Positions 1 to 64,000 of a DNA stretch of 64,000 bases are shown in pieces (within the stretch, counting starts at the first letter, position 1; every line of letters starts with the position of its first letter). This stretch comes from Chloroflexota bacterium. GTDB taxonomy: Bacteria; Chloroflexota; Anaerolineae; Anaerolineales; VGOW01. The DNA lies in contig JACPWC010000085.1 in the NCBI GenBank assembly GCA_016197225.1, positions 1 to 64,000 of the forward strand. Reading direction: 5' to 3'. Position numbers and translations under genes: made by a program. The notes under the pieces are model-generated. The model did no database searches. It saw only the letters and a list, made by a program, of their open reading frames with translations, and had not been told where the DNA came from.

Positions 1-2
1 GG

Positions 3-98
3 GAACGTCTCCAAGTATCTCGCGCCTCTGCCATCATTATTGGAAACGATCTTGTCGTGCTTGCGTTTGTCGCCTGCGATCTACACTTCGTTGGCTGA
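3..98 (+). pseudogene. possible 3' fragment of a ceramidase-like gene at the left edge
   Basis: A 31-codon frame is open from the window edge and stops at a TGA at 96-98. It contains the stretch VVLAFVACDL after an LQVSRA segment, which resembles the N-terminal region of neutral/alkaline ceramidase-like proteins. A real member would continue for hundreds of residues, so if the resemblance holds this is a truncated remnant. The match is short and may be chance. Confidence 0.2.
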
Positions 99-143
99 TA
101 ATTCGGTTTTGACAACTTAAATTTGCTCGAAACGAGAGTCAAG

Positions 144-1373
144 CTATGGCGTTTGACTGCGTATCCAAACTAAGGGGCGTACAGATGCGCCAACATCCAT
201 CTTTCCTGAGCCATCAGGATTCATCACCACGCCTAATGAGGTTATATCTGTCTGCGATGGCAATGTTGTAATAGTTACAGACAGCCAAGCAATATGATTG
301 CCAGTTGGAGACCAAAACGGACTAAGATTGTCAGCTTCGGAATCAGGCGTGAGATTGGCCAAACCTTCCCCATTCGCCCCAACTGTAAAAATTTCGTACT
401 TGCTGTTTCGGTTGCTAGAAAAGACTATACGAGAACCATCTGGCGACCAATCTGGATTAACATCTCTGCCGGGGCCGGACACCAACATGCGTGTCTCGCC
501 AGTTTCAATATTAACAATCGCTATATCAGGCTCAACATCGCCTACCATATAGGCTATCCACTGACTATCTGGTGACCAAGCGAAAACGTTATACTCAGTA
601 TCAAGTATATCCCACTGACTTCCCCCCAATAAGAGCGCCTGATCAACGAGCACTTTCAGATTAGTGCCATCTGGATGCATGATGCAGAGTTTGCCATGAT
701 TATTAGTAGATGGGTCTGGAAATGAGCGTTCGCTCTCAAAGCAGGCGAAAACAATATATTTCCCATCAGGTGACCAGACCGAATATAGATGGTGCATTTG
801 CACATCTCCGTATGAAGTCAAATGCTCAAGTTGGTTTGCATTGTTATCCCAGACAACAATCCGATTATTAGAAAGCACCAATCTGCGACTATCAGGAGAC
901 CATGATGCGCCACCGCCAAGTTGGTTCCAAGTATTGGTTACCAGATTTACAGACTTGGTCTGAAGGTCCATAATGTGCATTGCACTGTAATACGTACCTG
1001 GTTGATAAAACCCTGTTACCGCTCCAAAGGCCAAGTATCTCCCGTCGGGTGAGGGTCGGATATCGAGCACTGTATCAGCCGGTATCGAGTCGGGCGAAAA
1101 GAGTTCAATTTTCTCTTCATTGCTCCCGTCGCTGTTGACAAAAACCGCAGATAACCCTTCGGGATACACTAACCTTTCGGCTGGCGTAGAGGTTGCGGCC
1201 AGCGTTGGAATCTCAGTTGGTTCTGACGTGGCTGTTGGTTTTGGCATATCGGTCGGCGCGAGTGTAGCTGTGGGCGGCTCAGTAGTTGGCGTAGGCGCGA
1301 GCGTGGCCACACTACTGCCCTGGCAGGCTGTTAGCAGAAAGGCAAGAAGGAGAAGGAGCAATCGTTTGACCAT
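144..1373 (-). CDS. TolB-like beta-propeller lipoprotein (copy 1)
   Basis: Predicted lipoprotein exposed outside the membrane; its ligand is unknown. Residues 1-17 are a lipoprotein signal peptide (MVKRLLLLLL then LLTAC, Cys17 being the lipidation site). Residues about 20-65 are a Thr/Pro-rich linker, then come PD40/TolB-type propeller blades marked by WSPDSRR, WSPDGKYI, WSPDSQWI, WSPDGSRI and WSPTGNH. It is a tandem paralogue of the next gene upstream, six bases away: the linker and first blades are nearly identical, while the C-terminal ends differ (VWIRSQTP here, VWTSGK in copy 2). A weak Shine-Dalgarno (GGAAAG) for this copy lies inside the last codons of copy 2, so the two are probably co-transcribed and translationally coupled. 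The fold call is firm; the role is not known. Confidence 0.85.
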   Translation of the reverse strand: MVKRLLLLLLAFLLTACQGSSVATLAPTPTTEPPTATLAPTDMPKPTATSEPTEIPTLAATSTPAERLVYPEGLSAVFVNSDGSNEEKIELFSPDSIPADTVLDIRPSPDGRYLAFGAVTGFYQPGTYYSAMHIMDLQTKSVNLVTNTWNQLGGGASWSPDSRRLVLSNNRIVVWDNNANQLEHLTSYGDVQMHHLYSVWSPDGKYIVFACFESERSFPDPSTNNHGKLCIMHPDGTNLKVLVDQALLLGGSQWDILDTEYNVFAWSPDSQWIAYMVGDVEPDIAIVNIETGETRMLVSGPGRDVNPDWSPDGSRIVFSSNRNSKYEIFTVGANGEGLANLTPDSEADNLSPFWSPTGNHIAWLSVTITTLPSQTDITSLGVVMNPDGSGKMDVGASVRPLVWIRSQTP

Positions 1374-1379
1374 AACTCA

Positions 1380-2573
1380 TCACTTTCCGCTCGTCCACAC
1401 CGGGCGTGCTCCAGAGAAACCGATTTGTGTTGAAACGGTTCCATCTGTTGTTATTGTTGTGAGCATGTGGACTGATGTTCCTGGATCAAAAGATGTAAAA
1501 GCAATATGGTTTCCAGAAGGAGACCAAACTGGGTTGAAATTATCAAATTCAGAATTCGGCGTCAGACTGGTCAGGTTCCTACCATCTAACCCAACAACAA
1601 AGACTTCATCTTTGCCGTTTCGATTGCTAGCAAAAGCTATTCGTGTTCCATCTGGTGACCAGTCGGGATTGGTATCCTTTGCCGGGCTGGATGCCAATAT
1701 TCGTGTTTCTCTCGTTTCGATATTGACGATGGCGATATCAGGCATAGTGTCTCCTGCGAGATAAGCAATCCAGCGACCGTCGGGTGACCAAGAAAAAGCA
1801 TTGGGAGGCCGCGAGTCTGGCAAATATATGTGCTCAACCAATGTTTGCACTTCTGTGTCATCGGGGCGAATAAGACACAGTTCACCATGACTCTCTCCTA
1901 AACTGCTCATTGGGAAAGAGAACTCGCTCTCAAAACATGCAAAAGCTATATACTCTCCGCTCGGCGACCAAACCGGGTATAGAGGATGTTTCCGCGTATC
2001 GCCATACGAAGTCAGGTATTCCAGTTGCCCAATATCGTTATCCCAGATCGCGTTACTAAAAAACACCATCTTACGACTATCAGGAGACCATGACGCGCCG
2101 CCGCCTAGCTCGTTCCACTCCCCATTTTTTGTCGCCGCAATCGCAGACTTGGTTTGCAAATCCATAATATGCATCGCACTGTAATATGTGCCTGGTTGAT
2201 AAAACCCTGTTACCGCCCCAAAGGCCAAGTATCTTCCGTCGGGTGAGGGTTGTAAGTTCTGAACGGCTGTGTCGGCAGGCACCGAATCGGGTGAAAGTAA
2301 CTCAAGCTTTTCTTTATTGCTCCCATCACTATTGACAAAAACTGCGGACAACCCTTCAGGATAGACTAACCTTTCGACTGGCGTAGAGGTTGCGGTCGGC
2401 GTCAGAATCTCAGTTGGTTCGGGCGTGGCTGTTGGTTTTGGCGTATTATCGGTCGGCGCGAGTGTAGCTGTGGGCGGCTCAGTAGTTGGCGTAGGCGCGA
2501 GCATGGCTACACTACTGCCCTGGCAGGCTGTTAGGAGAAAGACAAGAAGGAGAAGGAGCAATCGTTTGACCAT
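1380..2573 (-). CDS. TolB-like beta-propeller lipoprotein (copy 2)
   Basis: Tandem paralogue of the downstream lipoprotein, with the same signal peptide and lipobox (LLTAC), the same Thr/Pro-rich linker and the same PD40 motifs (WSPDSRK, WSPSGEY, WSPDGRW, WSPDGTR, WSPSGNH). The start ATG sits seven bases past the stop of a third, truncated copy, and its weak ribosome site GGAAAG is supplied by that remnant. The repeating unit therefore carries its own junction, which is consistent with expansion by unequal crossing-over. The propeller probably mediates protein or glycan contacts at the cell surface, but no partner is indicated. The first blades are the most conserved between copies and the C-terminal half has diverged most. 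Confidence 0.85.
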   Translation of the reverse strand: MVKRLLLLLLVFLLTACQGSSVAMLAPTPTTEPPTATLAPTDNTPKPTATPEPTEILTPTATSTPVERLVYPEGLSAVFVNSDGSNKEKLELLSPDSVPADTAVQNLQPSPDGRYLAFGAVTGFYQPGTYYSAMHIMDLQTKSAIAATKNGEWNELGGGASWSPDSRKMVFFSNAIWDNDIGQLEYLTSYGDTRKHPLYPVWSPSGEYIAFACFESEFSFPMSSLGESHGELCLIRPDDTEVQTLVEHIYLPDSRPPNAFSWSPDGRWIAYLAGDTMPDIAIVNIETRETRILASSPAKDTNPDWSPDGTRIAFASNRNGKDEVFVVGLDGRNLTSLTPNSEFDNFNPVWSPSGNHIAFTSFDPGTSVHMLTTITTDGTVSTQIGFSGARPVWTSGK

Positions 2574-2579
2574 AACTCA

Positions 2580-2684
2580 TCACTTTCCGCTCGTCCAAAT
2601 CGGATAATGGGCATCCGCGTTTTGCGTCACCTGATGCGCCTGTGAATCCGGCTCATTCGTGGCAACGACCCACACAGCGGCGTT
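2580..2684 (-). pseudogene. 3' remnant of a third propeller lipoprotein copy
   Basis: The minus-strand frame ending at the TGA at 2580-2582 reads AAVWVVATNEPDS and then ends PIWTSGK, matching the VWTSGK end of copy 2. It is open for only 34 codons before an upstream stop at 2685-2687, so only the last propeller strand survives. Its final codons provide the ribosome-binding region of copy 2. Confidence 0.65.
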
Positions 2685-2856
2685 TCAATAACACCGTCCT
2701 CAAATTAGCTACATGCACGCGCCATCGTACGACAAAGACGCAGGGCAAGGCAAGCGTTTTTGCTAAATCGTGACATTCGCCTATATTCAGTGACAATGTC
2801 ACGGTACACTTCGTGACTTAATATGCCTGGCTCGCATAAACATTGGCAAACAAAAA

Positions 2857-2890
2857 GGCCCTCGAAGTCTCTTACAGAACTTCGAGGGCC
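2857..2890 (-). terminator. intrinsic terminator of rpoB
   Basis: Perfect 12-bp stem GGCCCTCGAAGT (2857-2868) / ACTTCGAGGGCC (2879-2890) with a 10-nt loop. On the minus strand the stem is followed at once by TTTTTG. It lies 30 bases past the rpoB stop and should separate rpoB from the lipoprotein genes. Confidence 0.9.
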
Positions 2891-2919
2891 TCTGCCCAAA
2901 CCTCAATTTCACATCACGC

Positions 2920-6828
<3,909 letters not shown>

Positions 6829-6862
6829 TCGGTACTCTCCTGTGGCCTGGCAAAACAAAAGA

Positions 6863-6893
6863 CGACCTCTTGGTGAAAGAGGTTGGGAGGTCG
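6863..6893 (-). promoter_or_regulatory. rpoB leader with two mutually exclusive hairpins
   Basis: In the roughly 90-nt untranslated leader two stems compete for the same bases: CGACCTC (6863-6869) with GAGGTCG (6887-6893), or ACCTCTT (6865-6871) with AAGAGGT (6877-6883). On the transcript the region is followed by TTTTGTTTTG (6851-6860). The compact hairpin plus U-rich tract resembles an attenuator; this function is inferred. Confidence 0.4.
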
Positions 6894-6924
6894 CTTATGT
6901 CGAATGAGTGGATAGCGAAACTGG

Positions 6925-6953
6925 ATTATATGGAAACGACAGGGAAGTGTCAA
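6925..6953 (-). promoter_or_regulatory. consensus sigma-70-type promoter of rpoB
   Basis: On the minus strand TTGACA (6948-6953) and TATAAT (6925-6930) are separated by exactly 17 bases. Both boxes match consensus. Transcription should start near 6918, giving a leader of about 90 nt. Confidence 0.9.
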
Positions 6954-6966
6954 TAAGCAAAATTTT

Positions 6967-8154
6967 TCAATTCTCTTGCCGCGCTTGAAGTCCCGGAAAG
7001 GCCATGCCCCGCTTCTGTGTTTCGCGATAGACTTCCTTCTTTATAGTCAATCGCTCCAACAAGTCTTCGCGAACCATCACCCCCAGGCCGGGGCCGGTCG
7101 GCACGCTCAACGTGCCGTCAGCATTGAGGGTGAACTCCGGCTCGACGATGTCCTCTTTCCAGTAGCGGGCCGAGGCTGAGATGTCGCCGGGCAGTTTGAA
7201 GTTGGGCAGAGAGGCCAGGGCCACGTTGGCCGCCCGGCCAATGCCCGTCTCCAACATGCCGCCGCACCAAACCGGAATATCATGTTCGGCGCAATAGTCG
7301 TGAATGCGAATCGCTTCGCGCAAGCCTCCCACCCGGCCCGGCTTGATGTTGATGATGCGGCACGCGCCAAGTTCGCGCGCCCAGCGCGCGTGGCGGGCGC
7401 TGAGAATGCTCTCATCTAAACAGAGCGCCGTCTTCAATTGTTGCTGAAGCTTGGCGTGATCAAAAATATCATCTTCCGAGAGCGGCTGTTCGATGAGCAG
7501 GAGATTCAAATCGTCCATGGCTTTGATCGTCTTGGCATCGTCGAGCGTGTAGGCCGAGTTGGCGTCTACCTGCAGAAGAATGTCGGGGAAGGCTTTGCGG
7601 ACGGCTTTCGCGTCGGCCACGTCGCGGCCCGGCTTGATCTTCATTTTGATCCGGGTGTAGCCGTCAGCCAGGTAAGCCCGGACTCGTTCGACGAGCGCCT
7701 CGGCGCTGGGCTGAATACCAACCGACACCCCGACCCGCACCCTGTCTCCGCGCCCGCCCAGCATTTTTTGCAGTGACACGCCTTGCGCCTGCGCCAGCAA
7801 ATCGTAGAGCGCCGCCTGAATCCCGGCCTTGGCCATCGGGTGGCCGCGCACGCCGTCATATAATTTTTCCAGCGTTTCAACATCGGCGAATTCTTTGCCA
7901 AGCACGTTCGGAATAATAAAGTCGTGCAGGATGTGCCACTCGGTCTGGGCCGTTTCGGCAGAATAACCCGGCTCGCGTGAGGCCACCACTTCGCCCCAGC
8001 CGGTCAGCCCGCCGCCGCGCAGAGTCACAATGATCCCCTCACGCTCCTTTTCCACGCCAAACGACGTTTCAAACGGCGCGACCAGCGGCATTGAAATGTG
8101 GCGAAGTTCGATTTGTTCGACCCGTAGGGAGCTGTGCTCGCGAATGGAAGTCAT
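6967..8154 (-). CDS. menC: enolase-superfamily enzyme, o-succinylbenzoate synthase / N-succinylamino acid racemase type
   Basis: Muconate-lactonizing subgroup enzyme of 395 residues. The N-terminal capping domain (residues about 10-130) is followed by the barrel with KMKIKPG (catalytic lysine pair on strand 2), QVDAN (metal Asp), IEQPL (metal Glu), LDES (metal Asp) and INIKPGRVGG (second catalytic Lys). This pattern and the C-terminal GGMLETGIGRAAN loop fit the MenC/NSAR family, which makes o-succinylbenzoate for menaquinone synthesis or racemises N-succinyl amino acids. No other men gene is near, so the physiological reaction is open. The start is supported by GGAGA five bases upstream. The stop lies 14 bases from the rpoB -35 box, so the two genes are separately transcribed. 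Confidence 0.8.
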   Translation of the reverse strand: MTSIREHSSLRVEQIELRHISMPLVAPFETSFGVEKEREGIIVTLRGGGLTGWGEVVASREPGYSAETAQTEWHILHDFIIPNVLGKEFADVETLEKLYDGVRGHPMAKAGIQAALYDLLAQAQGVSLQKMLGGRGDRVRVGVSVGIQPSAEALVERVRAYLADGYTRIKMKIKPGRDVADAKAVRKAFPDILLQVDANSAYTLDDAKTIKAMDDLNLLLIEQPLSEDDIFDHAKLQQQLKTALCLDESILSARHARWARELGACRIINIKPGRVGGLREAIRIHDYCAEHDIPVWCGGMLETGIGRAANVALASLPNFKLPGDISASARYWKEDIVEPEFTLNADGTLSVPTGPGLGVMVREDLLERLTIKKEVYRETQKRGMAFPGLQARQEN

Positions 8155-8205
8155 AGAGTCTCCGAAAATATAAGGTGTCGTGATTTTAGCATAGCGGCGT
8201 GATTA

Positions 8206-8256
8206 AAACGTCAAACGACAGACGAGATACCCTCTCGCGCTTGTCGTTTGACGTTT
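8206..8256. repeat. palindromic repeat (GTCAAACGACA type)
   Basis: Perfect 15-bp inverted arms AAACGTCAAACGACA (8206-8220) and its complement (8242-8256) with a 21-nt loop, lying between the htrA-like gene and menC. It is one of several palindrome families scattered through the window. It has no T-run, so it is not a typical terminator. Confidence 0.75.
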
Positions 8257-8277
8257 ATCGTTTGACGATGTCAGAGG

Positions 8278-9174
8278 TTATTTTGACTCAGACGGTCGTT
8301 CACCCACCGTGACGGCCACTTCCTTCACCTCGCCGCCACGAATCAACTTGGCCTTGAGCGCCTTGCCCACCGTGCCCGGGCCGAGCGCCGCTTGAAGATC
8401 GCGAATATCAACCAGCGCCACCTCGCCCAAACTCACCAGCACATCGCCCTGAAGCAAGCCGGCCTTCGCCGCCGGGCCGTCGGCCTCGGTGCCGATCACC
8501 ATCAGGCCGGTCTCCTGCTTGAGCTTCTCGGCCAGCGCCGAGTCGAGGCGCACGGGTTGAGTGTGAACGCCCAGGAAGCCGCGCTTGACCTGGCCGTGAG
8601 TCTTGAGCGACTCGACCACCGGTTTCACCGCCGCCAGCGGCAGAGCCAGACTCGCATCCCGGCCCAGAGCGCTGCTGTTGAGTCCGGCCACGCGCCCGCT
8701 GGCGTCCACCAGCGGCCCGCCGGAGAAGCCGGGATACATCAGCACGTCGGTTTGAATGTAGGCTTCGATATGTCGCCGCCGCCCATGCACCGGGCCGCCA
8801 ACCGCGCTGACGACGCCTAATGTTGCCATCACCTCGTCGGGCCGACCGACGGCAAAGACCAGGTTGCCCACTTTCACCTTGTCGGCCCACTCGGCTGGCG
8901 CGAGTCCGCTTGCGTCTACTTTCAGCAAAGCCAGGTCGCTGGCCGGGTCGCGGCCCAGAATGGTGGCAGTACGAGTCGAGCCGTCGGGCAAAGTGACGTT
9001 GATGTTTTCATCGCGTTGAACGATGTGGTCGGCGGTGATGATCTCGCCGTCGGCGCTCCACACGATGCCGGAGGCCGGAACGTGATTGCGAGCGTCAATG
9101 GTCACCACCGATTTTGCCGCCTTCTCAATCGCGGCGGCCATTTCATCTGAATATGCTTGAAGTGCGTTTGCCAT
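8278..9174 (-). CDS. trypsin-like serine protease with PDZ domain (HtrA/DegP-like)
   Basis: S1C-type protease of 298 residues. The protease domain (about 15-200) shows the triad: His in TADHIV, Asp in SDLALLKV and Ser in GFSGGPLVD, the last in the usual GNSGGPL-like context with Phe replacing Asn. A single PDZ domain follows (about 205-290, RGFLGVHTQPV, GLLQGDVLVSLGE). There is no signal peptide or membrane segment at the N-terminus (MANALQAYSDEMAAAIEKA), so unlike classical DegP/HtrA it is predicted to be cytosolic. AGGAG lies seven bases before the ATG. Substrates are unknown; a role in protein quality control is family inference. Confidence 0.88.
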   Translation of the reverse strand: MANALQAYSDEMAAAIEKAAKSVVTIDARNHVPASGIVWSADGEIITADHIVQRDENINVTLPDGSTRTATILGRDPASDLALLKVDASGLAPAEWADKVKVGNLVFAVGRPDEVMATLGVVSAVGGPVHGRRRHIEAYIQTDVLMYPGFSGGPLVDASGRVAGLNSSALGRDASLALPLAAVKPVVESLKTHGQVKRGFLGVHTQPVRLDSALAEKLKQETGLMVIGTEADGPAAKAGLLQGDVLVSLGEVALVDIRDLQAALGPGTVGKALKAKLIRGGEVKEVAVTVGERPSESK

Positions 9175-9190
9175 ATTGGTCTCCTAAGTC

Positions 9191-9235
9191 AAGTTGTCAG
9201 GTAGTCTGGTCATCAATAATCGCCGCCTGACACTT
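9191..9235. repeat. imperfect inverted repeat (TGTCAGG type)
   Basis: Arms AAGTTGTCAGG (9191-9201) and CCTGACACTT (9226-9235) pair with one bulged base. The repeat lies upstream of the htrA-like gene and resembles the palindromes elsewhere in the window. Confidence 0.45.
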
Positions 9236-9312
9236 TGACACTTTAGCACTCTATATCCTCGCCCGGCCTCCGCCACCCGGCCAAGATTGCCCCGTCCAAA
9301 TGGGTAGGCCCG

Positions 9313-9939
9313 TTAGAGTGAAAGCAGGCCCCGCCTCATCGCCACGGCCACTGCTTCGGCGCGCGAGGCGGCTCCCAGCTTGCTCATCGCCGAAGCGAGG
9401 TGAAACTTGACGGTGTGATCGCTGATGCCAAGTTTCATGGCAATGGCTTTGTTGGTCTGGCCGAAGGCCACGGCTTGTAAAACTTGCAGTTCGCGGGTGG
9501 TGAGCGTCTCGGCGGGTGTATCGTCGCCGCGAAGTTGTTGCAAAAGAGCCGTCGTTGCGGTGGGCGGCAGAACGAGTTCGCCGTCGGCAACCTGGCGAAC
9601 GGCGGCGGTGAGTTCCTCGGCGTTGACGGTTTTGGGCAGGCAACCTCGCGCCCCGGCTTGCAGGGCGCGCATGGTGCGCGGGTCGGCGGGCGAGTCGCTG
9701 AGGGCCAGAACCAACACCCCCGGCAGAGTCCGCCGCAACTGCCACAACGTGTTCAGGGTGTCGTCGGCATCCAAAGCCAAATCATAAATGAGGGCTTGCG
9801 GGGCGGTCAGTTCAGCCGAGTCCAACACTTGATCGTTGTCTGCTGCTTCACCGATGATGTAAAAGTCGGGCGAGTTGAGAAGCGCGCGAAGCCCGGCGCG
9901 CATGGCCGGGAAGGGTGAGGCAATGAGGAGGCGAAGCAT
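9313..9939 (-). CDS. LuxR/NarL-type response regulator with degenerate receiver
   Basis: Two-domain regulator of 208 residues from the preferred start at 9939 (MLRLLIASPFPAMRAG); the frame is open further upstream, but that part is encoded by an intergenic repeat. The receiver domain (about 1-120) keeps the phosphoacceptor Asp (ALIYDLAL), a Ser in LALSDS and Lys in CLPKTV. It lacks the acidic pair that binds Mg2+: the first strand reads LLIASPFP where NarL-like proteins have DDH. A LuxR helix-turn-helix follows (LTTRELQVLQAVAFGQTNKA, then ISDHTVKFHL). The missing acidic pocket suggests phosphorylation-independent or altered control. No histidine kinase gene is adjacent. No clear Shine-Dalgarno was found. 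Confidence 0.85.
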   Translation of the reverse strand: MLRLLIASPFPAMRAGLRALLNSPDFYIIGEAADNDQVLDSAELTAPQALIYDLALDADDTLNTLWQLRRTLPGVLVLALSDSPADPRTMRALQAGARGCLPKTVNAEELTAAVRQVADGELVLPPTATTALLQQLRGDDTPAETLTTRELQVLQAVAFGQTNKAIAMKLGISDHTVKFHLASAMSKLGAASRAEAVAVAMRRGLLSL

Positions 9940-9986
9940 GGGCGAATTGTACGCCGGGAGATGTTGGAGGAACGTTTGCGGCTCGG

Positions 9987-10041
9987 CCCTCACCCCCAAC
10001 CCCTCCCCCGTTCGCAAAGAGCGCGAACAAGGGAGGGGAGT
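9987..10041. repeat. dispersed palindromic repeat, CCCTCACCCCCAACCCCTCC family
   Basis: C-rich left arm (CCCTCACCCCC then CCTCCCCCGTTCGC) pairs with GCGAACAAGGGAGGGG. A relative lies at 25059-25136. It fills the gap between two genes and touches the stop codon of the GNAT gene (10041-10043). Confidence 0.8.
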
Positions 10042-10922
10042 CAACTCTCGCCGCTCAAGCGCGCCTCGCCCTGAGAGAGAACGTAGAAGGCGCGCTGGCG
10101 GCCATCAATGATTTCGTAAATGAAGTCGGTGACGATGTAACCGGCTTCAAAGGCAGATTCGAAAATTGAGCGCAGGCGAGCCTTCCACTCACGGGCCAGA
10201 CCGTTGTCGGCGGATTTGACGGCTTGAAAGTTGGCGGGGATTTCGACCAGGCCGAGCGCGCCAAGCGGCTCGGTGATGTTCTCGATCATGACCGGGAGGC
10301 CGTCACGGTTGGGGCGAGTGGGATTGACGATGGGCGTCCCGGCAGAGGCAAAGGCTTGATAAGTGAGCCGGGCGCGGTCGCCGCTGAGTCGTTGCTTGAC
10401 CCGCTGGGAGGTGATCCACCAATTCACTTGAAAGCGATCCGAGGGCAGGCCGATGTTGAGCACGTCGGCCATGTCGCCGTACACTTCGCGTTTGTAGGTC
10501 TTGCAGACCGCGCCGAGGCGGGCGATGTTCAAGTTAGCGTTGCGGCTTTCGAGCGGATCAAACGTCCAAGTGATGAGACGGATGCCTTCCTTTAGCACCG
10601 CGTCGCGCTGGGCCAGCTTGAGTTTGTAGCCGAGGCCCTGGTCACGATAGCCGGGCAGGATGCCCATCATGTGCGAGCAGTGCTTGAGGCGAGTCATGGC
10701 CGGCCGGTGCGCTTCGCCTTCGTCGGCGCCGAGGAAGCCGAAGACAAAGCCGATGAGTTGGTCGCCGTCCCACGCGCCCAGCAACACGCCGCCGTTGTGG
10801 GCAACAGTGATGAGCATGTGGAGCGGCACAACTTCCAGATCGTCGCCCTGCCACACCTGCCGCTGAAGCTCTTCGACAGCGCGGCACTCGGCGATGGTTT
10901 CGATGAAGCGAATGTTAATCAT
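10041..10922 (-). CDS. GNAT-fold protein of the COG3375 type
   Basis: Protein of 293 residues with an N-terminal GNAT-like acyltransferase domain: IRFIETIAECRAVEELQRQV opens the fold, and MMGILPGYRDQGLGYKLKLA carries the R/Q-x-x-G-x-G/A acetyl-CoA loop. The C-terminal half (from about 165) has no recognisable motif but is typical in length for this family of predicted acetyltransferases. The substrate is unknown. There is no clear ribosome site before the ATG. The gene lies upstream of the LuxR regulator on the same strand, separated by a dispersed repeat, so co-transcription is possible. Confidence 0.75.
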   Translation of the reverse strand: MINIRFIETIAECRAVEELQRQVWQGDDLEVVPLHMLITVAHNGGVLLGAWDGDQLIGFVFGFLGADEGEAHRPAMTRLKHCSHMMGILPGYRDQGLGYKLKLAQRDAVLKEGIRLITWTFDPLESRNANLNIARLGAVCKTYKREVYGDMADVLNIGLPSDRFQVNWWITSQRVKQRLSGDRARLTYQAFASAGTPIVNPTRPNRDGLPVMIENITEPLGALGLVEIPANFQAVKSADNGLAREWKARLRSIFESAFEAGYIVTDFIYEIIDGRQRAFYVLSQGEARLSGES

Positions 10923-10949
10923 AGAGCTTGATGATGGACAAACAGGAAA

Positions 10950-10992
10950 TGACGAATGACGAATGATAAATGACGAACGATAAATGATAAAT
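10950..10992. repeat. short tandem AATGACG/AATGATA repeats
   Basis: About six imperfect seven-base units (ATGACGA, ATGATAA, ACGATAA) follow each other upstream of the COG3375 gene. They are likely replication-slippage products and encode nothing. Confidence 0.5.
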
Positions 10993-11025
10993 GGCTCTAC
11001 CGGGTTTGGCGTGAAAAGACATTTT

Positions 11026-11104
11026 GGACGCAGACGCTTTGCGCGCTGATTTTCGCTGATAAAAAATAAAATCTGCGTTTATCCGCGCGCTTTGCGTCTG
11101 CGTC
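11026..11104. repeat. dispersed palindromic repeat, GGACGCAGACGC family
   Basis: Left arm GGACGCAGACGCTTTGCGCGC pairs with the right arm GCGCGCTTTGCGTCTGCGTCC apart from the central TTT, around an A/T-rich centre. It lies between two minus-strand genes and is not coding. Confidence 0.8.
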
Positions 11105-11142
11105 CTATTTCCCGTTCAAGCCGGGAGACCCTGATAAATTTA

Positions 11143-12075
11143 TCATCTTCCCCAAACAAAGCGGCGCATTTCTGCGCCCCAGTTGCGGGCGGCCATGTAG
11201 TCAATCGTCTGCTCGAAGCGGGCCGGCTTGAGTCCGAAGTGGCGCGGCACGCTCACCAATTCACAGATGCGGTTGACGGCCAGATAGTCGAGCCAGCGGA
11301 TGGTGAGCGGCGAGCGCGGTAAAAATGTTTCGAGCAGGCGCGCGCCCCAACGCAAGTAGGGAGCGCCCACCCGCACCAGACTGCGTGACATGCGGGTGGC
11401 GCTCATGACGGTTTTGACGATCTGTTCAAAGGAAAGAAATTCGGGGCCGCCGAGCGAGAGAGTCTGGTTGAGGGTGGTCAGGTCGTCGAGGCTCCACTCG
11501 ATGCAGGTGACCAGGTCTTCGACCCACAGCGGTTGCAGAAGCACCTTGCCATTGGCTGGCATCAGGAAGACGCTGGGCAGGGTCGCCAAAGCCATGGCCA
11601 GGCCGTTGATGAAAATGTCTTCTTCGCCATAAAGCAGGGCCGTGCGAATGATAGTGTAGGGAATGCCGCTGGCGCGGATCATCTCCTCGATGCGGCCTTT
11701 GACTCGGTGGACTTCGAAGGCCGACGCTTTTTCTGCGCCGAGATGGGAGAGGTAGACGAGCCGGCCCACCCCGGCCTCTTTGGCCGCCTCTAAAACCTTT
11801 TGCGTCCCCTCCACATCCACCTTTTCCAGGTTGCCGCGTCCGCCCCACCACTCGGCGCTGGCCAGGTGAATAACGGTGTCCACGCCCACCATCGCCGCCC
11901 GCACCCCGCGAAAATCGGAAATGTTGGAGATGGCGATTTGCAGGGGGATGCCTTTGGGCAGGCGCGGGCTGATCTTGGACGGGCGAATGAGGCACCGCAC
12001 CTCCGCCCCGCCCTCGACCAGACGCGGCAAGAGCGCCCGGCCCACAAACCCTGTGGCCCCCGTTACTAGAATCAT
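11143..12075 (-). CDS. atypical SDR / NAD(P)-binding protein of the NDUFA9-like type
   Basis: Extended Rossmann-fold protein of 310 residues. The N-terminal dinucleotide site reads MILVTGATGFVGRAL (TGxxGxxG). It is followed by DTVIHLAS and a VYLSHLGA strand; the catalytic Tyr-x-x-x-Lys is replaced by a segment containing FEVHRVKG. IRTALLYG and QPLWVEDL are typical of atypical SDRs related to the complex I assembly subunit NDUFA9. It may bind a nucleotide cofactor or act on a quinone- or sterol-like substrate; neither is shown. It lacks a Shine-Dalgarno, and a good promoter places the transcript start about four bases before the ATG, so translation is probably nearly leaderless. Confidence 0.78.
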   Translation of the reverse strand: MILVTGATGFVGRALLPRLVEGGAEVRCLIRPSKISPRLPKGIPLQIAISNISDFRGVRAAMVGVDTVIHLASAEWWGGRGNLEKVDVEGTQKVLEAAKEAGVGRLVYLSHLGAEKASAFEVHRVKGRIEEMIRASGIPYTIIRTALLYGEEDIFINGLAMALATLPSVFLMPANGKVLLQPLWVEDLVTCIEWSLDDLTTLNQTLSLGGPEFLSFEQIVKTVMSATRMSRSLVRVGAPYLRWGARLLETFLPRSPLTIRWLDYLAVNRICELVSVPRHFGLKPARFEQTIDYMAARNWGAEMRRFVWGR

Positions 12076-12085
12076 TTGAGCGGGG

Positions 12086-12114
12086 ATAATACGCTTTTAG
12101 CGGCGGGGGGTCAA
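12086..12114 (-). promoter_or_regulatory. promoter of the SDR gene, nearly leaderless
   Basis: On the minus strand TTGACC (12109-12114) and TATTAT (12086-12091) are 17 bases apart. The predicted start, near 12079, is only four bases before the ATG at 12075, matching the absence of a ribosome-binding site. Confidence 0.7.
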
Positions 12115-12128
12115 GATGGGGAAAAAAG

Positions 12129-12166
12129 AACACGGCTTGCCCGGGTGAATCTGGGCAAGCCGTGTT
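12129..12166. terminator. bidirectional terminator-like hairpin
   Basis: Perfect 14-bp stem AACACGGCTTGCCC (12129-12142) / GGGCAAGCCGTGTT (12153-12166) with a 10-nt loop. It is flanked by AAAAAA on the left (a T-run for minus-strand transcripts) and by TT on the right. It lies between the SDR promoter and the transposase relic. Confidence 0.6.
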
Positions 12167-12180
12167 TTCGTCATTTATTG

Positions 12181-12344
12181 CGCCACCTCACCGTGACCGA
12201 CCCCAATCACGCCTGGGGGATCGATATTATCCTTCGGCAAGCTCAGGACAGGCTCTATATCCGGCTCCGCGGCGGCTGGCTATATCTGTGGCCGTGCTGG
12301 ACTGGTTCTCGCGCTACGTGGTCAGTTGGGAACTCGATCTATTA
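12181..12344 (+). pseudogene. degraded IS3-family transposase (rve domain) fragment
   Basis: Only a central piece of the DDE integrase core of an IS3-type OrfB remains. One frame reads VTDPNHAWGIDI and then YIRLRGGWLYL; the continuation AVLDWFSRYVVSWELD is in another frame because one base is missing near 12289. Nine codons (ILRQAQDRL), supplied by a short repeat, stand where one residue is expected between GIDI and YIRL. No terminal inverted repeats or target duplication were found. Confidence 0.75.
12231..12256 (+). repeat. short dispersed repeat inserted in the transposase relic
   Basis: The segment CTTCGGCAAGCTCAGGACAG matches a short element widely seen in environmental bacterial genomes (the CTTCGACAAGCTCAGGACAG type). 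It adds a net 24 bases, a multiple of three, to the transposase frame. Confidence 0.55.
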
Positions 12345-12551
12345 TTTCTGTCGCTTACGGAAAACTACCTCCCCAAAACTAGGACAGGTGAGATAGAATT
12401 CCCCAATTCACATTGGAAGCATTGACTCTGTTCTCACTCGCAAACTCAGTTGACGCAAGAAGAATCAAGAGATCAAACGGCTGACAACTATGAGTTCTGT
12501 CACTTAATACTCAGCAACCTGACCCTTATCCTTTCTACAGGAGGCATTGCC
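12345..12551 (+). other. non-coding stretch before the M42 gene
   Basis: After the transposase fragment no gene, repeat or convincing promoter was recognised up to the Shine-Dalgarno of the M42 gene. The M42 frame stays open back to 12450, but that part has no family similarity. Confidence 0.5.
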
Positions 12552-13604
12552 TTGTCGCACTCTCTTAACTTTGACCCGAATTACATTGAGAAGCTTCTTA
12601 TCGGCCTGCTCAACATTCCCAGCCCCACCGGAATGGCCGGGGAAGCCATCGCCTACACTGCCGAAGCCCTCAAAGCGTTTCCGGTTCAGCAGAAAGTGAT
12701 CAACAAAGGCGCGCTGGTCGCCGCCTGGGCCGGGCACGCCGACTCTGCCCCTCGCGCCCTCACTGCTCACGTGGACACGCTGGGGGCGATGGTCAAAGAC
12801 ATCAAGCCCAACGGGCGACTCAAGCTGACTAAAATTGGCGGCTTCCACTGGAACACGGTGGAAGGAGAAGGGTGCATCGTTTTTTCAAGTGGTGGCCGCC
12901 GTTTGCGTGGGTCGCTTTTGCTCTACAAAGCCTCGTCCCACATTCACGGCGGAGAAGTTGGCGACACGAAACGTGACGACGACACGATGGAAGTGCGGCT
13001 CGACGAACGCACCGCCAGCGCCGCCGAGACTCGCGCTCTTGGAATCGAAGTGGGCGATTTCGTGGCCTTCGACCCGCGAGTCGAAGTGAGCGAGGCGGGC
13101 TTCATCCGCTCGCGCCACCTGGACGATAAAGCCGCCGTCGCTTGCATCCTCGGCGCGATGAAGGCCATCCATGATGCCGGATTGAAACCGGCGCAACGCG
13201 CCACGATTCACATCAGCAACTACGAAGAAGTCGGCCACGGGGCCGCCGCCGGTTTCCCGTCAGACCTGGTGGAACTGCTCACCGTTGACATGGCCGCCGT
13301 CGGCCTTGGCCAGGCCTCCGACGAATTCAGCGCCTGCATCTGCGTGAAAGACTCCGGCGGGCCGTATCATATTGACATGAACCGCAAACTCGTCCAACTG
13401 GCAAAGGCGGCCAACATTCCCTACAAGACTGACATTTATCCCTTCTACGGCTCGGACGGCGAGGCCTACTGGCGGGCCGGCGGCGATGTCAAAGTCGGCC
13501 TCGTCGGCCCCGGTGTAGACGCCTCGCACAACTACGAGCGCACCCACAAAGAGTCGCTGTTGAACACGGCGAAGTTGATTGCCGAATACTTGCTGGCTGA
13601 ATGA
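12552..13604 (+). CDS. M42-family metallo-aminopeptidase
   Basis: Cytosolic aminopeptidase of 350 residues in the M42 (glutamyl/PepA-like, tetrahedral complex) family. The dinuclear metal site is visible: TAHVDTLG, HLDDKAA, the Glu pair in NYEEVGHG, VDMA and ASHNYERTH. The start is a TTG at 12552, chosen because a full AGGAGG lies seven bases before it and the family's N-terminus begins just after (SLNFDPNYIEKLL); the preceding frame has no similarity. The stop overlaps the ATGA where a longer azlC frame begins, so this gene and azlCD are probably one operon. The protein probably trims N-terminal residues from short peptides. Confidence 0.88.
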   Translation: MSHSLNFDPNYIEKLLIGLLNIPSPTGMAGEAIAYTAEALKAFPVQQKVINKGALVAAWAGHADSAPRALTAHVDTLGAMVKDIKPNGRLKLTKIGGFHWNTVEGEGCIVFSSGGRRLRGSLLLYKASSHIHGGEVGDTKRDDDTMEVRLDERTASAAETRALGIEVGDFVAFDPRVEVSEAGFIRSRHLDDKAAVACILGAMKAIHDAGLKPAQRATIHISNYEEVGHGAAAGFPSDLVELLTVDMAAVGLGQASDEFSACICVKDSGGPYHIDMNRKLVQLAKAANIPYKTDIYPFYGSDGEAYWRAGGDVKVGLVGPGVDASHNYERTHKESLLNTAKLIAEYLLAE

Positions 13605-13610
13605 AATATT

Positions 13611-13659
13611 GCGTAGTGCGTAAATTTCGCGTCCGCGCGATACGCAATACGCACTACGC
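13611..13659. repeat. palindromic repeat GCGTAGTGCGT at the azlC start
   Basis: Perfect 11-bp arms GCGTAGTGCGT (13611-13621) and ACGCACTACGC (13649-13659). An upstream in-frame ATG would give azlC 21 extra residues encoded by this repeat. Confidence 0.75.
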
Positions 13660-13663
13660 CCTC

Positions 13664-14383
13664 ATGCCCCGTTCAGAATTCCTCTCCGGCTTTCGCGCCC
13701 AGCTTCCCATCCTGCTTGGCGTTGCGCCGTTCGGTATGATCTACGGCGTGCTGGCCGTCGGCGCCGGCCTGCCGGTTTCGATGGCTCAAGCCATGTCGTC
13801 AATCGTCTTTGCCGGCTCCAGCCAGTTCATCGCCACGACTCTGTTTGCGGCTGGCACACCCTTCCTGGTCATCGTGCTGACCACCTTCGTCGTCAACCTG
13901 CGGCACGCGCTGTACTCGGCCTCCATTGCGCCTCACGTTGCCCACCTGCCGGGGCGCTGGAAGTTGCTGATCGCTTATCTGCTGACCGACGAAGCCTATG
14001 CGGTTGCCATTGTGCGCTATCGCAACCCGGCTGGAGGCAATGGCGGACACTATTATTATCTTGGCACGGCGCTGGCGCTGTGGGGAACGTGGCAACTCTC
14101 AACCGCCGTCGGCGTATTCTTCGGCGCGCAAGTGCCGGAAAGCTGGGGACTCGACTTTACGCTGGCGATCACGTTCATCGCTATCGTCATCCCGGCGCTG
14201 GCCGACCGGCCTTCGGTGTTGGCGGCAGTCGTGGCCGCCCTTGTCGCAGTGGCGGCTTATGACTGGCCCTACAAGCTCGGCCTGATGGCCGCCGCGCTGG
14301 CGGGCATCCTCACCGGGCTGATCGCCGAACGTCTCGCATCCTTTTCACCGCGAAGACGCCAAGAGCGCGAAGAAACCAAATAA
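13664..14383 (+). CDS. azlC: AzlC-family branched-chain amino acid exporter subunit
   Basis: Large membrane subunit of an AzlCD-type exporter of branched-chain amino acids. The chosen start (MPRSEFLSGFRAQLPILLGV) matches the family; a start 63 bases earlier would add only repeat-encoded residues. Family features are FGMIYGVLAVGAGL, FAGSSQFIATTLF and NLRHALYSASIAPHV, with about six or seven hydrophobic helices in 239 residues. The last residues (FSPRRRQEREETK) are encoded by another dispersed repeat (14344-14412), so the C-terminal tail is probably repeat-derived. azlD follows 38 bases downstream. No ribosome site is obvious; coupling to the M42 gene is possible. Confidence 0.85.
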   Translation: MPRSEFLSGFRAQLPILLGVAPFGMIYGVLAVGAGLPVSMAQAMSSIVFAGSSQFIATTLFAAGTPFLVIVLTTFVVNLRHALYSASIAPHVAHLPGRWKLLIAYLLTDEAYAVAIVRYRNPAGGNGGHYYYLGTALALWGTWQLSTAVGVFFGAQVPESWGLDFTLAITFIAIVIPALADRPSVLAAVVAALVAVAAYDWPYKLGLMAAALAGILTGLIAERLASFSPRRRQEREETK

Positions 14384-14412
14384 AACTTTGCGCGCTTCGC
14401 GGCTTCGCGGTT
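14344..14412. repeat. dispersed palindromic repeat, TTCACCGCGAAG family, overlapping azlC 3' end
   Basis: Left arm TCACCGCGAAGACGCCAAGA pairs imperfectly with CGCGCTTCGCGGCTTCGCGG. It covers the last codons of azlC and nearly all of the azlC-azlD gap. A relative lies at 23282-23354. Confidence 0.75.
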
Positions 14413-14421
14413 AATTCTCTG

Positions 14422-14748
14422 ATGACCCCTCTTCAACTCTGGCTGACGATACTTGTAATGGGCCTCGTCACTTTTCTGACGCGGCTGTCGTTCATCCTGG
14501 CCTGGGGCCGGATCGAAATGCCGGACTGGGTGCGGCGGGCGTTGCGGTACGTGCCGCCGGCCGTGCTCTCGGCCATCATCCTGCCCGAACTGTTGCGCCC
14601 CGGTGGCGAACCGATCAACATCTCGTGGCAGAATGAGCGCCTGCTGGCCGGAATCGTAGCCGCAATTGTGGCCTGGCGCACCCGCAACGCCCTGCTGACG
14701 ATCCTCGTCGGCCTAGCAGTGTTCTGGGGGTTGAAACTGATTGTATAA
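14422..14748 (+). CDS. azlD: AzlD-family branched-chain amino acid exporter subunit
   Basis: Small membrane partner of AzlC, 108 residues with about four hydrophobic segments. The N-terminus (MTPLQLWLTILVMGLVTFLT) and the LRYVPPAVLSAIILPELL motif are typical of the AzlD family, whose members are usually encoded just after azlC. The pair is expected to export branched-chain amino acids or analogues. No Shine-Dalgarno is clear; the upstream 38 bases are repeat sequence. Confidence 0.88.
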   Translation: MTPLQLWLTILVMGLVTFLTRLSFILAWGRIEMPDWVRRALRYVPPAVLSAIILPELLRPGGEPINISWQNERLLAGIVAAIVAWRTRNALLTILVGLAVFWGLKLIV

Positions 14749-14767
14749 TCAAGGCACCCGAAAGCTC

Positions 14768-14814
14768 GCGGCGGATTTCCCGCTTCGCGTCCGCCGCTGG
14801 ATTGCCAAATCCAG
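14768..14814 (+). promoter_or_regulatory. two adjacent hairpins upstream of the YkvA-like gene
   Basis: Stem GCGGCGGA (14768-14775) / TCCGCCGC (14790-14797) is followed directly by CTGGATT (14797-14803) / AATCCAG (14808-14814). There is no T-run. The pair ends about 20 bases before the ribosome site at 14848 and may affect readthrough or translation; function unknown. Confidence 0.4.
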
Positions 14815-14847
14815 AGGGAGCATAGCTCACAGATATTGAGGTGACCC

Positions 14848-15258
14848 ATGTCCAACGATAAACGCCCGACCCTTTACGATAGCAACATGAACTTCTTTCG
14901 CAATCTTATTTTGCAGGCGCGGCTGGTATGGTTGCTCATGCGCGACCCGCGCGTGCCGCTCTGGCTTAAGGCTTTGCCCGTCGGCTCACTGGCTTATCTT
15001 GTTATGCCGTTCGATATTGTGACCGATGTGATACCGATCCTGGGGCAACTTGACGACCTGGCCGTGATCTTCATTGGTCTCAGCACCTTCGTCAGCCTAT
15101 GCCCGCAGAACGCTGTCGAAGAACACATGCGCGCCCTCCGGGGCGAGACCGACGGCTGGAAAGTGGACTCACAGCGAGAGACAAAACCCGCTGACGACGA
15201 CTCGAACGTCATCGAAGGCACTTACTCCGAGCCGCCGCCCGACGAGCCGAATCCGTAA
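14848..15258 (+). CDS. YkvA/DUF1232-family membrane protein
   Basis: Small protein of 136 residues with the DUF1232 signature WLLMRDPRVPLWLKALPVGS followed by YLVMPFDIVTDVIPILGQLD, a hydrophobic hairpin with the conserved P-x-D-x-x-x-D-x-x-P motif. The C-terminal third is charged and Pro-rich (ETKPADDDSNVIEG, PPPDEPNP) and probably disordered in the cytosol. GAGGTG lies four bases before the ATG. Members of the family have no established biochemical role. A strong terminator follows. Confidence 0.8.
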   Translation: MSNDKRPTLYDSNMNFFRNLILQARLVWLLMRDPRVPLWLKALPVGSLAYLVMPFDIVTDVIPILGQLDDLAVIFIGLSTFVSLCPQNAVEEHMRALRGETDGWKVDSQRETKPADDDSNVIEGTYSEPPPDEPNP

Positions 15259-15265
15259 AACAAAA

Positions 15266-15290
15266 AGAGACGACCTCACCGGTCGTCTCT
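15266..15290. terminator. bidirectional intrinsic terminator
   Basis: Stem AGAGACGACC (15266-15275) / GGTCGTCTCT (15281-15290) with a 5-nt loop. It ends the plus-strand operon; on the minus strand it is followed by TTTTTGTTTT and can stop transcripts coming from 15783. Confidence 0.85.
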
Positions 15291-15332
15291 ACATTTGCGG
15301 CGGAAGTTTTGGCAACTGCATAACCCAGATAT

Positions 15333-15431
15333 TTATATTCCCTTGCTATTTAACCACGAAAGGACATAATCGGCCACTTCTTCCCAGCCTTGTTGGCCGA
15401 TGATGAAGTGGTTGCGCTCTACAAATGCCTT
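15333..15431 (-). pseudogene. C-terminal remnant of a probable alpha/beta hydrolase
   Basis: The minus-strand frame from 15431 reads KAFVERNHFIIG, then GWEEVADYVLSWLNSKGI, and ends in TAA at 15333-15335. A conserved His followed by an amphipathic helix and stop resembles the end of an alpha/beta hydrolase. It has no start of its own, and its frame runs back into the end of the next gene, which is in a different frame. It is probably what is left of a gene replaced by its neighbour. Confidence 0.4.
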
Positions 15432-15783
15432 ATTGAGTTCGCAAGGCAAACCAGGTCCATCCCGCGCCTGCCAGATCTACCAAACCAAAAACAATCAGCA
15501 ATGGACTCCCTAGTCTCAGGATGACAATCGTGGTGACACCTGTGAAGAAGATCAGGCGGGCGAAGATCGTTGCGCGGAAGAAGTGACGGTCATCATAGCG
15601 CACGCTGTACAGGAAGTACATGCCGAGGATCGCAGTTAGGAGACCCGTCAACCGAATCCACACTTCGGTCGTGGTGGGGAAACCCAACGGTAGCAAAACC
15701 ATGTTGGGGACGAGGAAAAACGATAAGCCAGCGATGGCAAGATAAATGCCGAAGACCGTAATGGAACGAGCAGGGTTGGACAT
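15430..15783 (-). CDS. small four-helix membrane protein
   Basis: Protein of 117 residues with four hydrophobic helices (about 8-30, 43-61, 70-88 and 92-113) and short loops. It resembles the many small DUF4345-like membrane proteins, but no diagnostic motif supports a name. AAGGAG lies ten bases before the ATG. It starts 18 bases after the stop of the lipase-like gene on the same strand, so the two are probably co-transcribed. Its stop touches the hydrolase remnant. Confidence 0.65.
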   Translation of the reverse strand: MSNPARSITVFGIYLAIAGLSFFLVPNMVLLPLGFPTTTEVWIRLTGLLTAILGMYFLYSVRYDDRHFFRATIFARLIFFTGVTTIVILRLGSPLLIVFGLVDLAGAGWTWFALRTQ

Positions 15784-15801
15784 TGATGCAGCTCCTTGAA
15801 T

Positions 15802-16638
15802 TTATAGCCGCGCATCCATCCACACGATGATATCGTTCCAGACTACGGCTTTATTAGTATCAGTCAGGAGTTCATGATAAAAGCCGTCGTACATTTTCAA
15901 TGTTTTGTCTGTGGAGGAGGCCCGTTTTGCCAATTGCTGACTGCCCTCCGAGTTTGTCCAATGATCCTCCATGCCGTGCATGATCAACACGGGTGCGGAA
16001 AATTTTTCCATGTTGGCCTGGGCATTCGCAATGGCCCGCAAGCCTTCCGCACCCGCGTGCGCGGGCAGTCCTTTATGGTCAATGAGCGGGTCTTTTAGTT
16101 TTCTCTCTATCACGCTTTTGTCGCGCGAACCGAAGTTGAAATCAGGTTTGTAAGAGGGCAATTTAGGCGCGATGGAGCCGAGAATGGGGACAATCTTTTT
16201 GAGCAACGGCGTCACATCATGTCCCTCCTTCAGGCCTGCGCCACTGATGATGACGCCGCGCAGATCATTCTTCGGATTCGCGAGCACGTATGTCGTTGAG
16301 ATCAATCCGCCCAAACTGTGCCCGAACAAAAAGACGGGCTTGCCGTTGGCGCGCTGTTGTACACGTTTGCGGAATACATCCAGGTCTGAGATATATTCAT
16401 CGAATGATTTGATGAAATATCGGTCGCCGCCTGAGTTTCCGTGTCCGCGAATGTCGAATGCGTAAACTGCAAAATTGTGTTTGGTTAATTCTTCGGCGAA
16501 GGGGGCGTAATAATCGGAATAATCCCACAGCCCATGATGCAAGATGACAGCCGCTTTCGGCGCGCCGTCGGGCAACCAACTTTGCTCTCGCAAACGCAAA
16601 CCGTCTACGCTTTGAAAATCTCCAGTTTCGTGTTTCAT
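15802..16638 (-). CDS. monoacylglycerol lipase-like alpha/beta hydrolase
   Basis: Serine hydrolase of 278 residues in the monoglyceride lipase / lysophospholipase (Hydrolase_4) group. Features in order: HHGLWDYSDYY oxyanion loop, YAFDIRGHGNSGGDR, the nucleophile elbow FGHSLGGL with Ser, IMHGMEDHWTN with the acid Asp, and YDGFYHELL with the catalytic His. There is no signal peptide, so it is probably cytosolic or peripheral. GGAGG precedes the ATG by about nine bases. The likely substrate is a monoacylglycerol or related ester; this is family inference. Confidence 0.88.
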   Translation of the reverse strand: MKHETGDFQSVDGLRLREQSWLPDGAPKAAVILHHGLWDYSDYYAPFAEELTKHNFAVYAFDIRGHGNSGGDRYFIKSFDEYISDLDVFRKRVQQRANGKPVFLFGHSLGGLISTTYVLANPKNDLRGVIISGAGLKEGHDVTPLLKKIVPILGSIAPKLPSYKPDFNFGSRDKSVIERKLKDPLIDHKGLPAHAGAEGLRAIANAQANMEKFSAPVLIMHGMEDHWTNSEGSQQLAKRASSTDKTLKMYDGFYHELLTDTNKAVVWNDIIVWMDARL

Positions 16639-16753
16639 TTCTTTCTACCTCCAAATGGATTTGATATAGGCAAACAAAGAGAATCCTTGCACGCAAAGTA
16701 CAAATTCATTCTAGCATCCGCGCAAAGGACAAAATGTCCTGCCGAGGAGGTTG

Positions 16754-17719
16754 TTAGGGCGAGGGGAATGTGTCAGGAACCGGGATTCCGATTTCCCGCA
16801 GAATGAAGCGGCTTTCATCGTCGGCAGGCAGGAACGCCACGATTTGCGGGAAGTCGAATTGGAAGTAGCCGACAGAGATCAACAGCGGGCGTAAGCGGGC
16901 GCGTTTTGGCTGAGGCCGTGCGGAGGACACGGCAACCTCGACAATCGCGGAGATGGGTTGAGTCTGGGCGCTGGGATCGGATTCAAAAGCCGCATCCACT
17001 CGGACCGTGCGCCAGTGATTTTCAAACTCAGGCAAATCCATGAGTTGGTTGATTAGATCCTGATACCACGGCTCAAACTGGCAGAGCAGGTTTGCCATTT
17101 TGAATCCGTAAATGGTTTGGCGCGCCATGCGGGTCCACGACTCGCGGCTTTGGATGAGATGCGGTTGAAGCGGAAGGGCAGGGTCGAACAAGAGATGCAG
17201 GATGTTTAGTTGAGGCGGAGGAATGGCAGTGACATCTTCGTGCGTAACACCGTTGAGAGTAAGCGTATGCTGATTGATGTAATGAATATGCCAGTCGCGG
17301 TTAATGATGATGGCGGGCAGGGGCAGGTTTTGGACGACACCTATGGCGGCTTCCAAGGCTTCCTCAAGTTTTGTGCCTGTAAGATAAGGTGTGATTGGCG
17401 TTGCACGGGCGGCAAGTAATAAACGGTTACGCTCTTCGAGCGAGCAATTCAGGTAATCGGCGATGTCCATTACGATTTCGCGGCGCGGGGGACGCGTGAC
17501 GCGTCCCTGGCGCATGGGCTTGTAACTGCCATAGACCATGTCCTCGAATTCGGTGCGTGTCCAGGTACGCGGCCCCCAATCATCCTGCCGCCAGGATGGG
17601 CGAGGGTGATCGGATTGCGCCGCCTCACGCCGGCGGCGCTCCAAAAGTTCTTCGACCACGGCCACAAAATCGCGGCAGGCGGGATGCACGGTTTGGCGGG
17701 TTCTGGAAGTTGCTGTCAT
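16754..17719 (-). CDS. MmyB-like transcriptional regulator
   Basis: Protein of 321 residues resembling actinobacterial and Chloroflexi regulators that join an XRE-like helix-turn-helix to an MmyB ligand-binding (PAS-like) domain. The N-terminal part (about 15-105) is charged and helical, with an XRE-like end (DIADYLNCSLEERNRLLLAA). From about 120 the sequence (LPLPAIIINRDWHIHYINQH) has the PAS-like strand pattern typical of MmyB domains, continuing to a C-terminal sheet region. The HTH is less regular than in standard XRE proteins, so DNA binding is likely but not certain. The family commonly senses fatty acids or small hydrophobic ligands. Confidence 0.6.
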   Translation of the reverse strand: MTATSRTRQTVHPACRDFVAVVEELLERRRREAAQSDHPRPSWRQDDWGPRTWTRTEFEDMVYGSYKPMRQGRVTRPPRREIVMDIADYLNCSLEERNRLLLAARATPITPYLTGTKLEEALEAAIGVVQNLPLPAIIINRDWHIHYINQHTLTLNGVTHEDVTAIPPPQLNILHLLFDPALPLQPHLIQSRESWTRMARQTIYGFKMANLLCQFEPWYQDLINQLMDLPEFENHWRTVRVDAAFESDPSAQTQPISAIVEVAVSSARPQPKRARLRPLLISVGYFQFDFPQIVAFLPADDESRFILREIGIPVPDTFPSP

Positions 17720-17749
17720 AGGTGGGCCTTGACTCGTGAAGCTGTTGCT

Positions 17750-17791
17750 TCAGTGTTCGCTTTCAAACACAAGCCTGGCTTCACCAGTCTA
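17750..17791 (-). other. in-frame TAG and downstream continuation of the META lipoprotein
   Basis: Reading past the TAG at 17789-17791 in the same frame gives TGEARLVFESEH and then TGA (17750-17752). This matches what a META domain normally has after its last LEIFD-like strand. The TAG therefore interrupts a conserved C-terminus. Confidence 0.75.
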
Positions 17792-18259
17792 GTCAAAGAT
17801 TTCGAGATGACCGTTTATGATCCGATAAGTTGCCGCCTGTTGTAGCGCCTCGATATAGGCGGTCTCCTGCTCCATTATCCCTTCGGGTTCAAGACATGCC
17901 ATTAATGTGAACGCAGTCTGGGTAATCGTAAGCCTGCCGTCAGTCGTGGCTAAATACGGGCCGCTATCAGGGCCGCCGCCGTAGGTATTACAGCCCGCCG
18001 ATCCCGTTAGAATCCCTTCCTCAAACGCAAGTGTTATCGTCGTTCCTTCCATTGGCGTCTGTCCGTCCAATGAAACCAGCCTCCAGCGAGTGCCTGCCAG
18101 CGGGTTGACGTTGAGCTTTGTGGAAGTATCTGTTGGGGCTGGGGTTGTCGAAGTTGCAGGAGTTCCCGTGCAGGCTGTCAGCAACATCATGATGAATGCA
18201 ACGCCAACAATCCATCGTCGTTTGGGGCAATATGCTGACCCACGCGTCAGGATCATCAT
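17789..18259 (-). CDS. META-domain lipoprotein (HslJ-like), ends at a premature TAG
   Basis: Predicted exported lipoprotein with one META domain, as in HslJ and heat-shock-related secreted proteins. The signal sequence ends in the lipobox LLTAC; a short Thr/Pro linker follows, then LAGTRWRLVSLDGQTP, ITLAFEEGILTGSAGCNTYGG and LTITQTAFTLMACLEPEGIM, the standard META pattern. The last residues before the stop are LEIFD; the same frame continues after the TAG with a typical META ending, so the product lacks one strand unless the codon is read through. The start is one of two adjacent ATGs (18259 or 18256); a TTG start further up falls inside the 42-bp duplicated repeat. Confidence 0.75.
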   Translation of the reverse strand: MMILTRGSAYCPKRRWIVGVAFIMMLLTACTGTPATSTTPAPTDTSTKLNVNPLAGTRWRLVSLDGQTPMEGTTITLAFEEGILTGSAGCNTYGGGPDSGPYLATTDGRLTITQTAFTLMACLEPEGIMEQETAYIEALQQAATYRIINGHLEIFD

Positions 18260-18261
18260 CC

Positions 18262-18303
18262 CACCCAATCCAAAAACCTATACCACGCGCCGGCGAAGGG
18301 CAG
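18262..18303. repeat. 42-bp direct repeat, displaced copy
   Basis: Identical to 18975-19016 except for one base (CGCGCC here, CGCCCC there). On the minus strand it encodes LPFAGAWYRFLDWV followed by Gly and TGA, i.e. the end of the neighbouring oxidoreductase. It lies directly upstream of the META start codons. Confidence 0.95.
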
Positions 18304-18328
18304 TCCAGCGAACGAAGTATACAGCGGC

Positions 18329-18356
18329 TTGCCCGCCTGCGCCCGCACAGTATAAT
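18329..18356 (+). promoter_or_regulatory. promoter of the Phd-nucleotidyltransferase gene (leaderless)
   Basis: TTGCCC (18329-18334), 16 bases, then TATAAT (18351-18356). The predicted start falls on the A of the ATG at 18363, and there is no ribosome site, so the message is probably leaderless. Confidence 0.65.
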
Positions 18357-18362
18357 TCGTCC

Positions 18363-18962
18363 ATGCCAACAAAACGCTCCCGGGTCAAAGAAGTCCAGGC
18401 GCCTTATCGGGCCAGGCGCGCGCCCAAAAAGCCTGCGGCTGAGGCGGTGAGGGTGAAATGGGCCGATATTGAAAGCGCAACCACGCCCATCGTCCTCGAA
18501 CGAAACGGCGAGAAGCTGGCCGTGGTGTTGAAGTACGACGAGTACCAGCGGTGGGAGTCGGCCCGCCTTGAGCAGGCGACGGTCCCCATGTCGGCCATCC
18601 AGGAAATCGTTGACCGGATCGCCGAAAAGTTCAACCCGGACAAAATCATCCTTTTCGGGTCGTACGCTTACGGCGCTCCCCGGCGCGGCAGTGACGTGGA
18701 TTTGCTGGTGGTGATGGAGACCGACAAAAACGTGATTGAGGCGGCGATAGATATTCTGAACGAGCTACCCTTGAGGTCGTTTGGTCTCGATGTGCTGGTG
18801 CAGACCCCGGCAGACACCGAGCATCGAATCGCCATCGGCGACTCTTTCATCAAAGAGGTTGTGACGAAAGGCCGGATACTCTATGAAAGAAACGACCGCC
18901 TGGTAGCCGACGCCACCCGCGTCCGCGCCTTCATTCGGGGCAAGCTGGGTCTGCCCGACTGA
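18363..18962 (+). CDS. Phd/YefM-like domain fused to a minimal nucleotidyltransferase
   Basis: Protein of 199 residues. After a basic N-terminus, residues about 33-65 (VKWADIESATTPIVLERNGE, VVLKYDEYQRW) resemble the Phd/YefM antitoxin fold. Residues about 80-190 are a minimal nucleotidyltransferase (MNT): ILFGSYAYGAPRRGSDVDLL carries the GS motif and the Asp-x-Asp metal pair. MNT proteins usually pair with HEPN toxins as antitoxins that AMPylate them, but no HEPN gene is adjacent. A Phd-MNT fusion could autoregulate its own promoter and modify a distant partner; this is inference. It is the only plus-strand gene in this stretch and sits exactly between two 42-bp direct repeats. Confidence 0.8.
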   Translation: MPTKRSRVKEVQAPYRARRAPKKPAAEAVRVKWADIESATTPIVLERNGEKLAVVLKYDEYQRWESARLEQATVPMSAIQEIVDRIAEKFNPDKIILFGSYAYGAPRRGSDVDLLVVMETDKNVIEAAIDILNELPLRSFGLDVLVQTPADTEHRIAIGDSFIKEVVTKGRILYERNDRLVADATRVRAFIRGKLGLPD

Positions 18963-18968
18963 CTCCCC

Positions 18969-20252
18969 TCAACTCACCCAATCCAAAAACCTATACCACG
19001 CCCCGGCGAAGGGCAGGAACCAGGGCCGGCCATCGTACAGGCCGAGCGGCGCGCCGGGGAAGGGCAGTTCGGCGAAAGGGTTGTCCACATTGTCGCCGCA
19101 AATCGTCTCGGCCATCTTCGTGCCCAGGTAAGTCGCCATCGCCACCCCGTGCCCGGCGTAGCCAAGCGCATAAAACACACCGTCTAGCTTTCCGGCGTGC
19201 GGCATCATATCAAAGGCAAAGTCGAGCGTGCCGCCCCACACATATTCCACTTTAGCTTCGCGCAACTGCGGATACACGTCGGACATGCCGCGCCGCAAAA
19301 TTTCGGCGCTCTCGCGCACAGTGCTGGTCGACTCTGGGAAGAAGGCCGCTCGCCCGCCGAACAGCATCCGCTTGTCGGGCGTGAGGCGATAGTAGTAGAG
19401 AAAGTTTTTCGAGTCGAAGATCATCCGGTTGCGCGGGCTGACGCTGCGCGCTAATTCCTCAGAGAGCGGTTCGGTGACGATGATGTAGGAGCCGATGGGG
19501 ATGATTTTCTTTTGCAGGGATGGCGTGGCCGGGCCGGTGTAGCCGCTGGTGGCGACAAAAACATTTTTTGCGCTCAGGGTTCCCCGACTCGTGTTCAGCC
19601 GGAACGCGGCTCCGTCCCGTTCCACTCTTTCGACTCGCGCCTGGTCATGGAGAGTCGCTCCCGCTTTTTTAGCAGAGGCGGCTAACCCGGCCACGTAACG
19701 GGCCGGGTTCAGGCCGGCGCTCACTTCATCCACCAGCCCGCCGTGATAAATGTCCGCCCCGATCTCGCTTTGCAGTTCGTTCTTTTCAATCAGCCGCACT
19801 TGATGATTAAATTCCTTCGCCATCACTTCGGCGGAGTGAATAAAATCGGCAAAGTGGGCCGGCTTGCAGGCCACTTCGAGATGGCCGGAGCGCGCGAAGT
19901 TGCAGTCAATCGCTTCCTCTTTGACGATTTGCTCGACGCAGTCAATGGAGGCAACCGAGGCGGCAAACATGCGGCGGGTGAGGTCGCGTCCGTATTTGGC
20001 GAACGATGCACTCGCGCCAACTTTGAGGCCGGTGAGGGTCATGCCGGCGTTGCGCGAGCTTGCGCCCCAGCCAATCGTCTCGGCTTCGAGCACGGCCACC
20101 GTTGCGCCACGCTTGGCTAACATTCGGGCAGCGGCCAGCCCGGTGAACCCACTGCCGATCACGGCCACATCCACTTGGCCGGCGGGAAGGGCCGGGTCGG
20201 CGGGGGGAAAGTTGGCGGTGTCCCACCAGAAGGGAAGTTCTTTGAGAGGCAT
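18969..20252 (-). CDS. FAD-dependent oxidoreductase (DAO family)
   Basis: Glycine/D-amino acid oxidase-like flavoprotein, about 427 residues from the preferred ATG at 20252 (MPLKELPFWWDTANF); the 17 codons before it are encoded by a repeat. The FAD site is VDVAVIGSGFTGLAAARMLA, then VAVLEAETIGWGASSRNAGM. FVATSGYTGP and the C-terminal GVFYALGYAGHGVAMATYLG complete the DAO pattern. The N-terminal PFWWDT is typical of gamma-glutamylputrescine oxidase-like members. With the polyamine-type ABC transporter upstream, oxidation of a putrescine-like amine is plausible but unproven. The final 14 codons form one copy of the 42-bp repeat. Confidence 0.85.
   Translation of the reverse strand: MPLKELPFWWDTANFPPADPALPAGQVDVAVIGSGFTGLAAARMLAKRGATVAVLEAETIGWGASSRNAGMTLTGLKVGASASFAKYGRDLTRRMFAASVASIDCVEQIVKEEAIDCNFARSGHLEVACKPAHFADFIHSAEVMAKEFNHQVRLIEKNELQSEIGADIYHGGLVDEVSAGLNPARYVAGLAASAKKAGATLHDQARVERVERDGAAFRLNTSRGTLSAKNVFVATSGYTGPATPSLQKKIIPIGSYIIVTEPLSEELARSVSPRNRMIFDSKNFLYYYRLTPDKRMLFGGRAAFFPESTSTVRESAEILRRGMSDVYPQLREAKVEYVWGGTLDFAFDMMPHAGKLDGVFYALGYAGHGVAMATYLGTKMAETICGDNVDNPFAELPFPGAPLGLYDGRPWFLPFAGAWYRFLDWVS
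18975..19016. repeat. 42-bp direct repeat, copy within the oxidoreductase gene
   Basis: Covers the last codons of the oxidoreductase (LPFAGAWYRFLDWV). Its near-identical partner is at 18262-18303, on the far side of the Phd-nucleotidyltransferase gene. Confidence 0.95.
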
Positions 20253-20259
20253 GTTGGGC

Positions 20260-20343
20260 AGTGAACAGTGGTTAGTGAACAGTGAACAGTTGTTGCCGCT
20301 CACTGTTCACTGTTCACTGTTGACTGTTCACTAGTAATAGTTC
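20260..20343. repeat. palindromic cluster of GTGAACAGT / ACTGTTCAC units
   Basis: Left half carries three GTGAACAGT-like units, right half their complements (CACTGTTCACTGTTCACTGT), forming a long hairpin between the S9 peptidase stop and the oxidoreductase start. Confidence 0.85.
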
Positions 20344-22246
20344 ACGGTTTGAGATACTTCCTGAAGAAGTCGGTGATGCCGTTGTAGCACCGCACGCGAT
20401 TATCGTATTTGAGCACGTCGTGGCCTTCGTCTTCGAACATCAGGTATTCGACGGTCTTGCCTTTGGCTTGCAGTTGTTCTACCACGTCCCGCGACTCGCG
20501 CTCGACGACGCGCGGATCGTTCTTGCCTTGAATGACCAGCAGCGGGCAGGCGATGTTTTCGATGTGGGTGCGCGGCGAGCGCTCCACCAGATGATCGCGG
20601 TCTTTCTCCGGGTGGCCAATGGCAATGTGAAAGTACGGCTTCCACGTTTCGGGCAGGCGATCTACGAAGGTGAAGAGGTCGTAGGGGCCAAACATATCCA
20701 CGGCGGCTGACCACAGTTCGGGGTGGCGGGCGGCGAGAGTGAGAGTCATGTAGCCGCCGTAAGACCGGCCAACTACTGCGGCGCGTTTCACGTCAACGCG
20801 CTTGTCGTTCGGTAGAATCTTTGTCATCGCATGAACGTGATCAAGCCGATCCTGCCCGCCCCAATCATGGTCAACGTGCTTGGTGTAGCTCAGGCCGTAG
20901 CCGGTGCTGCCGCGCGCGTTGGGGACGAAGACGGCGAAACCGTTCAGGGTGAGAAACTGGATGAGCGGCATGGAGAACCAGGCAAAGTCCGGGCGCTCCT
21001 GACTCTGCGGGCCGCCGTGAACGTAGTAGACGAGCGGGCGTTGCCCCTCGAACTTGAGCGCGGGCGCGGGCAAGTAGAGGCGGGCCGAGACGCGCAGGCT
21101 GTCATGTGAAGTGAACGAGGCGTCTTCGCCGGGCGCGAGCCACTCGGCGGAGATGCCTAGCACGCGCTCGCGGGTGTGCAAAGTGACCGCGCCGTTTTTG
21201 ACGGTGTAAATCTGAGTGGGTGAGGTGGCGGTTGAATATGAGATCGCGTAAGCGCCGCCGGCTTCTTCGTAGTCGGCATGCTCCAGCACGCCGTTGGCAA
21301 TCGCGCCTTCGCCGCAGATGACGGACTCAAGTTTCATCTCCAGCTTCACCTCGTCAAATACGCCTTCGTACAACCACGAACAGCCGTCAATATTGTATTC
21401 GACGTTGTAGCGACTGCCGTTGAGATGGTGGCAGTCTGTCAACTCGCCCAGGCCGCTGTGGCGGATGCCGGAGATGGCGACCGGCTTAACTTCTTTCGGG
21501 TCGTCAAGGTCGAGATAGCCCAAACTGTAGTTGTCGCTGAAGAGTGAGGTGGTGAGAAGCAGGCCGCGATCCCCGTTGACGAAATAAGCGCGGCCAAACG
21601 AGGTGAGCGGGACAGTCTGGCCCTCGGCTCGCTGTTCGAGCGGCGTGCCGTATAACAACTTCATCTCGCCGCTCTCCTTCGTCCAGCGATAGAGGACGAC
21701 GTCGCCGATGGTGTAGCCGTCGCCAAGAATGGCTTGCGTGTGGTCGCCGTTGTAGCCGGAGACGAACGCCCCCCACTTGCTCTGACCAAGCTTTAGCACA
21801 TCGCCGGTTTCGAGATTCGCCTGATGCGCTTCAATCATGGCCTCACTGCGCGATTCGGCGTTGAGATAGATGATGTTGCGATCCGGATCACAGTGCAGGC
21901 AGTGAACACGATAATTGTTGAAGCGATCTCCGAAGGCCGGTTCGGGGTAGCCGCCACTCAAGGGGATGACCATCGGCTGATAATTCTCGTCGCCGTCGCG
22001 ATCGAGCATCAGCAAAATCTTGCCCAACCTGGCGAAGACGAAGAAGGTGTGGCCGTTCATCAGATGCGGGTTCTGCACGGCGATGTCGGGCGGCAGGAGC
22101 GGTTCGGGCGTCGAGCCGCCTTCACGGGCGTCCATGACGTACAAACTCAGCCTGCCGCTGAGGTTGCTGAGGAAATAGAGGCGGTCGCCCACTCGTTGAG
22201 GGGCGATAAACAACCGGGCCGAGAGAAGCGATTCGATGCGGAGCAT
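20342..22246 (-). CDS. S9-family (prolyl oligopeptidase-like) peptidase
   Basis: Dipeptidyl/acylaminoacyl-type serine peptidase of about 634 residues. The N-terminal half is a propeller (GDRLYFLSNLSGRLSLYVMD and later blades). The C-terminal alpha/beta-hydrolase domain has YYVHGGPQSQERP, RGSTGYG, the nucleophile GRSYGGYM, the acid in IQGKNDPRVV and the His in EDEGHDV. The start at 22246 (MLRIESLLSARL) is preferred because AAGGA lies eight bases before it. There is no signal peptide, so it is probably cytosolic. It is the next gene after the second polyamine-type binding protein and may belong to that operon. Confidence 0.9.
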   Translation of the reverse strand: MLRIESLLSARLFIAPQRVGDRLYFLSNLSGRLSLYVMDAREGGSTPEPLLPPDIAVQNPHLMNGHTFFVFARLGKILLMLDRDGDENYQPMVIPLSGGYPEPAFGDRFNNYRVHCLHCDPDRNIIYLNAESRSEAMIEAHQANLETGDVLKLGQSKWGAFVSGYNGDHTQAILGDGYTIGDVVLYRWTKESGEMKLLYGTPLEQRAEGQTVPLTSFGRAYFVNGDRGLLLTTSLFSDNYSLGYLDLDDPKEVKPVAISGIRHSGLGELTDCHHLNGSRYNVEYNIDGCSWLYEGVFDEVKLEMKLESVICGEGAIANGVLEHADYEEAGGAYAISYSTATSPTQIYTVKNGAVTLHTRERVLGISAEWLAPGEDASFTSHDSLRVSARLYLPAPALKFEGQRPLVYYVHGGPQSQERPDFAWFSMPLIQFLTLNGFAVFVPNARGSTGYGLSYTKHVDHDWGGQDRLDHVHAMTKILPNDKRVDVKRAAVVGRSYGGYMTLTLAARHPELWSAAVDMFGPYDLFTFVDRLPETWKPYFHIAIGHPEKDRDHLVERSPRTHIENIACPLLVIQGKNDPRVVERESRDVVEQLQAKGKTVEYLMFEDEGHDVLKYDNRVRCYNGITDFFRKYLKP

Positions 22247-22305
22247 GAAATTATCCTTTCGAGATGTGGGTGGCAAATCTTGTTTGTTTTACCACAAATC
22301 CGGGC

Positions 22306-23274
22306 TTAGCTCCGCACTTCTTTCCACAACAATTCGCGTCGCTGATTGCCGCCGTCATCCAGCGGCATGCCCGATTCCAACTTCTGCAAAACTTCGGCGG
22401 GCGGGTAGATGGACGGATTGTTGCGCGCGGCCTCGTCGAGCATCAGGAGTGTGGCGCTGTTGCCGGTGGCATAGCCGGTGTAACGGGCCTCTTGCGCGGC
22501 CACGTCGGGGCGCAAAACGAAGTTGAGGAAAGCGTGAGCGGTTTCAGGGTGAGAGGCGTTGGCGGCAATGGCCCAATCGTCTTCCCAAATTTGCGAGCCT
22601 TCGGAGGGCACGACGTAATGCACCGGCACGCCCTGTGCGTTGAGAGCCGCCGCGTCGCCGTTCCAGCCCAGCGCGAGGCAGGCAACGCCTGAGGCAAGCA
22701 GTGGCCGGTAATTGGTGTCGAAGGCGAGCAAGTGTTGCTTGAGTTTGAGCAGGTCGGCCCGCGCTTGCGCCAGAGCTTCGGCGCCGGTCGCATTGTACGA
22801 GTGGCCGCGCATCTTGAGCGCCGCGCCGATCACTTCGCCCGGCGAGTCGAGCACCGTCACTCGCCCTGAATACTTCTCCGCTAAACTCCAGAAGTCGGCC
22901 CACGACTGCGGCGACTCAGAAACCACGTCAGAGCGATACATGAAGCCGGTTGTGCCCCAGTCTTTGACGATGCTCACCCGGCAATCGGGGTCGTGGGCGC
23001 GCCCGGCGCGGAAGCGTGGTTCGAGATAAGGCAAGTTGGGAAGTTGCGAGTGTTCGAGCGCCATCAAGCGGCCTTCGGCGTTCAGCTCGCGCACGGCGTA
23101 ATCGGGCGGAACCAGCACGTCGGGCGCGGGGCCTGCCCTCATCCGTTCTACAAGTTCCACTGCGCTCGGCACGATTTCCAATATCGCTCTAACTCCAAAC
23201 TCTTTCTCAAACTGCGCAAGCGTTTTGGGGTTGATGTAGTCGGGCCAGATGAGGAGGGCAAGTTGAGTTTCCAT
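22306..23274 (-). CDS. PotD-like extracellular solute-binding protein lacking a signal peptide
   Basis: Substrate-binding-protein fold of 322 residues resembling spermidine/putrescine-binding PotD: LALLIWPDYINPKTLAQFEK, VPSAVELVERMRAG, DWGTTGFMYRSDVV and WEDDWAIAANASHPETAHAF. From the only sensible start (MET at 23274) there is no signal peptide or lipobox. The frame is open for 39 more codons upstream, but these are encoded by a dispersed palindromic repeat and do not form a signal either. It may have lost its export signal when the repeat arrived, or may work inside the cell. It follows potC, so the locus has two binding proteins. Confidence 0.75.
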   Translation of the reverse strand: METQLALLIWPDYINPKTLAQFEKEFGVRAILEIVPSAVELVERMRAGPAPDVLVPPDYAVRELNAEGRLMALEHSQLPNLPYLEPRFRAGRAHDPDCRVSIVKDWGTTGFMYRSDVVSESPQSWADFWSLAEKYSGRVTVLDSPGEVIGAALKMRGHSYNATGAEALAQARADLLKLKQHLLAFDTNYRPLLASGVACLALGWNGDAAALNAQGVPVHYVVPSEGSQIWEDDWAIAANASHPETAHAFLNFVLRPDVAAQEARYTGYATGNSATLLMLDEAARNNPSIYPPAEVLQKLESGMPLDDGGNQRRELLWKEVRS

Positions 23275-23281
23275 ATTTTTG

Positions 23282-23354
23282 AACCGCAAAGCCGCCAAGA
23301 TCGCAAAGGAGGACTCCCTTGTCTTTCTTTGCGCCCTTTGCGCCTTTGCGGTGA
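23282..23354. repeat. dispersed palindromic repeat, AACCGCAAAG family
   Basis: Left arm AACCGCAAAGCCGCCAAGAT pairs imperfectly with CGCCCTTTGCGCCTTTGCGG. Same family as 14344-14412. It lies between potC and the signal-less binding protein. Confidence 0.8.
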
Positions 23355-23359
23355 GATTC

Positions 23360-24133
23360 TTATTCTGCCCGCCTGATCCTTTCAGCCACAAACACCAGCG
23401 TCAGCGTGCCGATCATCAACAGCACGGCCAGGGCGATCATGATCGGCAGACGGTTGGCAAAGCGCAGTTGGCTGAAGAGATAGACGGGGAAAGTCGGCTC
23501 GGTTCCGGCAAGGAAGAGCGCGAGCGCAAATTCGTCAAATGAGACGGTGAAGGCGGTGAGCCACGCGGAAACCATCGCCGGGGCGATGATGGGCAGCACA
23601 ACGCGGCGCAGAGTCGTCGGGTAGTCCGCTCCCAAATCCATCGCCGCCTCTTCTAAATTGGCGTCGAACCCGGCCAGCCGGGCGACGATGATGAGCAGAG
23701 TGTAGGGCAGGGCGACGACGGTGTGGGCGACGCCAACCGTCCACAGCGAGCGATCAATGTGTAAGGCGCTGAACAGCAACAACAGGGCCACGCCCATCAC
23801 GACGAGCGGCACGATGAGGGGCAGGACGGCCAGGCCGATGAGCAGACCTTTGAAACGAAACTGGTAACGGGTGGCGAGCAGGGCGACCATGACGCCCAAC
23901 ATGGTGGCGGCTGAACTGCTCCCGGCGGCCACTATCAGGCTGTTGCGGGCCGAGCGCAAGACAGCATCCGATTGAAGCAGTTTTTGATACCAGTCGAGGG
24001 TGAGTCCTCTGAGCGGGAACGAGAGGGTGGTGTTGGCGTTGATCGAGAACAAGAACAGGATGGCAATGGGCAGGTAGAGCAGGGTGATAAGGCCCCAGTA
24101 GTAGCCGGTGATGACAGGTGAGCGGGTTTTCAT
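23360..24133 (-). CDS. potC: polyamine-type ABC transporter permease
   Basis: Inner-membrane permease of 257 residues from the ATG at 24133 (MKTRSPVITGYYWGL); the 22 codons before it come from a repeat. It has six hydrophobic helices and the inner-membrane coupling motif (EEAAMDLGADYPTTLRRVVL, EAA motif). LTLDWYQKLLQSDAVLRSA is typical of PotC. With the adjacent permease and lipoprotein it forms a spermidine/putrescine-like importer. The matching ATPase (potA) is not in this cluster and must come from elsewhere, if the transporter works. Confidence 0.85.
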   Translation of the reverse strand: MKTRSPVITGYYWGLITLLYLPIAILFLFSINANTTLSFPLRGLTLDWYQKLLQSDAVLRSARNSLIVAAGSSSAATMLGVMVALLATRYQFRFKGLLIGLAVLPLIVPLVVMGVALLLLFSALHIDRSLWTVGVAHTVVALPYTLLIIVARLAGFDANLEEAAMDLGADYPTTLRRVVLPIIAPAMVSAWLTAFTVSFDEFALALFLAGTEPTFPVYLFSQLRFANRLPIMIALAVLLMIGTLTLVFVAERIRRAE

Positions 24134-24143
24134 TGAACCAGTT

Positions 24144-24195
24144 GTAGAGGCAGGCCTTGTACCTGCCCTGGGCGGCCACAAGGGGCCGCCCCTAC
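24144..24195. repeat. dispersed palindromic repeat, GTAGAGGCAGG / GGCCGCCCCTAC type
   Basis: Composite palindrome: GTAGAGGCAGG pairs with CCTGCC, and GGGCGGCC with GGCCGCCC. Its outer end covers the stop codon of potB (24192-24194). Confidence 0.7.
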
Positions 24196-25049
24196 TCAAT
24201 CAACTTTCGCAAATCCACAAGGCGCAAGGCGATGGCGACCATGACCAGGGTGCTGACGAGCATGATCATCGAGAGGGCCGAGCCGAGCGGCCAGTTGGCG
24301 GCTTTGGTGAAGAAGTCCTGGATGATGTTGCCGTACATGAAGCCCTGACTGCCGCCCACGAGCAGGGGCGTGACGTACTCGCCGACGGTTGGGATGAAGA
24401 CCATGAAGAACGCCGCCAGCACGCCCGGCAGACTGAGAGGCAACGTTACTCGCCAGAATTGCCAGAACGGCCTCGCTCCCAAATCGGCGGCGGCTTCGAA
24501 GAGTGAAAGGTCAATGCGCTGAAGCGCGGCCAGGATGGGCAGGGCCGCGAACGGTATCCAAACGTAGATCAAGGTGATGACGACGGCAAAACGGTTGTAG
24601 AGCAGAATGGTGAGCGGCTCGGCGATGAGGCCGGTGTAAGTGAGAAAGGAGTTGACGACGCCGTTCGAGCCGAGCATGATCTTTAGGGCCATGACGCGCA
24701 GGAGGTAGCTGGTCCAGAACGGGACGAGCAGAAGCACCAGATAGAATCCGGCCCTGCGTCCGGCGCGGAAGGCGAGAAAGTAGGCGATGGGATAAGCCAG
24801 GGTCGTCGCCATGATCGCGATTGCCAGCGCCATGAGAGCCGAGATCCGCAGTAGCCCCCAGTAAGCGCCGCTAGTAAACAGATCGAAGTATTGCTTGAAA
24901 GTCGGCGTCCAAAGCCGCAGTAAGTCGCCGCCCGACTCGGCGCGGGTGCTGAAGGCGGCCATGAGCGCCAGCGGGACGACGAAGAACGCGCCCAGCCAGA
25001 GCAGTGGCGGCAGGTAGAGCGCCCAAAAGGTGGCGCGGCGGTCGAGCAT
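24192..25049 (-). CDS. potB: polyamine-type ABC transporter permease
   Basis: Inner-membrane permease of 285 residues with six predicted helices, starting MLDRRATFWALYLPPLLWLG. The coupling helix is FEAAADLGARPFWQFWRVTL (EAA motif). LPILAALQRIDLSLFEAAAD and NSFLTYTGLI fit PotB. It forms the transmembrane pair with PotC. The start lies just beyond a C-rich repeat that separates it from the binding protein. Confidence 0.85.
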   Translation of the reverse strand: MLDRRATFWALYLPPLLWLGAFFVVPLALMAAFSTRAESGGDLLRLWTPTFKQYFDLFTSGAYWGLLRISALMALAIAIMATTLAYPIAYFLAFRAGRRAGFYLVLLLVPFWTSYLLRVMALKIMLGSNGVVNSFLTYTGLIAEPLTILLYNRFAVVITLIYVWIPFAALPILAALQRIDLSLFEAAADLGARPFWQFWRVTLPLSLPGVLAAFFMVFIPTVGEYVTPLLVGGSQGFMYGNIIQDFFTKAANWPLGSALSMIMLVSTLVMVAIALRLVDLRKLIE

Positions 25050-25058
25050 GGCAGTTGG

Positions 25059-25136
25059 CCCCCACCCTAGCCCTCCCCGTTTGCAAAGAGGGCAAACAGG
25101 GGAGGGGACTCCCTTCGGGCGGGGATGGGGTCAGGG
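25059..25136. repeat. dispersed palindromic repeat, C-rich family, touching the potD stop
   Basis: CCACCCTAGCCCTCCCCGTT pairs with GCAAACAGGGGAGGGG, followed by GGGGATGGGGTCAGGG. Same family as 9987-10041. It covers the last codon and stop of the binding-protein gene (25131-25133). Confidence 0.8.
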
Positions 25137-26201
25137 TGCGGCCTTCACTTCCGCCCACATCGCCGTCCAGGCGTCGCGCTGTTCGGCGGTGAGGTTAGGG
25201 GTGAAGTTGGTCTTGTCGAGGATGGCCGGGTCGCCGATCGAGAACGCCTGCTTGAGCGTCTCGTCGGTGATGCCGTTCATCACGTCTTGATTCGAATGAC
25301 CGTAGTAAAACAGGTTGACGACGTTGTTGCCGGTTAGCGTCGCCAGTTTGTCGTCCAAAAACTTCAGCGCCAGGTCTATGTTGGCTGTGCCTTTGCGGAT
25401 GCCGTACACGCCCACCCACGAGTTGCGGCCCTCTTTGGGATTGGCGTAAGCAACCGGCACACCCTGGCCGAGCAAGGTGGCATACGCGCCCTGCCAGGCG
25501 TAGGCCACCCACACATCGCCGTTAGCCATCCCATCCACCAGCTCCGGCTCGCCGGCCCAGTAAAACAGATTCGAGTCGCGTTGCTGTGTCCATTCCTCTT
25601 TGATTAAGGCAAGCTGTGAAGGCGTGATGTTGGTTTCATCGTAGCCGTGAATGTAGGATGAGATGGTGACTGCGCCGGGGCCGTCATCCCACATGGAAAT
25701 GTGGCCTTCAAATTTTGGATCCAGCAGGGCCGACCACGAGTTGATGCCTTCGGGAATTTTGTCGGTGCGATAGAGGATGGAGGTGAAGCCCCAATCCCAG
25801 GGCAAAAAATATTGTTTGCCGTTGATCTGGCCGATCTTCTTGAAGCTGTCCGGCACTTTGCTCCAGTTGGAAAGTTTGGAGGTGTCTATCTCTTCGACCA
25901 GGCCCTCGTCCACGTAGAACTGCAACCAGCCCGTGTAAGGGTGGAAGACATCAGCCTGATCTCCGGCCTTCATCTTGGTGTAAATGTCGGCGTCCGAAGC
26001 GCCGATCTCAAAGTTGACGGTGACTTTGGGGTAGGTGGTCTGGAAGTCCACCCAAAAGTCGGGGGCGTCGTATCCGGCCCAATCGAGGACGGTCAGAGAG
26101 CCGGTGAGTTGATCGGGCGGGAGTTCGGTGGCGGCTCCCCCGCCGCAGGCGGCCAGCAGTAAGCTGGCAACGATCATAGTAGCAAACAGTTGGCGTTTCA
26201 T
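25131..26201 (-). CDS. potD: PotD-like solute-binding lipoprotein
   Basis: Lipid-anchored binding protein of 356 residues for a polyamine-like substrate. The signal peptide ends with the lipobox LLLAAC. Features are LTVLDWAGYDAPDFWVDFQT, a KAGDQADVFHPYTGW loop, PWDWGFTSILYRTD and WEA-type residues in WVAYAWQGAYATLLG, as in spermidine/putrescine-binding proteins. GAGGGAG lies a few bases before the ATG. It is first in the transporter operon, just after the XRE-cupin regulator on the same strand. The ligand cannot be fixed from sequence. Confidence 0.85.
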   Translation of the reverse strand: MKRQLFATMIVASLLLAACGGGAATELPPDQLTGSLTVLDWAGYDAPDFWVDFQTTYPKVTVNFEIGASDADIYTKMKAGDQADVFHPYTGWLQFYVDEGLVEEIDTSKLSNWSKVPDSFKKIGQINGKQYFLPWDWGFTSILYRTDKIPEGINSWSALLDPKFEGHISMWDDGPGAVTISSYIHGYDETNITPSQLALIKEEWTQQRDSNLFYWAGEPELVDGMANGDVWVAYAWQGAYATLLGQGVPVAYANPKEGRNSWVGVYGIRKGTANIDLALKFLDDKLATLTGNNVVNLFYYGHSNQDVMNGITDETLKQAFSIGDPAILDKTNFTPNLTAEQRDAWTAMWAEVKAAP

Positions 26202-26280
26202 AGCATCTCCCTCTTTTTGAGATTGAGAATAGTTGCTGATAACGGCGATTTGACGTTTGTCGTTCCCCTGCTCACCTCCT

Positions 26281-26838
26281 TCAATAGCCTGGCGGCGTCA
26301 CCACCCACAGGGCCTCGCATTCTTCGTCGCCCATGTTGCGCCAGGTATGCGGCAGGTGGCTGTCGAAGGTGACGGCGTCGCCGGCGTTCAGGATGTAGAC
26401 CTCGCCGTTCACCGACACTTCCAAACTGCCGCGCAGCACAATGCCGCATTCTTCGTCGCTGTCGTGCGAGTAGGGCGTGTCGCCGCTGGTCGCGCCAGGT
26501 TTGAGGCGATAGTAGAGCACCTGAAGCTTTTTGGAGCGCACCGGCGTGAGCAGATATTCTTCTTCGTTTCGATTGGGGTAAATGAGTCGTGGGCGTTCGC
26601 CCGCCCGGACGACGCGGCCCGTGTTGCCCTGGCCCTCAAAGAAGCCGCCGATCTGGATGCCGAGCGCCCGCGAAATTTTTTGCAGCGAATTGACAGAGGG
26701 CGAAAGCAGATCGCGCTCAAGCTGGCTGATGAAACTGATGCTCAGCCCGGAGAGTTTGGCAACTTGCTGAATGGTGAGGCCCCGGCGCTTGCGGGCGCGG
26801 CGGATGCTGGCCCCAAGCGTATTTTCACTGTCCGGCAT
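26281..26838 (-). CDS. XRE-cupin transcriptional regulator (PuuR-like)
   Basis: Regulator of 185 residues from the ATG at 26838 (MPDSENTLGASIRRARKRRG), supported by GGAG five bases upstream. The helix-turn-helix (about 7-62) includes LTIQQVAKLSGLSISFISQL. The C-terminal cupin domain (about 110-180) has SHDSDEECGIVLRGSLEVSV and DSHLPHTWRNMG, which could bind a small ligand. PuuR-type members control polyamine uptake and use, in line with the adjacent PotD/B/C genes. It lies divergent from an EamA gene with an inverted repeat over the shared promoter region. Confidence 0.88.
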   Translation of the reverse strand: MPDSENTLGASIRRARKRRGLTIQQVAKLSGLSISFISQLERDLLSPSVNSLQKISRALGIQIGGFFEGQGNTGRVVRAGERPRLIYPNRNEEEYLLTPVRSKKLQVLYYRLKPGATSGDTPYSHDSDEECGIVLRGSLEVSVNGEVYILNAGDAVTFDSHLPHTWRNMGDEECEALWVVTPPGY

Positions 26839-26862
26839 ATTTTCTCCGAAATTTGGCTTAAC

Positions 26863-26905
26863 TTGGACGATGTGCAATTGATTATATACTGAAAAAAATT
26901 TCAGT
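26863..26905 (+). promoter_or_regulatory. EamA promoter with overlapping inverted repeat (operator candidate)
   Basis: TTGGAC (26863-26868), 16 bases, TATACT (26885-26890) drives the plus strand. ACTGAAA (26888-26894) and TTTCAGT (26899-26905) form a 7-bp inverted repeat with a 4-base spacer that overlaps the -10 box and start point. It is the natural operator candidate for the adjacent XRE-cupin regulator. Confidence 0.6.
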
Positions 26906-26971
26906 CTACGGCCAGTTTATAAATTGGGCCTTCTCGAAGCGAAAAAACCGGGCGATAATCCCGCCCTGTTT

Positions 26972-27862
26972 ATGGAACGCAAAAAACTCGTCGCCTTTGC
27001 CGAAGTCTCCCTGGCCGTCGTCGCCTGGGGCGCGTCGTTCATCGCCACCAAAGTCGCTCTGCGTGAGGTCTCGCCCATCACCATCGTCTGGCTCAGGTTT
27101 GCGATGGGCGTCGTCATCCTGGGCGCGGCCGTGTTCGCCCGTAAACAGTTTGCCCTCGTGCCGCCCAAAGAACTTGGCTACTTTGCCCTGCTCGGCTTTC
27201 TGGGCATCACCTTTCACCAGTGGTTGCAATCGAACGGATTGGTGACGGCCCAGGCCACCACCACCGCCTGGATCGTAGCGACGATTCCGGTCTTCATGGC
27301 GATTCTGGGTTGGGCAGTGTTGAAGGAGCGATTGCGCCGCAGGCAAGTGATCGGAATCGGACTGGCCGCCGTCGGCGTTTTGCTCGTCGTGAGCAACGGG
27401 GAAGCCGCCGCGCTGGTGGGTGGCCGTTTCGGAACGTCGGGCGACTTCCTTATCCTCATCAGCGCCGTGAACTGGGCCGTCTTCTCGGCTCTCTCCAGGC
27501 GCGGCCTGCAACAACACCCGGCCACGCGCATGACGTTTTACGTGATGGCCTTCGGCTGGCTGTTTGCTTCAGTTCTGTTTTTTGCCGGGCCGGGCTTGAG
27601 CGAGGCTAACCGCCTGACTCTGAACGGCTGGTGGGGCGTTGGCTTCCTGGGCGTGGCCTGCTCCGGCCTGGCTTACATTTTCTGGTACGACGCCTTGCAG
27701 ATCGTCCCGGCCTCGGAGCTTGGCGTGTTCTTATACGTCGAGCCGCTGGTGGCCGTCGTCGTCGCCGCCATCGTGTTGGGCGAAGCCATGACTCTCGCCG
27801 CCCTGCTCGGCGGGGCCATCATTCTCTTCGGCGTCTGGCTCGTCAACCGGCCTGCGAGTTAG
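26972..27862 (+). CDS. EamA-family (DMT) transporter
   Basis: Ten-helix membrane transporter of the drug/metabolite superfamily, 296 residues from the ATG at 26972 (MERKKLVAFAEVSLAVVAWG). It contains two EamA repeats (about 5-135 and 150-290), with ATKVALREVSPITIVWLRFA in the first and SGLAYIFWYDALQIVPASEL in the second. A TTG at 26924 is the alternative start; neither has a clear ribosome site. It probably exports amino acids or metabolites. Divergence from the XRE-cupin regulator suggests shared control. Confidence 0.85.
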   Translation: MERKKLVAFAEVSLAVVAWGASFIATKVALREVSPITIVWLRFAMGVVILGAAVFARKQFALVPPKELGYFALLGFLGITFHQWLQSNGLVTAQATTTAWIVATIPVFMAILGWAVLKERLRRRQVIGIGLAAVGVLLVVSNGEAAALVGGRFGTSGDFLILISAVNWAVFSALSRRGLQQHPATRMTFYVMAFGWLFASVLFFAGPGLSEANRLTLNGWWGVGFLGVACSGLAYIFWYDALQIVPASELGVFLYVEPLVAVVVAAIVLGEAMTLAALLGGAIILFGVWLVNRPAS

Positions 27863-27927
27863 GACAACGGATTTGGCGAATGCAACGGATAAAGATGTAA
27901 TCCGTTCAATTCGTTAAATCCGTTGTC
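27863..27927. repeat. dispersed palindromic repeat, GACAACGGATTT family
   Basis: GACAACGGATTT (27863-27874) and AAATCCGTTGTC (27916-27927) are perfect arms, with AACGGAT / ATCCGTT nested inside. It starts on the base after the EamA stop codon. Confidence 0.85.
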
Positions 27928-27984
27928 AAAGCAAGATGAAAAGAATATCCAAGACACTGTCGGCGCAGGATAAACGAGCTAACC

Positions 27985-29727
27985 TCACCCGGTCAAGAAC
28001 AATTTTGTCCAGCTTATACCGTCGAACAGATTGGGAAACCTGATGAACTCCGTTAGCAGGCTATTGTTCGGGACAGCTTCGAGGTCGCACGGGCGGAACC
28101 AGGCCAACAGAGCCAGCAGGCGTTTGGCTTCCACGTATTCGGGCGTTTCGGGTTGCACCTGCCTCAGAAGCGGCTCAGCCAGTGGCCGCAACACCGAAAG
28201 TTCGTACACCAGCGCCGAGTTGAACATCACATCCGAATACTCCTGATATGGAAAGATATGCTGGCTCTCGCCCCGCCGCACGCTCTCCCAGCGCTTCAAG
28301 GTGTCGCCCGCCGCGTAGCCGCGCGTCGCCGCGTCGCGCACAATGCGGCGGATGAGGCGGGTGTCGGTTGTGCTCACCCGGTTGTGTAGATCAAGATTAA
28401 GTTGGGTGAGGGCCGAGATGTAAATACGCAAGGTGTGTTCCGGCGGGATGTGCGGCACAAGATCGGGATTGAGGCCGTGAATGCCTTCCACCAGAATGAC
28501 GGTTCCACGGGGCAGCGTCACCGTTTCCCCCACGCCGCTCCGGCCCGTCTTGAAATCGTAGTGCGGCAGAATGACCTCCTGCCCGCCCATCAACTTCAGC
28601 AAATCTACATTGAAACGCTCAACGTCGAGCGCCCGGAGCGACTCAAAATCGTACTCGCCATTTTCATCCTTTGGCGTTTTGTCGCGATCCAAAAAATACT
28701 CGTCCATCGCCAGGGCAAATGGATGCAGGCCATTGGCCAGCAGTTGCACCGCCAGCCGCTTGGAGAACGTGGTCTTACCCGACGATGACGGCCCGGCGAT
28801 GAGCACCAGCTTGATGTCACTCCGTCCCTTGGCCACCCAGCCGGCAATCTGGGCGATGCGTTGCTCGTGCAGGGCTTCGGAGACCAGGATGAGTTCGCGA
28901 ATGCGGCTTGACCCGATGGCCTCGTTGAGCGCGCCGACGTTGCTTATCCCCAGCCTGTCGAGCCACTCGCCGTATTCGCGAAAAGCCACCATCAACCGGT
29001 CGGGCATTCGTAACGGTTCAATAACGGTTGGCGCGCGGCGCTGAGGGAATTGCAGGATGAAGCCGGGCGGCGAGGATTGCAGATCGAACCAGCGCAAGTA
29101 ACCGGCGGACGGAACCATGTAGCCGTGAAAATAATCGGCCAGCCCGCCGAGGCGGTAGAGCACCAGATAATCCTTGTGGCGCTCGGCCAGCAGGCTCACC
29201 TTGTCTTTCTCGCCCCGCGCGCGGAAGAGTTCAATGGCCTTGGCCAGCGGCACTACATCTTTGACGATGGGCAGGTCGGCGGTTGCCATCTCTTTCATGC
29301 GGGCCGTCAGCCGTTTGAGTTCGACGGCGTTTAAGTTGTCGCGCCCGCGCACCTGGCAAAAGTAGCCGCCGGAGGCAATCGAATGATCCACCACCACTTC
29401 GGCTTCAGGGAACAATTCTTTGGCGGCGGCGATCATCAGAAAGGTCAGCCCGCGCCGGTAGATTCTCATGCCGTCTTCGGTCGCCATCGTCACCGGCGCA
29501 AGCGAGGCGTCACGGGTCAACTTGTAAGTTAGTTCGCGCAGTTTGCCGTCCACCAGCGCGGCCACCACCGGCGCGCCTGCCGAACCGGGCGGTTGCGGCG
29601 CGCGGACAAACGCTTCGAGGGCCGTGTTCAGCGGCGCTTCAAACGCCCGGCCATCGGGCCAGCGCACTTGCACCGTCGCCCGCGCTTCGGCAGAATGCAC
29701 AGTTGAGTTGGAAGAGGGTTGAGTCAT
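27985..29727 (-). CDS. nucleoside (uridine-like) kinase with ThrRS-like N-terminal domains
   Basis: Protein of 580 residues. The N-terminal part resembles the TGS domain and the second additional domain of threonyl-tRNA synthetase (VQVRWPDGRAFEAPLNTALE, and EAEVVVDHSIASGGYFCQV). The C-terminal part is a P-loop kinase with Walker A LIAGPSSSGKTTFSKRLA, a DDYF-like loop ALAMDEYFLDRD and FEGIHGLNP-like VILVEGIHGLNPDLV. This architecture is typical of COG0572-type nucleoside kinases, thought to phosphorylate uridine/cytidine with ATP or GTP. It lies 18 bases downstream of the RNase HIII gene on the same strand, so the two probably share a transcript. No Shine-Dalgarno is clear. Confidence 0.85.
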   Translation of the reverse strand: MTQPSSNSTVHSAEARATVQVRWPDGRAFEAPLNTALEAFVRAPQPPGSAGAPVVAALVDGKLRELTYKLTRDASLAPVTMATEDGMRIYRRGLTFLMIAAAKELFPEAEVVVDHSIASGGYFCQVRGRDNLNAVELKRLTARMKEMATADLPIVKDVVPLAKAIELFRARGEKDKVSLLAERHKDYLVLYRLGGLADYFHGYMVPSAGYLRWFDLQSSPPGFILQFPQRRAPTVIEPLRMPDRLMVAFREYGEWLDRLGISNVGALNEAIGSSRIRELILVSEALHEQRIAQIAGWVAKGRSDIKLVLIAGPSSSGKTTFSKRLAVQLLANGLHPFALAMDEYFLDRDKTPKDENGEYDFESLRALDVERFNVDLLKLMGGQEVILPHYDFKTGRSGVGETVTLPRGTVILVEGIHGLNPDLVPHIPPEHTLRIYISALTQLNLDLHNRVSTTDTRLIRRIVRDAATRGYAAGDTLKRWESVRRGESQHIFPYQEYSDVMFNSALVYELSVLRPLAEPLLRQVQPETPEYVEAKRLLALLAWFRPCDLEAVPNNSLLTEFIRFPNLFDGISWTKLFLTG

Positions 29728-29744
29728 AGAGGGTGATTGTACTA

Positions 29745-30632
29745 CTACACAAACACCATCACCGGCTTGAAAGGTTTGGCATAACGCTTAAGAGCCTGAG
29801 CGCCCTGGCGCGCCACGATCCAGCGGGCGGCGGCCTCCAATTGTTGAATGTCGGATGCGCCTTTTGGCAGCGGTTTGCCAAAGCCCGCCATCTCGCCCAG
29901 CGTCTCCAACGCGCGGGCGAAGGCGGCGCTGGCCAGCACCGAGGCCGCCGCCACGGCGATGCTGGCCGATTCGGCGTGATGTTGCTGAAGCGGTTTAGGA
30001 AGGCCGGCGGCGGCAAAAGCCTGATCCAAACGATCGGCGCGTTGCGAAAACTGATCGCAGACGATCTTGCTGGCCTGAGCCGAGCGCCAAACAGGCCGCG
30101 CCGCCTGAGCATACGCCTCGGCCAGAAGCACGTTCATGTTGTCGGCGCCCTCCCAGAGCATTCCTGGCTCAAGCGCCTGAAGGCGACGATGTTCGGCGGG
30201 GATAAGACGCTCGATCTGATCGGCCAGGCGGCTCACGAGAGAGGAGTCAATCTGCTTGCTGTCGCGCGCGCCGATCTTGCGTAAGGCCGTCTCTGTTTGC
30301 GAAGTGTCCACGTACACCGCGGCCACAATCACCGGGCCGAACCAGTCGCCCTTGCCCGATTCGTCCAGGCCCAGGTGCGGGCCGGTGATGGTTGTGGTCG
30401 GGCCGCGCTTCGCGTGCTCATCCAGCCAGGCTTGTAGCTCGGCCCTGAGAGCCGACTCGCGGCCCTGCAAGTTAAGCGCGCCGCGTTTGGGCCAGAAGTT
30501 GGCAACCACTTCAGAGGCGGCGTCCCCGACGATGATCTGTTCGCCATACGGGATCGTCGCCCCGGGTTTCCATCGCCAGCCGCGCGCGCGAACGTAGTCC
30601 TTGAATTGGTCAAACTTTGTCGAGGTTGGCAT
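29745..30632 (-). CDS. rnhC: ribonuclease HIII
   Basis: RNA-DNA hybrid endonuclease of 295 residues. The N-terminal TBP-like DNA-binding domain (about 1-85: KFDQFKDYVRARGWRWKPG, YGEQIIVGD) precedes the RNase H2-like catalytic domain with the acidic GLDESGKGDWFGPV, ARDSKQI and VCDQFSQ motifs. The start at 30632 (MPTSTKF) is chosen because an extended -10 (TGGTATGAT) places the transcript start on this ATG; the alternative ATG 12 bases up lies inside that -10 box. It is divergent from pfk. RNase HIII removes RNA primers and R-loops. Confidence 0.88.
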   Translation of the reverse strand: MPTSTKFDQFKDYVRARGWRWKPGATIPYGEQIIVGDAASEVVANFWPKRGALNLQGRESALRAELQAWLDEHAKRGPTTTITGPHLGLDESGKGDWFGPVIVAAVYVDTSQTETALRKIGARDSKQIDSSLVSRLADQIERLIPAEHRRLQALEPGMLWEGADNMNVLLAEAYAQAARPVWRSAQASKIVCDQFSQRADRLDQAFAAAGLPKPLQQHHAESASIAVAAASVLASAAFARALETLGEMAGFGKPLPKGASDIQQLEAAARWIVARQGAQALKRYAKPFKPVMVFV

Positions 30633-30639
30633 CTCGCGA

Positions 30640-30662
30640 ATCATACCAGCAGGTCGTATAAT
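30640..30662. promoter_or_regulatory. overlapping divergent promoter elements between rnhC and pfk
   Basis: Minus strand: extended -10 TGG-TATGAT (TATGAT at 30640-30645), giving a leaderless rnhC message. Plus strand: TATAAT at 30657-30662 for pfk, with no good -35 box. The two start regions share about 25 bases. Confidence 0.5.
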
Positions 30663-30694
30663 CGCCTTACTCAATCTTTCAGGAGATCAGTTGC

Positions 30695-31804
30695 ATGGAG
30701 CCACGCATCAAAAAAATTGCGATCTGCACCGGCGGCGGCGACGCGCCGGGGTTGAACGCCGTGATCCGGGCGGCGGCGCTCTCGGCCCTCAATCGCGGTT
30801 GGGAGTGTTACGGGATTCGCGACGGCTACAACGGCCTGCTCATGCCTGAAGAATACGCCGACGGCGGCATGGTTCACCTGACGCGCGAACGGGTGCGGGG
30901 CATCACGCACCTGGGCGGCACGATTCTGGGAACGACCAACAAGGGCAACCCGCTCAAGTTTCCGCTCCTGAACAAAGACGGTCAACGCGAAGAGGTGGAC
31001 CGCTCCGACGAATTGGTTCGCGCCTTCCGCCTCCACAACCTTGACGCGCTGATCTCGGTCGGCGGCGACGGCTCGCTGGGCATTGCCAACGTGCTGGCCC
31101 AAAAGGGCTTGCGGGTGATCGGCGTGCCCAAAACAATTGACAACGATCTCGACAAGACGGTGATTACCTTCGGCTACGACACCGCCGTCTCGTTCGCCAC
31201 CGAATGCCTCGACCGGCTACACACCACTGCCGCCTCGCACCGGCGGGTGATGGTGGTGGAAATGATGGGCCGCTACGCCGGCTGGATCGCCCTCAACGCC
31301 GGAGTCTCCGGCTCAGCCGACGTGATCTTGATTCCCGAAATCCCCTACGACCTGGGGAAGGTGATTCATAAAATAAGAGAGCGCGAGCAGGAGGGCCACA
31401 ACTTCACTATCGTCGTGGTGGCCGAAGGCGCGAAACCGCTCGGTGGAACTTTTACCACCGTAGGCGAAAAAGAGCCGGGCCGGGCTGAGCGCCTGGGCGG
31501 CATTGGCGAAAAGCTGGCCCGCGAGCTGGAGACCCACACCGGCAAAGAAACGCGAGTGGTGGTGCTGGGTCACTTGTTGCGCGGCGGCGCGCCCACCTCG
31601 TTTGATCGCTTGATTGCCCTGCGCTTCGGCGCGGCGGCGGTGCGGGCGCTGGAAGAGGGCCAGTCGGGGGTGATGGTGGCCCTCGACCCGCCCACCGTCA
31701 ACTACGTGCCGCTGGAAGAAGCCACCCGCCGCATGAAGACCGTGCCGCTGGACTCGGACACCATTCTCACTGCCCGCGACCTGGGCGTGTGTTTTGGAGA
31801 CTGA
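30695..31804 (+). CDS. pfkA: 6-phosphofructokinase
   Basis: Glycolytic enzyme of 369 residues that phosphorylates fructose 6-phosphate. Family motifs: CTGGGDAPGLNAVIRA, ALISVGGDGSLG, PKTIDNDLDKTVITFG, VEMMGRYAGWIAL and LGHLLRGGAPTSFDR. The residue matching E. coli Gly104 is Gly (GGDGS), typical of ATP use, whereas the one matching Gly124 is Lys (PKTIDND), as in pyrophosphate enzymes. This mixed signature leaves the phosphoryl donor uncertain, though Gly104 favours ATP. AGGAG lies nine bases before the ATG. The HD-GYP gene follows within six bases. Confidence 0.92.
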   Translation: MEPRIKKIAICTGGGDAPGLNAVIRAAALSALNRGWECYGIRDGYNGLLMPEEYADGGMVHLTRERVRGITHLGGTILGTTNKGNPLKFPLLNKDGQREEVDRSDELVRAFRLHNLDALISVGGDGSLGIANVLAQKGLRVIGVPKTIDNDLDKTVITFGYDTAVSFATECLDRLHTTAASHRRVMVVEMMGRYAGWIALNAGVSGSADVILIPEIPYDLGKVIHKIREREQEGHNFTIVVVAEGAKPLGGTFTTVGEKEPGRAERLGGIGEKLARELETHTGKETRVVVLGHLLRGGAPTSFDRLIALRFGAAAVRALEEGQSGVMVALDPPTVNYVPLEEATRRMKTVPLDSDTILTARDLGVCFGD

Positions 31805-31809
31805 AGAGG

Positions 31810-34173
31810 ATGAGCAAGCCATTGCGAGTCTTAATGGTGGAGGACTCACTGGAAGACGCGATGCTGGTGGAGCGCGAACTGAAGCGGGCCGGCTACAACC
31901 CCGACTGTCATCGCGTTCAAACCGCCGAAACGCTTTCGCAGGCGCTCGAGCGCGGGCCGTGGGACATCGTCCTGGCCGATTATTCCCTGCCCGGTTTCAG
32001 CGGCACGGCGGCCCTGGAACTGGTGCGGCTACAAGACCCGGACCTGCCCTTCATTATCGTCTCGGCCAGCATCGGCGAAGAAACGGCGGTGGAAGCCATG
32101 CGGGCCGGCGCGCACGACTACATCATGAAAGACCGGCTGGCCCGCCTGGCCCCGGCCATCGAGCGCGAACTGCGCGAAGCCAATGTGCGGAACGAGCGCC
32201 GACTGGCCGAGCAAGCCCTGCGCGAAAACGAAGCCCGCTACCGGGCCATCTCGGAACTCACTTCCGATTTCATCTACAGCTTCTCGGTCGGGCCGGATGG
32301 CAAACCTCACTATCGCTGGATCACCGACTCCTTCTCGCGCCTCACCGGCTACACTGTTGAAGACCTGCGCCAGGCGGGCGGCCTCGAAATATTGATCCAT
32401 CCCGAAGACTGGCCGGCCATGCAAAAGCACATCACCACCCTGGTCTCCGGGGCCGCCGACGTGAACGAGTTTCGCATCATCGCCCAGTCGGGCGAAGTGC
32501 GCTGGATGCGCAACTATGCCCAGGCCGAGTTCGACGCCGGGCAAAACCGGACGACGGGCATCATCGGCGCGGCTCAGGACATCACCGAACGCAAACAGCG
32601 CGAACGCGAAATGGAGGCCATCGTCGCCGTAGCCGGCGCTCTGCGCGCCCCCTCCACCCGGGCCAGCATCATGGACACCACCCTTGATCAGCTTGTCAAG
32701 CTACTTGAAGTTGACGGCGGCGCGGTGGTGATGGTGGACCCCGTCGGCGGGGAACTTGTGTTTGAGGCGTTTAGTGGCGTTGGGGCCGACGAGGCGAGAG
32801 GGTTGCGTCTGTCGTCTGGGGCGGGCATCACAGGTCAGGTGGTTGCCGGCGGCCAACCCTACCTCAACAACAACTTTCGCAAAGACCCCAATATTGCCCG
32901 GCCCGATCTGGTGCCCAGGGAGGGCGTGCAAGCCGCCGCTTGCGTGCCCCTCATCGCCCGCGACGAAACCATCGGCGCGCTGTGGATCATCCGCGCTACT
33001 TTCATCTCGCCAGCCGAAGTGCGTCTGCTGGCCGCCATCGGCGATATTGCCGCCAGCGCCCTCCACCGGGCTACCCTTTACGAGCACACCCAGCGCCGTG
33101 TGCGCCACCTGGCCGCTCTGCACGACATCCACAAAGTCATCACCTACAGCCTCGACCTGCATTCCACCCTCGACTTCATCCTGGCCGAAGCCGCCACCCA
33201 GCTTGGCGTGGACGCCGTCAACCTCCTGCGCCTGAACCAGAGCATCAAGATGCTGGAGCATGTGACCGACATCGGCTTTCGCACCCGGGGCATCGCCCGA
33301 TCCCGTTTACGGCTCGGCGAGGGCTACGCCGGGCGAGCGGCCCTGGATCGTCGCCGGGTTTCCGTGCCCGACCTCAACAAAACCGGCGGCGCTTTCCCCC
33401 TTCACTCCCTGCTGGTAGGCGAAGACTTTGTCACCTACTTCGGCGTGCCGCTCATCACCAAAGGCCAGGTCAAAGGTGTGCTTGAAGTTTTTCACCGCTC
33501 GCCCTTCAACCCGGACACGGAATGGCTGGACTTTCTTGAAAGCCTGTCCACCCAGGCCGCCATTGCTATGGACAACGACGAACTGCTCACCGACCTCCGC
33601 CGCTACAACGACGACCTGACGCTGGCCTACGACGCCACCATTGAAGGCTGGTCGAAGGCGCTCGAACTGCGCGACCAGGAAACCGAGGGCCACACCCAGC
33701 GCGCCGCCGAGTTGACTCTGCGCCTGGCCCAGGCCATCGGCATCCGCGATGACGCGCTGGTGCAAATTCGCCGGGGCGTCCTGCTGCACGATATTGGCAA
33801 GATGGGCGTGCCCGACAGCATCCTCCTCAAGCCCAGCCCGCTCACCGACGAGGAGTGGCTTGTCATGCGCCGCCACCCGGTCTATGCCCACGAAATGCTC
33901 GCCCCGATCGCTTACCTGCGCGGCGCGCTCGACATCCCTTACTATCATCACGAGCACTGGGACGGCAACGGCTACCCGCACGGATTGAAGGGCCAGCAGA
34001 TTCCGCTGGGTGCGCGCATCTTTGCCGTGGTGGACACGTGGGACGCCCTGCGCAACGACCGCCCCTACCGCAAAAGCTGGCCGGAAGACAGAGTGCGCGA
34101 TTATATCCGGCAAGAATCCGGCAAGCACTTTGACCCGGAAGTGGTCAATGTGTTTTTGCAGTTGGTGGCTTGA
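31810..34173 (+). CDS. REC-PAS-GAF-GAF-HD-GYP cyclic-di-GMP phosphodiesterase-like protein
   Basis: Signalling protein of 787 residues from MSKPLRVLMVEDS. Domains: receiver (about 5-125; acidic VEDS, phosphoacceptor in VLADYSLPG, Lys in YIMKDR), PAS (about 140-270; YRWITDSFSRLTGYTVEDL, GAAQDITERK), two GAF domains (about 280-425 and 435-590) and an HD-GYP domain (about 610-785; LLHDIGKMGVPD, HPVYAHEML, HHEHWDGNGYPHGLKGQQIP). The HD and GYP motifs are intact, so it should hydrolyse c-di-GMP under control of its sensor domains. It is cytosolic, with no membrane segment. It follows pfk by six bases and probably shares its transcript. Confidence 0.92.
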   Translation: MSKPLRVLMVEDSLEDAMLVERELKRAGYNPDCHRVQTAETLSQALERGPWDIVLADYSLPGFSGTAALELVRLQDPDLPFIIVSASIGEETAVEAMRAGAHDYIMKDRLARLAPAIERELREANVRNERRLAEQALRENEARYRAISELTSDFIYSFSVGPDGKPHYRWITDSFSRLTGYTVEDLRQAGGLEILIHPEDWPAMQKHITTLVSGAADVNEFRIIAQSGEVRWMRNYAQAEFDAGQNRTTGIIGAAQDITERKQREREMEAIVAVAGALRAPSTRASIMDTTLDQLVKLLEVDGGAVVMVDPVGGELVFEAFSGVGADEARGLRLSSGAGITGQVVAGGQPYLNNNFRKDPNIARPDLVPREGVQAAACVPLIARDETIGALWIIRATFISPAEVRLLAAIGDIAASALHRATLYEHTQRRVRHLAALHDIHKVITYSLDLHSTLDFILAEAATQLGVDAVNLLRLNQSIKMLEHVTDIGFRTRGIARSRLRLGEGYAGRAALDRRRVSVPDLNKTGGAFPLHSLLVGEDFVTYFGVPLITKGQVKGVLEVFHRSPFNPDTEWLDFLESLSTQAAIAMDNDELLTDLRRYNDDLTLAYDATIEGWSKALELRDQETEGHTQRAAELTLRLAQAIGIRDDALVQIRRGVLLHDIGKMGVPDSILLKPSPLTDEEWLVMRRHPVYAHEMLAPIAYLRGALDIPYYHHEHWDGNGYPHGLKGQQIPLGARIFAVVDTWDALRNDRPYRKSWPEDRVRDYIRQESGKHFDPEVVNVFLQLVA

Positions 34174-34239
34174 AACAGAATAATCACTCGATGGATTTGG
34201 AAACGTCGTGCAGTTCGAGAAGTGAGGGCGTCAGGGATC

Positions 34240-34272
34240 AGACCCTAAAGGTCTTTAAGACCTTTAGGGTCT
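34240..34272. repeat. 33-bp palindrome AGACCCTAAAGG at the dioxygenase stop
   Basis: AGACCCTAAAGGTCTT and its complement flank a single central base. It covers the last codons of the intradiol dioxygenase (encoding DPKGLKDL) and its TAG. It could also terminate the convergent HD-GYP transcript, although no T-run follows. Confidence 0.9.
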
Positions 34273-35126
34273 CCAGGCTCAAGCACGAAGTCGTAGGTGA
34301 CAGTATAAAAGGGCGTGGCCGTATTGTGGCGATCCGCTTCCGCTTGCGTATCGCGCCGCACAAAGTCTACAACCAGCGAATCCCGGACGCCGAAGACGAC
34401 GTCCGAGTCCAAATACGGATCGCCTTCAGCAAATAACTCCGTGATCACCGTCTTATAACCTTCAGCCGACACGATGAAGTGAATGTGCGCCGGACGATAA
34501 GGGTGGCGGCCCAGCGCCCGCAACATCTTGCCCACCGGCCCGTCTTCGGGAATCGGGTAGAAGGCAGGTTTGATGGTGCAGAAGGTGTAGCGGCCCTCGG
34601 AGTCGGTGCGGAAGCGGCCACGCAAATTAATGTCTGCCCCAGGCAGTTGCACATCGTAAAACCCTTCCGAGTCGGAGTGCCACACGTCGAGCAGGGCGTT
34701 CGCCAGCGGCTTGCCGTCCGGCGCGAACACTCGCCCGGAGACGATGACCGGCTCGCCCGGCGTGTCGCCGGCGATGCTGGCGTTCGACGGCAGTTCCGGC
34801 GCGCCCTCGCGATAGAACGGGCCGAAGATCGTGTACTCGGTCATCCCTTGCGGCTTGCGGTTGTTGATGAGGTCTTTGGTCGTGGTCGCGCCCAGCGTGT
34901 CGGAGAGCAGGATGAACTCCTGCCGCTTGTCGTCGCACATCTGGCCGGTGGCTGTAAGGAATTGGATGCCGGCCATCCACTCGGCCTCCGTCAGGTTCAC
35001 TTCTTTGATGAAGGCGTGCAGGTGCTTGACCAGGCCGGTCATAATTTCTTTGAGCCGCCCGTCTTGGGTGTTGGCAAGCGTCGCCAGGACGACGGCGGTG
35101 ATGTTGTCTTCACTCAGGTTTCGCAT
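34245..35126 (-). CDS. intradiol ring-cleavage dioxygenase (hydroxyquinol/catechol 1,2-type)
   Basis: Non-haem Fe(III) dioxygenase of 293 residues. An N-terminal helical dimerisation domain (about 1-100) is followed by the catalytic beta-sandwich. Iron ligands are visible: Tyr in SEGFYDVQ, Tyr in PAFYPIPEDGPVG, and two His in YRPAHIHFIV. The sequence is closest in pattern to hydroxyquinol 1,2-dioxygenases. It would open an ortho-dihydroxylated ring, fitting the HpaB/HpaC-type hydroxylase encoded upstream. No maleylacetate reductase gene follows in the window. The last eight residues are encoded by a palindromic repeat. AAGGA lies about six bases before the ATG. Confidence 0.9.
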   Translation of the reverse strand: MRNLSEDNITAVVLATLANTQDGRLKEIMTGLVKHLHAFIKEVNLTEAEWMAGIQFLTATGQMCDDKRQEFILLSDTLGATTTKDLINNRKPQGMTEYTIFGPFYREGAPELPSNASIAGDTPGEPVIVSGRVFAPDGKPLANALLDVWHSDSEGFYDVQLPGADINLRGRFRTDSEGRYTFCTIKPAFYPIPEDGPVGKMLRALGRHPYRPAHIHFIVSAEGYKTVITELFAEGDPYLDSDVVFGVRDSLVVDFVRRDTQAEADRHNTATPFYTVTYDFVLEPGDPKGLKDL

Positions 35127-35144
35127 GGCTTGTCCTTGCCCAAG

Positions 35145-35211
35145 AACCTGACAGGTCTTTGCGAAGCACCCCGTAGCGAAGCGAAGGGGCGCGAAGCAGG
35201 CCTGTCAGGTT
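35145..35211. repeat. palindromic repeat AACCTGACAGG
   Basis: AACCTGACAGG (35145-35155) and CCTGTCAGGTT (35201-35211) enclose a GCGAAGC-rich loop. The same element family occurs inside the E2 coding sequence at 49440-49480. Confidence 0.85.
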
Positions 35212-35235
35212 TTCAAACGGTTTCGCCGCCCAGCC

Positions 35236-35772
35236 TCATTTCGACATTTCGTCAGTGGGGTTGTAGAACGCCCCGAGATGGATGCCGTAGACTGCGTGCC
35301 AGATAAAGATCCCGATAGTGGTTTTGACGCCCAGGTTCAAGCTGAGAAAACCTGGAGTGAAGGCCGGGAAATTAGCCGGTACCCACCAGAGGGCGCTGAC
35401 GAGGCCCAGCACCCCGGCCCAGATAAGCGCCTTGCCGAGGTTGCCCATCATGGTATTCTTGAGTGGCAGCCGGGGGTGAATCAAAAAGGCATAGATCAGC
35501 GCGAAGCAGACGCCTGTAAATGTGTGAAATACAGCACCTGCCCACCAAATCTCCGCCGCCGAAAAAGGCTGATCGGTCAGGTTAGCGGTGGGCATGAGTA
35601 ACAAGCCGTTGAACCAGGGCCAGCTGAGGGTGACATACCCCTCGCCGGGGTTGAAGCCGATCATCCGGTACCAGAAGCCAGTGACGGTCGCCATGTGAGT
35701 GGCGACGAAGCCGGCGACCAGAGCCGTGACCAGCCTGCTGTTCGAGACACTGAAGCGCATGTTGCTGTTCAT
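35236..35772 (-). CDS. membrane protein of unknown function
   Basis: Protein of 178 residues with four hydrophobic helices (about 14-33, 76-97, 110-130 and 145-165) and tryptophan-rich loops (GYVTLSWPWFNGLLLMP, ALWWVPANFPAF). No family was recognised. It lies between the monooxygenase pair and the ring-cleavage dioxygenase on the same strand and has a strong ribosome site (AAGGAGAA). It may help take up or sense the aromatic substrate; this is speculation from position alone. Confidence 0.65.
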   Translation of the reverse strand: MNSNMRFSVSNSRLVTALVAGFVATHMATVTGFWYRMIGFNPGEGYVTLSWPWFNGLLLMPTANLTDQPFSAAEIWWAGAVFHTFTGVCFALIYAFLIHPRLPLKNTMMGNLGKALIWAGVLGLVSALWWVPANFPAFTPGFLSLNLGVKTTIGIFIWHAVYGIHLGAFYNPTDEMSK

Positions 35773-35931
35773 AGAGTTCTCCTTATAAATTGAGATAATC
35801 GGAAATCAACTTTCATTTACAGCTATGCTTTGAGATTCACTCAGCTATTCAACTCCTCTCTCGGCCACTCGCGCAATTAACGCGCCGGATTTGCCGGTGG
35901 CCGTCTTGTCCCGGGCAACTCGTCCACGAAA

Positions 35932-36009
35932 TCAATCCAGTGCCTTGAGATATTCCAATGCAACTGACTTGCGTTGCTCATCGGCTACAGTCAATTTAGC
36001 GAGGGCCAT
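35932..36009 (-). pseudogene. 25-codon remnant, probably of an NTF2/SnoaL-like gene
   Basis: A strong AAGGAG precedes an ATG at 36009. The frame reads KLTVADEQRKSVALEYLKAL and ends in TGA after 25 codons. This matches the opening of SnoaL/NTF2-like proteins found in degradation operons. The rest of a 120-140-residue protein is missing. It could still be made as a microprotein. Confidence 0.5.
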
Positions 36010-36029
36010 AGGATTCTCCTTGTGAGACA

Positions 36030-36569
36030 TTACACTGTGTTGATAGTGAACAGCGAGAAATCATCTTCCAGCCATTGCGGCGGTTTCAACCGTTCCCCGT
36101 CGAGTTGGCGGTATTGGCCGGAGTAAAACAACAGCGGGCGCGCCTCCCGCCACTCCAAAAATTCCACTTGTCCGATGTACAAGGTGTGGTCACCTGCCGG
36201 GTGCGCCTCCACCAGCCGCGCCACGAGGTGGGCCGCCGCGTTGCCAATCAACGGCATCTCGTGCTTGCGAATGAAGGACACTTCCAGCCTTTCTACTTTA
36301 CGGCCCGCGAAGTGATCGCTCAACGGCTGTTGATCCTCAGCCAGAATGCTCACCCCGTATCTTCCACTCAGCGGCAGGAGGCGGTGCAGGTGAGCGCGGT
36401 GATCCACCGAGGCCAGGACGAGCGGCGGGTTGAGCGAGACTGAAACGAAGGCATTGGCCGTCATGCCGTGCGCCTGGCCCTCGTACTCGGTGGTGATGAT
36501 GGTGACGCCGCTGGCAAAGCGCCCTAAAGCATTGCGAAATTCGCGTGGATTAATCGAGCCGTCAGCCAT
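36030..36569 (-). CDS. flavin reductase (HpaC-like)
   Basis: Short-chain NAD(P)H:flavin oxidoreductase of 179 residues, the small component of a two-component monooxygenase. [20 protein letters not shown] is the family opening, followed by [20 protein letters not shown] (flavin-binding loop) and [15 protein letters not shown]. It supplies reduced FAD to the HpaB-like component encoded just upstream; the two genes overlap by eight bases, so expression is coupled. Its own Shine-Dalgarno (AAGGGGA) lies within the upstream gene. Confidence 0.88.
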
Positions 36570-38118
36570 TCATCCCCTTCATTACTATACTGATGTCATC
36601 GGGGTTGATGAGGTCGGGCGCTGTCCAGCCGTCAAGGTCGTATTCAGCCATGCACTGCTCGGCGAAGCCTTTGTACTTCGTCGTCTGGCCCATGGCCTCG
36701 GCAACGATCAGGGTCTCGAACCGGATGCTCTCGTGATTGCCGAAGTAGTTGCGCTCGTACAATTCATGCCGCCCGCCGAACTCGGTGCCGACTGCATCCC
36801 ACATCAACTTCATTAGCTTAATGCGTTCTTCGGCGGAATAGCCATTGGAGCCGCGCACGTACTGATCCAGGTAAGGCCGAATCTCCGGCGACTTCAAGTC
36901 CAGCGCGCTCGACGGCAAATAGATCAGGGCGCTGGCGAGCGTGTTCTGGATGATTTCCTTTATCTTCGGATAGGCCATGCTGGACATGACACGGTAAGCC
37001 AGGCCGTAATCCAGGTTGGGCAAAACGTAACCCGGCGTCCAGGGCGTCGTGGTGCGGGCCATAGCATCGGTGAGTCCCCAGAACAGGTTGCGCCAGGCCA
37101 ACACTTCGCCTACTTGCGCCTGCACCCCGCGGAAGTCCTTGGCCCCGGTCGCCTCGACGGCTTTGAGCAACAGCCCGGCGATAAAATCCAGTTTGACGGC
37201 CAGGCGGGTGCACCCCTGAAACATGAAGCGGGGCAGGAAGCCGGAGCGCGGGAAGAAGTTGTTGACCTTTTCAATGTCGCCGTAGGCGAAGACGTTTTCC
37301 CACGGCACAAAGACGTTGTCAAAGACAATGATCGAGTCATTTTCGTCCACCCGGCTGGAGAGCGGGTAATCGAATGGACCGCCCGTCGCCCCGGCTGTCA
37401 ATTCATAAGAGGGGCGGCAGAACAGTTTGAGGCCGGGCGCGTCGTTAGGGACGATGCAGACAAAAGCAAATTCTTTGGTTTTGATGGGCAGGGCGCCGTT
37501 GTTGGCGATGAAGTTGTAGTGAGTGAGAGTCGAGGTCGTCGCCACCACCTTTGCGCCGCTGATGATCAGGCCGCCGTCGGTTTCCTTGGTGACGTGCATG
37601 TACACGTCCTTCACTTCGTCCAGCGGCTTATCGCGATCCACCGGCGGATTGACGATGGCATGGTTGACGAAAGAGACTTCCTCCTGAACTTTTTTGTACC
37701 AGCGTTTAGCGTTCTCTTCGTAAGGCTCGTAAAAGGCAGAGTTGGCCCCGAGCGTCGCCAGGAAGGCGGCCTTGTAGTCGGGACTGCGGCCCATCCAGCC
37801 GTAAGTGATGCGCGCCCATTCGGCAATAGCGTCGCGCGCGCCGACCATCTCTTCGACGTTGCGCGGCGCCCGGTAGAATTTGTGGGTGTAGCCGCCGTTG
37901 CCGGTGTCGGTTTCGGTGGTGAGGATGTCCTTGCGAGCCGGGTCGTGCAGGGCGTCGTACAGGCGGGCCAGCATTCGCACCGTGTTGCGGAAGGCGGGGT
38001 GGGTGGTCACGTCTTTGACCCGTTCACCATAAATCCAAATTTCGCGTCCGTCGCGCAGGCTTTCGAGATACTCCGCGCCGGTGAGGGGCTTGGTGCGCTG
38101 GGTAGTTTCAACAGACAT
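36562..38118 (-). CDS. HpaB-like FADH2-dependent aromatic hydroxylase
   Basis: Large component of a two-component flavin monooxygenase, 518 residues, as in 4-hydroxyphenylacetate 3-monooxygenase and related phenol hydroxylases. Recognisable segments: [40 protein letters not shown], the substrate/flavin loop [20 protein letters not shown], and [16 protein letters not shown]. It would add an ortho hydroxyl to a phenolic ring, making a substrate for the intradiol dioxygenase downstream. AAGGAG precedes the ATG. A terminator-like hairpin (38208-38236) lies upstream, so this sub-operon may be partly uncoupled from the transporter genes. Confidence 0.88.
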
Positions 38119-38207
38119 AGTGGTCTCCTTTATCGTGAATGGATAACGTAACCGAGGCCGCGCGTTTCACCTCCTGCTCCATTCGCGCGCGACTCAACGG
38201 AAAATAT

Positions 38208-38236
38208 CCGACTCGGTGATGATTCTAATGAGTCGG
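38208..38236 (-). terminator. weak terminator between the fusion gene and the hydroxylase gene
   Basis: CCGACTC (38208-38214) pairs with GAGTCGG (38230-38236); on the minus strand ATATTTTCC follows. The stem is only 7 bp, so partial readthrough is likely. Confidence 0.45.
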
Positions 38237-38250
38237 CACTCCTCATCGAT

Positions 38251-40728
38251 TTAAATCTGCGGCAACTTGAACCCCGACTTGGCGACGACGTAATCACGCG
38301 ACTCCGTCACCGCTTTTTTTACCGCATTCCAATCAACGTGCAACAGTTTGCCATTGCGCTTCATGGCCCGCCCGGCGATGAAGACGGAATCCACGTTGCT
38401 GGTGTCCATTCCCCAGACCACCGCGCCGATGGGGTCATTGATCGGCATCACATTAATTTTATCCGTTCGCAGCATGATGATATCGGCATCCTTGCCTGGC
38501 GTGAGCGAGCCGGTCTTATGCGCCAAGCCGTTCGCGCGCGCGCCTTCAATCGTGGCATAGGCCAGCACATCCCGGGTGGTGATACGCGGAGGCGCATTGG
38601 TATCGCCAGCCAGTTGCTTTTCAAATGACAAGGCATGTTGCAACGATATAACCGAGCGCATTTGGGTGAACATGTCGCCTGGCACATTGGTCTCCACGTC
38701 AACGCTCAGGCTGGGTTTCAAGCCGCGATCCAGGAATTTCTGAATGGGCGGCATTCCATGACCCATCATCATTTCTACGGGCGACGCCAGCGATATGGTT
38801 CCGCCGGTATCCACAATCATTTGGATTTCGGTGTCGCTAAGCGTTGTGCAATGTATGTAGGTGGTGTCATCGCGCAATAAACCAGCCTCGCCCATCTCCT
38901 GCACTTTGCCTTCCATACCATAAGACCCCACGCCTACATGCGTGGTAATGCGGGCATCCACTTCACGCGCTAGTTTCCAATGATCACGGGCGATCTCAAA
39001 ATCAACAAACTCAGGTCCCGGCGCGGCTAAGGCATAAGTGATCATTTGGTCCTTCGAGGAGAAATATTTCTTCGCGGCGCGCACGAACCAGCTGGGCTGG
39101 CGGTCGTTCCAATCCCCCCACCATGGAAAACCATACGCGAAGACGGCGCGCAGGCCCGAGTCTTGCAGAGCCTTAATCACAGCATCTGTATGTTCTGGTG
39201 AACCTTGAATATGCGACCAGTCGAGCAGAGTAGTAATTCCCGCGTCGATTGCGCCCAAGGCGCTGATGAGATTTCCAACATAGGCATCCTGCGGACGATA
39301 AGAAGGGGCGAATTTTCCCAACACGAAGCGAATATAGCCGTCGCGTCCCTCCAGAGGCGTGTCAGCGCCCACATTGCGAAGCAAGCCCTCCCAAATATGC
39401 CGGTGCGTGTCCACAAAGCCGGGCATGACAATCATGTTGGAAGCGTCAATGATCTCCGCCCCGTTGACAGGCAGACCAGGACCGACTGCCGCGATTTTTG
39501 TGCCTTCAATCAACACATCCGCGTTTATGAAATTTCCCACTGACGGATCTATCGTAAGCACCGTGCCGCCTCTAAGTAAAATTTGCTTATTGGCATCCGG
39601 TACGGCTGTAGCGTCGCTCACGTAAACATTGGGCAACTCGCGCAACTGGTTCAGGCGCGAGCCTTTGACCAATCGCTGGACTCGCTTGAAGTTAAGTTTG
39701 ACCAACTCCTTAAGATCGTTGATTTGATAAAAGGCTAATCCCAACAACAAAAGTACGCCAACGGAAATCAAGCCAACCACATTACTCAAGCCAAGCAGGG
39801 GCAGGATATTGATAATTAGCGTGAGGAACAAGGCTGATACGATTGCGCCGATAAAGGTGCCGCGGCCGCCCATTAGGCTGGAACCTCCTAAAACAGCCGC
39901 CGCCAGGCTGGACAATGCGTAACTCGTGCCGGCGCGCGGATCTCCCACGCCCACCTGCGCGGCGAGAAAGAACGAAGCGAGCGCCGCCATAAGACCTGAA
40001 GCCACAAACACGCCCACGCGTATTCGCGTGGTCGCCGCGCCAATGCGCCGCGCGGCCTGCGCGTCGTGCCCCACCGCGCGTAGTGTGAGTCCTGCTGGAG
40101 TCGCGTATAGCCACACATCCCAAATAATCGCCCCAATCAGCATGACCATGAAAGCAATGGGAATAAAACCAACACTGGCAGTTATGGAATCCAATACATC
40201 AAAATTGATCAAGCCCGCGGCAACGGGACGCAGTGAAAGGGCAATGCCGTCCAAAATGCTCAAGGTGGCAAGCGTGGCAATAATGGAGGGTAATTTGACC
40301 CAACGCACCAGAGTAGCATTGAAGAGTCCCACGGAGACGCCCATGCCGAGAATTGCCAGCCCGCCCAGCGCGACAACTTTCGGCGGAGCGCCATCGGTCA
40401 CGATAAAGGAGGCGATGATCACGCCCATAGTCATGATCGAGCCGACCGAGATATCAAGATAGCCTGCTACCAGCGCGTTCATTTGCGCCATTGTGACCAG
40501 CGCCAGAGGAATGGTAGCCAACAACAAACTATTCAGATTGAATTCCGACAGGAAAGCGGGAGACCTTGAAGCCGTGTAATTGCCAATGATCAGGATCAGA
40601 ATAAGTTGAAGCGCAACAGACGTCCATGCCCTGACCCTGAATACATGTTTGATTTTCTGCCATAACATAGAGCCATTGCGAACGTCTCGAATGGCATTCC
40701 TGATTTTGCGACGGGCAAGGTTGAGCAT
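38251..40728 (-). CDS. fused ABC permease-amidohydrolase
   Basis: One uninterrupted 825-residue protein with two normally separate parts. Residues about 30-340 are a ribose-type (RbsC-like) ABC permease with some eight to ten hydrophobic helices, MNALVAGYLDISVGSIMTMG and SLAAAVLGGSSLMGGRGTF. After a linker (about 341-380), residues 381-825 are a COG0402-type amidohydrolase: metal ligands His442 and His444 (VDTHRHIWEG), His597 (THVGVG), His626 (IHCTTL) and Asp677 (LSVDVET). All ligands are present, so the enzyme half should be active, probably as an aminohydrolase or chlorohydrolase on a heterocyclic or amide substrate. RbsC-type permeases end in the cytosol, which would put the enzyme at the exit of the pore. 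GGAG precedes the ATG by seven bases; the gene starts two bases after the ATPase stop. No stop or frameshift separates the halves. Confidence 0.92.
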   Translation of the reverse strand: MLNLARRKIRNAIRDVRNGSMLWQKIKHVFRVRAWTSVALQLILILIIGNYTASRSPAFLSEFNLNSLLLATIPLALVTMAQMNALVAGYLDISVGSIMTMGVIIASFIVTDGAPPKVVALGGLAILGMGVSVGLFNATLVRWVKLPSIIATLATLSILDGIALSLRPVAAGLINFDVLDSITASVGFIPIAFMVMLIGAIIWDVWLYATPAGLTLRAVGHDAQAARRIGAATTRIRVGVFVASGLMAALASFFLAAQVGVGDPRAGTSYALSSLAAAVLGGSSLMGGRGTFIGAIVSALFLTLIINILPLLGLSNVVGLISVGVLLLLGLAFYQINDLKELVKLNFKRVQRLVKGSRLNQLRELPNVYVSDATAVPDANKQILLRGGTVLTIDPSVGNFINADVLIEGTKIAAVGPGLPVNGAEIIDASNMIVMPGFVDTHRHIWEGLLRNVGADTPLEGRDGYIRFVLGKFAPSYRPQDAYVGNLISALGAIDAGITTLLDWSHIQGSPEHTDAVIKALQDSGLRAVFAYGFPWWGDWNDRQPSWFVRAAKKYFSSKDQMITYALAAPGPEFVDFEIARDHWKLAREVDARITTHVGVGSYGMEGKVQEMGEAGLLRDDTTYIHCTTLSDTEIQMIVDTGGTISLASPVEMMMGHGMPPIQKFLDRGLKPSLSVDVETNVPGDMFTQMRSVISLQHALSFEKQLAGDTNAPPRITTRDVLAYATIEGARANGLAHKTGSLTPGKDADIIMLRTDKINVMPINDPIGAVVWGMDTSNVDSVFIAGRAMKRNGKLLHVDWNAVKKAVTESRDYVVAKSGFKLPQI

Positions 40729-40730
40729 GG

Positions 40731-42308
40731 TTAATCTCCTCTATCTTTATCCAGATTCGTCGCGGCGCGCGGACCTGCAACTCGCGGGCGACCCGCTTTC
40801 AATCCAAACCCTACGCCACCCACAATGGATTCGATGATCCTTTTCTCGCTTAAGTCGGCGCGCTGAATTTCGTCAATAATCTGCCCGCGCGACATAACTA
40901 TCACTCGGTCGCACAAACCGGAGAGTTCAATCGGGTCGCTGGATTTGACGATCACACCCGCGCCTTCCATTGCTTTCGCGCGCAGCGCTTCATAAATATC
41001 GAGACGGGCGCTGGCATCAACACCTTGCGTCGGCTCATACGCCAAAATGACATTCACGGTCTCGCGCAGGTGCGGTCGTATCAGCGAAACCTTCTGTTGA
41101 TTACCGCCGGAAAGGAACTGCACAGGCTGTTCGAGAGAGGGTGTCCGTACTTTGAGGCGGTTGATCAAGTCGGTCACCGTATGTTGTTCGCGCCTTCGAT
41201 TCACCCAGCCCAGGTTGCTGAACTTGTCCAGCACTTGAATCGTGGCATTGTTCCGCACACCGAGCACTGGGAACAATGCTTCATGTTTTCTGTCTCCTGC
41301 CAGCAATAAAATACCTGCCCACACAGCATCAACGGGAGAAATTAACGTTAACTCCTTGCTATCGCACATAACTAATCCCGCTTTTGGAGGGATTTGACCC
41401 GAAAGGCATTTGAAAAATTCACCCTGACCATTCCCCTCCGCCCCAGCCAGACCGACGATCTCGCCTCTTCGGACCGTCAGGTTGATCGGCCCAAATAACG
41501 GACCCTGAAACCCGGTGATCATCAACACACTTTCCGACTCGGAGGAATTTTCCAGGGCTGGAGGAAACGCCGCGTGGAATGGCCTCCCAATCATTAACGA
41601 TACGAGATCAGATTCCGACATGTCTGATGCACTATACATACCCTGACTTCGCCCATCACGCAAAACAGTCACCCGGCTGGCGATTGTCAGCACTTCCGGA
41701 AGGCGATGGCTGACGTAAACGACGCCCACTCCGCGTTCTGCGCGAGCGCGAATAATGCGATGTAATAATTCAACTTCATCGGGACCCAGAGCCGTTGTCG
41801 GCTCATCGAGAAGAAGCACTTTAGGGTCACCCATCAACGCTTTGACGACTTCAAATAGCTGGCGTTGTGCCAGCGTAAGATACCCTGTGGGCGCGTCGGG
41901 AAACAGGTCCAATTCAAACTCAGCCAGTGTATCCGTCGCCCATTTTTTCATCTGCCAATAAGGCGGGCGGCGATCCTGCGGCGTTGTCAGCAACAAGTTC
42001 TCTTTCACTGATAATGCGAGAACTTGTGAGTTGTCTTGATAGGCCATCCCCAAGCCGAGGCGGCGGGCCTCGGCTGGGGAATCTTTACGGAGTCGTCTTC
42101 CACCGATCAGCACCACACCCTGATCGGGTTCCACAAAACCGCTGGCAATTCCGAGAAGCGTGGACTTACCTGAACCGTTCTCGCCGACCACAGCATGAAT
42201 CTCGCCCGCGCGACATTCAAGGCTGACATCGGACAGGGCTTGCACTGTGCCATATTGCTTGGAGAGCCTTTGAAGTTCAAGCACCAACGGTTGTTCGTCT
42301 TTCGGCAT
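40731..42308 (-). CDS. ribose-type ABC transporter ATPase (two ABC domains)
   Basis: Tandem ATP-binding protein of the RbsA/MglA type, 525 residues from the ATG at 42308 (GGGAG eight bases upstream). First domain: Walker A VGENGSGKST, signature-like LTLAQRQL, Walker B VLLLDEPT. Second domain: degenerate Walker A GAEGNGQGE, signature LSGGNQQKV, Walker B-like VILAYEPTQGVD. This asymmetry is usual for the family. It energises the permeases encoded on both sides and uses the binding protein upstream. Confidence 0.92.
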   Translation of the reverse strand: MPKDEQPLVLELQRLSKQYGTVQALSDVSLECRAGEIHAVVGENGSGKSTLLGIASGFVEPDQGVVLIGGRRLRKDSPAEARRLGLGMAYQDNSQVLALSVKENLLLTTPQDRRPPYWQMKKWATDTLAEFELDLFPDAPTGYLTLAQRQLFEVVKALMGDPKVLLLDEPTTALGPDEVELLHRIIRARAERGVGVVYVSHRLPEVLTIASRVTVLRDGRSQGMYSASDMSESDLVSLMIGRPFHAAFPPALENSSESESVLMITGFQGPLFGPINLTVRRGEIVGLAGAEGNGQGEFFKCLSGQIPPKAGLVMCDSKELTLISPVDAVWAGILLLAGDRKHEALFPVLGVRNNATIQVLDKFSNLGWVNRRREQHTVTDLINRLKVRTPSLEQPVQFLSGGNQQKVSLIRPHLRETVNVILAYEPTQGVDASARLDIYEALRAKAMEGAGVIVKSSDPIELSGLCDRVIVMSRGQIIDEIQRADLSEKRIIESIVGGVGFGLKAGRPRVAGPRAATNLDKDRGD

Positions 42309-42347
42309 GGACCGCGCTCCCATCGGAATGTTACGCCAGACACGAGC

Positions 42348-43586
42348 TCACTTTCCCATCTCCGTGAAAATGGAAAACGGGATCAGCGATGAAGTCGAGG
42401 CCTCCTGCGGCACATCCGGGTTGCAGGTGCTCGCATCCAGCTGGCGCATCACGGTGGGTATGGTAATTCCATCCGCCGGGAGTTCGAGGCCCTTGAGGCT
42501 CATCATGGCCGCCGTCAATGCAATGCGCGACTGGTAGTTGCCGCCCGACGCATAGAAGATCTTGAAATTCGGGTTGCTTATTTTCTTCCATTCGCAGAAC
42601 AAACTCATTTCATCGGTTCGCAGGGTCACCACGACATCGAGCGGGAGCCCGGCGGCTTCGTAGGCGCGCACGCCGCCCATGAACGAATCGGCGGCTTCGT
42701 AACTGTAGCCTCGGATGTCGGGGTCGCTGCTGATGAAGCCAGAGACTGCCTCCAGCGTGCCTTCGCGCGTCCAACTCGTGTCTGCGCGGCCCACCAGGGT
42801 CAAATCCGGGCTTAGCGCGGGTTCTTCACAGGATTGCCAATAGGCAGATAGCGCATTACCCGGGGTGCCACCCAGGAAGGCAACCTTGCCGCTTCCAACT
42901 TCTCGATTCAATGTTTCGGCAAAAAGCTGGCCCAACAAACAAACATCCTCGGCAACAAATGTGGGATAGTCCTTGCCTGGCTCGCCGATTCTGCCGTACG
43001 AGTGTGTAATGTAGATGATCCCGCGCTCAGTCGCTTCACGAACAGCGGGGAGCAGGGCATCACCTGCATCCGGGAAACCGATGATGATGTCCACATCCTG
43101 CGCCACCAGACTGCGGAAATCCGAAATGGATCTCTGTGTATCACCGAGGGCGGTGACGTAGATAATCTTGCCGATCTCAGGATACGTCAACGCTTGCAGG
43201 ATGAACTCCATGTGAGTCATTTGCCGCCAGAAATTTTCCCCGAAGCCGTCAGCAAGGGCGACCGTAATCGGCCCACCGGTGCCGGTATCACAAATTTTTT
43301 CCTTCCAGCATTTGACCGCCAGATCCTGCCGTGCCTGGTCAACAGGCAACCCCGCGCGATACATGGCTGCCAGTGCGATCTGCGGCACATTTTCAGCAGT
43401 GCCAATGGATTTCGTCAGCACTGCAGAATCGGCGTCATAGCGTTCACCATATTGATCGGCGCCTTCGATGCCGGGACCCAGAGCCACTGGAGCCTCCGTC
43501 GCCGGTGCTTCCGTCGCCCCGCCGCCACATGCGGCAAGCGCCAGCGCCAGAATGATCATCATATTTATCACGAATAAACGTTTCAT
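42348..43586 (-). CDS. periplasmic-binding lipoprotein (type 1 fold)
   Basis: Substrate-binding protein of 412 residues with a lipoprotein signal peptide (LALALAACGGG, lipobox Cys). A Thr/Ala-rich linker is followed by a type-1 periplasmic-binding fold: ITVALADGFGENFWRQMTHM, DIIIGFPDAGDALLPAVREA, GKVAFLGGTPGNALSAYW. The family binds sugars, nucleosides or similar small ligands; here the attached amidohydrolases suggest a nitrogen-containing ligand, but the pocket cannot be read. AAGGAG precedes the ATG. Confidence 0.88.
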   Translation of the reverse strand: MKRLFVINMMIILALALAACGGGATEAPATEAPVALGPGIEGADQYGERYDADSAVLTKSIGTAENVPQIALAAMYRAGLPVDQARQDLAVKCWKEKICDTGTGGPITVALADGFGENFWRQMTHMEFILQALTYPEIGKIIYVTALGDTQRSISDFRSLVAQDVDIIIGFPDAGDALLPAVREATERGIIYITHSYGRIGEPGKDYPTFVAEDVCLLGQLFAETLNREVGSGKVAFLGGTPGNALSAYWQSCEEPALSPDLTLVGRADTSWTREGTLEAVSGFISSDPDIRGYSYEAADSFMGGVRAYEAAGLPLDVVVTLRTDEMSLFCEWKKISNPNFKIFYASGGNYQSRIALTAAMMSLKGLELPADGITIPTVMRQLDASTCNPDVPQEASTSSLIPFSIFTEMGK

Positions 43587-43667
43587 TTTCTTCTCCTTTA
43601 GGTTGGTTGGTAGACAAAATAGTGTTGATGAAATCTTTAGGATTCTGGCTGTGACTCCTGTTGGCGG

Positions 43668-44717
43668 TCACGGAGCCTTCGCACCTCCTTTCTTTGCTTC
43701 AGCATCCATCTCCTTGAATCTGGAAATACCCATTAGCGAATTCTCGATCAGCGTGACAATTCGGTCGCCAGAGATGACCATGCCGCCGATAATCGCTATG
43801 CCGAAGACCGCAAACTGCAACGCGGTTGGAAGACCCAACACCCGGAGCATCTGATTCAACAATACGAGGAAGAAAGCCGCCGCCCAGGTGGATATTGCAT
43901 TGGCTAACCCGCCAGTTAGTGAAGCCCCGCCAATGACTACCGCCGCTATCGGACCCAACAAATACGGAAAACCCAGCACAAGGCTGGGACTCCGCAAGAA
44001 ACCCGCCAGCATGATTCCGCTTATGCCGTACAGCAAGCAGGCGGTCACGTATGCGAGAATGACATAGACGTTGACGCGCAAGCCCAGAATCCATGCCGCG
44101 GTGGGGTTGGCTCCCACAGACTGAAACCTGCGGCCCAATTCGGTATAACGAAACATCAAGACCAAAATAAGCGACGCGGCAATTGCAGTCCATTCCAGGT
44201 TGCTTAAGCCGAATAAAGGCGCATTCGTGATCCATGCCGAAAAACTTGGCGGCACAGACGCTTCGTTAGGCACGTTTTCGGCATACGCCAGCGTCGCGCC
44301 ATAGACAATCTGACCCATCGCCAGTGTCACGATGAGCGGATTCAACTTCAGCACGCCGACCAGAACGCCTGAGATAAACCCGATCAAGAGGGAGACCCCA
44401 AGCGCCGATGCCAATGCCACAGGCAATCGCTCATCAACACCGCCTGCTACACCCACAGCCATAATTGCGGCCAGCGTCATCACGCCGGGGATGGATAAAT
44501 CAATTCCGCCTGTCATTACCACGAGCATCTGACCCAGCGCGGCAAGAGCCAGGAATGATGTCAATGGCAGGACCGCAGTGAAAGAGGTGCGCGTGAGCGT
44601 CTCTGGCGCAATCCAAAACGCGGTGATCAACAGCAATCCAATCGCAATCCATACCGACAGGTAACGGGACGAAATAACGACGGAGGTCAGAAGCGGAGAT
44701 TGGGTTTGATTTTTCAT
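43668..44717 (-). CDS. ribose-type ABC transporter permease
   Basis: Permease of 349 residues, RbsC-like, with eight to ten hydrophobic helices: LVVMTGGIDLSIPGVMTLAA, GFISGVLVGVLKLNPLIVTL and GPIAAVVIGGASLTGGLANA. It is the free partner of the permease half of the fusion protein, together forming the two-subunit pore. The C-terminal tail (DAEAKKGGAKAP) is short and carries no enzyme domain, unlike its partner. The gene begins eight bases after the amidohydrolase stop. Confidence 0.9.
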   Translation of the reverse strand: MKNQTQSPLLTSVVISSRYLSVWIAIGLLLITAFWIAPETLTRTSFTAVLPLTSFLALAALGQMLVVMTGGIDLSIPGVMTLAAIMAVGVAGGVDERLPVALASALGVSLLIGFISGVLVGVLKLNPLIVTLAMGQIVYGATLAYAENVPNEASVPPSFSAWITNAPLFGLSNLEWTAIAASLILVLMFRYTELGRRFQSVGANPTAAWILGLRVNVYVILAYVTACLLYGISGIMLAGFLRSPSLVLGFPYLLGPIAAVVIGGASLTGGLANAISTWAAAFFLVLLNQMLRVLGLPTALQFAVFGIAIIGGMVISGDRIVTLIENSLMGISRFKEMDAEAKKGGAKAP

Positions 44718-44725
44718 CGTGTATC

Positions 44726-46069
44726 TTATATTTCAGGCAACTTGAAGCCTGATTGAGCAACAACGTAATCGCGTGATTGATAAGCCATTTGGCGAAGGTT
44801 ATCCAAATCCACGTTCAGCAACTTCCCGTTTCGTTTGAGGGCTTTGCCAGCCACGAAGACCGAGTCCACGTTGCTGGTGTCCATGCCCCAGGTGACAGCG
44901 CTGACGGGATCATTGACAGGCAAAATGTTCGGGCTATCCGTGCGGAGCATGATGAGGTCGGCTTGTTTGCCCGGAGTAAGTGTGCCAGTTTTATCGAGTA
45001 GTCCGTTCGCGCGCGCGCCTTCAACCGTGGCAAACTCGATCACATCGCGTGACGTTAGAAACGCAGGCAAGCCGCCTTTGCCCTCCAATTTCTTTTCAAA
45101 GATCAACGCTTTTTGTAAGGAGTTGACCGAGCGCATTTGCGTGAACATATCATTGGGCACATTGGTTTCCACATCCACGCTCAGGCTGGGGCGCAGGCCG
45201 CGATCTAAAAATCGTTGAATGGGCGGCATGCCGTGACCCATCATCATTTCAACGGGCGAAGAGAGTGACACCGTTCCACCTGTATCGGCGATCATTTGGA
45301 TCTCATCATCGCTCAACGTGGTGCAATGGATATAAGTCGTATCATTCTTGAGCAAGCCTGCCCTGCCCATCTCTGCGAGCTTGCCATGCTTGCCCGAAGT
45401 GCCAACACCCACATGCACCGTGATCCGCGCGCCAATTTCACGAGCCAGAGTCCATTGCGCTTTCGCCACCTCGAACGGCGTGAATTCTGGTCCAGGCGGC
45501 GCGATGGCAAATGTGAGCAATTGGTCTTTCGAGAAGAAATATTGTTTGGCAATCTCTCGAATCCAGACATCTTGATTCTCATCGGGGTACTTCCACCATG
45601 GGTAGCCATAGGCAAACACCGCGCGCATGCCCGATTCTTGCAACGCCTTGATGACCGCCTCGCCATGTTCGCGTGTCGCCTGAATGTGCGACCAATCGAG
45701 AATGGTTGTGATGCCCGCATCAATCGCGCCATACAAACCGACGAGATTTCCGATATAGGCATCTTCGGGACGATAGACCGGAGCCAGCGTGTTCAGGATG
45801 AACGACAGATAACTCGCCTCGCCTTCCAACGGGACGTCTGTTCCAATGTTCCGAAGAATTCCCTCCCAAACGTGGCGATGCGTGTCCACGAAGCCCGGCA
45901 TGACGATCATCTCCGAGGCGTCAATCACCTCTACGCCTTCGGCCTTCAAGCTCGGCGACACAGCGGCAATCTTCGTCCCATCAATGAGCACGTCGGCTCG
46001 ATGGAAGTTGCCGACCTTCTTATCGAGGGTCAGCACAATGCCGTTCTTGAGGAGGGTTTTATCGGTCAT
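44726..46069 (-). CDS. amidohydrolase (COG0402 type), paralogue of the fused enzyme
   Basis: Metal-dependent hydrolase of 447 residues in the cytosine deaminase / atrazine chlorohydrolase group. Metal ligands: His64 and His66 (VDTHRHVWEG), His219 (VHVGVG), His248 (IHCTTL) and Asp299 (LSVDVET). It aligns almost without gaps to residues 381-825 of the permease fusion and shares long identical stretches (SSPVEMMMGHGMPPIQ-like, VDSVF-AG-A-KRNGKLL), so the two arose by duplication. The differing loops (for example TSGKHGKLAEMGRAG against SYGMEGKVQEMGEAG) may mean different substrates or successive steps. Confidence 0.92.
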   Translation of the reverse strand: MTDKTLLKNGIVLTLDKKVGNFHRADVLIDGTKIAAVSPSLKAEGVEVIDASEMIVMPGFVDTHRHVWEGILRNIGTDVPLEGEASYLSFILNTLAPVYRPEDAYIGNLVGLYGAIDAGITTILDWSHIQATREHGEAVIKALQESGMRAVFAYGYPWWKYPDENQDVWIREIAKQYFFSKDQLLTFAIAPPGPEFTPFEVAKAQWTLAREIGARITVHVGVGTSGKHGKLAEMGRAGLLKNDTTYIHCTTLSDDEIQMIADTGGTVSLSSPVEMMMGHGMPPIQRFLDRGLRPSLSVDVETNVPNDMFTQMRSVNSLQKALIFEKKLEGKGGLPAFLTSRDVIEFATVEGARANGLLDKTGTLTPGKQADLIMLRTDSPNILPVNDPVSAVTWGMDTSNVDSVFVAGKALKRNGKLLNVDLDNLRQMAYQSRDYVVAQSGFKLPEI

Positions 46070-46088
46070 GCAGTTCTGGTGTTGCTCA

Positions 46089-46793
46089 TTACTTCATCAT
46101 GCGCCCGCCGTCCACGCGCAGATTGACGCCGGTGATGCCGCGATTTTCGAGCAGGAAGATAGCGGCATGAGTGACATCTTCGGTGGTGACGAGCCTGCCG
46201 AGGGCGGTGCGAGATTTTAAATTTTCCAACACGGCATCCGGTTGCTTCATCCAGGCGGGTGTATCGCCAACTTGACCGGGATGAATCGCATTGACTCGAA
46301 TCGGCGCAAGTTCCAACGCCAGTGAATTGATCAGCGTGGCAACGCCGCCATTGACGGTAGTGATGGTGGTTGAGCCCGGGTACGGCTGGTTGCGCGCCAG
46401 TCCGCCGTAAATGAGAATGGACGCGTCTTCGCGCATCTTCGAGGAGAGCACGTGCACGCATTCGGTATAGCCGACCAGTTTCAACGTGACCAACTTGATC
46501 GCTTCATCAATGTTGTACTCGCGGACTTTGTTGTTATCGCGGTGAAGGGCTACCAGCGCAAGATGAAGCACATCGTCCACCTCGGCCAGCGCGGGGGCGA
46601 TTTGATGCGGCGTTGAGAGGTCAACGCTGATGCCAACACAGTCCCCGCCGATTTCTTTTGCGGTGGCTTGCGCGCGTCCCAAATCGCGGCTGGTGACAAC
46701 AACGCGGTGTCCCTTGTCCGCGTAGTGTTGAGCCAAATGTTTGCCAAGTTCACAGGTGCCCCCCACAACAACAACTGTGCCAAGTTTATCCAT
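46089..46793 (-). CDS. atypical short-chain dehydrogenase-like protein
   Basis: Rossmann-fold protein of 234 residues. The cofactor loop is VVVGGTCELGKHLA and the C-terminal segment LAPIRVNAIHPGQVGDTPAW fits the SDR family. The catalytic Tyr-x-x-x-Lys is missing: after ILIYGGLARNQPYPGS the helix reads TITTVNGGVATL. It therefore belongs to an SDR branch with a different or lost chemistry. AAGGAG precedes the ATG, which overlaps the end of the upstream bicupin gene by eight bases. Confidence 0.8.
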   Translation of the reverse strand: MDKLGTVVVVGGTCELGKHLAQHYADKGHRVVVTSRDLGRAQATAKEIGGDCVGISVDLSTPHQIAPALAEVDDVLHLALVALHRDNNKVREYNIDEAIKLVTLKLVGYTECVHVLSSKMREDASILIYGGLARNQPYPGSTTITTVNGGVATLINSLALELAPIRVNAIHPGQVGDTPAWMKQPDAVLENLKSRTALGRLVTTEDVTHAAIFLLENRGITGVNLRVDGGRMMK

Positions 46794-47697
46794 GATGATG
46801 CTTCTCCTTTTTCAACGCCTCTTCGAGATACTTCCAGTCGCGGCGGAAGCGATACGAGTGGCGGCGCGGCGGTTGCGGCGCCTGCGTTTCGAGCCAGCGC
46901 ACAATGCCATCGGTGGCGTTGCGGAACTCATGAACGCAACCAACGCCTGCCCAAGCGCAATCACCAGGCTTGAGGTGATATTTCACGCCATCGAACCAGC
47001 CGTAGACTTCGCCTTCCAGAATCAGATACGTTTCCTCGAGCGGATGATCGTGCGCGCCCGCCACGCCCGCCGGTTCATACTGCACCATGAACATCGTAGC
47101 GAGTTGCGCGCCGAGGTCGCTATCCACCATCATTTTGACGGTGATGCCGCTGTACACGAGCAAGGCCGTTCGCATACTGGCAGAGACGGCGAGCATATCC
47201 TGCGTTTGTTTTCCGGCATTCATGTTGTCAGGCGAGATGTGACCAAATGAACGTGTGCGCGGATCGCGGGCATCCACGGCAATCGGTTCAACCTTCGGGA
47301 GGGCGGCTACTGGATAAATGTCCCCATCTCCATCCAAACGGGGTTGAGGGGCGAGCATCTCTGCCCAGCGCACGCGAGTCTTGCCAGCGTTGCGAAAAGA
47401 ATGCGCCGATGAAACATGGATCGCGCCGTAATCGCCCGGTTCGAGCGCGTATGTCCCGTCGCCGGTTTCGCAAATAAGTTGCCCTTCGAGGAGGTAAATG
47501 CTTTCTTCAAAGGCATGAATGTGTGCGCCGATGGTTCCGCCGGGGTCAAGTTCGCAAATACTGAACTCCTGATGGACAGAGCCGTTCTCGCCATTGACAA
47601 TGCACCAACGGCGATAGCCGTTACTCAACGATTCAAACGCCTTCGGCGCTATGAACTCTTCCTGCGCGGCGGCGCGAACGATATGTCTTGACGGCAT
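46786..47697 (-). CDS. bicupin protein (AllE-like), copy A
   Basis: Two-cupin protein of 303 residues resembling (S)-ureidoglycine aminohydrolase and related metal-binding bicupins. First cupin: GGTIGAHIHAFEESIYLLEG and SSAHSFRNAG; second: AGAHDHPLEETYLILEGEVY and GCVHEFRNA. Both keep the His-x-His, Glu and distal His expected of metal sites. It is a paralogue of the next upstream gene. GAGGAG precedes the ATG. Confidence 0.82.
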   Translation of the reverse strand: MPSRHIVRAAAQEEFIAPKAFESLSNGYRRWCIVNGENGSVHQEFSICELDPGGTIGAHIHAFEESIYLLEGQLICETGDGTYALEPGDYGAIHVSSAHSFRNAGKTRVRWAEMLAPQPRLDGDGDIYPVAALPKVEPIAVDARDPRTRSFGHISPDNMNAGKQTQDMLAVSASMRTALLVYSGITVKMMVDSDLGAQLATMFMVQYEPAGVAGAHDHPLEETYLILEGEVYGWFDGVKYHLKPGDCAWAGVGCVHEFRNATDGIVRWLETQAPQPPRRHSYRFRRDWKYLEEALKKEKHHHG

Positions 47698-47718
47698 GTG
47701 GTTCTCCTCAATTCAATT

Positions 47719-47757
47719 TGTCATTCTGAGTAGCGCCTCGCGCCGCTCAGAATGACA
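47719..47757. repeat. palindromic repeat TGTCATTCTGAG
   Basis: TGTCATTCTGAG (47719-47730) and CTCAGAATGACA (47746-47757) are perfect 12-bp arms in the gap between the two bicupin genes. Confidence 0.85.
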
Positions 47758-47764
47758 GGGTGTG

Positions 47765-48604
47765 TTACTGATACTGCGCCCAATCTCTTTCAAATCTAAA
47801 TACCTCTTTTGAAGGCGGTAATGGCGCTTGGGTTTCGATCCAACGCACCGGCTCGTCGCCAACATTGGCGAAACTATGAACACAACCGACGCCCGTCCAG
47901 ATCACGTCACCGGGGCCGAGGTCGTAGGTTTGGCCGTCGGCGGCGGCCCGCACACCGCCGCTGACGATGAAATAGGATTCCTCAAAGGTGTGATCGTGCA
48001 GGTCAATCTTCGCGCCGGGCTGGTATTGAATGAGAAACAGTGATTGATGAATCGCGCCGAAGGATCGATCCACGAACATCTTGATGGCCACGCCGGTGAC
48101 GGGATTGAAGCCTTCCATTTGTGACGGCCCGCCGGGGCGCGGCAGTTGCGCTTCGTCAAAATAGCCCAGCAGGGCAGTGGCCGGATCGGGGGGCGTTGCC
48201 TGGATGGGCGCTTCACCGCCGACGAAAAACGTATCGCGCCCGTAGTCAGAGGAACGCGGCTGAGGCGCTTGCATCTCCAGCCAGCGCGCGGACCTGCGGC
48301 CAGCGTTGCGCCAGGCGTGTTTAACGCCGGTGCTGATCAAGCCAAAATGGCCGGGGCCGAGCAAGTAGGCTTGCTCGCCGATTTGGGCGATGACGTTTCC
48401 CTCTAAAATATAGAAACTCTCTTCAAAGGAGTGCAGGTGCGGCTGAATCACGCCGTTGGTGTCCAGAAAGCAGATGCCTGTGCCCATGTGCACCGAGCCG
48501 ACAGAGTGATCTACATACGTCGCCCGCTTGAAACCGGTGCTTTGTTTGGCGTAGAGCGCCGGGGTTTGAAACATGCTTTCGTCGAGTTTGGATACGTAGT
48601 GCAT
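47765..48604 (-). CDS. bicupin protein (AllE-like), copy B
   Basis: Two-cupin protein of 279 residues, paralogous to copy A. First cupin: QPHLHSFEESFYILEG and GVKHAWRNAG; second: IDLHDHTFEESYFIVSGGVR and GCVHSFANVG. Metal-site residues are retained in both halves. Shared ends of the domains (WLEMQAPQPR, WIETQAPLPP) mirror those of copy A. Adjacent paralogues in one operon suggest a heteromer or two steps. The ATG overlaps no gene and starts ten bases after the E2 stop. Confidence 0.82.
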   Translation of the reverse strand: MHYVSKLDESMFQTPALYAKQSTGFKRATYVDHSVGSVHMGTGICFLDTNGVIQPHLHSFEESFYILEGNVIAQIGEQAYLLGPGHFGLISTGVKHAWRNAGRRSARWLEMQAPQPRSSDYGRDTFFVGGEAPIQATPPDPATALLGYFDEAQLPRPGGPSQMEGFNPVTGVAIKMFVDRSFGAIHQSLFLIQYQPGAKIDLHDHTFEESYFIVSGGVRAAADGQTYDLGPGDVIWTGVGCVHSFANVGDEPVRWIETQAPLPPSKEVFRFERDWAQYQ

Positions 48605-48614
48605 AAGCGCCTTC

Positions 48615-49883
48615 TTAGTCCAGCAACTTCATCGGCTCTTCAACAAGTTCGGCCAGCGTTTGCAAAAACTGCGCCCCGCGCGCGCCGTCCACGGCGCGAT
48701 GGTCGCACGACAGGCTCAAGGTCAGCATCGGTTGCACCGCCGGTTGGCCGTTCAGCGGCACGACCCGGTCGGCGATGCGGCTCACGGCCAGGATGGCGGC
48801 CTGCGGCGGGTTGATGATGGCGTTGAAAGCATCCACGCCATACATGCCCAGGTTGCTGATAGTGAACGTGCCGCCGCTCAGGTCGTCGAGTGAAAGTTTG
48901 CCTGCCTGTGCTTTGGTCACTGCTTCTTTGCGCCGCGCCGCCAGTTGACTCAGTCCCAATTGATCGGCATGATGAATGACTGGCACAATCAGGCCGTCAT
49001 CCACGGCGACGGCCAACCCGATGTTGACTTCGGGATTCAGGGTCAGGCCGCCGTCTTTCCAGGAGGCGTTGACTCGCGGGTGACGGCGAAGCGCGGCGGC
49101 GGTCAGCTTGACGAGCAAATCGGTGTAAGTGATCTTTTCTGTGGCTCGCGATTGAGCCGAGTCGCGCCACGACATGAGTTGAGCGGCGTTGACTTCGCGC
49201 AACAAGTAGAAGTGCGGGATCGTCGTCCAGGCTTGTGTGAGGCGCTCGACCATCACCCGCCACGTCCGGCTGACAGTGAGCGTTTCGGCCTCGGTAGAGA
49301 CGTTCCGTCGGAACGTCTCTACATCATTTGCCAGCACCGCGCCCTCCGGCCCACTGCCGGAAATGTCTGCCAAATCCAAACCGCGCTCCTGAGCGAGGCG
49401 GCGCGCTTTGGGTGAGGCCAGTACGCGGCCATTCGGTTTAAGACCTGTCAGGTTTTCGCGAAGCGTACCTGACAGGTCTTGGCGTGCGGCCAGGTAAGCC
49501 AGCACATCTTCTTTTCGCACGCGGCCACCCTGCGGTTTGATTTGAGTCAGGTCAAGGTTGTGCTCAGCGGCCATGCGGGCGGCGACGGGCGAGGCAGTGA
49601 GGGAGTGGGCGATAGAATCGGTTTTGGGCGCAGTGGCGGTTTCCCCTGGATTTAAAATGACGGCAATCGCCTGCCCGACCGGAATCACATCGCCCGGTCT
49701 GGCCGTCACCTGCGCCAGAATGCCCGAGGCGGCGGCCTCCACTTCAACCGAGGCTTTGTCGGTTTCCACTTCCATCAAGGGTTCCCCTTTGGTGACTGTC
49801 TCACCAGGGGCTTTGAACCATTTCAGGAGCGTGCCGGTTTCCTGGGCCATGCCAAGCGCGGGCATGATGACATCTTTAGCCAC
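48615..49883 (-). CDS. dihydrolipoamide acyltransferase (E2) of a 2-oxoacid dehydrogenase complex
   Basis: E2 component of 422 residues starting at a GTG (AAGGA seven bases upstream). The lipoyl domain (about 1-80) has the lipoylated Lys in VETDKASVEV. Two peripheral-subunit-binding-like segments follow (about 93-135: SPVAARMAAEHNLDLTQI; about 152-188: ASPKARRLAQERGLDLADIS). The catalytic domain ends with the SCDHRAVDGARG active-site His. Both inter-domain linkers contain palindromic repeats: residues about 135-148 (DLSGTLRENLTGLK) and 188-197 (VETFRRNVS region). E1alpha and E1beta are upstream; no E3 gene is near. The acyl group carried is unknown. Confidence 0.9.
   Translation of the reverse strand: MAKDVIMPALGMAQETGTLLKWFKAPGETVTKGEPLMEVETDKASVEVEAAASGILAQVTARPGDVIPVGQAIAVILNPGETATAPKTDSIAHSLTASPVAARMAAEHNLDLTQIKPQGGRVRKEDVLAYLAARQDLSGTLRENLTGLKPNGRVLASPKARRLAQERGLDLADISGSGPEGAVLANDVETFRRNVSTEAETLTVSRTWRVMVERLTQAWTTIPHFYLLREVNAAQLMSWRDSAQSRATEKITYTDLLVKLTAAALRRHPRVNASWKDGGLTLNPEVNIGLAVAVDDGLIVPVIHHADQLGLSQLAARRKEAVTKAQAGKLSLDDLSGGTFTISNLGMYGVDAFNAIINPPQAAILAVSRIADRVVPLNGQPAVQPMLTLSLSCDHRAVDGARGAQFLQTLAELVEEPMKLLD
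49294..49322. repeat. palindromic repeat inside the E2 coding sequence (GTAGAGACGTTCC type)
   Basis: Perfect 13-bp arms GTAGAGACGTTCC and GGAACGTCTCTAC around a 3-base loop. It lies in frame within the linker before the E2 catalytic domain and encodes about ten residues. Confidence 0.9.
49440..49480. repeat. palindromic repeat inside the E2 coding sequence (AAGACCTGTCAGGT type)
   Basis: Perfect 14-bp arms AAGACCTGTCAGGT and ACCTGACAGGTCTT around a TTCGCGAAGC-containing loop. It lies between the two binding-domain-like segments of E2. The same family occurs in the intergenic repeat at 35145-35211. Confidence 0.92.
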
Positions 49884-49901
49884 GACAGAGTCCTTAATGC
49901 T

Positions 49902-51323
49902 CTAGCGGGTCCGGGATTTTCTCGGCTTCGCGGCAACTTTGGCTTTGTGATTGTTGCCCCGGCCAGCCGAGCGTGGCGGGCGAACGGGGTCATCGGGCAG
50001 TCCGGCTCCGCCATAATCTACGCCGGTATAGTCAATGTTCTTGTGCGACTGAGTTTCACGGATGTTAGAGAGCGGGCCAGTGGCGACCTGATACTTGATC
50101 CCGGCCACCATCAACTCCTCCGCCGGGAAGCGGGTGATGACTTCACAACCGTCTTTGGTCACCACCAACTGTTCTTCAATGCGCGCCGCCGACCAGCCGT
50201 CGGTGGCCGGCCAATACGTTTCCAGGGCGAAGACCATGCCTTCCTGGATAATTTCGGGGCTGTCGAAGGAGACGAGGCGGCTGAAGACCGGCTTCTCCCA
50301 AATCGCGAGACCGACGCCGTGGCCGTATTGCAGGGCAAAGGCCATTTCTTCGTTTGGCAGGCCGAACTCTTGAGCCTTGGGCCACAGCTTCACCACGTCG
50401 GCGGTGGTGATGCCGGGCTTGATGGCGTTAATGGCAACGTCGAGATAATAGCGGCAACGCTTGTAGGCATCCACTTGCGCCTGCGAAGCACTGCCAACCG
50501 ACAACGTGCGGTAGTAGCAAGTGCGATAGCCGTTGAAACTGTGGAGGATGTCGTAGAAAGCGAGGTCGCCGGGGCGCAGGACGCGGTCGCTGAAAATGTG
50601 CGGGTGCGGGTTACAGCGTTCGCCGGAAATGGCGTTGACGCCCTCGACGTGTTCTGAACCCATGCTGTACAGCACGTTGTTGACTAACCCGACGCACTGG
50701 TTCTCGCGCACCCCCGGCTTCATGAACCGATAGAGTTCTTCATAAGCGGCATCCACCATCATGCAAGCCATGGTGAGCAGGGTAATCTCATCTTGCGTCT
50801 TAATCACGCGCGCTTCCTGCATCAGTTGTTGGCCGTCCACCACGGTCAGGCCTTCTTTTTGCAGGGCGAAGAGAACCGGCGGCTCCACCACATCCACGCC
50901 CAGCGGCTCTTTGTGCAAACCGCGCTCTTCGAGTTCGATGCGAATCTTGCGGGCCACGTCTTCGGCCCGGTGAGCGCCGGGCGGCATCGCGCCGCGCAGG
51001 GTCGAGATACCGGCTCGTGAGCGGCCCTCGCCGAGCCAGGAGCAATACATCTGATGATGTTTGGCCGCCACGCCGAAGTCCCAGTTGATCGGCTCGTCGT
51101 CCTGCGGCAGAAGGCAGAAGCGGCCCAGCTTGTCAATCGCCCAGGTGCCAATGGTGGTGTTGGTGATATAGCGGATGTTGTTCATGTCGAAGCACAACAG
51201 CGCGCCAATCTCCGATTTCTTGAGCAGGGCCTTGATGCGCGCCAGCCGCTCGCGGCGCAGACGATCAAAATGGACTCGCTCTTCCCAATCCACCGCCATC
51301 GTGCCGAATGTTTTGAGTGGCAT
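49902..51323 (-). CDS. M24-family (creatinase/aminopeptidase P-like) hydrolase, one metal ligand lost
   Basis: Pita-bread-fold protein of 473 residues from the ATG at 51323 (AGGAGG five bases upstream). The N-terminal creatinase-type domain (about 1-190) precedes the M24 domain. Metal-site positions: the first Asp is kept (AFYDILHSF), but the second, eleven residues later, is Cys (GYRTCYYRT); the His (YGHGVGL) and two Glu (FALETYW, RIEEQLVV) remain. The altered site argues against a standard dinuclear aminopeptidase and for a creatinase-like C-N hydrolase or another chemistry. The C-terminal 40 residues are basic. Confidence 0.8.
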   Translation of the reverse strand: MPLKTFGTMAVDWEERVHFDRLRRERLARIKALLKKSEIGALLCFDMNNIRYITNTTIGTWAIDKLGRFCLLPQDDEPINWDFGVAAKHHQMYCSWLGEGRSRAGISTLRGAMPPGAHRAEDVARKIRIELEERGLHKEPLGVDVVEPPVLFALQKEGLTVVDGQQLMQEARVIKTQDEITLLTMACMMVDAAYEELYRFMKPGVRENQCVGLVNNVLYSMGSEHVEGVNAISGERCNPHPHIFSDRVLRPGDLAFYDILHSFNGYRTCYYRTLSVGSASQAQVDAYKRCRYYLDVAINAIKPGITTADVVKLWPKAQEFGLPNEEMAFALQYGHGVGLAIWEKPVFSRLVSFDSPEIIQEGMVFALETYWPATDGWSAARIEEQLVVTKDGCEVITRFPAEELMVAGIKYQVATGPLSNIRETQSHKNIDYTGVDYGGAGLPDDPVRPPRSAGRGNNHKAKVAAKPRKSRTR

Positions 51324-51345
51324 GCTGACCTCCTGTTTAGTCAAG

Positions 51346-51399
51346 TGGTCGAATAGTCAAATGGTCGAATGACCACAAGACCACTCGACTACACGACCA
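51346..51399. repeat. imperfect palindromic repeat TGGTCGAATAGTC
   Basis: TGGTCGAATAGTCAAATGGT pairs imperfectly with ACCACTCGACTACACGACCA. It occupies the gap between the E1beta and M24 genes. Confidence 0.75.
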
Positions 51400-51402
51400 G
51401 AT

Positions 51403-52407
51403 TTAGTTCTTTCCGCACAACACTTTGGCCATCTCAAATACCTGCTTGGCGTTAGGAATGGTCAAATCTTCCAGCGCGGGCGAGAAGGGAATGGGGACGT
51501 TCATTGCGCCGAGGCGCTTGACCGGGGCGTCAAGGTAATAGAACGCGCCGTCGGCGATGACTGAGGCCAGTTCGGCGGTGACGCCGTATTGCTCGTAACC
51601 CTCGTCAATCACAATCGCCCGGCTCGTCTTTTTAGCTGACTCGATCAGAGTTTGTTTGTCGAGCGGCACCATCGTGCGCGGGTCAACGACCTCGGCGCTC
51701 ACGCCGATCTCGTCCAACAGTTGGGCCGCCTCCAGCGCGACGTAGACCATGCTACTCGTCGCCACCAGGGTAATATCCGTGCCTTCACGTTTGATGTCGG
51801 CCACGCCGAGCGGGATGGTGTATTCCTCGGCAGGCACGGGGCCTTTGACGGTCTTGTACATCATCTTGTCTTCCAGGATGATGACCGGACTGTCGTCGCG
51901 AATGGCAGTCTTCATCAAACCTTTGGCGTCGTAGGGCGTGGCCGGGACAGCGACCTTGAGGCCGGGAATGTGGCTGTACCAGGCGTGGAGCGATTGCGAG
52001 TGTTGGGCCGCCGAGCGGCGGCCCGCGCCCATCGTCGTCCGCAGAACCATTGGCACTTTGAGCTTGCCGCCAGACATGTAGTGAATCTTGGCCGCCTGAT
52101 TCATGATCTGATCCATGATCAGGCCGCTAAAGTCGCCGAACATGATGTCCACCACCGGGCGCAGGCCGGTCATGGCCGCGCCGACGGCCAACCCGGTGAA
52201 ACCCGGCTCGGAGATGGGCGTGTCGAGGATGCGTTCCGGCCCGAATTCTTCTACAAGACCATTCAGCACTTTGAACGTTGTGCCGGCTTCGGCAATGTCC
52301 TCGCCCAGCATGAAGACGCGCGGGTCGCGGCGCAGTTCTTCGGCCAGCGCCTCTTTAATCGCCTCGCCGAAGGTCAGTTCACGGCCATTGGCGCTAGGCG
52401 AAGACAT
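51403..52407 (-). CDS. 2-oxoacid/acetoin dehydrogenase E1 beta subunit
   Basis: Thiamine-diphosphate enzyme subunit of 334 residues, of the acetoin/branched-chain/pyruvate dehydrogenase group. LTFGEAIKEALAEELRRDPR is the family opening, with MLGEDIAEAGTTFKVLNGLV, DTPISEPGFTGLAVGAAMTG (including the Glu that activates the cofactor) and GGRRSAAQHSQSLH-like residues. It pairs with the alpha subunit, whose gene overlaps by 14 bases, and passes acyl groups to the E2 encoded two genes downstream. Confidence 0.9.
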   Translation of the reverse strand: MSSPSANGRELTFGEAIKEALAEELRRDPRVFMLGEDIAEAGTTFKVLNGLVEEFGPERILDTPISEPGFTGLAVGAAMTGLRPVVDIMFGDFSGLIMDQIMNQAAKIHYMSGGKLKVPMVLRTTMGAGRRSAAQHSQSLHAWYSHIPGLKVAVPATPYDAKGLMKTAIRDDSPVIILEDKMMYKTVKGPVPAEEYTIPLGVADIKREGTDITLVATSSMVYVALEAAQLLDEIGVSAEVVDPRTMVPLDKQTLIESAKKTSRAIVIDEGYEQYGVTAELASVIADGAFYYLDAPVKRLGAMNVPIPFSPALEDLTIPNAKQVFEMAKVLCGKN

Positions 52408-53362
52408 GCTGGCTCACTTCTTCGGGCGCTGGGAAGGGCGCGTTGAGAGCGTAATTAACGGCGACGGACACTTCGTCGGCCACGCTTCTTTCGATTTGCT
52501 CAAAGATGCCGGCGTCGGCCATGCCGTTGGCCGTCAACCAATCCTTGAGAGATTGCAGGGGATCGCGATTCGTTTTCCATTCCTGTTCCTCATCTTTGGA
52601 GCGGTAGTAAGCGCGGCTGATGTCGCCGACATGATGGCCGTGATAGCGATAGGTGTGGCAGAGCAGAAAGGCGGGGCCGTCGCCCCGGCGGGCGCGAGCG
52701 ATCAATTGTTGAGCCGCCTCGTGTACCTCACCTACGTTCTGTCCATTCACCTCCACCGCCAGAATCCCGAACGCTTCGGCGCGGGCTTTCATGCTACCGG
52801 CTGTCGACTCGGAATGGTGGGTGTATTCGTTGTAGAGGTTGTTTTCGCAAACGTAGACGACGGGCAGTTTCCACAACTGGGCCATGTTCATGGATTCGTA
52901 CAGCACACCTTGTCCCAGCGCGCCTTCACCAAAAAAGCAGATGGCTACCCGGCCATTGCCCAGCCGTTTGCTGGAGAAGGCGGCCCCGGTGGCAATGGCC
53001 GCGCTCCCGCCGACGATGGCGTTCGCGCCGAGGTTGCCGGTGTCCTGATCGGCGATGTGCATGGAGCCGCCCTTGCCCCGGCAGTAGCCGGCCGCTTTGC
53101 CCAGTAATTCGCAAAACATTTTGTCCAGCACCGCGCCTTTGGCCAGGCAGTGGCCGTGGCCGCGATGGGTGCTGGTGATGTAATCGTCCCGGCGCAACGC
53201 TTCGCAGACGCCGACCGCAACAGCTTCTTCGCCAATGTACAAGTGGGCCAGGCCGGGCATCTTGGCGCTGGTGTAAAGTTCGTTGACCTGCTCCTCAAAG
53301 GCGCGAATCTTCGCCATCTGCTCGTACATGTGGAGCCATTGCTCGCGATCAACGTCGGCCAT
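52394..53362 (-). CDS. 2-oxoacid/acetoin dehydrogenase E1 alpha subunit
   Basis: Thiamine-diphosphate-binding subunit of 322 residues. Features: MYEQMAKIRAFEEQVNELY, HLYIGEEAVAVGVCEAL, TSTHRGHGHCLAKGA, GGSMHIADQDTGNLGANAIV and the cofactor motif beginning FFGEGALGQGVLYESMNMA, with GEG in place of the usual GDG. TYRYHGHHVGD follows. The sequence resembles AcoA-type subunits more than standard pyruvate dehydrogenase. AAGGAG overlaps the stop of the upstream gene, so expression is coupled. Confidence 0.9.
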   Translation of the reverse strand: MADVDREQWLHMYEQMAKIRAFEEQVNELYTSAKMPGLAHLYIGEEAVAVGVCEALRRDDYITSTHRGHGHCLAKGAVLDKMFCELLGKAAGYCRGKGGSMHIADQDTGNLGANAIVGGSAAIATGAAFSSKRLGNGRVAICFFGEGALGQGVLYESMNMAQLWKLPVVYVCENNLYNEYTHHSESTAGSMKARAEAFGILAVEVNGQNVGEVHEAAQQLIARARRGDGPAFLLCHTYRYHGHHVGDISRAYYRSKDEEQEWKTNRDPLQSLKDWLTANGMADAGIFEQIERSVADEVSVAVNYALNAPFPAPEEVSQHVFA

Positions 53363-54250
53363 TCAATCTCCTTCGCCTGCCAGGCGGGCCAGCACTTTGA
53401 ACAGGGCCGCAAAGTCTTCATCGCCGTAACCCAAAGCGCGGGCGGCGGAGAGCATTTCGTTGGCCTGGGCGACAGAGTACAGCGGCACGCCCAACTCACG
53501 GCCTAACTCGAGCGCGAGTTGCAAATCCTTCTGCATCATCGCTACACTAAACCAGACTTCGTCGGGCATCTTGAAGATGAAAGGGGCACGGTACTTCATG
53601 GCCGGCGAGGCGGCCACACTGTTGAGAAGAGCGTCGAGAGCGGCCTGGCGAGGGATACCACTGCGTTCGGCCAGCAGTAAACTCTCAAACAACGAAAGCA
53701 ATTGCGTCGCCAGGTTCAGGTTGATGGCGATCTTCATCGAGACGCCCTGACCGTTGGCGCCTACGTGAACGATCTTCTGGCCGAGGATTTCAAAAATGGG
53801 GCGGACTTTTTCCAACGTCTCCGCCTCGCCGCCGACAAAGAAAATCAGTGTCCCGCCTTCGGCGGCGGGGATGCTGCCGGACACCGGCGCTTCCAACATC
53901 TGCGCGCCGGTAGCGGCAACCCGGCCCGCTAAATTGCGGATGAGGCGCGGGCTGACCGTGCTCATGTCCACGTAAATTTTGCCGGAGGCGGCGGAGAGTC
54001 CTGCCAGCACCCCGTCCGGGCCGTCGGCAATAGACGACAAAGCCGTCGTATCACTGACCATGCTGAAAGTGATGTCGGCGGCTGTGGCGACCTGGCGTGG
54101 GGTGTCGGCCCACTGCATCCCAGCCTGAATCAAGCTCTCGGCTCTGGCGCGGGTGCGGTTGTGGCCCGTCACGGAGTGTCCGGCGTTGAGCAGGCGTTTG
54201 ACGATCCGACTGCCCATCAATCCCAAGCCAATGAAACCGAGATGCGTCAT
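53363..54250 (-). CDS. beta-hydroxyacid dehydrogenase (HIBADH/GarR family)
   Basis: NAD(P)-dependent dehydrogenase of 295 residues, first gene of the catabolic operon. The cofactor site is LGFIGLGLMGSRIVKRLLNA; the substrate loop is EAPVSGSIPAAEGGTLIFFV; the catalytic Lys is in GVSMKIAINLNLA. It resembles 3-hydroxyisobutyrate and tartronate semialdehyde dehydrogenases. Its product could be a 2-oxo or semialdehyde acid for the E1/E2 complex encoded next; this is inference. The leader is about 58 nt. Confidence 0.87.
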   Translation of the reverse strand: MTHLGFIGLGLMGSRIVKRLLNAGHSVTGHNRTRARAESLIQAGMQWADTPRQVATAADITFSMVSDTTALSSIADGPDGVLAGLSAASGKIYVDMSTVSPRLIRNLAGRVAATGAQMLEAPVSGSIPAAEGGTLIFFVGGEAETLEKVRPIFEILGQKIVHVGANGQGVSMKIAINLNLATQLLSLFESLLLAERSGIPRQAALDALLNSVAASPAMKYRAPFIFKMPDEVWFSVAMMQKDLQLALELGRELGVPLYSVAQANEMLSAARALGYGDEDFAALFKVLARLAGEGD

Positions 54251-54314
54251 AGTTGGACTATTTGCCTGTTAGACTGTATTTTCCGGGGAGTCTTTGTTTA
54301 CACCTGTATTGAAC

Positions 54315-54344
54315 AATATACAATAAGACAAGGACTTTTGTCAA
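54315..54344 (-). promoter_or_regulatory. promoter of the catabolic operon
   Basis: On the minus strand TTGACA (54339-54344), 18 bases, TATATT (54315-54320). The -10 box abuts the TTGAACA half-site at 54309-54315, so a bound repressor would block the start point. Confidence 0.75.
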
Positions 54345-54394
54345 TCAATACTGAACATTTCTCATGAATTTTAATTACGGTGAACAGAAAGCAT

Positions 54395-54424
54395 TTGCAA
54401 AGTTCAATTATGTTGTCATATAAT
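54395..54424 (+). promoter_or_regulatory. promoter of the XRE-cupin regulator gene
   Basis: TTGCAA (54395-54400), 18 bases, TATAAT (54419-54424). The inverted half-site AGTTCAA lies in the spacer, suggesting autoregulation. Confidence 0.7.
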
Positions 54425-54475
54425 GCTGAGTATCAGAAAATGCGTTTTTAGCGTTGAACAGCAAAAGGGTCAATT

Positions 54476-55165
54476 ATGCCTGATACTTCCATTCAGCACC
54501 CGTTTGAGATTGGCGAGAAACTTCGCGCGGCCCGCAAGCAACGAAAGATCAGCCTCCGCGATTTGGCGGCCAGGGCCGAAGTTAGCGCCAGCATGCTCAG
54601 TCAAATCGAGAATGGCAAAGCAATTCCGTCGGTGCGTTCGATCTACAGTATTGCCGCCGCTCTGGTCGTGCCGGTTGATTACTTCTTCCCAGAAAAGAGC
54701 AACGGCGCAGTTGAGCCGCCTTCGGAAACCAACCCGGGTGAGATGACGGCCAGCGAATTGCGGGAAGCCATCGTCACCCGTCCGGCGGGCGAGGTTACTC
54801 CAGGTTTTACCGCCACTCCGCAACCTATGGCGGTTGTGCACGCGAACGCGCGCCCGACAATTCAACTGAACGGCGGCGTCAGTTGGGCCCGCCTGACGGC
54901 GAACGCCGAGGAAGGCGTAGAATTCCTGGAAATCGCCTACGCGCCGGGAGCCACGTCCGGGGTCAATATGTCATATCACGAAGGACGTGAGTTTGGCTTG
55001 ATTCTGGAAGGGGAACTGCTTGTGGAGTTAGGATTCGAGCGCTTCACCCTGGGTGAGGGCGACAGCCTTATTTTTGATTCGACAACGCCCCATCGCCTCA
55101 CCAACGCCGGCGCTAAACCTATGCGGGCCACATGGATCGTGTTTGAGCGGCGACGGAATCGATGA
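54476..55165 (+). CDS. XRE-cupin transcriptional regulator of the catabolic island
   Basis: Regulator of 229 residues, divergent from the 20-kb operon. The helix-turn-helix is IGEKLRAARKQRKISLRDLA then VSASMLSQIENGKAIPSVRS. A linker of about 75 residues leads to a C-terminal cupin (about 150-225: FLEIAYAPGATSGVNMSYHE, GREFGLILEGELLVELG, TTPHRLTNAG), which probably binds a substrate-derived effector. AAGGG lies six bases before the ATG. Its promoter carries the same TGAACA half-sites as the operon promoter, so it likely controls both. The last four bases overlap the next gene (ATGA). Confidence 0.88.
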   Translation: MPDTSIQHPFEIGEKLRAARKQRKISLRDLAARAEVSASMLSQIENGKAIPSVRSIYSIAAALVVPVDYFFPEKSNGAVEPPSETNPGEMTASELREAIVTRPAGEVTPGFTATPQPMAVVHANARPTIQLNGGVSWARLTANAEEGVEFLEIAYAPGATSGVNMSYHEGREFGLILEGELLVELGFERFTLGEGDSLIFDSTTPHRLTNAGAKPMRATWIVFERRRNR

Positions 55166-56028
55166 AAAAACCTGCGCCGCCGGACAAAAAAAGCATCCTC
55201 TCCGCCCGCGCCGCCCGCTATCGAAGGCAAATGAATTTGCGGGTGACGACCCAACCAGAAGCCGTCGCGTTTGTGAACGACGTCGGCTTCTGTTTTTTAT
55301 TTCCAATTCAGGGCGTGGAAATGCCGTCGTTGTGGGACGCCATCGCCGGGCGCGTGGTGAAAACGTCCAGCAAACACAGTGGCTATGAGATTGAACGAAC
55401 GTGGGGCTGGAAGGATGATGCGCTGAATAAGAAATGGTGGTATTACGGCAAGGTCGTTCGCAAAAGAGCGACGCTGGTGAGCCTGGACTTCCTGCCGAAC
55501 TTTTACGCTTTGAGCGAAAACTATGGCGACCCTGAGCACGATTACATTGAAGAGTACGAAGCCGGGCGACTCTCGGCCGAGGCCAAAGCGGTTTACGAGG
55601 CTCTGCTCAAGAACGGGGCGCTCGATGCAGTGCGGCTTCAGCGCGAGGCGCGTTTGAGCAGCAACGAGAACAAGTCTCGCTTCGACAAGGCATTGACGGA
55701 ACTACAAGCTGGGTTAAAGGTTTTGCCGGTCGGCGTGGCCGAGGCCGGCGCGTGGCGCTACGCCTTCATTTATGAAATACTGCCGCGCTGGTTGCCGGAC
55801 GTTCCAACCAGAGCAGGCAAGATTACGCGAAGCCAGGCGCGGCAGGCTATCCTCGATCAATATTTACGAAATGTGATCGCAACGACCGAACGCGACGCCG
55901 CCCGCGCCTTTGGCTGGACGCTGGCCGAAACCCGCCAGACCGCCGAGGCGCTGGCTGGCGAGGGCAAAATGAGGTTGAATGTGAAAGTGAGTGGGGTGGG
56001 AGAGAGGTTGATGGTGACAGGAAGTTGA
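55162..56028 (+). CDS. AlkZ-like winged-helix protein (YcaQ/HTH_42 related)
   Basis: Protein of 288 residues resembling the AlkZ-related branch of the YcaQ family of DNA glycosylases: SARAARYRRQMNLRVTTQPE, DVGFCFLFPIQGVEMPSLWD and WGWKDDALNKKWWYYGKVVR. Its C-terminal half contains winged-helix-like segments (GALDAVRLQREARLSS, ITRSQARQAILDQYLRNVIA). The catalytic residues of true AlkZ are not obvious, so DNA repair activity is only possible. Coupled to the regulator gene by an ATGA overlap. Confidence 0.55.
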   Translation: MKKPAPPDKKSILSARAARYRRQMNLRVTTQPEAVAFVNDVGFCFLFPIQGVEMPSLWDAIAGRVVKTSSKHSGYEIERTWGWKDDALNKKWWYYGKVVRKRATLVSLDFLPNFYALSENYGDPEHDYIEEYEAGRLSAEAKAVYEALLKNGALDAVRLQREARLSSNENKSRFDKALTELQAGLKVLPVGVAEAGAWRYAFIYEILPRWLPDVPTRAGKITRSQARQAILDQYLRNVIATTERDAARAFGWTLAETRQTAEALAGEGKMRLNVKVSGVGERLMVTGS

Positions 56029-56036
56029 AATACTGA

Positions 56037-56204
56037 TCACTTCTTCTTTTCCTCTTCCGCCTTAGTCCCCTCCTCGTCCTTCAGCCCGGCGCGAAAGTTG
56101 CTTATCGCTTTGCCGAGGTCGCCGCCAATTCTGCTGATGCGGCCAACGCCGAAGATAACGATCACAATCACGAGAATGATGAGTAGTTCAGGTGCGCCAA
56201 GCAT
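56037..56204 (-). CDS. tatA: Sec-independent translocase subunit TatA/E
   Basis: Small TatA-like protein of 55 residues from the ATG at 56204 (GGAG nine bases upstream). It has a single N-terminal helix (LGAPELLIILVIVIVIFGVG), the F-G hinge and an amphipathic helix (RISRIGGDLGKAISNFRAGL), then an acidic and lysine-rich tail. It polymerises to form the twin-arginine translocation pore. No tatC gene is near. A start 25 codons earlier is repeat-encoded. Confidence 0.9.
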   Translation of the reverse strand: MLGAPELLIILVIVIVIFGVGRISRIGGDLGKAISNFRAGLKDEEGTKAEEEKKK

Positions 56205-56218
56205 GTGAAATTCTCCAA

Positions 56219-56277
56219 CGGCAGACAACCGACGGCAGACGACATTTCCCGTCGTCGGTCGTCCTTCGTCCATCGTC
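56219..56277. repeat. palindromic repeat CGACGGCAGACGAC
   Basis: Left arm CAACCGACGGCAGACGAC pairs with GTCGTCGGTCGTCCTTCGTC imperfectly. It fills the pstB-tatA gap and stops just before the pstB stop codon. Confidence 0.75.
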
Positions 56278-56282
56278 AATCT

Positions 56283-57032
56283 TTATCCAAACCGCCCCGT
56301 CACGTAATCCTCAGTCCGCTTGTCTTTGGGAGCGACGAACAAGTCGTGACCGGGGGCGTATTCCACCAACTGGCCTTGCAAGAAGAAGGCGGCAGTGTCG
56401 GCGATGCGGGCCGCCTGTTGAACCGAGTGCGGGACGATGACGACAGTATAGTCCTTTTTGATCTCTTGCAGTGAGGCTTCCACTTTGGCGGTCGAGATCG
56501 GGTCGAGGCCTGAGGTTGGCTCGTCGAGCAGAACCACTTCCGGCTCCAGGGCTAGAACACGGGCCAGGCACAGGCGCTGTTGTTGCCCGCCAGAAATAGC
56601 AGTGGCGGGTGAGTCGAGGCGGTCGCTCACTTCGTCCCACAACGCCGCCGCGCGCAGGGCCTTCTCTACCGCAAATTCCATTTTGCCACGCGGATATCCG
56701 GCCAATTCCAAACCATAAGTGACGTTCTGGCGAATGCTCATGGGCAAAGAGACGGGTTGGGCAAAGACCATGCCCACCCGCCGCCGCAAGGCGGTGACAT
56801 CAGCGGCGGTGATGTCCTCGCCGTCGAGATAAATCTTGCCCGTCGTCCGCACGCCGTCCACCAGATCGTTCAAGCGGTTGAGGGCGCGGAGCAGAGTGCT
56901 CTTGCCGCCGCCTGCCGGGCCGAACAGCACCGTGACCTTGTTGGCCGGAATCTCCAGCGAGATGTCGCGCAGAGACTCGGTGCCGTCGTCGTATTGAACC
57001 GAGAGATGTTCGATGACAATTTTAGGAGTCAT
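56283..57032 (-). CDS. pstB: phosphate ABC transporter ATPase
   Basis: ATP-binding protein of 249 residues: Walker A FGPAGGGKSTLLRALNRLND, Q-loop VGMVFAQPVSLPMSI, signature SGGQQQRLCLARVLA, Walker B EVVLLDEPTSGLDP and the switch His in VIVPHSVQQA. The RALNRLNDLVDG segment is diagnostic of PstB. With PstA and PstC it forms the high-affinity phosphate importer. The gene starts four bases after the pstA stop. Confidence 0.9.
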   Translation of the reverse strand: MTPKIVIEHLSVQYDDGTESLRDISLEIPANKVTVLFGPAGGGKSTLLRALNRLNDLVDGVRTTGKIYLDGEDITAADVTALRRRVGMVFAQPVSLPMSIRQNVTYGLELAGYPRGKMEFAVEKALRAAALWDEVSDRLDSPATAISGGQQQRLCLARVLALEPEVVLLDEPTSGLDPISTAKVEASLQEIKKDYTVVIVPHSVQQAARIADTAAFFLQGQLVEYAPGHDLFVAPKDKRTEDYVTGRFG

Positions 57033-57035
57033 GAC

Positions 57036-57881
57036 TCACCACTGCCTGCGGGCGCGGGCGCGCGAACGAATGACGGTAGCGACGACGTTCATCGAAAGCA
57101 CGAAGACCAGCAACACGAGGGCGGTTCCATATTGAATCTGGATCGGCATGCCCGGCACCTGAGTCGAGATCACAAACAGGTGATAAGGCAAAGCCATTGT
57201 TGCATCAAAAATTGAATCGGGGAGGCGAGGGAGGAAGAAGGCGGCGGCGGTGAACAAAATGGGGGCGGTCTCCCCGGCGGCGCGTTCCAATCCCAGAATC
57301 ACGCCGGTCAAAATTCCCGGCAGAGCTTGCGGCAGAACCACGCGCCAGATCGTCTGCCACTTGGTGCCGCCCAGGCTCCGGCTCACCACCCGAAAGCTTT
57401 GTGGCACGGCGCGCAGGGCTTCTTCGGCGGTGGAGATGATGACGGGTAGAGTCATGATCGAAAGCGTGAGGCAACCGGCGACGAGCGAGGTGCCGAACTT
57501 GAGGAAGAGCACGAACAGGCCGAGGCCAAACAAGCCATAGACGACCGACGGGATTCCGGCCAGATTGATGATGGCGATTCGGATTGAGCGCGTGAGGCGG
57601 TTGTCTTTGGCATACTCGGACAGATAAATGGCCGCCGCCACGCCGAGTGGAACCGCGATCAATCCTGTCCCGAACGTGAGATAGAGCGTGCCGACGATGG
57701 CCGGCCAGATGCCACCGGCCCGCATCCCGTCGTGCGGCATCTCGCTGAGGAAACCCAACGAGATGGCGGGCAGGCCAAGATAGGCGATGTAGCCGACGAC
57801 GAGGACGATGGGCGTCACCGTCGCAATCGCGGCCAGGGTGATGAGGGCGAAGACGAGGCGCTGAGTAAGTTGGCGGGTCAT
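57036..57881 (-). CDS. pstA: phosphate ABC transporter permease PstA
   Basis: Six-helix permease of 281 residues from the ATG at 57881 (MTRQLTQRLVFALITLAAIA); the 19 codons before it are encoded by a repeat. GVAAAIYLSEYAKDNRLTRS, NLAGIPSVVYGLFGLGLFVL and EEALRAVPQSFRVVSRSLGG are typical of PstA. No ribosome site is visible, the repeat having taken its place. Confidence 0.9.
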   Translation of the reverse strand: MTRQLTQRLVFALITLAAIATVTPIVLVVGYIAYLGLPAISLGFLSEMPHDGMRAGGIWPAIVGTLYLTFGTGLIAVPLGVAAAIYLSEYAKDNRLTRSIRIAIINLAGIPSVVYGLFGLGLFVLFLKFGTSLVAGCLTLSIMTLPVIISTAEEALRAVPQSFRVVSRSLGGTKWQTIWRVVLPQALPGILTGVILGLERAAGETAPILFTAAAFFLPRLPDSIFDATMALPYHLFVISTQVPGMPIQIQYGTALVLLVFVLSMNVVATVIRSRARARRQW

Positions 57882-57889
57882 AAAAAGAG

Positions 57890-57948
57890 AATTGGAGATT
57901 AGAGAATTGGAGGTTGGAGAAATTCTCCAATTCTCCAATCCTCAAATT
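57890..57948. repeat. palindromic repeat with TTGGAGATTAGA units
   Basis: GAATTGGAGATTAGAGAATT pairs with the complementary AATTCTCCAATTCTCC side. It fills the pstC-pstA gap up to the pstC stop. A related unit lies inside polA at 60503-60565. Confidence 0.8.
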
Positions 57949-58852
57949 ACGAGAGTAGCCTCTCCGCTCTCTTCCGTTGTTGGAACACCACCGCACTCGC
58001 GGCCAGGTTGACGGCGAAGGAGATGAGGAAGAGGACGATGCCGATGGTGAACAGGATGTGATAGTGAACACTGCCGTTGGCGACTTCGCCCATTTCGGCG
58101 GCGATGGTGGCCGTCATAGTGCGAACGGGCAGGAAGAGCGAGTTGAGGGCCGTCGGCATCCGGGCGGCGTTGCCGGTCACCATCATCACCGTCATCGTCT
58201 CGCCAATGGCCCGACCGATGCCGAGCATGACCGCCGTGAGCACACCCGACCGTGCCGCCGGGACAGTGACTCGCCAGATCGTCTGCCACCTGGTTGCGCC
58301 CAGAGCCAGCGCCGCATCGCGATAACTTTTCGGCACGGCGTCGAGCGCATCTTCGGCCACCGAGACCAGAGTCGGAATCGCCATGCCCGCCAACAACAGT
58401 GAGCCGGTGAAGGCAGTGAGGCCGGTGGGCGTGTTCAGCGTAAGGCGGACGATGGGGGCCAGCACCAGCATTCCCAAAAAGCCAAGCACCACCGAGGGCA
58501 GGCCGCCCAGCACTTCGACCAGCGGCTTGAGAATCTCACGCGCCCAGCGCGGCGCGATCTCGGCGATGAAGATGGCGGTAGCCAGCCCGAACGGCACGGC
58601 GATGAGGGCCGCGCCGAGGGTGACGATGAGCGAGCCGCCGATGAGGGGCAAGAGGCCGAACAGCGACTCGATGGGATACCAGCGGACGGCAAGCAAATCG
58701 CCAAGCGGCACTTCGGCAAAGGCGGGCGCGCCCTCGCGCAGAAGGAAGAACAGAATGAGGGCGACGAACAGAATGGCCGAATACCCTGCGGCGCGGATGA
58801 GGGATTCGATGATGAGCTCGGGGAGGTTGCGATTTTGGTTTGTCGGTTGCAT
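57947..58852 (-). CDS. pstC: phosphate ABC transporter permease PstC
   Basis: Six-helix permease of 301 residues: LLREGAPAFAEVPLGDLLAV, GSLIVTLGAALIAVPFGLAT, EVLGGLPSVVLGFLGMLVLA and EDALDAVPKSYRDAALALGA are PstC/PstA-type motifs. AGGAAA precedes the ATG. The phosphate-binding protein (pstS) gene, usually just upstream of pstC, is absent; polA is there instead, 27 bases away. Confidence 0.9.
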   Translation of the reverse strand: MQPTNQNRNLPELIIESLIRAAGYSAILFVALILFFLLREGAPAFAEVPLGDLLAVRWYPIESLFGLLPLIGGSLIVTLGAALIAVPFGLATAIFIAEIAPRWAREILKPLVEVLGGLPSVVLGFLGMLVLAPIVRLTLNTPTGLTAFTGSLLLAGMAIPTLVSVAEDALDAVPKSYRDAALALGATRWQTIWRVTVPAARSGVLTAVMLGIGRAIGETMTVMMVTGNAARMPTALNSLFLPVRTMTATIAAEMGEVANGSVHYHILFTIGIVLFLISFAVNLAASAVVFQQRKRAERLLS

Positions 58853-58879
58853 TTTCCTAATAGATGGCGGCCAGTTTGC

Positions 58880-61777
58880 TTATGATACAGCCTTCATCTC
58901 CTCCCAATTCTTCCCGGCGCGCACATCCACGGCCAGCGGCGCGTCGAGCTTGAACGCGCCTTCCATGATCTTGCGCGCCAGCGCCGCCACTTGCTCTACC
59001 TCGTCCGTGTCGCACTCAAACACCAACTCGTCGTGAACCTGCAACAGCATCCGCGCGCTCGGAATCTTTTTGGGCAGTTCCTTTGCCAGTCGAAGCATGG
59101 CAATCTTGATGATGTCGGAAGCCGTGCCCTGAACCGGCGAGTTGACGGCCTCGCGCTCGGCGCGGGCGCGGAAGACGTGATCTTCGCGGGTGGTTCCGGG
59201 GCGAGTCAGGATTGGGAAGTAGCGGCGGCGGCCCAGCAGGGTTTCCACGTAGCCCTCGGTCGCCGCCTTGCGTTTCGTTTCTTCGATGTAGCGCTTCACG
59301 CCCGGCAGTTCGGCAAAATACTTTTGCATGAACTCCTCGGCCTCGCCCAGCGTCAGGCCGGTGTTGCGGGCCAGGGTGAACGCGCCCATGCCGTAAAGCA
59401 AACCGAAGTTGATGGCTTTGGCGTTGCGCCGCTCTTCCTTCGACACTTTATTGAGCGGCACGCCGAACACCGCCGAGGCCGTGGCCGCGTGAATATCGTC
59501 GCCGCGTTTGAAAGCGTCAATCCAGAATTTCTCTTTGGCAAAGTGAGCGGCGATACGCAATTCCACTTGCGAGTAGTCAGCGGCCACCAGGCGGCGGCCA
59601 CGCGGGGCAATGAAGGCCTTGCGCACCTCGCGGCCCAGTTCAGTGCGGATGGGGATGTTTTGCAGATTGGGGTTGGACGAAGCGAGGCGGCCCGTCACCG
59701 AGCCGGCCTGGTTGAACGAAGTATGAATCCGGCCCGTCTCCGGGTTGATCGTCAGCGGCAGGGCGTCCACGTACGTCCCTTTGAGCTTGGCGATCTCACG
59801 GTGCTCTAGAATCTGATCGAGCACCGGATTCTGGCCGCGCATTTCCTCGAGCACGTCGGCGGCGGTGGAGTATTTGCCCGACGATGTCTTGCGCGACTTG
59901 TCGGGCGGCTCCAGCTTGAGATCCTCAAACAGGGCTTTGGCCAGTTGTTGGGTGGAGTTGATGTTGAACTCGTAGCCGACGGCTTTGTAGATTTTCTTTT
60001 CCAGCGTCGCCAGTTTCTTTTCTAGTTCCTTCGACATCCCGCCCAGAAAATCAGCGTCAATCATGATCCCGGCCATTTCCATCTCGGCCAGCACGGTGAT
60101 ACAGGGCAGTTCGATCTCTTCCAGCAGTTTGAGTTGCCCCTTCTCCTCAAGTTCCTTTTTCAGAATCGGCATCAGCCGCAGAGTCATGTCCACGTCGGCC
60201 ACGGCGTAAGGGGCGGCGGCGTCCAGAGGAACCTGGTCAAACGTGATCTGTTTCTTGCCGGTGCCGATCAATTCTTTGATCTCCGTCATCTCCACGCCGA
60301 GCCGGATGAAAGCCAGATTCTTCAGGCCCAGATTGCGCGAGCCGGGGTCGCACACCCACTCGGCCAGCATGGTGTCGAAGCTGATGGGCGAAACGGTGAG
60401 GCCGTGACGCTTGAGAATGGTGTAATCGTAGCCAATGTTGTGGCCGATTTTGGGAATCCTGGGGTTGGTGAGAGAAGGGGTGAGAGCTTCAATGACAGTT
60501 TGAAGTTGGAGATTAGACGCTTCGCGTGGAGAATTGGGATTTTGGCTGTTGGGATTTGGAAGTTGGTGCCCCACCGGAATGTAATAGCCTTCACCCTCTT
60601 TGATGCAGAGCGAGATGCCGACCAGGGTTGCGGCGTTGGCGTCCACGCCGGTGGTTTCGGTGTCAACGGCGATGATGGGAGCTTTGGCAAGTTGAGCCGC
60701 CAGGTCGTTTAGAGATTGAAGATCAGAGATTAGGATGGGGCGGGTGACGGTTGAAATGGGCGGACGGGGAGGGACGGGGAGGCCGCCACTCACGGCCAGG
60801 GCCGGTTCCCCGAAGAGTCCCATTTGCGAATTGGCGGCCTCACGCGAAGCGCGCGCGGAGTCTTTGTCGGCAGGCAAGGCTTCGGTTTCCGGCAACTTGG
60901 CCAGCAAGCTGCGAAATTCAAGCACGCGGAAGAGGTCGAGGACGCGCTGGCGATCAAAGTTGAGGGGCGGCTTGAGATGTGGCGACTCGCAGGCCTCGAG
61001 GTTGAAGGTCAGGGCCACGTCGGTGACGATGGTGGCCAGCTTTTGCGAGAGGTAGGCGTTCTCTTTTCCCGTTTCAAGTTTGCTTTTGAAGCGGGCCGGA
61101 ATCTTGTCGAGGTGTTTATAAATGGCGTCGAGCGAGCCGTATTCCTGCAATAAGCTGGTGGCCGTCTTTTCGCCCACGCCGGCCACGCCGGGGATGTTGT
61201 CGGACGTGTCGCCGACCAGCGCCTTGTAGTCAATGTATTGCTTGGGCGTGACGCCGTATTTCTCTTTCACCTCGTCCGGCCCGTAGACCACCGCCTCCGA
61301 CAGCTTCTGCCCGGCCAGGCTGATGCGAACGCGCTTATCGGCCAGTTGCAGCAGGTCGCGGTCGCCGGTGGCGATGATGACCTGCACGCCCTGAGCGGCG
61401 GCTTGTTTGGCAATCGTGCCCAGCACGTCGTCGGCTTCGTAGCCTTCGGCCTCGAGGATGGGAATGTTGAAGGCGGCCACCACTTCACGCATCCGGTCAA
61501 TCTGGGTTCGCAGGTCGTCGGGCATCTTGGCCCGCGTGCCTTTGTAGTCCGGGTAGAGCGTGTCGCGAAAGGTTGCGCCCACGTCGAAGCTGACGGCCAG
61601 ATAGTCGGGCTGATCCTGTTCGATGATGCGGAAAAGGATGGCGGTGAAGCCGTAGGTTCCGGCGGTCGGTTCGCCGGCCCTGGTGACCCAGCGCGAGGTG
61701 TCGGTGCCGGCGGCGGTGAGGGCAAAATAGGCGCGGTAGGCCAGAGCGTGGCCGTCAATGAGGTAGAGGGTTTTCAT
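58880..61777 (-). CDS. polA: DNA polymerase I
   Basis: Repair polymerase of 965 residues with all three domains. The 5' nuclease domain (about 1-290) starts MKTLYLIDGHALAYRAYFAL. The 3'-5' exonuclease domain (about 345-560) keeps its acidic residues (IIAVDTETTG, GHNIGYDYTIL, YAVADVDMT), so proofreading is probably active. The polymerase domain (about 570-965) has motif A VAADYSQVELRIAAHF, motif B RRNAKAINFGLLYGMG and motif C LQVHDELVFE. Within the exonuclease domain, residues about 405-425 (QLPNPNSQNPNSPREASNLQ) are encoded by a dispersed repeat and do not fit the family alignment. The stop lies 27 bases before pstC. Confidence 0.98.
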   Translation of the reverse strand: MKTLYLIDGHALAYRAYFALTAAGTDTSRWVTRAGEPTAGTYGFTAILFRIIEQDQPDYLAVSFDVGATFRDTLYPDYKGTRAKMPDDLRTQIDRMREVVAAFNIPILEAEGYEADDVLGTIAKQAAAQGVQVIIATGDRDLLQLADKRVRISLAGQKLSEAVVYGPDEVKEKYGVTPKQYIDYKALVGDTSDNIPGVAGVGEKTATSLLQEYGSLDAIYKHLDKIPARFKSKLETGKENAYLSQKLATIVTDVALTFNLEACESPHLKPPLNFDRQRVLDLFRVLEFRSLLAKLPETEALPADKDSARASREAANSQMGLFGEPALAVSGGLPVPPRPPISTVTRPILISDLQSLNDLAAQLAKAPIIAVDTETTGVDANAATLVGISLCIKEGEGYYIPVGHQLPNPNSQNPNSPREASNLQLQTVIEALTPSLTNPRIPKIGHNIGYDYTILKRHGLTVSPISFDTMLAEWVCDPGSRNLGLKNLAFIRLGVEMTEIKELIGTGKKQITFDQVPLDAAAPYAVADVDMTLRLMPILKKELEEKGQLKLLEEIELPCITVLAEMEMAGIMIDADFLGGMSKELEKKLATLEKKIYKAVGYEFNINSTQQLAKALFEDLKLEPPDKSRKTSSGKYSTAADVLEEMRGQNPVLDQILEHREIAKLKGTYVDALPLTINPETGRIHTSFNQAGSVTGRLASSNPNLQNIPIRTELGREVRKAFIAPRGRRLVAADYSQVELRIAAHFAKEKFWIDAFKRGDDIHAATASAVFGVPLNKVSKEERRNAKAINFGLLYGMGAFTLARNTGLTLGEAEEFMQKYFAELPGVKRYIEETKRKAATEGYVETLLGRRRYFPILTRPGTTREDHVFRARAEREAVNSPVQGTASDIIKIAMLRLAKELPKKIPSARMLLQVHDELVFECDTDEVEQVAALARKIMEGAFKLDAPLAVDVRAGKNWEEMKAVS
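60503..60565. repeat. dispersed repeat unit inside polA
   Basis: Contains TTGGAGATTAGA (60506-60517) and GGAGAATTGGG, both shared with the intergenic repeat at 57890-57948, and a related run TTGGGATTTGGAAGTTGG. It adds about 21 residues in frame to the exonuclease domain. Confidence 0.7.
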
Positions 61778-61795
61778 GATGGGTCTCGCGGGCGG

Positions 61796-64000
61796 TCAGG
61801 CCGCCCGTAGCTTGTTGAGATGTTGAGCGACGGATATAACGTAACCGCCGATGACCGACAGGAAAGCCAGGGCGGCGAGCACGGCGAGCGCCACCAGGAC
61901 GGGAATCAGTTCCAGACTATACCGGAGCGCGAGGATTTGAACAATCGGCGCCAGCGTCATCAAAAGCGCGCGCAGGGTTCCCTGCTGTGTTTCAACGAAG
62001 CCGGCAAACAACTGCGGGACGGCCTCCGCCAATGCTTGCCGGAAAGCGGGGAGGCTCAGGTTGGCAAGCCAGGTTGAAATGGCGACAACGGCAAAATAAA
62101 TGGCGAAAAACAGTGTTCCCCAGAGCGCCGTCAACCACAGGACATAGCTGGAGTGACTCAAACCAAAGGGCGGAAGGATCAACTTGTCGGGGTTCCACTG
62201 CTTGGGCCGCAACACGCCCAGCACTCGCAGGGCCAGCGGAATCTGCACCTGATCCTGATTGCTCCAATACTCGCCGTGGTGTTGAGTCGTAGCGGGGGTT
62301 TTGATGTTGGTGGGACTGGCCTCGCCGCGCTTGACGGCCTTGCGTAACTCTTCAACCTTGACGGTTTTCGAGGCCTGCTTTGGCTTCAGCTTGTAGGCTT
62401 CTTTGACCAGGTTGTACTCATCCAGCCCGTAGAACTCCGTGATCGGGTCAATCAGGTTCCAGAAATTCATCCACTTGAAACCTTTGGGGAATTGCGGGTA
62501 AGGTAGCACCGGGAAGCGTTGAATGTAAACCGGATCGAGGATGGGATTGATCTGGTTGTAATAGCTCAGGACACTGCCGATGGTGGCGTAGGTTTTGAGC
62601 TTCTCCCGATAAGCGCCCGGCAAATGGTGGAACAACATCTCGAAGGTGATGGGCGTTCCCTGTGAATGGGCAAAGACATGAATGTGTGATACTTCAGGCC
62701 GGTCGTGGAAGAATTTATAATCGGCTTCAACAACACTGCGCACCCGGTGCGCCTGGGCCGGGTCGGTGGCGTAAGTCGCCACGTCGCCCATCACCCCGCT
62801 CAACAACGTGCTTGCGGCGCTCTCGATGGCGTCGCCGAGGCCGCCCAGGACGCGCGTCCATTTCAAGAGGCGGGCGACCGTGAGCGCCAGGAAACTGATG
62901 GGCAGGCTCAACACGATAATGTAACGATAAACAAGAATGTCCAGCCGGGGCCGCTGGTTCGTGGTCAGCTTGTGAATCTTTGCCTTCCCCGTTCCATCGT
63001 CCACCTGATAATAATCTTCAATGGCTGAGTCGCTGTTGTTAAACTCCCGGCACGGCCAGGCCAACGCTCTGGCCCGCAACAGCGCCAGTTGGAGTGTGGC
63101 CAGGAACAGCAGGCTCAGAATGTAACTGCCCGGATTCCAGACGAAGACAGCCGTCAGCACCAGCATCACCCAACTCCACATGCCAGGCAACGACCCGATC
63201 CGTTTGTCTTTGGGATACTCCCGCATCCGGCGCATGGTTTCGATGGCCGGCAGGACGGCCAGGAAGATGATGGCAATGGTTCCGGCCATCAGCCAACGTT
63301 TGAACACGTCCAGGCCGTCTTGCGCTGAAAACAAGCTTGTTGCCCATCTCATCAACCGGGTGCCGAACAAGGCCATCGAGATGTGCCAGAAGACCAGCCA
63401 GTACATCAAAAAGAACGAGATGTAGAACTGGTGGAATTCGCGAGGCGGGTGCTGTGAATCGACCTTGAACAGATTGTGGATACTGCTGCCGAAGGCATAA
63501 GTCGCCATGCGCCACTCTTTGACCAGCGCCTTGAGCGGGCTGTCGGGGACAATGGCGGCCTCCCAGTTCGGCTCCTTGATCCAGATGCGGCGCTCGCCAC
63601 TGCTAACTTCGGTAACCTGATTGTTCGGCTCTTTGTCGTAAACAGAGGAGCGATAATCTGAGGGGAAGATGTCCCGGCGCTTTGAAAGGGCGGCCTTTGG
63701 ATCTACCGCCTTGATGGCCGGCCAAAAGCCGTTGACGAAGACATCCAACGTCTCATCCGGCTTTTGCAGGCCGGCGCCTTTGACAACAAGAATGACTGAC
63801 ACGTCGGTGACGGTCAGCATGTCTAATTGCCGGGCCGCCGCCGCGAAATTTCTTAGCTGTGACTCTGTCAGGCGACCGTTCAAATCTCTTTCCAGCTTCT
63901 TGAGCCGTTGAACATGCTCGGCGCAGGCCGCCAGGTCGCGCACTCCCTTCACGCCGGCCTTCGCCAGAAGTTTGGCAGTTCCGGCGCTGATATTCTCAAC
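61796..64000 (-). CDS. partial membrane protein with HhH-like N-terminus and lipase-type serine motif
   Basis: The frame is open to the right edge, so the N-terminus is missing; an internal GTG at 63952 is unlikely to be the true start because the upstream codons (ISAGTAKLLAKAGVKGVRDL) continue a helix-hairpin-helix pattern. Visible parts: this HhH-like (DUF4332-like) segment, then a soluble region, four to six hydrophobic helices (FYISFFLMYWLVFWHISMAL and others), a segment with the serine hydrolase elbow HVFAHSQGTPITFEML, and further C-terminal helices. It may be a membrane-bound lipase or esterase. The acid and His of the triad could not be assigned. No known family matches the whole layout. 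Confidence 0.6.
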   Translation of the reverse strand, partial: VENISAGTAKLLAKAGVKGVRDLAACAEHVQRLKKLERDLNGRLTESQLRNFAAAARQLDMLTVTDVSVILVVKGAGLQKPDETLDVFVNGFWPAIKAVDPKAALSKRRDIFPSDYRSSVYDKEPNNQVTEVSSGERRIWIKEPNWEAAIVPDSPLKALVKEWRMATYAFGSSIHNLFKVDSQHPPREFHQFYISFFLMYWLVFWHISMALFGTRLMRWATSLFSAQDGLDVFKRWLMAGTIAIIFLAVLPAIETMRRMREYPKDKRIGSLPGMWSWVMLVLTAVFVWNPGSYILSLLFLATLQLALLRARALAWPCREFNNSDSAIEDYYQVDDGTGKAKIHKLTTNQRPRLDILVYRYIIVLSLPISFLALTVARLLKWTRVLGGLGDAIESAASTLLSGVMGDVATYATDPAQAHRVRSVVEADYKFFHDRPEVSHIHVFAHSQGTPITFEMLFHHLPGAYREKLKTYATIGSVLSYYNQINPILDPVYIQRFPVLPYPQFPKGFKWMNFWNLIDPITEFYGLDEYNLVKEAYKLKPKQASKTVKVEELRKAVKRGEASPTNIKTPATTQHHGEYWSNQDQVQIPLALRVLGVLRPKQWNPDKLILPPFGLSHSSYVLWLTALWGTLFFAIYFAVVAISTWLANLSLPAFRQALAEAVPQLFAGFVETQQGTLRALLMTLAPIVQILALRYSLELIPVLVALAVLAALAFLSVIGGYVISVAQHLNKLRAA

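Follow-up and report, generated by a model that had tools for sequence, protein, structure and literature searches.

A sugar-type ABC permease and a metallo-amidohydrolase joined in one conserved open reading frame

Introduction

To our knowledge, ABC permeases of the BPD_transp_2 family do not bear enzymes. In a window of 64,000 nucleotides (the whole stretch of DNA analysed here, from contig JACPWC010000085.1 of a Chloroflexota bacterium), a preliminary description made from the sequence alone nevertheless pointed to a ribose-type permease followed by a COG0402-type amidohydrolase in a single chain. Is such a protein real, and, if so, what might an importer do with an enzyme of its own?

Joining an enzyme to a carrier is in itself known, as in the SulP anion transporter-carbonic anhydrase and LplT-Aas fusions, and the cobinamide amidohydrolase CbiZ is reportedly linked with B12 transporter genes. 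However, SulP and LplT are secondary carriers and CbiZ is an unrelated hydrolase; none of these combines a sugar-type ABC permease with a metallo-amidohydrolase. The DUF71/CbiZ paper (PMC3541065) reports neighbouring B12 transporter genes, and the passages bearing on them show no permease-amidohydrolase fusion. A literature search for such a fusion, or for any ABC permease-hydrolase fusion, likewise returned nothing relevant. The combination appears to be undescribed, enzyme-carrier fusions being known in other transporter classes.

Results

One open frame encodes both halves

The fusion gene is a single open frame of 825 codons at 38251..40728 on the minus strand. Its ATG lies two bases after the stop codon of an ABC ATPase gene and is preceded, a few bases 5', by an AGGAG ribosome-binding motif. 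Pfam recognised BPD_transp_2 at residues 67-328 (3.5e-21) and Amidohydro_1 at residues 433-788 (1.5e-31), both matches exceeding the curated cut-offs. The coordinates and frame length given in the preliminary description held (the strand, which it left unstated, is minus), as did its assignment of the two halves, supported by Pfam and NCBIfam. The features of the gene are as follows:

38251..40728, minus strand: fusion gene, 825 aa in one open frame; BPD_transp_2 and Amidohydro_1; present in more than 40 genomes
39703..40728, minus strand: permease half, residues 1-342; BPD_transp_2; model pTM 0.78; fold matches to BtuC and HmuU
40018..40122, minus strand: predicted cytosolic coupling loop, residues 203-237; basic 35-residue loop, from homology to type II importers
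39586..39702, minus strand: linker, residues 343-381, from the alignment; basic juxtamembrane stretch and variable tether
38254..39585, minus strand: amidohydrolase half, residues 382-825; Amidohydro_1; PRK08204; PDB matches at Z ~40
39397..39405, minus strand: HxH metal ligands H442 and H444; invariant in 42/42 fused rows
38938..38940, minus strand: metal ligand H597; invariant in 42/42 fused rows; V600 downstream replaces the HxxE Glu
38851..38853, minus strand: metal ligand H626; invariant in 42/42 fused rows
38698..38700, minus strand: metal ligand D677; invariant in 42/42 fused rows

We also considered a separate internal start for the enzyme part and rejected it: the linker alignment contains no conserved Met, and the GTG codons in the linker, inspected by eye, lack a ribosome-binding motif.

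The fusion is rare but stable

Among about 85,000 species genomes scanned we found 52 related loci, about 40 of which hold permease and enzyme in one unbroken frame, mostly at 57-87% identity. With the further fusions added by genome searches, the frame is open in more than 40 independent assemblies, distributed between Anaerolineae (Chloroflexota) and Acidimicrobiia (Actinomycetota) and including a closed Anaerolineales chromosome (CP075367.1) and the cultured actinobacterium Desertimonas flava, an isolate. The preliminary description had proposed looking for both domains in one chain with the junction conserved in relatives, and had held that absence of the fusion from every related genome would refute it; this refutation did not materialise, the same architecture recurring in all of these assemblies.

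Genome counts show the fusion to be rare but stable. It was found nearly end to end in 14 of 247 genomes evenly sampled from the class of D. flava; of 400 genomes sampled evenly from the window's own phylum, only the window's genome contained it, and among 60 close relatives of that genome four carried it, all of one genus. A mobile or plasmid origin was rejected, as the enzyme occurs in 85 plasmid records and the fusion in none. At two loci (L061 and L065) the frame is broken, probably through local sequence errors or pseudogene formation. One further fusion (L040) lies on a 3.5-kb contig labelled Fimbriimonadaceae (Armatimonadota); since its sequence falls within the Acidimicrobiia group, this contig is likely mis-binned.

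The permease half adopts a BtuC-like fold in prediction

The permease half, in which a basic N-terminal tail is followed by about ten membrane segments, matches PF02653 with 76 bits against a cut-off of 26.8. A sequence search for solved relatives of this half found none, so that a fold comparison was needed. Modelled alone (pTM 0.78), it matched HmuU (Z 16.0 over 250 residues, rmsd 4.2) and BtuC (Z 15.1 over 277 residues, rmsd 4.9), versus Z 9-14 for other ABC importers and Z 8 or less for other folds, and the BtuC alignment spans both ends (model residues 22-338 to chain residues 1-324). Computation on the predicted model establishes a BtuC-like type II importer fold. A structure search with the model of the whole fusion returned a match list filled by amidohydrolases; in that model (pTM 0.58), the relative position of the two halves is not reliable.

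On which side of the membrane does the enzyme lie? Both termini of BtuC are cytosolic, and in the fusion Lys and Arg abound in the N-terminal tail, in the presumed coupling loop (203-237) and in the linker, whose length ranges from 39 to 67 aa across the family. Because the permease matches BtuC end to end and these three segments are basic, we infer that the enzyme half lies on the cytosolic side, at the exit of the channel. This placement, which the preliminary description had also proposed, is strongly supported, by inference rather than by measurement, there being no localisation data.

The enzyme half keeps its metal ligands and lacks the HxxE glutamate

The enzyme half belongs to the PRK08204 subfamily (NCBIfam NF006056; 522 bits against a cut-off of 391), which no paper in the literature searched names, and its structure matches are 3hpa, MTA deaminases, AtzA and TrzN at Z about 38-40. 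It resembles COG0402/PRK08204 enzymes (MTA/SAH deaminase 4f0r, TrzN, AtzA) in its whole fold, its five metal ligands and its subfamily score, yet differs from them in being membrane-tethered and in having an invariant valine in place of the HxxE glutamate. Specifically, none of the 42 aligned fused homologues departs from H442, H444, H597, H626 or D677, and Val600 is equally invariant at the glutamate position, a loss also seen in the pairwise alignment to 4f0r. Close unfused relatives carry Val there too; distant amidohydrolases of the same genome (L003-L005) retain Glu in this column.

In adenosine/MTA/triazine deaminase-type enzymes (4f0r, TM0936, TrzN), this glutamate moves a proton. The fused enzyme does not meet this criterion, and because the glutamate is absent, membership of COG0402 is no firm ground for expecting deaminase-like chemistry; the reaction type cannot be read from homology, and there are no activity data. 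Hence the earlier claim of a complete amidohydrolase with all metal ligands held for the five ligands but not for the HxxE Glu.

The fusion ends a transporter operon that also encodes a free-standing paralogue

The gene lies at the end of the following series:

40731..42323, minus strand: double-NBD sugar-type ABC ATPase (RbsA/AraG-like), 530 aa; ABC_tran; AraG-like, 390 bits
42348..43586, minus strand: substrate-binding lipoprotein; Peripla_BP_4 (Pfam, 9.6e-17); lipobox LAAC in the translation
43668..44717, minus strand: second, unfused permease, 349 aa; BPD_transp_2, 3.1e-27
44726..46069, minus strand: free-standing amidohydrolase, a paralogue of the fused domain, 68% identical to it

For 29 fusion loci with at least 5.5 kb upstream we counted the operon members, and in 29/29 the fusion is the last gene of the transporter operon, is preceded by the second permease, binding protein and double ATPase, and has a free-standing amidohydrolase nearby. 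The ATPase, binding protein and second permease named in the preliminary description were thus confirmed, in the window and in all counted loci; the free paralogue at 44726-46069 in the same operon had been overlooked. In its permease half, ATPase, binding protein and operon layout, the system resembles the RbsC, AraH and LsrC importers, and it shares with LsrCD the presence of two different permeases. Unlike the ribose, arabinose and AI-2 type, for which the matched family models span ~320-375 residues, the fusion has 825 and ends in a metallohydrolase.

The two amidohydrolases of the operon have fared differently. Across 16 Acidimicrobiia-type loci, the mean identity is 79% among fused copies versus 56% among free ones. 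In the multiple alignment, which may be wrong for individual sequences, at least one metal ligand has been lost from 9 of 25 free copies. Thus the free copy drifts, while the fused one is guarded. In D. flava the free enzyme carries H444R, H597R and D677G; the window's free copy is intact. A constantly present partner able to lose its metal site could be a structural partner or a second specificity, which we infer only as a possibility. Ligand-losing free copies include those at L026, L027, L035, L049, L054 and L068, and the free amidohydrolase is a candidate dead-enzyme partner.

Both halves are constrained and the trees allow a single fusion event

In a tree of 97 enzyme domains, the fused ones form one clade (SH-aLRT 99), the sole unfused row within it (L052) being truncated where its contig ends. 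Free-standing Chloroflexota enzymes, including the free paralogue of the window's operon, are the closest outgroups. The permease tree groups the fused halves together with modest support (88/63) and joins to them, at 100/100, an unfused D. flava permease, their nearest relative, 45% identical to the fused permease. This unfused gene closes a second D. flava operon with matching gene order (binding protein, second permease, binding protein, ATPase, unfused permease). A SnoaL-like gene comes next, and nothing in the 20 kb examined matches the fused amidohydrolase. The trees are compatible with a single fusion event, and the simplest history is a one-time joining of an amidohydrolase gene to the permease gene at the end of such an operon. 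The Acidimicrobiia copies are nested among the Chloroflexota copies (support 96), suggesting transfer of the fusion between the groups, with the root uncertain. The unfused permease lies at 9022-10185 of L091 (G451:C23:276000-295900), and its importer operon is a natural comparison for the fusion.

Strong purifying selection acts on both halves: in close pairs (dS under about 1), dN/dS was about 0.02-0.09 for the permease and about 0.015-0.055 for the enzyme. The enzyme is the more conserved half, with a mean pairwise identity across fusions of 74%, against 57% in the permease; the linker reaches 39%.

A proposed importer subunit that hydrolyses its cargo

We propose that the fusion is an importer subunit hydrolysing its cargo on entry, a reading we favour with moderate confidence, in the absence of activity, substrate, transport or localisation data. 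In this model, the fusion would be one transmembrane subunit of a sugar-type (Peripla_BP_4/RbsA/BPD_transp_2) ABC importer, forming with the second permease a heterodimer that would sit on the double ATPase and receive solute from the lipoprotein. The ATPase would drive the solute through the heterodimer, and the tethered enzyme would hydrolyse it, or a first product, at the exit, so that little free substrate would accumulate and it would be committed to the upstream catabolic operon (metabolic trapping). That the fused enzyme acts on the transported solute is a moderately supported inference. Because the fold is commonly oligomeric and the permease heterodimer has one tethered copy, the tethered domain may further pair with the operon's free-standing amidohydrolase, a possibility resting on weak inference.

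The preliminary description had claimed a full transporter with an on-board enzyme, which the conservation of the fusion, its apparent single origin and the constraint on both halves support; the sequence does not discriminate between the options it listed, namely channelling, trapping and sensing. A long and variable tether favours trapping over tight channelling, and sensing or gating remains possible. Some findings weigh against the importer-hydrolase reading: the variable linker of 39-67 aa argues against a rigid channel, and with the HxxE Glu absent, the enzyme cannot be assumed to hydrolyse by the usual deaminase route. In addition, close enzyme relatives occur unfused beside a different transporter class (L058, L062), indicating that tethering is not needed for every such pathway.

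Of the rival explanations, the best surviving is a regulator or sensor, in which the tethered amidohydrolase binds the imported compound or its product and gates the transporter, catalysis being secondary or absent. MetNI and ModBC-type importers indeed have C-terminal regulatory domains that gate transport. In favour of this reading, the fused domain is conserved beyond the need of a loose tether, its HxxE Glu is lost, and in several lineages the free paralogue lacks metal ligands, so that the fold can persist there without standard catalysis. However, the five ligands are kept in 42/42 fused copies while free copies lose theirs, which points to retained metal chemistry, and known trans-inhibition domains are small and located on the ATPase; we consider this reading unlikely.

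Similarly improbable is a dosage effect, whereby the fusion merely equalises two operon products and the enzyme acts on the bulk cytosolic pool. The variation of the linker in length and sequence and the unfused close enzyme relatives in comparable catabolic settings speak for it, but a single fusion persists in two phyla, the fusions examined include no clear split version, and the extra free paralogue is already available to supply cytosolic enzyme. Finally, two genes joined by an assembly or annotation error, a reading fed by the doubt attached to a single assembly and by the broken frames at L061 and L065, is all but excluded by the frame's persistence in more than 40 independent assemblies, among them a closed chromosome and an isolate, and by synonymous changes far outnumbering non-synonymous ones across the whole protein in close pairs.

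Returning to the importer-hydrolase, a bolder version is conceivable, namely a vectorial enzyme-importer in which a single ABC complex would couple transport physically to hydrolysis. The tethered hydrolase and the free paralogue, which would be catalytically dead in some lineages, would form a pair that caps the channel exit, so that no intact substrate is released into the cell. Being kept in two phyla, the fusion offers a natural experiment on whether tethering benefits uptake and the first metabolic step, a benefit hard to test in ordinary operons, which supply both parts loosely. It also provides a Rosetta-stone link that ties an uncharacterised amidohydrolase subfamily, PRK08204, to a transporter: ligands of the binding protein could reveal the substrate of the enzyme, and the reverse.

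Neighbouring genes and clues to the substrate

The genes flanking the transporter operon are:

46089..46793, minus strand: SDR oxidoreductase (Pfam); at 15/29 fusion loci
46786..48604, minus strand: two double-cupin proteins (Pfam Cupin_2); the first at 16/29 loci, the second at 5/29
48615..54250, minus strand: 2-oxoacid dehydrogenase E2, M24-family hydrolase, E1 beta, E1 alpha and beta-hydroxyacid dehydrogenase; recurrent at other fusion loci
36030..38118, minus strand: HpaB/HpaC-type two-component flavin monooxygenase; adjoins the fusion in the window genome

The genes at 48615..54250 likely form the downstream pathway. The M24-family protein (49902-51344, minus strand), whose best match is the DMSP lyase DddP, far below the cut-off, probably belongs to the same pathway, since it recurs at other fusion loci. 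Divergent from this long catabolic operon lies an HTH-cupin gene (54476-55165, plus strand), likely its regulator, with a similar gene in the L020 cluster; adjoining it is an AlkZ-related DNA glycosylase-like protein (55162-56028, plus strand) with no obvious catabolic link. HpaB/HpaC was rejected as part of the core system, being absent at the 29 other counted fusion loci.

Neighbouring genes allow only a weak inference as to substrate: an aromatic or N-heterocyclic compound is possible, and the sugar-type binding protein neither opposes nor proves this. The literature searched gave no direct support for pyrrole-2-carboxylate. At two Anaerolineales loci (L058 and L062), a free PRK08204-like enzyme lies beside HpaB/HpaC, with Peripla_BP_6 binding proteins nearby at L058.

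Several dioxygenase genes were also seen. In the window, a catechol/hydroxyquinol-type intradiol dioxygenase lies near the fusion (34245-35126, minus strand), and at an acidimicrobial locus (L056) an intradiol dioxygenase directly follows it (2403-3386). On proteobacterial plasmids (L083, L085 and L086; Cupriavidus, Martelella, Sinorhizobium), free PRK08204-like enzymes lie beside intradiol or extradiol dioxygenases and are likely part of an aromatic degradation route; some of these clusters also contain a citryl-CoA lyase, and that of Cupriavidus a maleylacetate reductase.
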